A stretch of 34,639 nt of DNA from a virus. Below the pieces are notes generated by a model that was not told where the DNA came from, made no database searches, and saw nothing but the letters and a program-made list of their open reading frames with translations. Location of the stretch: IMG/VR virus record IMGVR_UViG_3300025154_000276, positions 1-34,639 of that record; one strand, given 5' to 3'. The position numbers were made by a program, and so were the translations under genes. This document shows positions 1 through 34,639 of the stretch, in pieces. Numbering within the stretch: the first letter of the stretch is position 1; every line of letters begins with the position of its first letter.

Positions 1-184
1 CCCAGATTGTCCCGCCTGCTTTGTTCTTCTTGTTAAAAGCAATCTTTTCTTCTCTTGTCTTACTTGCCCACCAATGGTTCCATCTCGCTCTGCTTACATA
101 CGCTCTGCGAACACTTGCAACATTATACATGTGGCGAGAATATGATAAGCGTATCTGCATTCTTTTGTTTCTTGGGTTACTCAC
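1..184 (-). CDS. Hypothetical protein, 3' part cut off by window edge
   Basis: An open frame begins at a GTG whose last bases form a GTGA overlap with the stop codon of the resolvase gene, and it stays open for 61 codons to the left edge. A good ribosome binding site (AGGAGA, about 9 bases upstream) supports this start. The visible product begins MSNPRNKRMQIRLSYSRHMY and is very basic, with many Arg and Lys and a Trp pair (NHWWAS). I do not recognise the family; the length and C-terminus are unknown. The tight coupling to the resolvase places it in the same operon. Confidence 0.6.
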   Translation of the reverse strand, partial: MSNPRNKRMQIRLSYSRHMYNVASVRRAYVSRARWNHWWASKTREEKIAFNKKNKAGGTIW

Positions 185-666
185 TTTTTGGCTCTCCTGT
201 GAAAAACGACTTTTATTTTCTGTGATTTACTTCTCGCAGTATTCAGACTGTTGGAACCTACCATTCTTTCAATGAATGTGTTGAAAACAACATCACTTGG
301 GTAAGAGATTAACGAAATTTCAACACGTACATCTTTTCGTCTTTTAACCCTAATTTGTGGTCTTACAACAGACTCAACAGTCTTCTCATTATCCTCTGGG
401 ATCACTCCGATCCATTGCAATGCGTCATTTGTGATCTTGACCACAGAGGCCCAAATGTTGTCTTTATCTCTGGCTACCCCACAGTAATAAAGTTGATAAA
501 TGATGTAGCAACGTTCAAAGGTCGGTTTCTTGATTGGAACAATCTGTGTAAGCAGCTCTCTTGCTACTTTAGTAACTGCCGCATTCTTTATCATCCCTCC
601 AGCAGATGACCCTATCATTTTCGTCAATGACGGATATTTTGACTTTATCAGGAGGTTGTATTTCAC
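181..666 (-). CDS. rusA-like: RusA-family Holliday junction resolvase
   Basis: Predicted 161-residue endonuclease that would resolve four-way junctions arising during replication and recombination. From the GTG start it begins MKYNLLIKSKYPSLTKM, resembling the 'PSLN' opening of phage RusA proteins. The catalytic core follows: D67-K-D69-N, then NDAL (D81) and the PEDN segment with D92. These match the DxDN, DAL and LDD positions of E. coli RusA (D70, D72, D91), with about four extra residues between DxDN and DAL. The ORF stays open upstream to a TTG at 732. I prefer GTG 666 because GGAG lies four bases before it and because it keeps the PSL motif. This start overlaps the upstream gene by 98 bases; ATG 618 would overlap less but lose that motif. 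Family assignment is fairly sure, the start is not. Confidence 0.7.
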   Translation of the reverse strand: MKYNLLIKSKYPSLTKMIGSSAGGMIKNAAVTKVARELLTQIVPIKKPTFERCYIIYQLYYCGVARDKDNIWASVVKITNDALQWIGVIPEDNEKTVESVVRPQIRVKRRKDVRVEISLISYPSDVVFNTFIERMVGSNSLNTARSKSQKIKVVFHRRAKK

Positions 667-886
667 GTAACTCCGATGAGGAACAAAAAGTGATTTTCGT
701 ATTTTCTGGTTGCATACTTCGTTCTTCGACAAACTCTATCTTGTAGATGCCAAGAAGAGGAGGATTGAAATAAAGACTTTTGTAAAGATATTTTTTCGAC
801 GTTTCTTTATCCTTAGCTACAACACCCACACGTATCTTTGTTTCTTTGTTTTGAAGCTCATAAGTATATATCTTTAATTCTTGCAT
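569..886 (-). CDS. Hypothetical protein (105 aa)
   Basis: ATG-started frame beginning MQELKIYTYELQNKETKIRV, rich in alternating charged and beta-prone residues, with no membrane segment. It starts three bases after the stop of the 69-residue gene, so translation is probably coupled; no clear ribosome binding site is seen. Its last 30 or so codons overlap the resolvase gene in another frame, which is unusually long. Family not recognised. Confidence 0.55.
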   Translation of the reverse strand: MQELKIYTYELQNKETKIRVGVVAKDKETSKKYLYKSLYFNPPLLGIYKIEFVEERSMQPENTKITFCSSSELREIQPPDKVKISVIDENDRVICWRDDKECGSY

Positions 887-889
887 GAG

Positions 890-1099
890 TCAGTGCCGAA
901 TATGAATATTTGGGGTTCCTTTTTCCAAACCCAAAGAAATGTCCATTGCTCCTGATTTAATAAGGATTGTCAACTCCAACAACTGTTCATAGGTTGAAGA
1001 AGTAACAAGTATCTGCTCCCCTTTATGAGGAATAGTTACAGAACAGGGCTGTGGGCCTACCACATTGTTACGACAAATAAGAGAGGGTGTGTTACTCAT
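890..1099 (-). CDS. Hypothetical protein (69 aa)
   Basis: Small ATG-started gene with a good ribosome binding site (AAAGGTG about 7 bases upstream). Its start overlaps the end of the 122-residue gene by 8 bases. The product has no cysteine pair, membrane segment or motif that I can name; the middle contains a helix-prone stretch (TYEQLLELTILIKSGAMDIS). Its place in a tightly packed run of small genes supports it being real. Confidence 0.6.
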   Translation of the reverse strand: MSNTPSLICRNNVVGPQPCSVTIPHKGEQILVTSSTYEQLLELTILIKSGAMDISLGLEKGTPNIHIRH

Positions 1100-1460
1100 A
1101 TTTCAACACCTTTATTGGGACAGGCAGATTAACTCCGCACAGTTGAAATATTGCGTTCTCAATATAGTGTCCTGACATTGTTAATACCCCTCGGTTGTCC
1201 CAAAACTGCACAGGTGGTTGTGCATCTAAGAAAACATGGATTTCTTTATCATGAAAAGACAGAGAGATATGAAATCCATCTCGATCACCAAACACCTTTG
1301 TAACCAAAATTGCAAGTTTGATCTCTTGAAACACTCTTCTGTCTTCAATAGTGTTCAATAAAAACTCTATTGCAGTATAAACGCGCTCTCCTTCTATACG
1401 ATAGGGAAGACCTGTGCTATCGTCGAAGTGATCTTTGGAGATGATTACACGTTCATTCAT
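1092..1460 (-). CDS. Hypothetical protein (122 aa)
   Basis: ATG start overlaps the stop of the methyltransferase gene by 8 bases, implying coupled translation. The product is soluble and mixed alpha/beta with no recognisable domain. The pattern FHISLSFHDKEIHVFLDA looks like a beta hairpin. No function can be assigned from sequence; proximity to the methyltransferase does not prove a shared role. Confidence 0.65.
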   Translation of the reverse strand: MNERVIISKDHFDDSTGLPYRIEGERVYTAIEFLLNTIEDRRVFQEIKLAILVTKVFGDRDGFHISLSFHDKEIHVFLDAQPPVQFWDNRGVLTMSGHYIENAIFQLCGVNLPVPIKVLKYE

Positions 1461-2172
1461 GCTTTAAACTTTTCATATTGGTTACTGCAACACGATAATT
1501 GTCCGAATCAATCTCAATACCGATGTAGTGTCTCCCCAACAAACTTGCCGCTTTACAAGTGCTCCCTGATCCACAAAAAGGGTCAAGAACTACTTCACCG
1601 GGTTGGGTCGTTGGTTCGATGAGTTGTGTGAGAAGCGACAAAGGCTTCTGCGTACTGTGTTGCAAGTGGGTACTTGCGAGTCGTTGAACTCGAATAATAT
1701 TTTGAGAGCGTCCACCAAACAATGCCCGTCTGCCTTTTTGTGCGTGAAGAATAAACTCCGTAGTTGGAGACCAAGTAGCTTTAAGGTCGCCAGAACCATG
1801 CCACTCTTTGTCCCAAGTGAGCAGGGTGCGATAGTGAAGCTCCCTTGTATTTGAAATGATTGGGTAGATGGTAGCAAAGGTCTTTGCGTGGCAGAAGCAG
1901 AGGAAGTTACTTTGAGGTTTAAGTATCCTGACGGCACAGTGTAGGAAATCTGGGAACCATTCAGCAATGTCCCGATCACCGTGAAGTTTTCTAAACTTCT
2001 TTGTTTTAACTCTTCTGTTTGACTGGTAAGAAATGCCATAAGGAATGTCCGTAAGTAGAATATCTATACATTCATCAGGAAACTCTTGTAGAAGTTCTAA
2101 GCAATCTGCATGGATTACACGATTAAGAAAGGGTTGCAGTGCATACGGATTTGCGATACCTCGTATTTTCAT
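1453..2172 (-). CDS. DNA methyltransferase, beta-class amino-methyltransferase
   Basis: Predicted S-adenosylmethionine-dependent DNA amino-methyltransferase (N6-adenine or N4-cytosine) of 239 residues. The catalytic motif IV appears first, as TDIPYG with D42-I-P-Y45, a variant of DPPY. The SAM-binding motif I comes near the C-terminus, VLDPFCGSGST with D197. Motif IV before motif I defines the beta group. A short target-recognition region lies between them (about residues 60-160). The ATG overlaps the previous stop as ATGA. No restriction endonuclease is adjacent, so it is probably an orphan enzyme protecting phage DNA from host restriction. Target sequence unknown. Confidence 0.88.
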   Translation of the reverse strand: MKIRGIANPYALQPFLNRVIHADCLELLQEFPDECIDILLTDIPYGISYQSNRRVKTKKFRKLHGDRDIAEWFPDFLHCAVRILKPQSNFLCFCHAKTFATIYPIISNTRELHYRTLLTWDKEWHGSGDLKATWSPTTEFILHAQKGRRALFGGRSQNIIRVQRLASTHLQHSTQKPLSLLTQLIEPTTQPGEVVLDPFCGSGSTCKAASLLGRHYIGIEIDSDNYRVAVTNMKSLKHE

Positions 2173-2414
2173 AAGAGGGTTAATTCTTTTTCAAAGTCAT
2201 CAATAATCTTTGTTGCCTTTTCAATGCACCCCAACAGCCCACTTCCTCTTTTATAAACACAATAAGAAACCGATTCTACGTTGTTAGTATTACGATTATT
2301 ATAAGCACTTACTATATGTAAAGATGTAGAGGATAAACAAAACCCGTTACGAAACGGTGTAACTACAAATCCCTTTTCCTCGTAAAGAAGAAAGATTGAA
2401 TGAATGTTAAGCAT
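2169..2414 (-). CDS. Hypothetical protein (81 aa)
   Basis: Small gene between the zinc-ribbon-like gene and the methyltransferase, with an ATGA overlap to the latter. ATG lies two bases after the preceding stop codon. The product begins MLNIHSIFLLYEEKGFVVTP and ends in a helix-prone acidic stretch (KIIDDFEKELTLL). No motif recognised. Confidence 0.6.
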   Translation of the reverse strand: MLNIHSIFLLYEEKGFVVTPFRNGFCLSSTSLHIVSAYNNRNTNNVESVSYCVYKRGSGLLGCIEKATKIIDDFEKELTLL

Positions 2415-2416
2415 TA

Positions 2417-2644
2417 TTAGATAACAGCTATATCAGTTCGTAAAAACGTATCACAATCCCTGCATTTAAAGAAACCTGTAATAAAATATTGTTTTCCATC
2501 ACGGACAGCTTGTTCCATAGCTTTAGTAGAGTCTTCAGAGTGTATAGGCTCTCTGTTAATAGTTTCACGTTCTATAACATCAAGCTCCTCAAAACATGAA
2601 ACACAGATCACTTCACCTGAGTCTAATACATAACCTATTACCAT
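2417..2644 (-). CDS. Small zinc-ribbon-like protein (75 aa)
   Basis: Contains two cysteine pairs, C14-V-S-C17 and C61-R-D-C64, the pattern of a four-cysteine zinc ribbon. The 43-residue spacer is long for a simple ribbon, so the fold is inferred. I chose ATG 2644 over the upstream GTG 2662 because GGGAG sits just before it and because it shortens the overlap with the 87-residue gene to seven bases. The role is unknown; small zinc-binding phage proteins often contact host proteins or nucleic acid. Confidence 0.62.
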   Translation of the reverse strand: MVIGYVLDSGEVICVSCFEELDVIERETINREPIHSEDSTKAMEQAVRDGKQYFITGFFKCRDCDTFLRTDIAVI

Positions 2645-2901
2645 GTGCTCTCCCACTGCCACGCAATAGGATTTTCTTCAAGGAGTGCCTTATTTTGTTC
2701 AAAGTCCCATTTGTTGACGAAGACAGGGAAAAGTCCCAGATCATACCGAAGATGCTCCCCTTTGTCGTTGTATGCAATCACACCCATACGCGCACTGTTA
2801 AAGATACGCTTTATCGGCATGTAGTTTGTCTCATTTGAGTTCGTGAGAAAGAGTTCATCTTTTCTTAACTCAGGATGTGTTTGTGCAGGGAGTGTTGTCA
2901 T
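2638..2901 (-). CDS. Hypothetical protein (87 aa)
   Basis: ATG-started gene directly downstream of the 5'-3' exonuclease (one base between stop and start). The protein is mixed alpha/beta with no cysteines and no membrane segment. A central segment (SARMGVIAYNDKGEHLRYDL) looks like paired beta strands. I do not recognise the family. Confidence 0.6.
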   Translation of the reverse strand: MTTLPAQTHPELRKDELFLTNSNETNYMPIKRIFNSARMGVIAYNDKGEHLRYDLGLFPVFVNKWDFEQNKALLEENPIAWQWESTW

Positions 2902-2902
2902 T

Positions 2903-3871
2903 TCACACTTTTAAAGTATTAAAGATACGTTGCAGTCTGTCCCATTCACCTATAAAGCTAAGAAACCGATTCTTGACAAAGAATTTATACAGCCAGTCAT
3001 AATCAACTGTTGGCAATGGGGAAATGGACAGTGCAGTATCCAAGTCCTTTGTATAGGGAAAAAGTGCTAAGTCCATTAGCATTTGGTTTCGTTCAATGAG
3101 TTCAAAGTTCTTTAAGATACGATCATCAGCATCAATGAGATCGTCATAACTTTGGGTAGCATAAATAATCGGCAGTCCTCTTTTCGGGCCTATTTGAGGA
3201 ATCCCCTGTAAACTGTCGCTACTATCACCAATAAGACACTTGTATCTTACAAAATCTCCAAGAGACAACCCCCTCGGTTTCTGTTTGCAATCGAAATCTC
3301 TGAAGTTTTCAACAGTCACCGTTTCATCAATATCAGTTAAATAAACATCAACATCCCATCGAACCAGTTGTAACCAATCCCTGTCTATGGTAGCCAGTGT
3401 AAAGTTAGGTGGAATGATGTTGTCATTTAAATAACGGTCAATACCCCCATACATTCTTCGCGTGATCCAAAATGCGAGGTCATCAGCTTCCAACCCCGGC
3501 CACTGCCACTGCCTAACAGGGAGGTGTTTCATCATTTTAACACCCTCTGTTACCTGTCTGTTAATATCTGCTTTATGTTCAAACTCTTCAGGGGTCTTTG
3601 CTCTCCGTCCTGATTTGTATTCAGAACAAATTTTCCTCCTCCAATTAGGAGTTTGATCATCCCAAACAATGTAAACGGAGGTGGGTTGTATAGAACTGTC
3701 TATCAAGTTTACCAGAATTTCGACCATCCCATACAACCCACCTGTCTTCTTACCATCCGTGGAAAGTGTGTCATGCACTCCAAACGCACGGTAGATAAGA
3801 GGATTGCCATCTACAACCAGAATCCGCTCTGGTGTGCGTTTCTCTTTGGTGTGAAAGAGAACTTTGATCAT
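2903..3871 (-). CDS. 5'-3' exonuclease / flap endonuclease
   Basis: Stand-alone 322-residue PIN-like 5' nuclease, equivalent to the N-terminal domain of bacterial DNA polymerase I and to T5 D15. It would remove RNA primers and 5' flaps. Metal ligands are visible: D21 (VVDGNPLIYRAFG), E128-A-D130-D131, the TIDRDWLQLV segment, and G-D216-S-S-D219 followed by the helix-hairpin-helix-like GIPQIGPKRG that grips DNA. The start ATG overlaps the SSB stop as TAATG. The polymerase two genes upstream lacks this domain, so the two products together correspond to a complete Pol I activity set. Confidence 0.92.
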   Translation of the reverse strand: MIKVLFHTKEKRTPERILVVDGNPLIYRAFGVHDTLSTDGKKTGGLYGMVEILVNLIDSSIQPTSVYIVWDDQTPNWRRKICSEYKSGRRAKTPEEFEHKADINRQVTEGVKMMKHLPVRQWQWPGLEADDLAFWITRRMYGGIDRYLNDNIIPPNFTLATIDRDWLQLVRWDVDVYLTDIDETVTVENFRDFDCKQKPRGLSLGDFVRYKCLIGDSSDSLQGIPQIGPKRGLPIIYATQSYDDLIDADDRILKNFELIERNQMLMDLALFPYTKDLDTALSISPLPTVDYDWLYKFFVKNRFLSFIGEWDRLQRIFNTLKV

Positions 3872-4605
3872 TAGTCTTGCTTTTCCGGCTTGTTGCTCTT
3901 TGTCAAAGCATCAAGGTCTGTTGCTTCAAGAAGTTCCTCAATATCTTCGTAAGGCAAGCATTCCGTATAGTCCCGCAAATCCTTACGAGCATCGAGGATC
4001 GCATCAACATCATCCACCATGTCTTCCAATGGACGTGCTTTGGGATTGGGCCGAATTTCGTACTTCGTGTTCAAGCCCGATCCTTCACGATGAATGTTGA
4101 TATTTCTGCCTTTTACAATATCATCAAGGTCATCCCACTCAGGGTCAACGAAATACCCCAAGAGGCTCTCAAAGACTTTGCGACCGAAAGCAAGAACACG
4201 TGTTCCAGTTCCGATAACATAACCATTGGCAAAGATACGAATTTTCGGGTAAAGGTGCTTTGCAATCTTCTTAGATCGCTCAGTACCTTTATTCTTCATG
4301 TCTTCAGCCTTCTCACAGATTGGACATTTATCACCATTGATCTTGTTGGGACAAGCAATTGTACGACTTTCCGGGCCAATACGATAGTGATAGTGCCCAC
4401 GAGAGTACCAAAGTTTTGTTCCTTCAACAGGAGGAAGAATACGAATCATATTCTTTCCTTCTTTCCACTGATAGAAGTCGCCTGACGCTGTTTTGAGGTC
4501 ATCGAGTTCCTGTTGCATGAGTTCAGTGCGATCCAGCTTAGTATCCTTTGCTGTCTTTTTACCCTTACCGGATGGATGGGAGTCACTTCCGAGCGAGACT
4601 TTCAT
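3871..4605 (-). CDS. Single-stranded DNA-binding protein, T4 gp32-like
   Basis: 244-residue protein that would coat single-stranded DNA at the fork. A basic N-terminus is followed by the gp32-type core: NMIRILPPVEG at about residues 52-62, then a zinc-binding segment with H71/H73, C85, C94 and C97 (DKCPIC). The C-terminal third is acidic, as expected for the tail that recruits replication proteins. A strong ribosome binding site (AAGGAGA) precedes the ATG, 14 bases after the polymerase stop. Base composition is somewhat more GC-rich than neighbouring genes, consistent with high expression. Confidence 0.85.
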   Translation of the reverse strand: MKVSLGSDSHPSGKGKKTAKDTKLDRTELMQQELDDLKTASGDFYQWKEGKNMIRILPPVEGTKLWYSRGHYHYRIGPESRTIACPNKINGDKCPICEKAEDMKNKGTERSKKIAKHLYPKIRIFANGYVIGTGTRVLAFGRKVFESLLGYFVDPEWDDLDDIVKGRNINIHREGSGLNTKYEIRPNPKARPLEDMVDDVDAILDARKDLRDYTECLPYEDIEELLEATDLDALTKSNKPEKQD

Positions 4606-4618
4606 AAGTTTGATCTCC

Positions 4619-7057
4619 TTAGATTTCTACTGCTTCACCCCATGACTTACCACAAGATATGTCAACAGGGGTTGGCAATGTCAACCATTGTATGTTTGGA
4701 TGTTCCATGATATATTTAATGTGAAGGAAAAGCGTTTCAGGGTCACTTGGGTGATTGTCAAAAAGGTTACAGTCATGAATAAAGTTGATCAGCAGTGTTC
4801 TATAATTATGCTTCAATAAATAAGCAACGACACGATTTCCACTTATAAGATTTATAACATTAGCGGCATTGGCAACAGGGTGATTTCCTGCTTGTCTTTC
4901 CATTCCTGCTTGATCTTTTTTGCTGGCCCGACTGTAATCAGGGAAATAACGTCTTGCTCCCGATGGTGCTTCAATGAATCCCTTTGTTCTCAGTTCAAAC
5001 TTAATGATCTTTCGGTATTCAATGATCTCAGGAACAGCTTTTGTCCAATCTGTGATGTAATCCCTCCAATATTGAACACCCTTTCCATGTCGCTCATCTA
5101 AGCCTTCTGCACCCTCGCCATACAGAACTCCGAAGTTAACCCTCTTTGCATCTTCTCTTTCACCATCAGCAACTTCTTCTAATTTACACCCCTTTATCTT
5201 TGCGGCAACTAATCTGTGAGGATCACCTCCTTTACGGAAAACCCGCATGAGCATTTCACACTCTGTAAAGATCGCAAAGACTCGCAACTCGAATTGCTTA
5301 TAGTCAGCCGATATAATTTCCCCACCATCAAAACGAGAAGTAAAAAGAGATCGTATGTTAAAGTCTTTGCCCTTCTTCAGTTTCGGATTTGGGATATTCT
5401 GAAGATTAGGGTTACTACTTGTTAATCGTCCATTAGCGGCAAAGAATCCGAAACTTGAATGAACAAGATCATCATCACGAATCCATTCCTTCAACGCCTC
5501 CCCAGAATACGTTGTTTGTAACTTTCTTAACTGTGAGAAGTTTATTAACGCATCCGCAAGAGGATCATGTAGGAGTTTCAATGTTTCAGCATCAACAGCA
5601 GGAGCTTTCCCTTTGGTAAATTTCTTCGCTTTCAGATGTTGAAACTTGAAAAGAAGTTCTGCTTTTTGCCGGGAACTGTTGAGATTGAGTTCCCCATTTT
5701 CCTTTTCAAACTTCTTTATAGCTGAAAAGTTCCAAAGAGTTTTCTTAGCAACAGCAACTTCCGCTTCCAATTTCTCTTGAATTGTCTGTGCTCGATCAAT
5801 GTCAATATGACAACCATTGATCTGCATGCGGAGTAACGTAATAATACAGGGGTGAAGTACATTTCGATAGTAATCCAGTCTGCTTACTCCTGTCCCCCAA
5901 CATACCCCATCATCATCTGCACCTGTCTCTTCCAACTTCTTCAACCAATATTTCCACATCAAGAAGGCAACGACAGAATCCATCCCACAGTATTTATGCA
6001 AAATTGCAATGTCTACTCCCTCATATCCGCCTATAACAAATTCAACATCATCTTCTTTAACCTTCAACTGTTGATGTAGTTCTTGTTCGTACCCTGCATA
6101 CTTTGGGATGTATTTTGCAGTCTGTGCTTTTAATCCGAGTGGTGCTTTCTCATCATCAGTGTAACAGAGGTACATCGTGTCCCATGTCCAATGTTCACAC
6201 CAAATATTGAGCAGAACGAAAAGAAACTGACAGTCAAACATTCCATTCTGTGCGATCTGTTCTGCATCCAGAGCAAATATTTTTCTGAGCCAAGCAATCT
6301 TTTCTAAGTCTTCTTCACTGTCGCTGTCTCTTGTCAATTGAAGATCAACAACAAGGGCTTTATCATCTTCGGCAGAGAAGGAACAACAGAGAATCTTCGC
6401 ATCCTTACGAAACATGTCCTTTGTATTTGTTTCCAAGTCAAAGGCCCATGCGGGGAACTGCTTTAAATAATTATAAGCCTCTTGAAGAGTTACAGTTTTT
6501 ATATCTGCATTGGCTTCTTCAAAAATAGAAGGGTCAAATAGGGCAGAAAGGTCTTCAATGAACTCTTTTTCTACAGGAGACTTTCCCTCTTTCAATTTGT
6601 TTCTTTTAACAAATGAAGGATGCCAAGTAGGAAAGAAGATTGTTCCATCTTTTACAATCTTACGTCCTCTCGCTCTCTTAATACTCTTAACATCCAAACA
6701 CGCTTTTAAGGCAACTGATCCTAAAGGAACAACAATATCTGGGTTTAACCGTTTCAACTCTTCCCGGAGATGCCAGTTACATTTTCTTATTGTTCCTGCT
6801 TCCGGTGTTTTGTTGTTCAGTGGCCGACAACGTACTGCATTAGTATAATAAACAGGCCACTCTTCCCCATTTGCGATCTCAACCATTCTTCGCAACAATG
6901 TTCCAGACTCTCCAACAAAGGGTATCCCCTGTTCATCTTCATTACGACCCGGTGCTTCCCCTACAAAAACAACTGTAGGGTGTTCCTCTCCAGAACCATC
7001 CATACAGTTTGTATGTGCAAACTCATGTAGTGGACACTTAACGCAACGAATCTTCAT
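4619..7057 (-). CDS. DNA polymerase family A with N-terminal uracil-DNA glycosylase domain
   Basis: 812-residue replicative polymerase with three domains. Residues 1-175 are a family-4/5-type uracil-DNA glycosylase: C5/C8, C77 and C93 fit the 4Fe-4S ligands, GEAPG (33-37) is the active-site loop and H146 (TWHPS) the C-terminal motif. Residues about 200-370 carry the 3'-5' proofreading exonuclease (D207-L-E209). The polymerase domain has motif A with D585 (DYKQFELR), motif B from K638 (KRVNFGVLYG) and motif C with D762 (IHDC). The residue after the motif C aspartate is Cys rather than the usual Glu. The 5' nuclease domain is absent and encoded separately. UDG-polymerase fusions are known from SPO1-like phages. 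Start at ATG 7057 overlaps the previous gene by 20 bases. Confidence 0.93.
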   Translation of the reverse strand: MKIRCVKCPLHEFAHTNCMDGSGEEHPTVVFVGEAPGRNEDEQGIPFVGESGTLLRRMVEIANGEEWPVYYTNAVRCRPLNNKTPEAGTIRKCNWHLREELKRLNPDIVVPLGSVALKACLDVKSIKRARGRKIVKDGTIFFPTWHPSFVKRNKLKEGKSPVEKEFIEDLSALFDPSIFEEANADIKTVTLQEAYNYLKQFPAWAFDLETNTKDMFRKDAKILCCSFSAEDDKALVVDLQLTRDSDSEEDLEKIAWLRKIFALDAEQIAQNGMFDCQFLFVLLNIWCEHWTWDTMYLCYTDDEKAPLGLKAQTAKYIPKYAGYEQELHQQLKVKEDDVEFVIGGYEGVDIAILHKYCGMDSVVAFLMWKYWLKKLEETGADDDGVCWGTGVSRLDYYRNVLHPCIITLLRMQINGCHIDIDRAQTIQEKLEAEVAVAKKTLWNFSAIKKFEKENGELNLNSSRQKAELLFKFQHLKAKKFTKGKAPAVDAETLKLLHDPLADALINFSQLRKLQTTYSGEALKEWIRDDDLVHSSFGFFAANGRLTSSNPNLQNIPNPKLKKGKDFNIRSLFTSRFDGGEIISADYKQFELRVFAIFTECEMLMRVFRKGGDPHRLVAAKIKGCKLEEVADGEREDAKRVNFGVLYGEGAEGLDERHGKGVQYWRDYITDWTKAVPEIIEYRKIIKFELRTKGFIEAPSGARRYFPDYSRASKKDQAGMERQAGNHPVANAANVINLISGNRVVAYLLKHNYRTLLINFIHDCNLFDNHPSDPETLFLHIKYIMEHPNIQWLTLPTPVDISCGKSWGEAVEI

Positions 7058-7238
7058 GATCAGGAGTTACGAGAACAATAGGGCCGAACTCTCTTCCGAA
7101 ACCAATTTTGAAGGGCAGAACGTGTCCTCTTGGAATCCATTCCCACAGTTTAGGATTCAAGAAGACAAATACTTGTAGACTTGTATTTTTGAAGTCTGCA
7201 TGCAACGAGTTGTTGCATTTCTCGTATTTAATTTTCAT
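7038..7238 (-). CDS. Hypothetical protein (66 aa)
   Basis: Small gene bridging the TS-like gene and the polymerase, overlapping both (11 bases upstream, 20 downstream). It begins MKIKYEKCNNSLHADFKNTS and has an aromatic centre (NPKLWEWIPRG). No family recognised. The overlaps at both ends argue for coupled translation in one transcript. Confidence 0.55.
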   Translation of the reverse strand: MKIKYEKCNNSLHADFKNTSLQVFVFLNPKLWEWIPRGHVLPFKIGFGREFGPIVLVTPDHEDSLR

Positions 7239-8133
7239 TGGGAAAGCGTGTATCCAACCACCTATGAAGGTTCGTTGCCAGCATCCCCGAAATGCCTGAT
7301 TTCATAATGAGGTGGTAAGCATCTTCTCTTGCTTGTGAAACATTCAATGAGGGAAGAAGACAAACACTTTTTGGTGCTTGTGTAATATCATCTTCTGTTC
7401 TCAAATTGAGTGTTCCACCTCTTAGAACATTTTCAACCAGAGAGACAAGTGACCCATAAGGAAGAGATATTTCTTCAGGCTGTTCCATCGTAAGTTGTCT
7501 CATCCAGTCGGAACTTTCTCTTCCAAAGTCCTTTTGATATTGCTGTATGCTGTCACAGATAAATTTGTACTCTGAATCTGTGACTTTTATTTGTCCAAAG
7601 AGTGCAATAAGCTTTCCGGGGAAGAATGTAACAACTCCCGTTTCCTTCTTTAATTCTGTACATAGAACGTGCATAAGGACATATTGAAAGCACAGTTCCA
7701 TGTAGACATCCCAACTTCCGAAAAGATCAGCGTCATAAATGAAACTGGCAATCTCAACCGTGTAATCCCCGTCTGTTGGAACTAATTGAACATTGTAGGA
7801 AGCCCATGTTTCTTCCAACAGGTGTACGGATTTGAAGGGTCTTGCTTTTAATTCTTGAATTGCAGAGTACAACTGATCACCACAGGTGTAGTGTCTCCGC
7901 AATTGTTCATTAGAGGTTATCCGTTTGAGTGCCGTACTGAATACCATAGGGAGATCATCGGCCAACCAATCCAACTGTAATGCAAAGTGCTCAGGATAGG
8001 CAACCTGAGCACAAATATTGCTGAGAGAATACTGTCCTCTTTCCGGTGTGTGATCCGCACCTTGTTGCATGAAATTCATCGTCTGCAAATAGAGATCAGT
8101 AACATTTAAACATGACATTGGAATCATTGTCAT
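7228..8133 (-). CDS. Thymidylate-synthase-like protein, apparently without the catalytic cysteine
   Basis: 301-residue protein with a spaced resemblance to the thymidylate synthase superfamily. PERGQ (residues 30-34) fits an N-terminal phosphate-arginine segment. GDQLYSAIQELKARP (85-99) fits the 'DQL..vi..Lk..P' segment. A block from about 123 to 170 (YTVEIASFIYDADLFGSWDVY, then ETGVVTFFPGKL) fits the 'RS-D-x-x-x-G-x-P' to 'G.HiY' part. The expected Pro-Cys nucleophile is missing; cysteines lie only at 8, 41, 84, 147, 157 and later, outside that context. It may be an inactive homologue or a different enzyme. Two further in-frame ATGs lie within six codons; the second (8127) has better spacing from GAGG. 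Assignment is tentative. Confidence 0.4.
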   Translation of the reverse strand: MTMIPMSCLNVTDLYLQTMNFMQQGADHTPERGQYSLSNICAQVAYPEHFALQLDWLADDLPMVFSTALKRITSNEQLRRHYTCGDQLYSAIQELKARPFKSVHLLEETWASYNVQLVPTDGDYTVEIASFIYDADLFGSWDVYMELCFQYVLMHVLCTELKKETGVVTFFPGKLIALFGQIKVTDSEYKFICDSIQQYQKDFGRESSDWMRQLTMEQPEEISLPYGSLVSLVENVLRGGTLNLRTEDDITQAPKSVCLLPSLNVSQAREDAYHLIMKSGISGMLATNLHRWLDTRFPNEN

Positions 8134-8142
8134 ATCCTCGTT

Positions 8143-8172
8143 GTTATAACTTTTAAAACAAAATACTTTGAA
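8143..8172 (-). promoter_or_regulatory. Possible sigma-70-type promoter
   Basis: On the minus strand, TTCAAA (8167-8172) is followed after 18 bases by TATAAC (8143-8148), just upstream of the TS-like gene and overlapping the 3' end of the tRNA-like element. The -10 is close to consensus and the -35 weak. It could drive the left block. Confidence 0.28.
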
Positions 8173-8277
8173 GGGATGGTAGGACTCGAACCTACAACAC
8201 TACGATACTGTCATCATGTGGACTATTAAAACCACAAGCTCAGGCTACCACAGTTCTGCCGATTGATATACATCCCC
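8172..8277 (-). tRNA. tRNA-like element with oversized body, anticodon unassigned
   Basis: The 3' half is convincing: a perfect five-pair T stem (GTAGG/CCTAC) around a seven-base loop TTCGAGT, joined directly to an acceptor strand CATCCCT. That strand pairs over seven positions (one G-U) with GGGGATG at the 5' end. T8 and a D-loop-like AATCGGCA follow, but the D stem has only two clear pairs. The middle is abnormal: TGTGGT occurs twice, 16 bases apart, and the second TGTGG pairs with CCACA around a ten-base loop. Total length is 106 bases, longer than a normal class II tRNA. CCA is not encoded. It could be a decayed tRNA, a tRNA with an insertion in the anticodon arm, or a tRNA mimic. Confidence 0.5.
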
Positions 8278-8284
8278 TTCTTTC

Positions 8285-8318
8285 ACACTTCCCCAACTTC
8301 TGAGGAGCCGGGAAGTGT
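8285..8318 (-). other. Nine-pair stem-loop upstream of the tRNA-like element
   Basis: ACACTTCCC and GGGAAGTGT form a perfect nine-base inverted repeat around a 16-base loop, ending eight bases before the tRNA-like 5' end. No U-run follows. It may be a transcript-processing or protection structure. Positions 8134-8354 contain this, the tRNA-like element and the next hairpin, but no gene. Confidence 0.5.
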
Positions 8319-8346
8319 TACAACATGCCGAGCCGATATAAATGTG

Positions 8347-8367
8347 ATTGCCTGTTATTCAGGCAAT
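8347..8367 (-). terminator. Hairpin at the end of the acidic/lysine-rich gene, possible terminator
   Basis: Perfect eight-base inverted repeat (ATTGCCTG/CAGGCAAT) around a five-base loop that contains the TAA stop codon of the gene at 8355. On the minus strand it is followed by CACATTTATAT, a poor U-tract, so termination may be weak; it could instead stabilise the 3' end. Confidence 0.4.
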
Positions 8368-8987
8368 TCCCATCCCATCTTCTCGTATGCGGCTTTGATC
8401 ATCCGCTTACGGTTGAGACTTTCCTTGTCATGCTTGTTCCACGTGACATCGTTCTCTTCGCAAAATTCTGCGAGTTCATCCGTGTCTTCGTACTTGCCGC
8501 CATCAGCGAGTTCTTCCTCAAACTCTTTTTGAGTCAAACCACCGAGTTTCTTTTTGTCCTTCTTGTCGGACTTTTCCGGCTTTTCCGGTTTGTCCTTCTT
8601 GTCGGATTTTTCTTTCTTGTCGCCCACATCGAGCGTTTCGCCGTCGAACTTGAGGCTGATTTTTCCATTTTCGGTAAGCTCTTCGATGATCTTTGGGATC
8701 AAAAGAGCCAACGCGCCTGCAAGTTCGTAATTGACTTCGTTCTTTGCCATACTGACTGTCTCCTGTTCTTCTGGGGTTTGCATTTCAAGCTGAATCGGGC
8801 TACTTGGTCTTAAACCTTCACCTATAGTAACATTATGAAGTTTCATAAATTTTAACAACGCTTCCGAGAAACCACGTGTGGAAGCAAACAAACCGATTTG
8901 TGCTCGTAAACACTCAACACGTGCTTTGTCATCTTGACATAGCCCATAGAGTCCTTCAATGTCCAGTTCTTCAAATAGGTTCTTCAT
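8355..8987 (-). CDS. Hypothetical acidic/lysine-rich protein, possible two-start gene
   Basis: 210-residue frame from ATG 8987, overlapping the sigma factor gene by 17 bases (a GTG three codons upstream is the alternative). The first 79 residues are ordinary and helix-prone. A second ATG at 8750 has a far stronger ribosome binding site and would give a 131-residue protein starting MAKNEVNYELAGALALLIPK. That part has a hydrophobic helix, a repetitive Lys/Asp/Glu linker (for example KSDKKDKPEKPEKSDKKDKK) and a charged C-terminal domain (TQKEFEEELADGGKYEDTDE). Codons downstream of 8750 look more GC-rich than those upstream. No family recognised; high-level expression of the short form is inferred. 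Confidence 0.65.
   Translation of the reverse strand: MKNLFEELDIEGLYGLCQDDKARVECLRAQIGLFASTRGFSEALLKFMKLHNVTIGEGLRPSSPIQLEMQTPEEQETVSMAKNEVNYELAGALALLIPKIIEELTENGKISLKFDGETLDVGDKKEKSDKKDKPEKPEKSDKKDKKKLGGLTQKEFEEELADGGKYEDTDELAEFCEENDVTWNKHDKESLNRKRMIKAAYEKMGWELPE
8748..8765 (-). promoter_or_regulatory. Strong internal ribosome binding site and start
   Basis: CAGGAGAC ends seven bases before an in-frame ATG at 8750, inside the gene at 8355-8987. Its own first start (ATG 8987) has only a weak GAG-type site. This is the strongest reason to expect a separate 131-residue product. Confidence 0.55.
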
Positions 8988-9540
8988 GGTACTCACTCTT
9001 GGAAACGATTTGTTCAGTATTTTCAGGATACCTTGTTAAAAACGCTTTTCTAAGTAGCTTGAAGGCACTTCGTCTTTCATTATCCGTTATTCCTACGAAT
9101 TGATAGACTTTTTGCCAAGTAAGCTTGCCTCTTTCTTGTTCCAACTGAAGTTTGTTGGGGTTAACAAAGGCTCTAATAAGGCGTACAGCCGTTAAATTCC
9201 CTGTTCTGTGGGCAATATCGAAGAGAAGGTCAATCACATCTTCTGAGGTCACAGGATCAGTAATAGACAAATTGTAGTGATCTTCAGTAAGAGACTCGTG
9301 AGGATATTTTTCAAAGGGCTTTTGTGTAGTGCGCCAGTGATCAATAATAGTACGATTGATTGCAACACCAAGAACTTCATTCAAATTGTCTGAACCATAT
9401 CTCTTGTATATTTTCCAACTTGCAACGGCAAGCTTTTGAAAGAGATCATCTGCATCAAGAGATGTGTTTTTACACCGCTTCTTAGCAATACTCTTCATTC
9501 GAGAACAACCCTCATGTTCCCACCACTGTTCCCATGTCAT
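8971..9540 (-). CDS. RNA polymerase sigma factor, ECF-like
   Basis: 189-residue protein with the layout of a small sigma-70 family factor. Region 2 covers about residues 15-70: the helix SLDADDLFQKLAVASWKIYK corresponds to the core-binding and -10-recognition region, and the following NRTIIDHWR resembles the end of region 2. A linker precedes a C-terminal helix-turn-helix candidate at about 138-168 (KVYQFVGITDNERRSAFKLL) corresponding to region 4. It would bind host core RNA polymerase and direct it to phage promoters. The start ATG overlaps the previous stop as ATGA. Homology is distant, so 'divergent sigma factor' is the safe call; its promoter motif is not known. Confidence 0.7.
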   Translation of the reverse strand: MTWEQWWEHEGCSRMKSIAKKRCKNTSLDADDLFQKLAVASWKIYKRYGSDNLNEVLGVAINRTIIDHWRTTQKPFEKYPHESLTEDHYNLSITDPVTSEDVIDLLFDIAHRTGNLTAVRLIRAFVNPNKLQLEQERGKLTWQKVYQFVGITDNERRSAFKLLRKAFLTRYPENTEQIVSKSEYHEEPI

Positions 9541-9992
9541 AGTTTAATCCTCTTCGGGAGATTCAGAGTTCTTGCTTGTGGAACAACAAGAGGTTTCGCC
9601 AGAGTGACACACCACCAGTTTGCTTGTAATTCGTATTTCAACTGTTTAAAGTTGTCTCGGTAAACTTGCGCTACAATATCCCCTGTAAAAGAACATCTTC
9701 TATTATATATAAATGACTGTAGGAAGCCTGAAGTATCGTAAGGAAGAAAGAGTCTCTCACCAACCCCCACAAATTCTGAGGCACGAAACAACTGTGAAGA
9801 AATCAAAGTGTTCTTTGTTTTTCGTTGTTGCATATAGTCCGGCAGTTTTTCAACATGTGAGAGGTGTAACCAAATTCTTGTATTTTGAGGAAGAGAAATC
9901 AAACTCCATTTCAAAACACAATGAGGAACCACATCTTTCACATATTGCAAAGCTGGAAGTTCTTTGTTTTCAGCATTCCACTCAATTTTCAT
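9537..9992 (-). CDS. Hypothetical protein (151 aa)
   Basis: ATG-started gene between the 115-residue protein and the sigma factor, overlapping both (11 and 4 bases). It begins MKIEWNAENKELPALQYVKD and is rich in aromatic and beta-prone residues, ending in a basic stretch (LNLPKRIKL). No signal peptide, membrane segment or named motif. Coupling to the sigma gene suggests co-expression, nothing more. Confidence 0.65.
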   Translation of the reverse strand: MKIEWNAENKELPALQYVKDVVPHCVLKWSLISLPQNTRIWLHLSHVEKLPDYMQQRKTKNTLISSQLFRASEFVGVGERLFLPYDTSGFLQSFIYNRRCSFTGDIVAQVYRDNFKQLKYELQANWWCVTLAKPLVVPQARTLNLPKRIKL

Positions 9993-10329
9993 TTGAGTCT
10001 ACGTCAAAATGTTCTAAAAGAAGATCGAGCTTTCTTTCAATTCTTTCAAGACGATCTGCATTTTCATGAATTGCGACTGTAGTAGGACGGGAGGGCTTTC
10101 TTCCTGCTCCGGGCTTTCTCTTGTTGTCTGCATACCCATAATGAACCAAGAGATTACGAACAGCCATCATGCGCTGAATATTCTTGTCGCCTTTTGCGTT
10201 TGGAACAGTTAAACCGAGAGTCTTGTTGGCAGTTAAAAGATCGGATAAAGAGAGGTTTTTAATTTCATCTTCAGATGGACAACCTTTAGAAGATGGAGTT
10301 TTCTTGCTTCCAGACAAATTTATTTTCAT
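9982..10329 (-). CDS. Hypothetical basic protein with coiled-coil tail (115 aa)
   Basis: Strong ribosome binding site (AAGGAG, 8 bases before ATG). The centre has a Gly/Arg/Pro-rich basic patch (KRKPGAGRKPSRP), loosely like an AT-hook, and the C-terminus is a short amphipathic helix (RLERIERKLDLLLEHF) suited to dimerisation. It may bind DNA, but this is inference from composition. It lies immediately after the terminator of the histone-like gene and begins the run into the sigma factor. Confidence 0.65.
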   Translation of the reverse strand: MKINLSGSKKTPSSKGCPSEDEIKNLSLSDLLTANKTLGLTVPNAKGDKNIQRMMAVRNLLVHYGYADNKRKPGAGRKPSRPTTVAIHENADRLERIERKLDLLLEHFDVDSNEN

Positions 10330-10343
10330 GGTTGAAACTCCTT

Positions 10344-10387
10344 AAAAAGATTGTTGGGGAGCAAGTGGTTAAACTCACTCCCCAACA
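10344..10387 (-). terminator. Rho-independent terminator after the histone-like gene
   Basis: TGTTGGGGAG and CTCCCCAACA form a perfect ten-pair stem around a 16-base loop; on the minus strand it is followed by ATCTTTTT. It starts ten bases after the stop of the lysine-rich protein gene, so it is well placed to end that transcript. Confidence 0.8.
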
Positions 10388-10397
10388 GAGGGTGTTG

Positions 10398-10742
10398 TTA
10401 CTTTTCAAACCCTGCGGCTTGACGTAACGACTTGCGGAAATCGAGAACAGCTTGATGTCTCTGACGAGTGTGCTCACAAATCGGCTCAATCAACCGATGT
10501 TCGTAAGCACCGACATCAACACGATCCTTGTAAGAGCGGAAAGCTTCTTTGAACTTTCCACTGTCCACAAGGTCTTTTTCCTTCTGAGTGAGTGGCGGAA
10601 ACTTCCATTGTTCCCGTGGAGTGGTGGATTTCTTCGCACTCGCTTTCTTTGCAGGATGCTTTTTCGAGGCTTCCTTCTTGTTCGACTTCGTAGAAGCCTT
10701 CTTCGTGGTTGCTTTCTTCTTCAATTTAACACTGAAAGACAT
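10398..10742 (-). CDS. Lysine/alanine-rich histone-like basic protein
   Basis: 114-residue protein with a histone H1-like N-terminus of about 42 residues, made of Lys, Ala and Ser (for example KKATTKKASTKSNKKEASKK, then PAKKASAKKSTT). A more ordinary helical domain follows (PPLTQKEKDLVDSGKFKEAF). Such tails bind DNA or RNA non-specifically; a role in compacting or protecting phage DNA is inferred. A strong ribosome binding site (AGAGGAG) precedes the ATG. The gene has its own candidate promoter and a strong terminator, and looks more GC-rich than neighbours, which points to high expression. It could alternatively be packaged or act on host ribosomes or nucleoid. Confidence 0.75.
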   Translation of the reverse strand: MSFSVKLKKKATTKKASTKSNKKEASKKHPAKKASAKKSTTPREQWKFPPLTQKEKDLVDSGKFKEAFRSYKDRVDVGAYEHRLIEPICEHTRQRHQAVLDFRKSLRQAAGFEK

Positions 10743-10799
10743 GGGAAACTCCTCTGGAGTTAATTAGGGGAAATAAGGTGTCTTGTTTGTGACAGTTGA

Positions 10800-10828
10800 A
10801 AGTTAAGCAGATTTATAGAGTTTGTCAA
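10800..10828 (-). promoter_or_regulatory. Promoter of the histone-like gene
   Basis: On the minus strand a consensus -35 TTGACA (10823-10828) is followed after 17 bases by TAACTT (10800-10805), a weak -10. Transcription would begin about 50 bases before the ATG. It sits in the 114-base gap 10743-10856, one of the longest in the window. Confidence 0.5.
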
Positions 10829-10856
10829 GTTTAAACAATATAATAAAAACAAGCAC

Positions 10857-11843
10857 TTAGCTTTTTATTCTCGATCCCACAACTCGAATTGGAGGCATGC
10901 CTCTTCTAACTGTAGCGTCTAACGCATCAAGAGTACCTGTTATCAGTTCTGCTTTTTTTAAGGTACTTTCAAGTTCTATAAGCGAACTTGTATCTGGGTC
11001 TTTCCCCGGTGATATTGCCCATCGAGTTTCAATACCTCTAATTGCTAACTTTTTTGCTACCTTAATTGCATTATCAGGCGCGTCATTATCCAACAAAACA
11101 GTTGCACGTTTCCAAATATAAGAGATCAAATCGAGTTGTTGATTGCTCAACGACTTTCCAAAGATACAAACACAATTTGGAAGCACACAATCGAAAATAC
11201 CTTCAACAAGGATCACATCATCATAATGGATTGCCTGTTCAATATTATAGAGAGCAAAGGCTTTGTTGCAGAGCGGGTTGATGTATTTGTTATCAACGTT
11301 TGGTTTGATTGTCCGTGCCTGATACCAAATAAGTTTTCCATCTAAAGAGTAGACTGGAAATATTATACGTTGAAAGAAGCGGCGACTCTTAACACTGAAT
11401 CCTACTTTCCTCGTCTTGATATTATTGTAAGTCCAACCACGATCCTTTAAATAGTGTTTCAATCGTAATGCGTAATCACGAAACTGACCCGAATCTGTGA
11501 GTAGTTGAAACCCCTCAATTTCTATCGAGGATACTTCCATCCAAGAACTGTCCTTCTCTTGTATCTTTTTTAAGCCCTCCTGCAATTCATCAATAGATAC
11601 TGCCCGTTGTTCCTTTTTCTCAAAGAACTCTGTCCCATCATGTTCATAAAGGAAAGTACGAAGATGAACACTATACTCACAACGGTAGCAATAACATAAA
11701 TTTGTTTGAAGGTTTATCGAAAATGTCTTATGACTCTCCCCTCTACAATTTGGTTGCAGGCAGTCTATACGCCATTCTGCACCTTTTGACCCAAAGGTAA
11801 GTGTTCCATCTGGAAACTTTCTTTTGATAAAGTGGTCACTCAA
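10857..11843 (-). CDS. DNA primase with CHC2-like zinc finger and TOPRIM domain
   Basis: 328-residue DnaG-type primase that would make RNA primers for the DnaB-like helicase encoded upstream. The N-terminal zinc site has C28, C33 (with H38 nearby), C52 and C55. The TOPRIM core shows the catalytic glutamate E214 (VEGIFD) and the paired aspartates D252-N-D254 (LLDND), followed by SPGKDPD. It is shorter than bacterial DnaG and lacks an obvious helicase-binding domain, as in many phages. The start is a TTG forming TTGA with the previous stop; no other in-frame start precedes the zinc finger. Confidence 0.88.
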   Translation of the reverse strand: MSDHFIKRKFPDGTLTFGSKGAEWRIDCLQPNCRGESHKTFSINLQTNLCYCYRCEYSVHLRTFLYEHDGTEFFEKKEQRAVSIDELQEGLKKIQEKDSSWMEVSSIEIEGFQLLTDSGQFRDYALRLKHYLKDRGWTYNNIKTRKVGFSVKSRRFFQRIIFPVYSLDGKLIWYQARTIKPNVDNKYINPLCNKAFALYNIEQAIHYDDVILVEGIFDCVLPNCVCIFGKSLSNQQLDLISYIWKRATVLLDNDAPDNAIKVAKKLAIRGIETRWAISPGKDPDTSSLIELESTLKKAELITGTLDALDATVRRGMPPIRVVGSRIKS

Positions 11844-12262
11844 AGGGAATCACCAAATCGAAGTTTTTCAACTCTAATAGGAGTGGTTTCCTCATCACGA
11901 AAGATCACGATCATCTGATCGTTCAAGTTTCCTAAAGAGTCATGTTCTGTGACACCTACAAAGCGAAAACGGTAACTCCTCTGAATCAGCATTTCATCTA
12001 ATTGCTTTCCAGCATTCAAATCAATGAGACAGTCAAACTTGTTTTGGGCGATCTGTGCTCCGACACGATCCACAAGCACACGTAGAATTGCTTTGAAGAG
12101 AGTGTGATCCAATTCAAAGAGCGGCCACAAATACTCTGTCCACAGGCTCACAGAGGTATAAAAAATCCAACCTGAAAGAACATACTCTTCAGGAATCCAT
12201 CTATGAACATTAACAATTCGTAGCGTTGTATTATTTTGAGGAGACTTGTTCAATGTGTACAT
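11840..12262 (-). CDS. Hypothetical protein (140 aa)
   Basis: ATG-started gene overlapping its neighbours by 32 and 4 bases. The product begins MYTLNKSPQNNTTLRIVNVH, has an aromatic segment (SGWIFYTSVSLWTEYLWPLF) and an acidic/basic C-terminus. It is not clearly membrane-bound because the aromatic segment is short and polar. Its stop is coupled to the primase TTG start. No family recognised. Confidence 0.62.
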   Translation of the reverse strand: MYTLNKSPQNNTTLRIVNVHRWIPEEYVLSGWIFYTSVSLWTEYLWPLFELDHTLFKAILRVLVDRVGAQIAQNKFDCLIDLNAGKQLDEMLIQRSYRFRFVGVTEHDSLGNLNDQMIVIFRDEETTPIRVEKLRFGDSL

Positions 12263-12518
12263 ACAAAGTTTCTGGTTTCATTTCCTGAAAGTAAATGGAG
12301 TCAACAACAGCTACCACGTCTTCTGCACTGTTATTCCCAGAACGATCCATATAGCGAGAGACTGTTATAGTATCCCCAACACTTTTGTCTGTGAAATAAC
12401 AAGCGGGTAGAGCGATCACAACGTCCGCACCTTTACATTTACTAATGAATCCGAATAGCAAGAGACACAGAACTGTAAAGATGATCGCCCAATCAGGGAG
12501 TGTAAGACTTCTTAACAC
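12231..12518 (-). CDS. Small single-pass membrane or secreted protein (95 aa)
   Basis: From GTG 12518 the product begins MLRSLTLPDWAIIFTVLCLL: positive residue near the start, then about 18 hydrophobic residues, then a polar C-terminal domain with conserved-looking GDTITVSRYMDRSG. This looks like a signal anchor or signal peptide. An upstream GTG at 12593 has a slightly better ribosome binding site (AGAGAAAA) and gives 120 residues, but overlaps the previous gene by 101 bases. Function unknown; it is the only clear membrane protein in the middle block. Confidence 0.5.
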   Translation of the reverse strand: MLRSLTLPDWAIIFTVLCLLLFGFISKCKGADVVIALPACYFTDKSVGDTITVSRYMDRSGNNSAEDVVAVVDSIYFQEMKPETLYVHIEQVSSK

Positions 12519-12870
12519 CCCTGATTTTTTCTTGGAAATGTTTTGTGGCTTCAATGAAAATATCCTCACGATTGTGGATTCTGTAAGCAACACTTTTCTC
12601 TATACGTCTATATTTAAGTTTGTACCCTGTTCCTGCTTGTAGACTTGCTTTCGTAACCCGCTTTTGGAACTCTTCAGGTAAACGAGGGTACTCTTGAAAA
12701 AGCAATTTGCAGAGGAAATCAAAATCTGTATCTTCCAACACACTGTCAGATAATTTGTAGTAGAGAAAGGAATGTACAAAATAATTGATTGCACATCTTT
12801 GAAGAAATCTCTTACTAACCCAACAGAGAGTTAAATGTCTTGTTCTTTGAAACGATATGACGGTTTGCAT
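12493..12870 (-). CDS. Hypothetical protein with a motif like NAD-dependent ligase domain Ia
   Basis: 125-residue frame whose ATG overlaps the helicase gene by 40 bases. Residues about 29-60 (YFVHSFLYYKLSDSVLEDTD, then FDFLCKLL) resemble the 'YY.ld.p.isDaeyD.L...L' pattern of domain Ia of bacterial LigA, which binds NMN. The rest of a ligase, including the KxDG motif, is absent here, so this is not a ligase by itself. Similar short proteins occur in phages, but I cannot assign a function. Confidence 0.55.
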   Translation of the reverse strand: MQTVISFQRTRHLTLCWVSKRFLQRCAINYFVHSFLYYKLSDSVLEDTDFDFLCKLLFQEYPRLPEEFQKRVTKASLQAGTGYKLKYRRIEKSVAYRIHNREDIFIEATKHFQEKIRGVKKSYTP

Positions 12871-14105
12871 AATCTCATGGGGATTTCAACAAAGGGTGTC
12901 CCGTTACGTGCTTTTGCAATAAATAAGCGCATTACCCCTTGTCGAAATTCATCCTCTGTCATGTTAATCGTGAGAGCGGCACTTGAAATATCCACTTTTT
13001 GTTTGTCCTCTGCCACACCATCACGTTTAGTAATGATTGCCTTTCCTCCTTCTTTCGTCACCTGTGAGGCAACCAGCATTCGCACACCCTGTTCTTGACC
13101 CCATCTCCCGATCTGTGTATAAATTTCAGTGGTAGGAAGTGTTTGACGAGAAGTTGTGTCTTTTGGTGGAACCAAGAGATCAGGGTAGTCTATAATAACA
13201 CAACCAACTTTTTTATTGTTGATTGCTTCCCATTGTGTTACATAATTTCTAAGATCACCCACAGTAGCGGTACGCATAGGAAACTGTCGAATAATAAAGG
13301 GTGTGTGACCAGACCACTCTTGAATTAGTTGTAACCTCTTTTTTATTTTCTGTGGTGCTTCGATAACAAACTCAAGCGGGTATCCTGTCAACATGCAGTC
13401 GGCCCGATGTCCCAAGACAAATTTATCCACCTCCAGTGTGAAATAAATGGTTGGTACTCTACAAACAGTTGCCGCATGAAGTGCAAGCTGGAGGAGTAAT
13501 TGCGTTTTGAAAACATTCCCCATAATCAACCAAATTTCACCTATTGCAATTCCCCCTAATAACAACTCATTCAACACGGCAAAAGGTGTAGACATTCTTG
13601 GAGGCAATTCCCCAAAGTCTTGTGATCTGTTATCAACATTAAAATAGTCAACTCCAGAGTCACCAGAAGTAACAATGCGTTTTTCATAAACTTTTAGAAT
13701 AGGGTCACGTACTTGGTCAAGTTTTCCATCTTTCAACAATTGTATCTGTTCATGTGTCGCTTCTTGAAGCTTTCGGGCAAAGATAAAGTTTTGCACAAGT
13801 GCATCAAACTCTTCGGTTGAGAGTTTCAGATGCACATCTTCAATCTCGTCCAATTCATCCAAGCAGTCACTACTCATCGGCTCATCGAGTGAGGAGAGCA
13901 ACTCTCTCATGAAATCCAGTGTTGTTCGTCTTCCATGATCTTTCCACTGTTCCCGGATCAGAGAACAAATCTTTCCCCGATATGCATTTTCATCATCAAA
14001 GTATTTTGAATGAACGCTTTGAACATGGGAAACAAAAACAGTATCGTCTTCCATTAACCGTTGCAGGAAGTACCGCTCAAATCGTTCAGTTATTTTTATT
14101 CGCAT
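12831..14105 (-). CDS. DnaB-like replicative helicase with deviant Walker A
   Basis: 424-residue protein with an N-terminal helical domain (about 1-130) and a RecA-like ATPase domain, the DnaB/gp41 arrangement. It would unwind DNA ahead of the polymerase and recruit the primase. The region from residue 163 (LPPRMSTPFAVLNELLLGGI) fits the DnaB lead-in. The Walker A position reads M-G196-N-V-F-K200-T201-Q, without the usual glycine before the Lys or six residues before it. Walker B is VIIDYPD with D306, the normal distance further on, and later VASQVTKEG fits the DnaB motif. The ATG overlaps the previous gene by 20 bases. The family is fairly sure; ATPase behaviour is less so. Confidence 0.8.
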   Translation of the reverse strand: MRIKITERFERYFLQRLMEDDTVFVSHVQSVHSKYFDDENAYRGKICSLIREQWKDHGRRTTLDFMRELLSSLDEPMSSDCLDELDEIEDVHLKLSTEEFDALVQNFIFARKLQEATHEQIQLLKDGKLDQVRDPILKVYEKRIVTSGDSGVDYFNVDNRSQDFGELPPRMSTPFAVLNELLLGGIAIGEIWLIMGNVFKTQLLLQLALHAATVCRVPTIYFTLEVDKFVLGHRADCMLTGYPLEFVIEAPQKIKKRLQLIQEWSGHTPFIIRQFPMRTATVGDLRNYVTQWEAINNKKVGCVIIDYPDLLVPPKDTTSRQTLPTTEIYTQIGRWGQEQGVRMLVASQVTKEGGKAIITKRDGVAEDKQKVDISSAALTINMTEDEFRQGVMRLFIAKARNGTPFVEIPMRLCKPSYRFKEQDI

Positions 14106-14289
14106 CTTCTATTGCTGTTAAAATATCGTCAAGTAACTTGTGTAAAGTAAAGTGTATTTGAAAAGTCATGCAGTCTTGATGGGTAGAACCAAGTCCATGT
14201 TGCTTTACCAGTTCCCAAAGGTTATCTCTTGACTCTCGAAACTCATCACGTTTCTTTTCGAGAATAAGAATAATTTGCTCTTCTTTCAT
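14086..14289 (-). CDS. Hypothetical helical protein (67 aa)
   Basis: Small ATG-started gene between the two helicases, seven bases after the SF2 helicase stop and overlapping the DnaB-like gene by 20 bases. It begins MKEEQIILILEKKRDEFRES and is almost entirely charged amphipathic helix, suggesting a small helical bundle or adaptor. A helicase-loading role is conceivable from position only; there is no motif to support it. Confidence 0.6.
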   Translation of the reverse strand: MKEEQIILILEKKRDEFRESRDNLWELVKQHGLGSTHQDCMTFQIHFTLHKLLDDILTAIEDANKNN

Positions 14290-14296
14290 TTTCCTA

Positions 14297-15691
14297 TTAC
14301 CTACAAATTGTTGTAACTACCTTAACCTCTGGATAATGTTTCAACATAATCCGTAAACGTTCTTGGCTATGATCGTCCAACATAGGAACACCGTCAAATC
14401 TCGGATCGTAATAGTGCATGGGTTTGTTTCCGGCTTTCAAACGCATTCCTCTCCCCATTCGTTGAATAAATTGATGAGGACTTTTTAATCCTCCTGCATT
14501 TATTACAACAGGGAGTTCTTGAAAGTCTAACCCATAGTCTGCTATTGGACTGGCTATCAACACTCGTAATTCCCCCTCATAGAAAGCGTCAATGATGTTA
14601 TTTCGACGATCTCTCGACATTCCCGTTGCAAAAGCAAATTCTGCATCAGGAATCCCCTCGCGTAAGTATCTTCCGTGATCTAATCTATTAACAAAGATGA
14701 GTATTCTCTCTTTATTATGATAGTTTGTTACTGTTCTTATAAGACTTCTATGATAAGGATTATTGTATATAAACTCTTGTTGTAATGACTCAAAGTCCAT
14801 TCCATAATGTTTATCTTCTACATTCAACATGGGAACAATAGGAGTATGGTAGATAATGTCCGATATGTACATTGCGTCTACCATCTCTTTAAGTGGCTTG
14901 AAGAAAACTTGTCCTCCCGTTAATCCGATCATTTGAAAGTTCCGTGCTTTCCCATAATCCAACGTATTAGCGGAGACTCCCCATCTCCAGTAAGCGTTAT
15001 TCATTAACAATCCCACATCTGCGTAACTTTGTGCCCCGGCCAGATGCACCTCATCAATGACCCATGTTGTCACACTGTTCAAATAGTCCCTTGTCGGTTG
15101 TTGTGTTAACCGTCTATGCAATGTTTGAAGCATTGCAACAGTGATCTTTTTAGGTTTCCATGTCCCTGCCTTTATTTCACCGATTTTATGTTCTGGCACT
15201 CCTCTTGATTTCAATCGAGGTATCCACTCCTTGCGAAGTAGCTCATCTCGATTGACCAAAACACAGACACTTCCTGCCTTTTCCACTGCCCGTATAGCGG
15301 CGATCATGATCTCACTCTTGCCGGATGCTGGAGGGAGGTCTACAACGCCTCTGGTAGCCTGTATGAGGGTCTGTGCGGCATTGATCTGATAGTCTCTCAG
15401 GTCAATATTGCCTAATGTTTCAGGAACTTCTCTGGGTACTCCCGGTATCTTACGCCAATCCTTAATAATAACGTCAACTTCGTCATCCTCTGCCCTTTTC
15501 CGTACTTCTGGGACAAGACCTGTCAATATTCCTTTATTTGTGAGAAATGACTTTGGAACAGAAACAGGGACTAATTCACTACCGTGTCTCCGAAACTCAG
15601 TAAAGGATGTAACAAGAAAAGATTCAAGCCAAGACTTCTCAGCCTTAGTTGCTTCTATTTCTGTAAAGTTGTTATTGATATTGAGGATCAT
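14297..15691 (-). CDS. Superfamily 2 DNA helicase (UvsW / Rad25-like)
   Basis: 464-residue SF2 helicase/annealing enzyme that would act on branched DNA during replication restart and recombination. Motifs appear in order: the Q-like LRDYQINAAQ, motif I PPASGKSE (Walker A), motif II IDEVH (DEVH box), motif III-like GVSANT, then in the second domain the ILIFVNRL strand, the ADYGLDF region and motif VI QFIQRMGRGMR. A leading domain of about 95 residues precedes the motor. This matches T4 UvsW and T5-type phage helicases. It is the first gene after the bidirectional-looking terminator that ends the virion-side transcript. Confidence 0.9.
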   Translation of the reverse strand: MILNINNNFTEIEATKAEKSWLESFLVTSFTEFRRHGSELVPVSVPKSFLTNKGILTGLVPEVRKRAEDDEVDVIIKDWRKIPGVPREVPETLGNIDLRDYQINAAQTLIQATRGVVDLPPASGKSEIMIAAIRAVEKAGSVCVLVNRDELLRKEWIPRLKSRGVPEHKIGEIKAGTWKPKKITVAMLQTLHRRLTQQPTRDYLNSVTTWVIDEVHLAGAQSYADVGLLMNNAYWRWGVSANTLDYGKARNFQMIGLTGGQVFFKPLKEMVDAMYISDIIYHTPIVPMLNVEDKHYGMDFESLQQEFIYNNPYHRSLIRTVTNYHNKERILIFVNRLDHGRYLREGIPDAEFAFATGMSRDRRNNIIDAFYEGELRVLIASPIADYGLDFQELPVVINAGGLKSPHQFIQRMGRGMRLKAGNKPMHYYDPRFDGVPMLDDHSQERLRIMLKHYPEVKVVTTICR

Positions 15692-15701
15692 TTAGTGTTG
15701 T

Positions 15702-15748
15702 AAAAGAAATAACCCTTGTTGGCTGTGCGGCAACACAACAAGGGTTAT
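15702..15748 (-). terminator. Strong rho-independent terminator between virion and replication blocks
   Basis: A perfect 13-pair stem (ATAACCCTTGTTG with CAACAAGGGTTAT) around a 14-base loop is followed on the minus strand by TTCTTTT. It lies 23 bases after the stop of the coiled-coil gene and 10 bases before the helicase start. It separates the two transcriptional blocks. Confidence 0.88.
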
Positions 15749-15771
15749 CATTTTGGTAGATGGCGCAGAAT

Positions 15772-16212
15772 CTACTCGGTTTTGTTGTCAGTTTCAGAAG
15801 AGGTATCATCCAGATCAGCATTATCTGGATTTGTGTTTTCTTCCGTAGCTTCTTCCTCACCTTTTGGAGAGGGCAGACCCTCGATACGAAGTTTGGTGAC
15901 GTTGATTCCGAAATTGACGGCCATTGCTTCCAGTTCCCGGTGAGCACCTTCAAGCTGTTGAACAGTTTGATCAAGGAGGGTTGCTTCTTCTTGCAACCGT
16001 CTTTGTCTCACCTTCACTTGTTCTCGTTGACTGAGAAGACTGCTTGATTCTTCAAAGATGTGTTGACGAATCGGAGCAAGTTGCTCTTCATTCATCACAA
16101 ACTTTGGTTCTGGGTGTTCCAACCCGTTTACTGTGGGAGCAGGAGGTGCATCGGGTGTGATTGAAGCACTTACAATTCGGGGTTTGTCTTTCTTGTTAAT
16201 CTTCACTTCCAT
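15772..16212 (-). CDS. Coiled-coil protein with acidic tail (146 aa)
   Basis: Predicted soluble protein: basic N-terminus (MEVKINKKDKPR), a Pro/Ala-rich linker, a long amphipathic helix at about residues 45-100 (for example REQVKVRQRRLQEEATLLDQ) typical of a coiled coil, and a low-complexity acidic C-terminus rich in Asp, Glu, Asn and Thr. A good ribosome binding site (AAGGAAA) precedes the ATG. With a candidate promoter upstream and a strong terminator downstream it may be transcribed on its own. A virion accessory or decoration role is possible from position; function is unknown. Confidence 0.68.
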   Translation of the reverse strand: MEVKINKKDKPRIVSASITPDAPPAPTVNGLEHPEPKFVMNEEQLAPIRQHIFEESSSLLSQREQVKVRQRRLQEEATLLDQTVQQLEGAHRELEAMAVNFGINVTKLRIEGLPSPKGEEEATEENTNPDNADLDDTSSETDNKTE

Positions 16213-16259
16213 GAGTGTTTCCTTAAAAGGTTATTAAATGGGTTACACTAATGGAAACG

Positions 16260-16288
16260 ACAGAGACATCCTTTTCTTATTTTGTCAA
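16260..16288 (-). promoter_or_regulatory. Candidate promoter upstream of the coiled-coil gene
   Basis: A consensus TTGACA (16283-16288) lies in the 88-base gap between the fibre gene and the coiled-coil gene, in context TTTGACAAA, much like the promoter at 10823. No good -10 is seen at 17 bases (CTCTGT), so it may need another factor or be spurious. Confidence 0.3.
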
Positions 16289-16300
16289 ATTACTGTGACT

Positions 16301-18298
16301 CTACAGTTGTGCTCCCGAAACGTGTACTGTTACACCATCAGCATGATCACATGCGGCACACTTGACTCTCCAGTATCTTCGTAATTTCGACGTTGTGGAA
16401 TCAACATGCTTTAAATTTCCCGGTGAGGCATTTGTGTGGGAAAGTGAAAGTCCTTCAAAATTTGTTCCATCATTGCTTCCTTCTAATTCAACAGTCCATG
16501 TTGTTGTAGATGTACCTTTTACAACTTGAACAGACCAGTGATTGCACATAAAGTCTACGGTACTGCTATAGGAGGCATTAGTCAACTTGCCTGAGTTAAA
16601 ATAAAAGCCACCATTGGTCAATAAACTTCCAGCATTGTTAACAATTAAAGGAGCACAATCTCCATCTGCGTCAACACTTGCTCCTCCAACCGGAGTATCT
16701 CTTCGTACAGCCATTGCTCTTACGCCAGAGTCTCCTGCATTGAACGCATCGTCTTCTGCACACGATCCTGCAATTCTCAAGTTGCCGCTTTTATCTGTCA
16801 ACAGGGGGATGTAATCTCCAACTGTCCCAGCCAGTACTGCGGCTGTATAGCTGTCTTGTCGAATCGCAAGAGACATTACCCCTTTGTGTCCAGACGCGTG
16901 AACGGCATCTTCTGTTTGCACTATATCAGTGGTAACAGCTAAACTCCCACCATCTACAACAACAAGTAAATTTGCTTTATCATCCATTCTCAATGCAAAT
17001 GGAGCAAGTGTTCCCAACCCATCATCATAGACTCCCATTGACATGATAGAGTAGCGTCTATTATCCCAAGCTTTGTAATTCTCTTGGGCAAAAGTCAGTT
17101 GCTGGGCATCCGCATCTTTCAGTGCAATTGGATTTGTGATGTCAGTAACAGCAGTGACAGTACCAGACCCGATAGTTACATAACACAGAAGTCTATTTGA
17201 AGAGTCAAGAGTTAGTGGACGTGCAACACCCGCACCAGATACATATCTTCCAAACACAGGAACACCGGGAGATGACGTGGTGAAGGCATCTCCGTATTTC
17301 ATTATATCAACAGTATCAGTTCCATCAGTGATAAGATTATAGAGATGTCCAGAGGCGTTGATTTTAATATTTCCCGGCCCAACCCCTGTTACGAATCCGG
17401 CCATAACAGGAGTACCAAAGAAAGACAAACCACTTCCTGCCCCAGCATCAGCAGTGTTTCGATAGAGGTCTACAGTTCCAAGTTGTCGTGTGTAATCATC
17501 AGCAAGGTCAACTGTTCCACTTACTGTGACAGTACCAATCTGAGTTACTCGGAGAGCATGGGTAGTAGTATCAAATTCAAGTGTTGTTATTTCCTCATCC
17601 CCTGTGGTGTACCCGCACACCATTACTGCAACTTCCCCTCCAGATGTGTTGTGAGGACTGTAAACATCCAACAAACTTCCAGATGGATCACCAATGATTT
17701 TCACTCTTCCAAGTTGACGAGCGTAGTCGTTGGCAATACTTAAAAGAGAGGCATAAACAACACCGTCTGGGTCAAGAGAAATTGGCAGAGGATCACCCGC
17801 ACTCTCACCAACAGTCACTGCCCCAATTAAAGAAGTCCCTGCTCCCAGAATAATTTTCCCGTCTATATCTACAGCAAGGGAAGTGGAAAAACCGGAAGCA
17901 GCGTTATACCCCGGAGCAGTAAGCAAACCTCTTCCTACATCAGGAGATGTACTAAGAACAACCCCTCCTGAGTCAACCAAAACAACTCTGCCAAGTTGCC
18001 GTGTGTAATCATCAGAAATATCTATTGCAGATACGATTTCTGCTTGTATTTGTCCTAAACTGTTCACACGAAGGGTACTGACTGTATTCGTGTAGTCATG
18101 ACCTCCAATGATCACAGGGTAGGTATCAGCTACAGCAACAGGAGTATACCCAGACGGAAGAGTACTCCCCTGAATATAAACAATCGGGTTGTTTGCGACA
18201 TAGATTTGAAGATAGCCAGCACTGTTCGTCTTTATAAGACGTTGTGTTGTCCCATCATCACTTCCATAAATACTAACTTTTGATGGATCGAATGCCAT
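16301..18298 (-). CDS. Tail fibre / virion repeat protein (665 aa)
   Basis: Large beta-rich protein with two repeat families. D-D-Y-T-R-Q-L-G or close variants recur at residues 96, 190 and 267, each starting a module of 77-94 residues. Toward the C-terminus a motif of the type 'EDa.h.sGd.G...lavR.D' occurs at residues 463 and 515, each followed by a 'GDy.pl..d..G.L' segment, as in many phage structural proteins. The last 90 residues (ELEGSNDGTNFEGL) look like a small beta-sandwich. I take ATG 18298, which forms TAATG with the previous stop, rather than the GTG-type extension to 18322. A distal tail or capsid-decorating adhesin is likely; host receptor unknown. Confidence 0.72.
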   Translation of the reverse strand: MAFDPSKVSIYGSDDGTTQRLIKTNSAGYLQIYVANNPIVYIQGSTLPSGYTPVAVADTYPVIIGGHDYTNTVSTLRVNSLGQIQAEIVSAIDISDDYTRQLGRVVLVDSGGVVLSTSPDVGRGLLTAPGYNAASGFSTSLAVDIDGKIILGAGTSLIGAVTVGESAGDPLPISLDPDGVVYASLLSIANDYARQLGRVKIIGDPSGSLLDVYSPHNTSGGEVAVMVCGYTTGDEEITTLEFDTTTHALRVTQIGTVTVSGTVDLADDYTRQLGTVDLYRNTADAGAGSGLSFFGTPVMAGFVTGVGPGNIKINASGHLYNLITDGTDTVDIMKYGDAFTTSSPGVPVFGRYVSGAGVARPLTLDSSNRLLCYVTIGSGTVTAVTDITNPIALKDADAQQLTFAQENYKAWDNRRYSIMSMGVYDDGLGTLAPFALRMDDKANLLVVVDGGSLAVTTDIVQTEDAVHASGHKGVMSLAIRQDSYTAAVLAGTVGDYIPLLTDKSGNLRIAGSCAEDDAFNAGDSGVRAMAVRRDTPVGGASVDADGDCAPLIVNNAGSLLTNGGFYFNSGKLTNASYSSTVDFMCNHWSVQVVKGTSTTTWTVELEGSNDGTNFEGLSLSHTNASPGNLKHVDSTTSKLRRYWRVKCAACDHADGVTVHVSGAQL

Positions 18299-18852
18299 TA
18301 CGCAACAACCGCCTCTCCACACAACACTGAGTAGTAATCTACTGATCCTGTTGTGTTGTTTGTGATACTAAGTGTTACAACTGTTCCATTTGAAATCACA
18401 ATAGCATTTCTAAAACTCACACTCCCATTACGTTCAAGATTGTGAATTTTCCATCTTAACTCTGTTGCTGAACCACCAGAGGGGGTAAAAGTGATTTTGA
18501 TTGTCGCATCACCATCACCATAAATTACGAAACCACAAAGTTTCCAATCAGTAATACTTGGTGTTGTTACAACAGCAGTGGTAGCTCCAGTTGTTATAGT
18601 AGTAGGGTTTGTCCCATAGTAGTTTACTGCATCAGCCAAAGCACCACCTCCACCTTGCGATTGAATATAGGAAATAACATCATCACCAAGTCCTGCTAAC
18701 GGGAGTAGGTCATCTGGGTCATACTGGCTCAAGCGAAGACGGCCCTGTTTGTGAGCATTCAACCCTTTAATGTCCTCACGAAGCTGTCTCCATCCGATTC
18801 TTCCAATCAGAGCTTGAGCAATCTCTGCCGCTTCAAAAATGAACCTACTCAT
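18298..18852 (-). CDS. Small tail appendage protein (184 aa)
   Basis: Two-part protein. Residues 1-70 are helical and charged (MSRFIFEAAEIAQALIGRIG), possibly an attachment segment. After a Gly-rich linker (QSQGGGGA) the C-terminal 110 residues are Thr/Ser/Gly-rich beta structure resembling a jelly roll. It is coupled to both neighbours, so it probably assembles with the two larger fibre proteins, but no domain family can be named with confidence. Confidence 0.6.
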   Translation of the reverse strand: MSRFIFEAAEIAQALIGRIGWRQLREDIKGLNAHKQGRLRLSQYDPDDLLPLAGLGDDVISYIQSQGGGGALADAVNYYGTNPTTITTGATTAVVTTPSITDWKLCGFVIYGDGDATIKITFTPSGGSATELRWKIHNLERNGSVSFRNAIVISNGTVVTLSITNNTTGSVDYYSVLCGEAVVA

Positions 18853-20417
18853 TAGATGTACTCTACGATAACCGATTTACGATAGACAGAAAGAGTATGT
18901 GTGTTGTTATCATCACAAATCCACAGACTGAAAACTTGAGGTGAAGAAAACGAAACTCCGGGAGTTAGCGTTAGAGAAATATTTGAGTCTGTAGTGGATG
19001 TGAGTTTTGTTTGCTCTGCATAATAAACAGAACCATCTCCAATTTGAAACTTCACATGTCCTCCACTCCCCCCTGACGCTATCTTATACATTAAACGAAT
19101 ACGCACTGAAGACATTCCCAACTCAGTTACAGGAAGTGTAAAATGGAAACACTCTTCAAGTGTTGACCCATCATGTGTCCACACAGCATCAGCTAAAGTT
19201 GTTCCCCCTATATCTCCAGTTGCGATCTCATCATGAAAAACTTTTGCAAGTTTCCAAAGTAACGTACCGCCAGACAAAGCAATATATTGATTGTTGATTT
19301 GCTGATCAAGAATCCTCAATGCGTTTGTAATAACACCATAGGTTGTATTTGACAGCCCTGAGAGATAGTTAGTAGAAGCAAAAGAACGTGTTCCAATGTG
19401 AAACTCAGACATTGCTTCCCAATAACTTCCTCCCTGCTCTTTGTTGTAGATTTTGACTTGCCCTTGTGTCCCTGTGGTTCCTGTATTTTGGGCCTTCAAA
19501 AGAATGTCTCCACCATCCCCTGCACCACCTGTTGAAGACGAGTCTATATAGATGTCACCACCATTGGAAGCACTTGTCCCTCGTGAATAAATATAAATGT
19601 TCCCGCCTGTTTCCCCACCTGAAACTCCGGCTGTTGAGATCGTCAAATTGCCACGAACACCCCCCGCATGTTTTCCCGTCATAAGAGTAAGGTGAGAAGC
19701 AGTCCCCCCGGCACAATCAGGCGTTCTAATAGTTCCATCTGTAGGAGTGCTTGCTCCTACATAGATTATTGCATTCCCTCCAGTACTTCCAAGTAAGGAA
19801 ACAAGACTGTTCAGATTCCCGAAAGTGCCTGTGAAGCCATCCAGCTTATTTAATTCTGCGGCAGTGGAGGTGACAGCATGCAGTTTAATAAAGTCTGCCT
19901 GTACACACCCTGCCGAGGCTAACGCACTGATCTCTGGGCCGGATGCAGTGATCGCATTTCTGAATGTGGCAAGAGCCGCAATGTTGGAGTTTGTATATGG
20001 AGATGTGCGAACTCCTGCAAGTTCCAACAAAACAGACTGAACTGTTTCCGAAGCTCCAGAAAATCGGTTATCAGGGTCATTGACCCCAATCAGTGATGCT
20101 CCGGCTGAAAGTGTTCCTGCACCACGTTCAATCAGAAGATTGGTGCTTACTGCATCATCTGCAACAATCCACCTGTTTGTATACTCATCATCAACAGTTC
20201 CAGAAATCTTAACTGTATATTGATTTGTTTTTTGAATTGTGATCTGATATGAACCATCTCCATTATCAGTAAAAGACCCAACAAGTGCGCCTGCAAAAAT
20301 CCCACTACCTGTGTATACAAGAGGGGATGACCCATAGTAAAGTTTAACACCTGTCAAACCAGCAATGGGAAGTCCTGTTGAGGCATTTTCAACAGTGATT
20401 GTCAGTGTAGCGGACAT
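18852..20417 (-). CDS. Tail fibre protein (521 aa)
   Basis: N-terminal 85 residues form an Ig-like or carboxypeptidase-regulatory-like beta domain (SATLTITVENASTGLPIAG). The middle carries TSTAAELNKLDG, a sequence common in phage fibre proteins, then a Gly-rich region (about residues 255-320) with repeated GGxIyI/GGDI strands, suggesting a triple-stranded beta helix. The C-terminal part is beta-rich with a possible carbohydrate-binding sandwich. It probably forms a trimeric receptor-binding fibre. Assignment rests on composition and motifs. Confidence 0.7.
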   Translation of the reverse strand: MSATLTITVENASTGLPIAGLTGVKLYYGSSPLVYTGSGIFAGALVGSFTDNGDGSYQITIQKTNQYTVKISGTVDDEYTNRWIVADDAVSTNLLIERGAGTLSAGASLIGVNDPDNRFSGASETVQSVLLELAGVRTSPYTNSNIAALATFRNAITASGPEISALASAGCVQADFIKLHAVTSTAAELNKLDGFTGTFGNLNSLVSLLGSTGGNAIIYVGASTPTDGTIRTPDCAGGTASHLTLMTGKHAGGVRGNLTISTAGVSGGETGGNIYIYSRGTSASNGGDIYIDSSSTGGAGDGGDILLKAQNTGTTGTQGQVKIYNKEQGGSYWEAMSEFHIGTRSFASTNYLSGLSNTTYGVITNALRILDQQINNQYIALSGGTLLWKLAKVFHDEIATGDIGGTTLADAVWTHDGSTLEECFHFTLPVTELGMSSVRIRLMYKIASGGSGGHVKFQIGDGSVYYAEQTKLTSTTDSNISLTLTPGVSFSSPQVFSLWICDDNNTHTLSVYRKSVIVEYI

Positions 20418-20432
20418 GATTTATTGATCCTT

Positions 20433-21041
20433 TTAATTGATATTGTTTGGAGCGTGGACAATTCGTTTTGGAGTTGTGACACCAATAATATGTGTCATTG
20501 GGCGTACTGTAAAACTATAAACTCCAGCAGGAAGACCATCAGGATCAGTAACATGTAGCACGTCACCTGTATGCAACAATCTCAAACTGTCTGGGTCATA
20601 CTGTTTTGAATACAACTTCGTTGCCAGAAAAGTAAAAACAAATTTCGTATTTGCGTTGTTCCCGGAAATTGACGGTGTTTCTGATTTCAGAAGTCGCATT
20701 AAAAGTGTTAGGGCAGGCCCGTTATATACTTGTCCAACTGTTCCGGGAAAGAAGGGAAAGATGAGAACTGTATCAGAGTAGTTTGCCAAACGGATAAGTT
20801 TTGACTGTACAGTGTCACTTGGTTTTTTCCAAACAAGTTCTAATTGAGGTTTAAAGCCCTTGTCCTTAAAATCCTCATCCCCTGTTATTGTCTCACGATG
20901 TTTGACTTGCTTATCCCAAATCAAATCACGTGTAGAGGGGTTGGGGAGATCAATATACTCATTATCTGCACTGTCACCAAAGACAATGCGGACAGGGCCA
21001 TCAGGGTAATATTGTCCACCATGATCTGTGTGATCAGTCAT
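20433..21041 (-). CDS. Minor tail protein (202 aa)
   Basis: ATG-started gene one base after the stop of the large baseplate-type gene. The product starts MTDHTDHGGQYYPDGPVRIV, is beta-rich without membrane segments, and contains Pro/Tyr-rich loops (FPFFPGTVGQVYNGP). Its position between hub-like and fibre genes suggests a tail-tip or fibre-attachment component. The family is not recognised. Confidence 0.62.
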   Translation of the reverse strand: MTDHTDHGGQYYPDGPVRIVFGDSADNEYIDLPNPSTRDLIWDKQVKHRETITGDEDFKDKGFKPQLELVWKKPSDTVQSKLIRLANYSDTVLIFPFFPGTVGQVYNGPALTLLMRLLKSETPSISGNNANTKFVFTFLATKLYSKQYDPDSLRLLHTGDVLHVTDPDGLPAGVYSFTVRPMTHIIGVTTPKRIVHAPNNIN

Positions 21042-21042
21042 C

Positions 21043-23328
21043 TCAACCTCTCAGTTCAAGAATCTTTTCTTCTTCTTGTGTTATAATGTGTTCAACAACT
21101 CCGAAAACAACAGACCCTTCAGCAGTCCCTAAAATAAGATCGCCTACTTGTACAGCAACCAACCATGAAGGAACACTGCTTCCAAAAGCGACAACCTGAA
21201 GTGTGTTAAAATCAAATGCAATGAGAAAGTAATTATCCTGATAATATCGTGTAATTAACTTTCTGTGTGGTTCAGGGAGTTCCAACCCGGTAATGTCAAA
21301 GTCGGGTACATCTTCTCTGTTGATATACCTAAATTGTCGTTGACTCAAACCCCCTGCCCATATTTGTCTATACTCCAAATAGTATGTATTGATCCCTTCA
21401 CCTCTTCTCGGAAGAAGAGTAATGACAACATCTCCTGACTCATAAGTAACTTTCGGGAGTGCATTTGTCAACTGAAGAATCAATTTTAAGATATTCCCCC
21501 CTGTAGTATCTCTGAAGTCGAACTTGATAATGTCTAAAGCAATATCCCCTGTATATGACATTTCCAAGTTGTTACGAACATAGGAACCATCATAGATACT
21601 GGAAACTTGACTTGGATGAGGTGTGTTTTCCAAACAAAACATTGCCCAATTTTCAGTAACACCATCTCCAACTTCGGCAACGTAGGTATTAGGTGTTTGA
21701 TACTGAAATCCCCATCCTGCCGCTTCTTCCCAATTACCCGTAACACTTTTTGGGATGGGGTATTGATAGTTAGCGTTATCTGATAAACGAGGATCGTCTA
21801 TTTGACTTACCCCCCCAAGATGTCCTCCGGGTAGTACATATCGTTCACCTTGAAATGTTGTAGTTTCAAAAACATCATTCACAGTGTCGTATCTTACTAT
21901 TCTGTGTTGATAGAAAACTACTCCGTTGTACATCCCATTATTCATACCCCCAACTACACGAGAATATTTCGTGGCGAAGACACGTGTCCAAAGAATATAA
22001 ATGAACTGCCCGTCATCAGAAACATGACAAACGTTGGTACTCTCATCATAATCTTTATGTGTTCCAACATACCCGTCTGTTGTTCCCTGCACATAGCGTA
22101 TCGGGTATCTGTATTGGTAATCGTTAAAGCTGTCGAACACATAATCAGGGAATCTTGCATGAAAATCTGAACCTGACCCCCCTTGCTGAACAGTCAACGG
22201 AGTTCTCTGTGCTAATGTCTGTGTTCCTCCACCAACACTTGTAAGAGTTGTAGCGTTGGTAAATTCAAATATCTCAATTTCCCATTGAGTATGCCACACG
22301 ATCATGTACTGTCTTCCAGTTGCAGGAATCTCAAGATACCGAAAGTGCCAAACAGAACCAAGATCAAGTGGTACAGTTCCATCAATATCTAAATTGGGGA
22401 AATCACTTGCAGTGTTTCCCAATCGAAAAGTAGGCCACGGAGCTTTATGAAATTGAAACCCCTCGAAGTATCTTGACGCATTAAAACACACATTTTGAAG
22501 AACATCAAACAGTGTCTTATTTGTTCTCCAATACAACGGAATGTTGTCGAACTCTGTGTCTTTATCTATATAACGAATATAGGCAGTGTTGGGGAATGTC
22601 TCGTTATATGTGTAGAGTGCCCAACCCCCTGTTTCCAAATGTATACTTGGTAAATCTGAAAGCATTCTACTGTCATAGAGTCTCACACGTTCAAAGAGAG
22701 TGATGTCTTCCACATGAACGTATCCCGGATAATTGAAGTAAGAGGGGAGGACAGCTACTTCAGCGTCAACAGAATAATCATCAGGGTCTTCATTAGGATG
22801 ATCATCCATATTTACTCCGGGAGCAAGAACGCGCTCTTTTTTTATGTAGAGAACAAATGCCTCTCCTGCATCTTGATCTTGATACCCCGGTGACTGTGCT
22901 CTATATCCGTAATCAAATGTACCAAGCATCATTTCATTCAAGAAAGCAAAGTAACTTACAAGCAAAAGAGAGGTTGTCGGCCAACCGAGTGTTTCCTCTT
23001 TTACTTCAAAGTCCTCCGGGCTTACATACCCGACAAATTTAAGTTGAAAGTCTCCGTCTGTTACACGTTCATAAACTCTCACAGGACTGTATGCGCGAAC
23101 ACAATACCCAGATGAATCCTCTAAGGATAAGTTACCTGTTACTTCAATAGATAAGTTTGGAGTTTCATAGGTATGAAGAGACTCTTCACCACTTACACCC
23201 TCACGAATACTTATTTGAGAACTCTCAAGTATTCTTGATGTAATATCTTGATAAAGCACACCACCATCAGCAGATGTGATGTTTAGGTATCCTACTTCTA
23301 CCTTGAATCTTGTAGTTTCTAAACTCAT
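21043..23328 (-). CDS. Tail tip / baseplate hub-like protein (761 aa)
   Basis: Large protein encoded directly downstream of the tape measure gene (ATGA overlap), the usual place for distal tail and hub proteins. The first 130 residues are beta-rich and may be the domain that contacts the tail tube (VGYLNITSADGGVLYQDITS). A central aromatic-rich region (about 160-520, many Tyr, Trp and Phe) resembles carbohydrate-facing beta structure. The C-terminal part again is beta-rich. No peptidase or lysozyme motif is seen. Role as tail-tip organiser is from position and size. Confidence 0.65.
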   Translation of the reverse strand: MSLETTRFKVEVGYLNITSADGGVLYQDITSRILESSQISIREGVSGEESLHTYETPNLSIEVTGNLSLEDSSGYCVRAYSPVRVYERVTDGDFQLKFVGYVSPEDFEVKEETLGWPTTSLLLVSYFAFLNEMMLGTFDYGYRAQSPGYQDQDAGEAFVLYIKKERVLAPGVNMDDHPNEDPDDYSVDAEVAVLPSYFNYPGYVHVEDITLFERVRLYDSRMLSDLPSIHLETGGWALYTYNETFPNTAYIRYIDKDTEFDNIPLYWRTNKTLFDVLQNVCFNASRYFEGFQFHKAPWPTFRLGNTASDFPNLDIDGTVPLDLGSVWHFRYLEIPATGRQYMIVWHTQWEIEIFEFTNATTLTSVGGGTQTLAQRTPLTVQQGGSGSDFHARFPDYVFDSFNDYQYRYPIRYVQGTTDGYVGTHKDYDESTNVCHVSDDGQFIYILWTRVFATKYSRVVGGMNNGMYNGVVFYQHRIVRYDTVNDVFETTTFQGERYVLPGGHLGGVSQIDDPRLSDNANYQYPIPKSVTGNWEEAAGWGFQYQTPNTYVAEVGDGVTENWAMFCLENTPHPSQVSSIYDGSYVRNNLEMSYTGDIALDIIKFDFRDTTGGNILKLILQLTNALPKVTYESGDVVITLLPRRGEGINTYYLEYRQIWAGGLSQRQFRYINREDVPDFDITGLELPEPHRKLITRYYQDNYFLIAFDFNTLQVVAFGSSVPSWLVAVQVGDLILGTAEGSVVFGVVEHIITQEEEKILELRG

Positions 23329-26300
23329 CCTATAGTCACAATTCTTCTTGTTCTTTGACCTGTAACTCCGGCAAGATAGATTCCTTCACTGCTTACAACT
23401 TGTACGGGAGGTATTGTCACAATAACACTCTGTTGTAAGCTTCCCAAACTATCCATCAACCGTACTATTTCTTTATGAAAGGGATCACCACCATTACCTA
23501 TACTCTTTATGATAGCACCACCACCACGGAAACCACCACCAACAATAGTTCCCCCTGTACCGCCCCTTGCAGGAGCACCAAACAGTTGAAAGATGCTTCC
23601 AAATCCAAATTGAAGAGAGTTGCGGAAAAGTATCCATTTTATCTGTTCAGATATGACATCAATAAATGCCTTTAGCAACGATTGCCATATCTTCTTAATT
23701 CTCTCCGCACCTGTCATTTCCAAGTCAACAACTGTGTCAATCATTGTATCCCATGCTTGTTCAACCACACGGATACTCTTAATGACAAGTTCATTCTTTT
23801 CAGCCCATAATTTCACACGGGCTTCGGCAAGTTGTGACTCTCCAGAGATGATTTGTGAGTGCAACTCAAAGTATTCTTCAGTGTCCTTTCCGCCTTCTTC
23901 TATCATTTTCTGTAAACCTGTTTTCCATCTCTCAAGCAGTGTTTCGAGAGCTTTAACTTGGTTTTCAGAGTACATCTTAATATGCTTTTCTTCAAGGTTA
24001 TTTATTCTATCAAGAACAGCTATCCGATCTGCTTCATAAGTGTCATAAAGATTTTTTTCATCTTCATTGCTTGTATCCAAGAGAAGCATTTTCTGTTCGT
24101 AGAAGTTTGCCAGATTGCGTAACCCTGTCAAGTTAGCACGGGATGTTATTTTCAATAAAGATTCCTGTCTCGCCATTTCTTTGAGTTCAGATTCTCGAAG
24201 AATACGAGTTCCCTCTTTTTTATCATAGTCTGCAATCTTCTTTCTTATCTCTTGGTACTCTTGTGTTTTCTGTAACCCAAGTGATGCCATTTGGGATAGA
24301 AAGTTTCCGTATTCTACCAGTTCCCTTTGAAGACGTGCTTTCTCTTTTCCCAATTCAGTATCAGCAAGAGATTCATTCAAACGCTCAATACGCACTGCGG
24401 CTTCTTTAAGAGTATCCTCTCTACGTTTGATAATGTCTCTACCTTCAGGAAGATCACCCTCTCCCTCGCCACGGAGCAATCCCTCTGCTTTAATTCTGTC
24501 AATCTCTTTTTGTGTTTTCAATCGTTTTTCTTCAATTGAATAAAGAGAGAGTGCTTGATCAAAAGCGTCTGTGTACCAACCCCGTAGTTCTTCAAAACCG
24601 GAAGCATCTGCTCCTGCATTCACAAGATCAGTTATTGTTTCTGAAAGTTTCTTTGACTCCGTATTAAAGGTCGTTGTTACTTCCTTGAACTGATCTGCCA
24701 GTGGATCACCAAATTTGGCTTTCTCAAAGAGTCCTTCAACTTTCTTCTGGAAAGCAACGAGTTCACCAAACGGTTGCCCTACAGAGTCTACAAAAGCAGT
24801 TGCATCATGTTTAAGTTTGAGAGTTTGAGACTTGAGATTTTCGGCTGTCTTGTTGAGTTCTGAATTTAGTCGGGCAATTGTCAGTTCAGCAATACGAGCG
24901 TTTTCCATAGGTTCTACTTCATTGAAGTGATCAAAAGCATCCTTCAAGTTTGTAATTCCTGTAACAAGGTCTGGAGTGGTGCTCTGTAACTGGTCAAAAA
25001 TCTTCTGGAGGTCTTCTGTTGTGTCTGCCGTAATCCCTTGTGTCTTAGCAAGAGCGAGAAAGTCCTGCATTAGGAACACTGCTTGAGTACGAAGTGATAA
25101 ATATTCGTAAGCAGTCTTAACAGCATCCCCCTGAAGTTGTTTCTGTGCCCAATCGGATTCACTCGATGCTTCAGTTAGATCGTTTGTAGCAGTTACAAGC
25201 AAACCCACAGCAGAGGCTACGGCAAGAATAATTCCAATAGGCCCAAGAATCTTTGTCCATGCAACACTTGCTATGAAGCCAGCTTTTGCAAAGGCTACAG
25301 TTAACACACCGAGAAGTCCGATCATGATCTGTAGAACTACGGGAAATTTTGCAGTAAGGAAGCCCAAAGCTGTTCCAAGACTTCCTGCCCATTGTACAGC
25401 AACTTTCATGGTCACTGCAAATTTACCAAGTGTTGCTCTCCCCATTGTCATTACCTGTATGAAACGAGGAATTGTGGCAACGCCTGCACCAACAAACATT
25501 CCCATCATCTTTCCAAACCACGCAACGACAAACTTAACAGCCCATCCAAATTTCAAGAGTATCCATGCTTGAAACATTGTTGACAACCAACCACGATTAC
25601 GGACAACCCATTCCCCCATAGCAATGAGAGTGTTGAAGAGATTCAAAGCCGCATTTGCTACTCCTCTGAAGACCTCTTTCAATTCTTCACTGTCTTTTCC
25701 TACAGTGAGAAAATCTGTCATCTTCAAAACAATGTTGGAAAACAACTCTTGAAATTGTCTTCCCATAGATACTTTGAACTCTTCTGTCACACGAATAAGT
25801 GAAAGCATCTGCTTATGAGGTTTCGTCATTGCTGTTTCGTAAGTACCTTGCAAACGAGCACCGATCTTCAACACCTCGTTTAAAGCTACTTGTTGCTTTA
25901 CACTTTGCGCCATGTCATCATAGGAGATGCCCATTTGTCGGGCTTGCTTTCTATAGGCGACTTCCAAGTTTGAAATGATTCCATAGGTACGCAACACTTC
26001 TGGTTGGAGTGTAATGATACCATGAACAATTCCGGCCAATGCTTCTTGAGTAGAGAAACCCATGATAACTCCAGCATCACGGGCAACCATTGCAACTTCG
26101 GCAACTTTATCTAACTGCAACCCTGCTTGAATGAACTTGGTTACAGAGAGATTGGCTTGCTGAGTTGTGATATTTAAAGCTTTTATTTCATTGACAAACC
26201 TTCTAATCTGTTCTGAAGTATAGCCAGCAGTTCGACCCATGTTTTCTGAAACGACTTCCAGAACTTCAACACGTCCTGCCAGCTTTGTGATCTCTTCAAA

Positions 26301-26555
26301 GAAAGCAATTGCTTTGTAAGTTGATAAGCCAATACCTAATGCCGCACCAATTTCAACAAATGCACCTTTTAAGCGCATTGCTCCACGGTTGACTTCTGCC
26401 ATCGAGTCTACGACATCTTTAAAATCCTGTCGAAGATAACGGGCAGTTTGTCTTGTAGATTGCCGAGCTTCACGAAGACTTCCAATAAAGAGTTGTAAGT
26501 TTCCTACAAGCTCGATTTCTACTTTTTTAACGACATTGCTTTCAGTATCGGCCAT
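23325..26555 (-). CDS. Tail tape measure protein
   Basis: 1076-residue protein, by far the longest in the window, placed after the tail chaperones, as the tape measure always is. It sets tail length and probably helps DNA entry. The N-terminal 130 residues are helical. Hydrophobic stretches lie at about residues 330-360 and 405-460 (for example LGPIGIILAVASAVGLLV), typical of tape measures. Residues about 550-900 are long coiled coil, and the C-terminus has a Gly-rich region (FRGGGAIIKSIGNGG). At roughly 1.5 angstroms per residue the tail would be near 160 nm. No lytic transglycosylase motif is evident. Confidence 0.9.
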   Translation of the reverse strand: MADTESNVVKKVEIELVGNLQLFIGSLREARQSTRQTARYLRQDFKDVVDSMAEVNRGAMRLKGAFVEIGAALGIGLSTYKAIAFFEEITKLAGRVEVLEVVSENMGRTAGYTSEQIRRFVNEIKALNITTQQANLSVTKFIQAGLQLDKVAEVAMVARDAGVIMGFSTQEALAGIVHGIITLQPEVLRTYGIISNLEVAYRKQARQMGISYDDMAQSVKQQVALNEVLKIGARLQGTYETAMTKPHKQMLSLIRVTEEFKVSMGRQFQELFSNIVLKMTDFLTVGKDSEELKEVFRGVANAALNLFNTLIAMGEWVVRNRGWLSTMFQAWILLKFGWAVKFVVAWFGKMMGMFVGAGVATIPRFIQVMTMGRATLGKFAVTMKVAVQWAGSLGTALGFLTAKFPVVLQIMIGLLGVLTVAFAKAGFIASVAWTKILGPIGIILAVASAVGLLVTATNDLTEASSESDWAQKQLQGDAVKTAYEYLSLRTQAVFLMQDFLALAKTQGITADTTEDLQKIFDQLQSTTPDLVTGITNLKDAFDHFNEVEPMENARIAELTIARLNSELNKTAENLKSQTLKLKHDATAFVDSVGQPFGELVAFQKKVEGLFEKAKFGDPLADQFKEVTTTFNTESKKLSETITDLVNAGADASGFEELRGWYTDAFDQALSLYSIEEKRLKTQKEIDRIKAEGLLRGEGEGDLPEGRDIIKRREDTLKEAAVRIERLNESLADTELGKEKARLQRELVEYGNFLSQMASLGLQKTQEYQEIRKKIADYDKKEGTRILRESELKEMARQESLLKITSRANLTGLRNLANFYEQKMLLLDTSNEDEKNLYDTYEADRIAVLDRINNLEEKHIKMYSENQVKALETLLERWKTGLQKMIEEGGKDTEEYFELHSQIISGESQLAEARVKLWAEKNELVIKSIRVVEQAWDTMIDTVVDLEMTGAERIKKIWQSLLKAFIDVISEQIKWILFRNSLQFGFGSIFQLFGAPARGGTGGTIVGGGFRGGGAIIKSIGNGGDPFHKEIVRLMDSLGSLQQSVIVTIPPVQVVSSEGIYLAGVTGQRTRRIVTIG

Positions 26556-27378
26556 TATTCAGGAGCTTTCTCTGTTGTTACTTTTATACCTGTTGCATGA
26601 ATGAATCGAAGGAATTTGTCATCAATACTCTCTTCAGCATCTTTCTTAGCATCCTTCACTTGTGATTGTACAGAGTACTTCTTGGCAAGATCACCAAGTT
26701 CCTCAAAAGAGTTTTCCAACTCATGAAGACCATCTCCCTCTGCACCCGCAACTCTTGCTTGAAAGAGTTTATCAGCGACATCCCTCTGGGCTTCACGTAT
26801 CTTACGCACTTGTGTTTGATACGATAGGCGCACTACATCAACAACAATGTATTCCCAACGAAGTTCCATGAATTTCAGAGGATCACCCTCCGAAAGTTCC
26901 AATATTAAGTCTGTGAAGGATGTGTCTCGTCTTGATGAGTCTGCTCCTGAGGCTGTTGTGTCATCTCTGTCCTCTGACTCTGGAAGCTGTCGCTTGCTTT
27001 TCTCGCAATTGATCCAATCTCGTTCAAGCCGTTGCAGGTAAAAAAATCTGTAATCACCTTGACACCTGTAAGCAGTGGGCACTCATCCCGAATGTCACCT
27101 TCAATTTCCTGCAAGTTACGATCACGAGACTTCTGTCCTTCAGGAATCAGTACAACAGCCAGTGCCGTAGAGAGTATTCCTTCTCTCAAGAGTTGCACCA
27201 ACGTATCTTTCCACTGTTGCGGAGTATAAGATTTAAACTTGCTGAACTCAAACAAAGGGATAGGCAACTTTTCTACGGCACTTGCGAGTTGTTCAATTTG
27301 TCCGATCACCAACGGTTTCTGGTGGTATGTTTTACCACCAAACTCATAGGTGAAACCTTGTGTTGTTGCGCTTGACAT
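26555..27378 (-). CDS. Tail assembly chaperone GT, -1 frameshift fusion (274 aa)
   Basis: Product of a -1 ribosomal frameshift: 113 residues from the G frame, ending in the two Phe codons of the U7 run, then 161 residues from the overlapping frame (continuing YLQRLERDWINC). The downstream part has conserved-looking EGDPLKFMELRWEYIVVD followed by coiled-coil helices. It has no well-placed start of its own. As with lambda gpG/gpGT, the fusion would bind the tape measure and recruit tube subunits. Its stop is directly followed by the tape measure ATG. Confidence 0.85.
26905..27378 (-). CDS. Tail assembly chaperone G (157 aa)
   Basis: Short form of the chaperone, translated without frameshifting. 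It begins MSSATTQGFTYEFGGKTYHQ and has the small helical domain (residues about 20-110) of gpG-like proteins, followed by a low-complexity Gln/Thr-rich tail (TQQPQEQTHQDETHPSQT) that arises only in the unshifted frame. A strong ribosome binding site (AGAGGAG) precedes ATG 27378. It lies between tube protein and tape measure, the canonical place. Confidence 0.85.
   Translation of the reverse strand: MSSATTQGFTYEFGGKTYHQKPLVIGQIEQLASAVEKLPIPLFEFSKFKSYTPQQWKDTLVQLLREGILSTALAVVLIPEGQKSRDRNLQEIEGDIRDECPLLTGVKVITDFFTCNGLNEIGSIARKASDSFQSQRTEMTQQPQEQTHQDETHPSQT
27040..27046 (-). promoter_or_regulatory. Programmed -1 frameshift site (T TTT TTT)
   Basis: On the minus strand the zero frame reads GAT TTT TTT ACC, so T TTT TTT is a perfect X XXY YYZ slippery heptamer. 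A -1 slip leads straight into the frame encoding YLQRLERDW. A Shine-Dalgarno-like AAGGTG lies 8 bases upstream, the spacing that stimulates -1 slippage in dnaX. I see no strong downstream hairpin. Confidence 0.85.
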
Positions 27379-27411
27379 TGTTCTAACGAAACTCCTCTTT
27401 AATTTCTTTTA

Positions 27412-27951
27412 TTAAATCTGTCGAACGATTTCACCACAAGCATCATTCGTGGAACTCACCGGGAAAGCTTTGAAATCAATGTCGAACTGCCGGACATCTT
27501 TCTTCTGATAAGGAAGAGAAAGTCCCTGAGCAGTACAACGATAGATTTTCACAATCCAGTTCTTTGTGATGTCGGAAGCACGACTTACGGTGTACGTCAA
27601 ATAACAGAAAACGGGATTTTTCTTTCCACCAAAGACGATACGCTCTTGCACTCCCGGTGTTGAGAGCAGTTGCGTTGCGTCATCGGGGTTCAAACCGACA
27701 GCCAGTGCAAGAGAACGCATGTTCTGTTCACGAACTGTGATTTTGAAACCTCCTTCTTCACCAGTTTGGAAAACGGTAACTGGCCCCATCGTTTGATCAA
27801 TCTCGACAGGTTCTTGTTCTTGTCGGTATGTGAGTTCTGCACCCAATGTACCTCCAACATCTGTTCCGGGAGGGGTTACAGTGCTACCATTGTAGACTGC
27901 AATTTGGAGACTCCCTGCTCCGATTTCAAGGTTTGCAACTACATAAGCCAA
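27412..27951 (-). CDS. Major tail tube protein
   Basis: 179-residue beta-rich protein immediately upstream of the tail chaperones, the usual position of the tube subunit. It has no cysteine-rich or membrane region and alternates beta strands with a helix near residues 80-95 (MRSLALAVGLNPDDATQLLS), as tube proteins do. The start is TTG 27951, supported by AAGGAGA eight bases upstream. Base composition is more GC-rich than nearby genes, consistent with an abundant virion protein. Assignment by position, size and fold pattern. Confidence 0.75.
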   Translation of the reverse strand: MAYVVANLEIGAGSLQIAVYNGSTVTPPGTDVGGTLGAELTYRQEQEPVEIDQTMGPVTVFQTGEEGGFKITVREQNMRSLALAVGLNPDDATQLLSTPGVQERIVFGGKKNPVFCYLTYTVSRASDITKNWIVKIYRCTAQGLSLPYQKKDVRQFDIDFKAFPVSSTNDACGEIVRQI

Positions 27952-27963
27952 AGTGATTTCTCC

Positions 27964-28374
27964 TTACTCGTTGATAGTGGTTAACGCAATATTAACTGCA
28001 AACATCGGTTGTCCTGCCGCACTTAATCCTTCATAAGCGGGAACTCCTATTGCGGTGATAATTAGTTTGTAGTTTCCCAAACTGTAATAGTTTGCGGCAA
28101 TCACAGTGTCTTTTACTGCTTCAAACAAGAGATTTGCCGCAATCAGTCCTTGCTCCTCATCTGCCGCTTGTAAAGTGAATTTATAATAAATGTCTTTCTG
28201 TGTTTCATCTTTACTTATAGAAGGCGCAAGAGGAGTCACAGAAATTGAAAAGACAGCCTGATCCGCACTTGCAGGAAGATTGTAGATGTACACTCTCAAA
28301 GAGGGGTAAGCAAAAGCCATTGTGACCTCTACGAACTTCTTCATTACATATTCCATTCCATGTACTACGGACAT
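27964..28374 (-). CDS. Tail terminator-like protein (136 aa)
   Basis: Small alpha/beta protein between the gp10-like gene and the tail tube gene, the position of tail terminators that cap the tube at the neck. It has strand-helix-strand features (LRVYIYNLPA, then LIAANLLFEAVKDTVIAANY). A good ribosome binding site (AGGAGA) precedes the ATG by seven bases. Sequence alone does not define the family. Confidence 0.6.
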   Translation of the reverse strand: MSVVHGMEYVMKKFVEVTMAFAYPSLRVYIYNLPASADQAVFSISVTPLAPSISKDETQKDIYYKFTLQAADEEQGLIAANLLFEAVKDTVIAANYYSLGNYKLIITAIGVPAYEGLSAAGQPMFAVNIALTTINE

Positions 28375-28377
28375 CTT

Positions 28378-28938
28378 CTATCTCCTAAAAGTGCGATCCA
28401 AAAATGAAAAGTAACGTGATTGATTGTCATCCCATGCACGTGTGAGATAATACTTTCCAACACGTCCTTTAAACTTCCCCCCGGAATTTGCCCGTAATGA
28501 TCGTGGACCTAATTTTGTCCATCTATCACTTTGGTGAATATATCTTGCGTAGGGTGTTGCAAAGCCTACAACGAATTTAAAAGTACTTGATGTCTTTGCT
28601 TGTTGCATTGCTCGAATAGCAACAGTTGTTGGGTTTTCTTTTTTCCCCACATACACACGCCCTGCACGAAGTTTTCCTGATTTGGTTGGCCCACTTTTAA
28701 TTGCGTTTGAAAGTTCCATTGCTACTACTTCTTGGTCTTCCAAACGCACATTTCCCGTAGACCTCAATAACCCTGTTTTGATGTTTGCGCGACCAACAGC
28801 TTCACGGAGGAGGTCTTCAGAAATCATGTAAATTACTTGTGCAAAACCTCCCATGATAACACTCTGTACAACAGGCTCTATTTGAAAATCCCCTGTGTCA
28901 GTTGTACGAACAACGAATCGTGCTCCTTGTACAGGCAT
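28378..28938 (-). CDS. HK97 gp10-like neck / tail completion protein
   Basis: 186-residue basic protein with the features of the HK97-gp10 family. It has an N-terminal helix, IKTGLLRSTGNV (the 'TG.Lr.Si' segment) and FATPYARYIHQSDRW, the characteristic 'Y.rYih' element near the C-terminus. Such proteins join head and tail. The ATG overlaps the previous stop as TAATG. An insert of basic residues (SGPTKSGKLRAGRVYVGKK) lies between the two motifs. Confidence 0.72.
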   Translation of the reverse strand: MPVQGARFVVRTTDTGDFQIEPVVQSVIMGGFAQVIYMISEDLLREAVGRANIKTGLLRSTGNVRLEDQEVVAMELSNAIKSGPTKSGKLRAGRVYVGKKENPTTVAIRAMQQAKTSSTFKFVVGFATPYARYIHQSDRWTKLGPRSLRANSGGKFKGRVGKYYLTRAWDDNQSRYFSFLDRTFRR

Positions 28939-29321
28939 TAGTCACCCGGAACAGGTGTTACTTGTTGTGCCGCAACACACTGAAGTTTTTGTACCCCTGT
29001 GATTCCTCCTAACAAGTCTCCTTGATCTTTTGCAACAACACGTAATGTTGCAATACGTGTTGGAACACTGTCAAGTCCATAGAGTTCAAGTAAACTGTCA
29101 GCGTCAACAACAACTGTACTCTCACAGGATATAATATACCCTCTTTGACGACCTGTTTCAGTACCTTCAACCATCACATTCCCTTGTGCATACCGACATT
29201 TATAGAGTGTTCCTGTAGTAGGAGCAGTCGTTACTTTAGGGCGGCCAAAGTCATTTGTTTGTGCGCTTCCCTGCACGTACACACGAAATTGTGCGTTTGC
29301 GTAAGCTTCTATAATGCTCAT
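28938..29321 (-). CDS. Head-tail stopper-like protein (127 aa)
   Basis: Small beta-rich protein between the minor head protein and the gp10-like protein, where head-completion stoppers are encoded. ATG overlaps the previous stop as ATGA. The central region (GTLYKCRYAQGNVMVEGTET) resembles a small SH3-like beta barrel. Assignment is by position and size. Confidence 0.58.
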   Translation of the reverse strand: MSIIEAYANAQFRVYVQGSAQTNDFGRPKVTTAPTTGTLYKCRYAQGNVMVEGTETGRQRGYIISCESTVVVDADSLLELYGLDSVPTRIATLRVVAKDQGDLLGGITGVQKLQCVAAQQVTPVPGD

Positions 29322-30235
29322 GCCGCTCTCTTAATCAGTTTGTCTTTAGTGTCTTTAAAAGGCCATGTAGCAGGATCAATCTTCACACGCTGTAATTCTT
29401 CTTCACTTGCAAGAGCAACAATAAATCCGTTTTCTACATGTAGACAGTGTGGGTGTATTGGACAACCGCCATTAGGAAGTATCTTAATAGAAGGGTAATC
29501 TGGGTGTTTTCCATCCAATGAAAAAACTTTTCCCTCAATGTACTTACACATCTTACAAGTAGTGTTGTGCTCACTTATCACAACCAACTGAACATTATTT
29601 GCCTGCAACCGCATTTCAGTTCCCCGACTGTAGGCAACACGGAGATGTGTTCTTGCCAACAAATCAGCATACTTGTTTAGTGGAAGTGTTTTGTTCCCTA
29701 CTTGAATGTATCCACCAATTGCTTTTGCAACGATCCGTTGCTGTATTCTCTTACTTGTGATTGCTGTATCATTTCCCAAAGCCACAGATATTGCTATTTC
29801 TTCAAGTACTGCTCTCTGTTCAGGTGTTGCCAGTTGAACTCTCCTAACAAAACTCAATAGTGACCTGTCCAGTTGTGCAGTTACTTTATTCATCTCCTGT
29901 TTGACTGTAGCGATCACTCCTGCAATTGCCTGTTCGTGAAGCTGTGTAAAGGAGTCATCTACAGTAAGAAAACCAAGTGACTTCAAACTTAGAAACCCGT
30001 GGTCATCCCCATACTGTAACATCAGTGGAATATTTTCTTTTAACCACTTATCTGCTTGTGTATCTGCCAAGTGAAGCCAATAATGATATTGACGATATAA
30101 TTTTATCGCTCGTTCTTTTCCTCCGGGAGTTCCCACAGCATACATCTGTTGTATTTGTCGTAAGATGTCATGGTAGAAACTTACGAACTCAACAGCAGTC
30201 GCCGCAACATTATTTGGGTCAAGAGGATTAGGCAC
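29318..30235 (-). CDS. Minor head protein, Phage_min_cap2 / gp7-like
   Basis: 305-residue protein. The N-terminal two thirds are helical, followed by YADLLARTHLRVAYSRG, the motif common to head morphogenesis proteins. The C-terminal domain has NTTCKMCKYIEGKVFSLDG, then CPIHPHC, a probable zinc site of two Cys and later Cys/His, as in minor capsid proteins of the SPP1 gp7 and min_cap2 type. It is probably present in few copies at the portal vertex. The start is GTG 30235, overlapping the adaptor gene stop. Confidence 0.78.
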   Translation of the reverse strand: MPNPLDPNNVAATAVEFVSFYHDILRQIQQMYAVGTPGGKERAIKLYRQYHYWLHLADTQADKWLKENIPLMLQYGDDHGFLSLKSLGFLTVDDSFTQLHEQAIAGVIATVKQEMNKVTAQLDRSLLSFVRRVQLATPEQRAVLEEIAISVALGNDTAITSKRIQQRIVAKAIGGYIQVGNKTLPLNKYADLLARTHLRVAYSRGTEMRLQANNVQLVVISEHNTTCKMCKYIEGKVFSLDGKHPDYPSIKILPNGGCPIHPHCLHVENGFIVALASEEELQRVKIDPATWPFKDTKDKLIKRAA

Positions 30236-30812
30236 GGATCACTTGTACTTCACTGTTAACGAATTTTCTTAACTTCGCAAGTGCTTCTTCTGCCAAGAAG
30301 TAAAAAGGACTTGCGCCATCACCTGAAAATGTTTCTGTTAACCCCGGTACAGAGAAGGAAGCAACACCTTCTTTTTGCAAACGGATGTGGTCAACAACTT
30401 GTGACAAACGCGGATTGGTTGCCAAAATGTGATTTGCTTGAATAGCACATGCCTCTGCAATTTCAGGAGGAATTATCAGAACTCCAGAACTGTTATAGCT
30501 GTATGGAAGAATACGATTAGTTGACCCCTCCTCATCTGCCGCAAACCACGTTTCCCAATAGTTTGTTGATTTCCTCGGCCACTTCAACTTTTGGTAATCA
30601 GTAGCACCCACAACACTCGTATTCATTTTCAAACCCATGAACTCTAAACGATCAATTGCACGAGTAGCCAGAACCAATGCAACCTTTTTTTCATCATCAG
30701 TTTTGGATGCCCAAATAGCACCAAGATCAGCCCAATACGTGTTCGCATCGGCTAATGTGATGTAAGAGTTGGAACTGCTACCTCCAGCAGTTGCATCAAT
30801 CGTTATTGCCAC
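30228..30812 (-). CDS. Neck adaptor protein ('DnaT-like' phage family)
   Basis: 194-residue protein resembling the phage family often labelled DnaT-like. It begins AITIDATAGGSSSNSYITLA, has the helix ANTYWADLGAIWASKTDDEK, then RAIDRL, KWPRK and EIAEACAIQANHILA. In virion modules these proteins attach to the portal as head-tail adaptors; the DnaT label is misleading in this context. The start is GTG 30812 with AGGAGA seven bases upstream. Confidence 0.75.
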   Translation of the reverse strand: MAITIDATAGGSSSNSYITLADANTYWADLGAIWASKTDDEKKVALVLATRAIDRLEFMGLKMNTSVVGATDYQKLKWPRKSTNYWETWFAADEEGSTNRILPYSYNSSGVLIIPPEIAEACAIQANHILATNPRLSQVVDHIRLQKEGVASFSVPGLTETFSGDGASPFYFLAEEALAKLRKFVNSEVQVIRA

Positions 30813-31170
30813 GTGTTGTCTCCTGTTCCTTTAACCAGACTTTTCTTTTGTTGTAGTAAGTCCAACATTCGTCTGCGTCATCTCGTGTGAAGGCACTGTA
30901 TCCTTGTGTGCCTTGTGCTATAATCCAGATTTCCTCTGCATCTTCCACATCGTCATTTGCACGTCTAAGAAGTTCGTCAAAGGGCGGGTAGTAGACAAAA
31001 GACGGAGGTTCTGGTGCAATTGGTTCTTCATTGGTGTTTGCAAACATTGCAGGATGTACAACACCCGGTTTTAATATTGTACAACCACTCCCCTCCAAAA
31101 TACGAAGAAGGTCTTTTTCATCTTCTGGAATTTCTTTAATCACTCCAGCAGAATTTAACACTTTCAACAT
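30796..31170 (-). CDS. Hypothetical virion-module protein (124 aa)
   Basis: ATG 31170 lies seven bases after the glycosyltransferase stop and starts MLKVLNSAGVIKEIPEDEKD. Longer frames to 31251 run into the preceding gene and are rejected. The N-terminal half looks like a small alpha/beta domain, followed by a Pro-rich linker (APEPPSFVYYPPFDELL) and an acidic, Trp-containing C-terminus. No family recognised; perhaps an accessory head protein. Confidence 0.6.
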   Translation of the reverse strand: MLKVLNSAGVIKEIPEDEKDLLRILEGSGCTILKPGVVHPAMFANTNEEPIAPEPPSFVYYPPFDELLRRANDDVEDAEEIWIIAQGTQGYSAFTRDDADECWTYYNKRKVWLKEQETTRGNND

Positions 31171-31177
31171 TTTTGGT

Positions 31178-32308
31178 TTAGAATCTGTAGTAGTCGGGCA
31201 CATACTTTTGAAACTCCTCTTTATCCCAACGTGTATTACCGATCTGTCCATACTTCTCTAAGCCCTCAAACATACTAACGACCATCTCTACGGTGATGTC
31301 GTTCATGCAACCTGTTGCCGCACCAGAGAATCCATATTGATCACAGTAGAATCCTCTGTGCTCTTTACTGTGGTAGCAAGGGCGTTTACAGAGATCAGGA
31401 CGTATTACTTGAACTGCGTGTCCATTGATATAATGTTTCTCAAGTAACAAGTACCCACTTGTCTTTCCAAACAATCCAATGGTAGTGACCCCTTGTGAAG
31501 CGGCCAGAAATATCGGGCCTGTATCCGGGCCAATGATAGCGTCTGTCCATGCAAGGTAACGAGTCACTTCAGGCATAGACTTCTTTACAATGGCGGGAAC
31601 ACCTTCAAAACTGAACTCAAGATCACTTGTGTAGACGAAATACCCTTTTTTCTGCAAGACTTTGATAACTTCCAACCAACCATCAAAATGCCAATCCTTA
31701 AAACGATCAATTGAACGTAAGCAAATACAGACAACCTTTTGCTTCTTTGGAAACGGATTTTCCCCTCTTTCCTTGAATCTGAGAATCGGGGGTCGCACAG
31801 GACGGTTGACTTCACACGCTTCATGAAAAATCTCTACCCTTGATTTAAAAGGTTTGAATTTTGTACCTACTTCATGATCATCGCAAGGGCAGAGAAGATT
31901 TATGTGTTCCCTCGAATTAACAATAGCGTGAGTTAAGAAATTGAAGGTCTTTCCAAAGTGCTCATCAAGATTCTCGCTACTCACAACTTCAACACCATAT
32001 TGTTTGAGTTGTTCTAACATGAAGTGATGAACAGAGGGGAAACTGAGAATAATACGGGATTGCGGCCCATACTGTTCCTTAAACTCGAAAATCTTATCCT
32101 CTATTGCAGACAAGAGATGGATAACATCTCCATAACCCCCACCAATTCTCTCAATCCATAGTTGCGGAGGATCAGGGCTTTTGAAATTATGAACGTGTGC
32201 CGTGGGAATTATTTGTTTTCCATCGAACCAGTCAGGCAGGATGTCATGCCAATTCCACGGTACAGGAACACGCTGACCATGCTCGTTGATAACACTTGTT
32301 ACAGCCAA
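31178..32308 (-). CDS. Glycosyltransferase family 9-like protein
   Basis: 376-residue GT-B fold glycosyltransferase related to ADP-heptose:LPS heptosyltransferases. The N-terminal domain has GGGYGDVIHLLSAI, the typical 'G.GD......' opening. The C-terminal nucleotide-sugar domain has D262-T-G-P-I-F267 followed by LAASQGVTTIGLFG, the family's 'D.G..H.A.a.g.p...lfg'; the usual His is Phe here. A Cys-rich tail (RPCYHSKEHRGFYC) also fits the family. Between capsid and neck genes it may modify a virion protein or host surface sugar. The start is TTG 32308 with AGGAG seven bases upstream. Confidence 0.8.
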   Translation of the reverse strand: MAVTSVINEHGQRVPVPWNWHDILPDWFDGKQIIPTAHVHNFKSPDPPQLWIERIGGGYGDVIHLLSAIEDKIFEFKEQYGPQSRIILSFPSVHHFMLEQLKQYGVEVVSSENLDEHFGKTFNFLTHAIVNSREHINLLCPCDDHEVGTKFKPFKSRVEIFHEACEVNRPVRPPILRFKERGENPFPKKQKVVCICLRSIDRFKDWHFDGWLEVIKVLQKKGYFVYTSDLEFSFEGVPAIVKKSMPEVTRYLAWTDAIIGPDTGPIFLAASQGVTTIGLFGKTSGYLLLEKHYINGHAVQVIRPDLCKRPCYHSKEHRGFYCDQYGFSGAATGCMNDITVEMVVSMFEGLEKYGQIGNTRWDKEEFQKYVPDYYRF

Positions 32309-32344
32309 AACGAAACTCCTACTTATTAAAACTGTAACTTAGAC

Positions 32345-32388
32345 GTGGGCAGGGGTAGCTCCAAAATATCTACTCTACCCCTGCCCAC
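32345..32388 (-). terminator. GC-rich hairpin after the major capsid gene
   Basis: A perfect 14-pair stem (GTGGGCAGGGGTAG with CTACCCCTGCCCAC) around a 16-base loop begins ten bases after the capsid stop. No U-tract follows at once, so it may act as a partial terminator or as a 3' barrier stabilising capsid mRNA. Confidence 0.7.
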
Positions 32389-32397
32389 TGAAAGCTC

Positions 32398-33375
32398 TTA
32401 GTTGTTGGTTTGAATGTCAATCAACGGAGCTTTGTAGATCGTTTGATCTGTCGGGTGATGAACGACCTTCACACCGTACAGAACGTCCACGGTAATCTTT
32501 GTAGCGAGGTAATCGTTGTCGTAAGAGTACAACAGACGGAAACCTACGCCGTCCATTTCCATATAGATTCCCTTTGTGCCGGAATCGGCGGGAGGAAGAG
32601 GAAGTGGACGAGTGACAAACAGAATACCGTCACGATGGAACATCAGGTTGTGGACTGCACCACCAGACCCGACAAGATTCCAAATGCGAGGGTCTTCGTA
32701 AACACGGAAGCCGTGAATCATACCGATCTGTCCGGTACGGATCGCAACGCTGGAACCGAGTTTGTCATTGGCTGTGAACCTGTCCACCTTCAGCATGTCC
32801 TCAAAGTCAGGAACAACGATATGACGATCCTCGTAAGGAACTTCCATCATATTGAGTTTCCGGCGACCTGAGAGAATCAATGCTTCAGTCATGGCAGTTG
32901 CACCTGTTCCAACAGTCATCGAAGTTCCGACATTTGCGTATTGAGCGGTCAATACGCTGTCAACATCGTTTGCAAGAGCAATTGCGGCTTTCCGCATGTA
33001 CCCATCTACGATGTCCAACTTCGCTTGTGCTCCGAGCACGTCTTCCACAAGGAAAGTTGCTTCCTTATGGTAGCTCAACGTAACCGGAACTTTCTTACCC
33101 TGTGCAGTCTGCTTGGTCACAGGCGTGTCCGGCAATTTGGTGTTCGCCACAAGGTTGTTGAAAATCTGAACATTGACGGTATCGCCCAGGTTCTGAATTT
33201 CTTGCTTGTAGTCCTGATTCACCAATCCGGCCATAATCGCATTCTGGTGAAAGAACGCGAGTGCCCGTGAAGCCCACAGTGTAGGAATAAAGTCACTATG
33301 GGAGTCAGCCTGTGTGTTCAGGGTGTAACTGGAAAGCGGAGCATGCTCTCCAATGAACCACAGTTTGTTTTTCAA
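32398..33375 (-). CDS. Major capsid protein
   Basis: 325-residue HK97-fold coat protein of the P22-gp5-like type. After a short N-terminal arm comes FIPTLWASRALAFFHQNAIM, the conserved 'fip..ws.rll..l....v' helix, then LVNQDYKQEIQNLGDTVNVQ and a spine-helix region with AALANDVDSVLTAQY. Later blocks (PYEDRHIVVPDFEDML and GMIHGFRVYEDPRI) match the A-domain of coat proteins. It is preceded by the scaffold gene. The start is TTG 33375 with AAGGAAG six bases upstream; no ATG lies before the conserved region. The gene is more GC-rich than its neighbours, as expected for the most abundant product. Confidence 0.9.
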   Translation of the reverse strand: MKNKLWFIGEHAPLSSYTLNTQADSHSDFIPTLWASRALAFFHQNAIMAGLVNQDYKQEIQNLGDTVNVQIFNNLVANTKLPDTPVTKQTAQGKKVPVTLSYHKEATFLVEDVLGAQAKLDIVDGYMRKAAIALANDVDSVLTAQYANVGTSMTVGTGATAMTEALILSGRRKLNMMEVPYEDRHIVVPDFEDMLKVDRFTANDKLGSSVAIRTGQIGMIHGFRVYEDPRIWNLVGSGGAVHNLMFHRDGILFVTRPLPLPPADSGTKGIYMEMDGVGFRLLYSYDNDYLATKITVDVLYGVKVVHHPTDQTIYKAPLIDIQTNN

Positions 33376-33438
33376 GATAGTCTTCCTTAGTTTGTTGTGA
33401 TAATGCTAACTTGTTACTGACACCCTTAGAAACAGAGG

Positions 33439-34275
33439 TTAGTCTTTCTGTGCTAAGATTCTTCCATAGTCACCAGAAGCTAACAACTCAGAAACCTTCT
33501 CGGTGTTGCTATTCACCCAACGTGCATCCATCAGTTGCGCTTTGGTGATAACCACACCTGCCTTGTCAAGAATCTCTCCTTGCTTGGAACTCTGAGTTCC
33601 CGGAACAACTTGAGACTTCTTCAAGTTCGGGTTGCTCTTGAGGAAGTGAGTCATGCCATCTTTTACGGGAACCAGTTTGGCTTTCCCGTCCTCACCAACA
33701 ATGCTGACACGAGGTTCATACTTTGTTGGTTTCCCATCCTCTTGAATGGGATGTGCTACCGTAATGGATTTCATCATGGCAACAACCTGAGAAGGCATAA
33801 AAGCATCCTGTGCGACAGCTTCAGAGGTCAAGGCATTTTCAAGAAGCGTGTTTTCAAACTGTGCTTTCCAGTTTGCCGATTCAGCTTGTGCCGTCGTTAA
33901 AGCTGTCTTGTGTGTTTCTTGCACTTCTTGCAAGTCACGAGCATGTTTCTGTTCAGCAGTCATTGTTGCGTCTTCCAACTCACGTTTCTTCGTTTTCAGA
34001 GCTTCCAATTCCTGCTTTGTAAGGGTAGCCGACTGTTCTTGTTGAGTGAGTTTTGTTAACACACCCTGATACTCAGTTTTGAGATTGGCCAATTCTTCCT
34101 GAGTTTTGTCTTCCGCACCTTTCGCTTTCCCAAAGCCTGCATTAAAAATTTGCTGATCCCGTGTATTCAACTTATTGATGTCAAATGGCGCGTTGTTATC
34201 TGGTGCAGGAGCAGGAGCAGTATCCAAGTATGGAAAAGCTCCGGGACTGAAAGGTGTTTGCTTTTTCTTGTTCAC
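33439..34275 (-). CDS. Capsid scaffolding protein
   Basis: 278-residue protein directly upstream of the major capsid gene. It has a Pro/Ala-rich N-terminus (DTAPAPAPDNNAP), a long coiled coil at about residues 50-145 (for example QEELANLKTEYQGVLTKLTQ), and a C-terminal segment with basic and helical parts, as in scaffolds that bind coat protein by a helix-turn-helix. It would guide procapsid assembly and leave before packaging. GTG 34275 is taken as start with AGGA just upstream; a TTG one codon earlier is the alternative. No protease motif is seen. Confidence 0.8.
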   Translation of the reverse strand: MNKKKQTPFSPGAFPYLDTAPAPAPDNNAPFDINKLNTRDQQIFNAGFGKAKGAEDKTQEELANLKTEYQGVLTKLTQQEQSATLTKQELEALKTKKRELEDATMTAEQKHARDLQEVQETHKTALTTAQAESANWKAQFENTLLENALTSEAVAQDAFMPSQVVAMMKSITVAHPIQEDGKPTKYEPRVSIVGEDGKAKLVPVKDGMTHFLKSNPNLKKSQVVPGTQSSKQGEILDKAGVVITKAQLMDARWVNSNTEKVSELLASGDYGRILAQKD

Positions 34276-34299
34276 CAATTCCTGTTACCTCAGTTTAAG

Positions 34300-34316
34300 G
34301 GTAAACACCGTTTACC
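34300..34316. other. 17-base palindrome upstream of the scaffold gene
   Basis: GGTAAAC-ACC-GTTTACC, a perfect seven-base inverted repeat with a three-base centre, lies 24 bases upstream of the scaffold start and 30 bases after the previous stop. It could be an operator or a small mRNA hairpin. No U-run follows on the minus strand. Confidence 0.45.
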
Positions 34317-34346
34317 TGTGAATAGATTATGAAGCAATTGCGCCGT

Positions 34347-34625
34347 TTAATCGAGGACTACAGGCACGTACCCCGGCTCGACTTCACGGCATGCTTCAAC
34401 GAACTCGTTGAGAATGGCATCGTCGTATTGCGTTTCGGAAGCGTTCACAGCCTGTCGAAGCTTCCACTCCAGATTGAGGATCAGGCGAGCGGAGACACGC
34501 ACGTATGCGTGAGCTTCATGTTCTGTGAGTCCTGCCGCAAATGACAAGAGAGTTGAGAACTGACTGAGAATCAACATCACAACGGGGTTTTTTCCGTTTT
34601 CTTTGGTAAGAATGGTTCCTACCAT
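34347..34625 (-). CDS. Hypothetical protein (92 aa)
   Basis: ATG-started gene, the most upstream one in the window, beginning MVGTILTKENGKNPVVMLIL. Its helical body has a small hydrophobic segment (LILSQFSTLLSFAAG) and a charged C-terminus. Located ahead of the scaffold, where portal-associated or head accessory genes are common. Not recognised. Its GC content resembles that of the scaffold and capsid genes. Confidence 0.58.
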   Translation of the reverse strand: MVGTILTKENGKNPVVMLILSQFSTLLSFAAGLTEHEAHAYVRVSARLILNLEWKLRQAVNASETQYDDAILNEFVEACREVEPGYVPVVLD

Positions 34626-34639
34626 GCCGCCTAATTTAC

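Follow-up and report, generated by a model that had tools for sequence, protein, structure and literature searches.

Gene content and context of the locus

The window analysed here, a stretch of 34,639 nucleotides, belongs to a tailed phage recorded in IMG/VR, and its minus strand carries nearly all of the genes, in the order head, tail, helicases, primase, the cassette that is the subject of this analysis, a sigma-like gene, DNA polymerase, a gp32-like SSB, an exonuclease-like gene (a label that comes from reading the sequence and not from a family search) and a methyltransferase. A second record, IMGVR_UViG_3300025030_000294, overlaps both window ends with 100% identity in its fetched part (window 1-9505 and 28647-34639) and adds 19.3 kb absent from the window, which suggests that both come from a single phage, circularly permuted and about 54 kb long. 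The cassette itself is not covered by this overlap.

The reading frame that the original prediction placed at this locus is present; it lies on the minus strand and has an ATG start (Table 1), and its Lys-rich product is referred to here as P0001. The gene is separated from that of the DNA primase by a gap of 115 bases in which a consensus scan found no terminator-like site, and on its other side the TAAGGAG of the next gene abuts the U-run of the cassette terminator. The frame is also GC-richer, as had been claimed, with a GC content of 46.1% in a range of 35.5-48.9% for the 37 window genes, and it ranks second of the 37 in GC3, behind the capsid gene alone.

Table 1. Features of the cassette and of the genes on either side of it (window coordinates).
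Feature	Position	Strand	Remarks
DNA primase gene (upstream context)	10857..11843	-	phrog_47, 2.3e-42
-35-like hexamer TTGACA	10823..10828	-	6/6 matches to the sigma-70 -35 consensus
-10-like hexamer TAACTT, 17 nt from the -35	10800..10805	-	3/6 matches, short of a sigma-70 -10 element
Inverted repeat AACTCC-AGA-GGAGTT, 6 bp, candidate Shine-Dalgarno mask	10747..10761	-	whole fold z -0.8
Shine-Dalgarno GAGGAG (contains AGGAG)	10749..10754	-	
Gene of Lys-rich protein P0001, 114 aa, ATG start	10398..10742	-	homologue L011:848-1162
N-terminal tail, residues 1-42, 15 Lys	10617..10742	-	structure model of low confidence: pLDDT blocks 49-60 up to residue 40
C-terminal domain, residues 43-114	10401..10616	-	helices 53-60, 64-74, 81-109 (two-sequence model)
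Intrinsic terminator hairpin, 10 perfect pairs, then AUCUUUUU	10352..10387	-	-24.7 kcal/mol
Next gene, 115 aa	9982..10329	-	conserved in the cousin phage (L011:2186-2563)

P0001 is a strongly basic protein, with a pI of 10.24 and a net charge of about +18. Most conspicuous is its tail, which besides the lysines has 6 Ala, 7 Ser, 5 Thr and a single acidic residue, is predicted to be disordered and, with K+R = 16 in 40 residues, is the most basic such stretch among ORFs of at least 50 residues in the window and the fetched rest of the phage. The Lys/Ala-rich, H1-like tail of the original prediction is therefore real as a Lys/Ala/Ser/Thr-rich stretch at the N-terminus, but no histone family matched it. 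Other proteins of the same phage also carry Lys-rich stretches, an example being the product of gene 8355-8996, so the tail may reflect a general habit of the proteins of this phage. In the latter protein and in its counterpart in the related phage described below (L011:3936-4844), Lys-rich low-complexity linkers of unequal lengths lie between conserved ends.

Signals for transcription and translation

A consensus promoter led by TTGACA had been claimed upstream of the gene. The -35-like hexamer is perfect, but the -10-like hexamer is poor and the promoter is weaker than claimed. The TATAAA that lies within the spacer is wrongly spaced. Our own weight matrix places the pair second among the promoter-like sites of the minus strand. 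When the 128-base stretch was shuffled, 20 of 1000 shuffles equalled its score, and in a second run 3.7% of 300 did. In a consensus scan the pair fell below the cut-off, and promoter-like sites in the window were no commoner than in shuffles. We consider the candidate promoter before the Lys-rich gene to be plausible.

The window also encodes a sigma-region-2-like protein (8971-9540, minus strand) that has a counterpart in the related phage (L011:3363-3926). The window protein scores 20.4 bits with Pfam Sigma70_r2, for which the cut-off is 24, and E 1.7e-5 with TIGR02937, also below cut-off, and the counterpart has no match to the Pfam sigma model. A phage sigma factor encoded by this gene could use promoters of another type.

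The predicted strong ribosome-binding site is confirmed by the hexamer GAGGAG; many of the 37 window genes have a Shine-Dalgarno match of 0-4 bases. Strong Shine-Dalgarno sequences also precede the SSB, major tail, capsid and next (9982) genes. An inverted repeat overlaps the site and was considered as a mask for it; we make no such claim, as 46 of 200 shuffles fold as well and the corresponding value in the related phage is z -0.24. Rfam gave nothing at the cassette.

The perfect ten-pair terminator of the original prediction is the best supported of these signals, and that a terminator follows the Lys-rich gene is certain by sequence. The hairpin begins 10 bases after the stop codon and has a G+C-rich stem with a U-run immediately after it, and counting two G-U pairs lengthens the stem to 15 pairs. 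It has a z of -4.6, with none of 200 shuffles as stable, and in our own scan, where its energy is -23.7, no hairpin plus U-run of equal stability arose when the entire minus strand was shuffled 60 times. No other terminator-like site in the window is as strong. The best promoter score between the Lys-rich gene and gene 9982-10329 is 6.2, at a site that spans the start of the next gene, and as there is no good promoter in this interval the genes downstream of the hairpin probably depend on read-through.

Family searches with P0001

P0001 has no convincing match in Pfam, NCBIfam or PHROG, where only weak, tail-driven matches were obtained, and no match among records of cultivated phages. Among Pfam matches HU/IHF (PF00216) is absent at E up to 1 for the whole protein and up to 10 for its pieces, and Hc1 (PF07432) matched neither the whole protein nor its pieces. 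Kinship with histones or HU is not borne out, as no such family matched, and the term histone-like can stand as an analogy only. Residues 1-42 do qualify as an Hc1-like Lys/Ala-rich low-complexity segment, by composition alone. A PF07432 protein has been reported from a lineage of jumbo phages (PMC12619734); P0001 shares with Hc1 the Lys/Ala-rich low-complexity segment, but in P0001 that segment occupies the N-terminus and is attached to a conserved domain of its own kind. Two candidate relationships of the C-terminal domain were rejected: a bL12-like domain gave no Pfam row, and kinship with the product of the next gene (9982) had an hhalign probability near 0.

A homologue in a cousin phage

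Because the family libraries gave only weak, tail-driven matches to P0001, relatives of the phage were sought through its DNA polymerase. An alignment of five DNA polymerases, used as the query, led to 80 loci, and the nearest other phage is that at locus L011 (contig IMGVR_UViG_3300009081_000016, 55.9 kb), with a DNA polymerase 37% identical to that of the window phage. A primase scan for relatives returned nothing, and from a helicase scan there was a single match, L004, at 24%. The L011 cousin also has matches to the head and tail genes of the window phage.

The cousin encodes a homologue of P0001 (L011:848-1162), a protein of 104 residues with a Lys-rich stretch and 26% identity, which is the best match among 701 ORFs taken from pieces of the cousin contig. 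In comparison with P0001 it gives Z 8.0 at full length and Z 7.55 for the C-terminal domain, with none of 2000 shuffles reaching the score in either case. The two proteins share the motif PL..E..LVDSG[KD][FW]K[KE]A, and conservation of P0001 is strongest in its C-terminal helical domain, which carries LVDSG[KD][FW]K[KE]A, and not in the tail, which in the cousin is shorter and has an acidic patch. Together the two proteins make up a new family of two members. A profile built from both recovered the cousin alone from 12,216 ORFs of the fetched loci, the next hit having an E of 0.22. When viral_contigs was scanned, no member was confirmed among the 174 stretches obtained with P0001, the 8 with its C-terminal part, the 600 with the pair or the 185 with the C-terminal part of the pair, and these negatives are weak, as the cousin lies in viral_contigs and yet none of the four scans returned it; the scan with the pair was seeded on the Lys tail. 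Likewise none was confirmed among 584 and 163 stretches of genome_contigs, and tblastn found no relatives of P0001 in phages and plasmids or of the cousin protein in phages.

The position of the gene is also shared. Both phages have, in this order, helicase, primase, the Lys-rich gene, a homologue of gene 9982, the sigma-like gene, a homologue of gene 8355, polymerase, SSB and the exonuclease-like gene, with extra genes in between in the cousin. The 9982 gene matches its cousin homologue with Z 10.0; for gene 9537 and L011:2677 relatedness was not demonstrable (224 of 2000 shuffles). Furthermore, a ten-pair perfect hairpin (L011:1193-1219) lies 30 bases after the stop of the cousin homologue, with a sequence unlike that of the window hairpin; 3 of 2000 shuffles of that gap equal it. 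Its U-run is poor (UUCUGUCU), and its energy is reached somewhere in 4 of 60 shuffles of a 20-kb stretch. The occurrence of the homologue, again followed by a hairpin, argues for selection on the bounded unit.

The one-gene layout is not conserved, since the cousin homologue seems to be the last in a run of four genes. There the primase is followed by about 820 noncoding bases and three genes without a match in the window phage, and only about 50 bases precede the start of the homologue. No recognisable promoter was found directly before it, and 32% of 200 shuffles do as well as the best candidate in the noncoding stretch. Compared with a phage moron, an autonomous insert of promoter, gene and terminator, the window gene has the terminator and a plausible promoter, but it is present in the one comparable relative. 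The noncoding stretch of the cousin (L092:2497-3320) contains several G/C-run hairpins and is a candidate replication origin or control region.

These comparisons bear on whether the gene could be an ordinary member of a read-through operon that has no active promoter, in which case the hairpin would tune the downstream genes and the protein would be an adaptor between proteins, its Lys tail serving solubility or disorder and its suggested partners being the helicase, the primase or RNA polymerase. The poor -10, the gap without a terminator-like site behind the primase gene, the Lys-rich linkers in other phage proteins and the cousin gene at the end of its four-gene run are all consistent with such an arrangement, but the 115-base gap contains the second best promoter-like site of the strand, the terminator stands far above background and the charge of the protein is extreme, and we consider this explanation unlikely.

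Structure models and a resemblance to eL36

A single-sequence model of P0001 has a pLDDT of 69.6 and a pTM of 0.27 and gave no useful structural match. The AlphaFold2 model built from two sequences is better in the C-terminal domain, the helices of which are near 90, and has an overall pLDDT of 72.7 and a pTM of 0.48. When the two-sequence profile was compared with the PDB, five rows were obtained at E up to 10, four of them eL36 (0.022, 0.053, 0.1 and 5.0) and the fifth CT021 (E 0.071). Foldseek with the two-sequence model likewise named eL36 in at least 18 of 31 matches, at E 1.7-9.6, none of them significant, and the best VIA-align superposition (Z 4.5, rmsd 2.2, 48 residues) places residues 49-104 of the model on approximately 49-109 of eL36, in the same register as the sequence match. 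The 29 VIA rows include a SANT domain (Z 4.0, rmsd 3.6) and a homeobox domain (Z 2.5, rmsd 6.5), neither of which is used as evidence. In the reciprocal direction, an eL36 profile ranked the cousin protein first (E 2.3) and the window protein 16th (E 16) among 12,720 phage ORFs, a ranking that is weak and in part circular, the eL36 rows having been selected because they matched.

These results raise the alternative that P0001 is an RNA- or ribosome-binding factor with an eL36-like C-terminal domain, made in quantity to bind host ribosomes or the mRNAs of the phage itself; in eL36 a basic extension is combined with three helices that pack on rRNA. In addition to the profile rows, the Foldseek matches, the shared register and the reciprocal ranks, the two proteins resemble each other in having a basic extension and a small helical domain; the sequence and fold lines are not independent, as AlphaFold2 may echo the sequence likeness. 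All of the values are below significance, and a column-shuffled control that retained the real tail reached E 0.054 with CD3 chains, which are unrelated. No PDB row was obtained with the pair or the single sequence in reversed form. Neither the C-terminal domain alone, P0001 alone nor the cousin alone found eL36, and PF01158 (eL36) matched neither of the two proteins. eL36 is a eukaryotic ribosomal protein, to our knowledge known so far from eukaryotes, whereas the P0001 gene has no ribosomal context and is placed among replication genes. We regard this alternative as doubtful, and it would be a long shot that the family combines an eL36 fold with a highly expressed rRNA- or ribosome-binding protein that has its own terminator beside replication genes.

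Phages do encode ribosomal proteins (bS21, bL12, bL9 and HPF), the first two of which are incorporated into E. coli ribosomes (PMC6375957); P0001 differs from these in having no significant match to a ribosomal protein. eL36 is absent from the table of cultivated-virus finds in section 6 of that source, and, judged by its listing, a literature search on eL36 and phage gave no paper on a phage-encoded eL36. If true, the eL36-like lead would mean that phages possess a ribosomal-protein fold of a kind not expected in them.

Expression level

Codon usage was compared with that of the capsid, major tail and scaffold-like genes as the reference. The Lys-rich gene of the window ranks second of 37 by raw codon index and ninth (z 1.09) after control for amino-acid composition, and the SSB gene is first in the window by both the raw index and z. 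The cousin homologue has the highest raw codon index and GC3 of 28 ORFs and is fourth by z (3.44), in a set that retains one ORF ('exo') with an internal stop, which lies outside the reference set. Codon usage thus supports an abundant product, clearly in the cousin and weakly in the window, where it is neutral to mildly favourable. The strongest codon bias among the 28 cousin ORFs is that of the 8355 homologue (L011:3936-4844).

Proposed role of P0001

We propose that the locus is best read as a discrete, terminator-limited unit for an abundant nucleic-acid-binding accessory protein encoded beside the replication genes, a reading that we think has about an even chance of being correct. The sigma-70-like candidate promoter would start an mRNA of about 0.45 kb, running from approximately 10793 to 10343, and the strong Shine-Dalgarno sequence would drive translation of the basic protein. 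The terminator would then end most transcripts right after the gene, such that P0001 would be in excess over the downstream read-through genes. In view of its charge, its flexible tail and the place of its gene, P0001 is most likely a nucleic-acid binder of low sequence specificity, with the Lys-rich tail providing charge contacts and the three-helix C-terminal domain providing specific contact or self-association. Its likeliest role is to assist phage DNA replication and the organisation of the genome inside the cell, as the gene sits between those of the primase and helicase and those of the SSB and polymerase, and in this it would be like phi29 p6 or T4 MotB, with no sequence match to either in family searches. 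We infer that the promoter is used, that the protein is abundant and that it binds nucleic acid, presumably DNA rather than RNA; the two kinds of binding are about equally open, and the sub-significant likeness to eL36 keeps an RNA reading alive. The shielding of DNA, competition with host nucleoid proteins and early timing, which had been suggested for this protein, are guesses.

The self-contained cassette of the original prediction consequently stands for the most part, in its terminator, its ribosome-binding site and its basic, tailed protein, but not in the strength of its promoter. Against the proposed role there are the poor -10 and a promoter site only moderately above shuffles, the monocistronic layout that is not conserved, the weak codon bias in the window after composition control and the poor U-run of the cousin hairpin. 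No family or fold match shows nucleic-acid binding, Lys-rich stretches recur in the phage, and the cousin tail is shorter, with its acidic patch.

The inferred likeness to phi29 p6 is one of role only. This protein organises and compacts the phage DNA and activates replication (PMC10899789; PMC4974454) and has been described as a novel fold (PMC10899789). Both are small phage proteins encoded with replication genes, but there is no sequence match in family searches and P0001 has a Lys-rich tail and a helical domain. The p6 fold is absent among the Foldseek and VIA rows, although absence from such searches excludes nothing. T4 MotB is an early-gene phage DNA-binding protein without sequence specificity (PMC6070864), and P0001 would resemble it as a phage-encoded non-specific DNA binder if its putative binding is real; MotB is not tied to a replication block, and there is no PHROG or Pfam match of that kind to P0001, these family libraries being the ones searched.

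As MotB copurifies with H-NS (PMC6070864), P0001 might instead be a host-takeover factor directed against host nucleoid proteins or RNA polymerase, similar to MotB or to phage anti-H-NS proteins. P0001 is small, basic and apparently driven by a host-type promoter, as such a factor might be, but no match to such families was found in PHROGs or Pfam and the gene is kept in the replication block, and we judge this quite improbable. Lys-rich proteins are able to neutralise packaged DNA, and on this general ground P0001 could be a DNA-condensing protein packaged in the virion; the gene lies among those for replication, a long way from the head genes, and no result points to the virion, which makes this the least probable of the explanations and one that we hardly credit.

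Genome organisers and host-takeover factors may well be found among the small basic phage proteins that have expression units of their own, most of which are unnamed. The unit described here appears to be an ordinary kind of thing, well bounded, and what is new is the two-member protein family. With its homologue, its conserved place and the conserved hairpin behind it, P0001 is anchored such that it becomes testable as a family and not as a lone ORF.

Other observations in the two phages

In the cousin, two copies of a leader bracket the unit of the P0001 homologue (L092 reverse complement, approximately 3395-3506 and 5345-5443; L011:1193-1290). Each has a long hairpin, TTCTGT and a second hairpin in which the stem differs and the loop TGGCT is kept, followed by CACCGATGATGRCAAGCC and TTAGGAGGATTCTRTYATG, and the loop could pair with AGCC downstream. 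These two copies are the ones in the fetched sequence; there is none in the window, and the leader has no Rfam match.

A tRNA-like sequence at window 8171-8277 (minus strand) has good acceptor and T arms and an odd middle of 50 bases; it scores 28.8 bits, with a gathering score of 29, ARAGORN finds nothing there, and it may be a degenerate or interrupted tRNA gene. Elsewhere in the same phage, outside the window, an 18-base tandem repeat is present 23 times inside an ORF (L003:151-564), giving a VKHRCT-like hexapeptide repeat. Between the capsid and head genes, window 31178-32308 (minus strand) encodes a protein of 376 residues that has no PHROG match and is 39% identical to its cousin copy.
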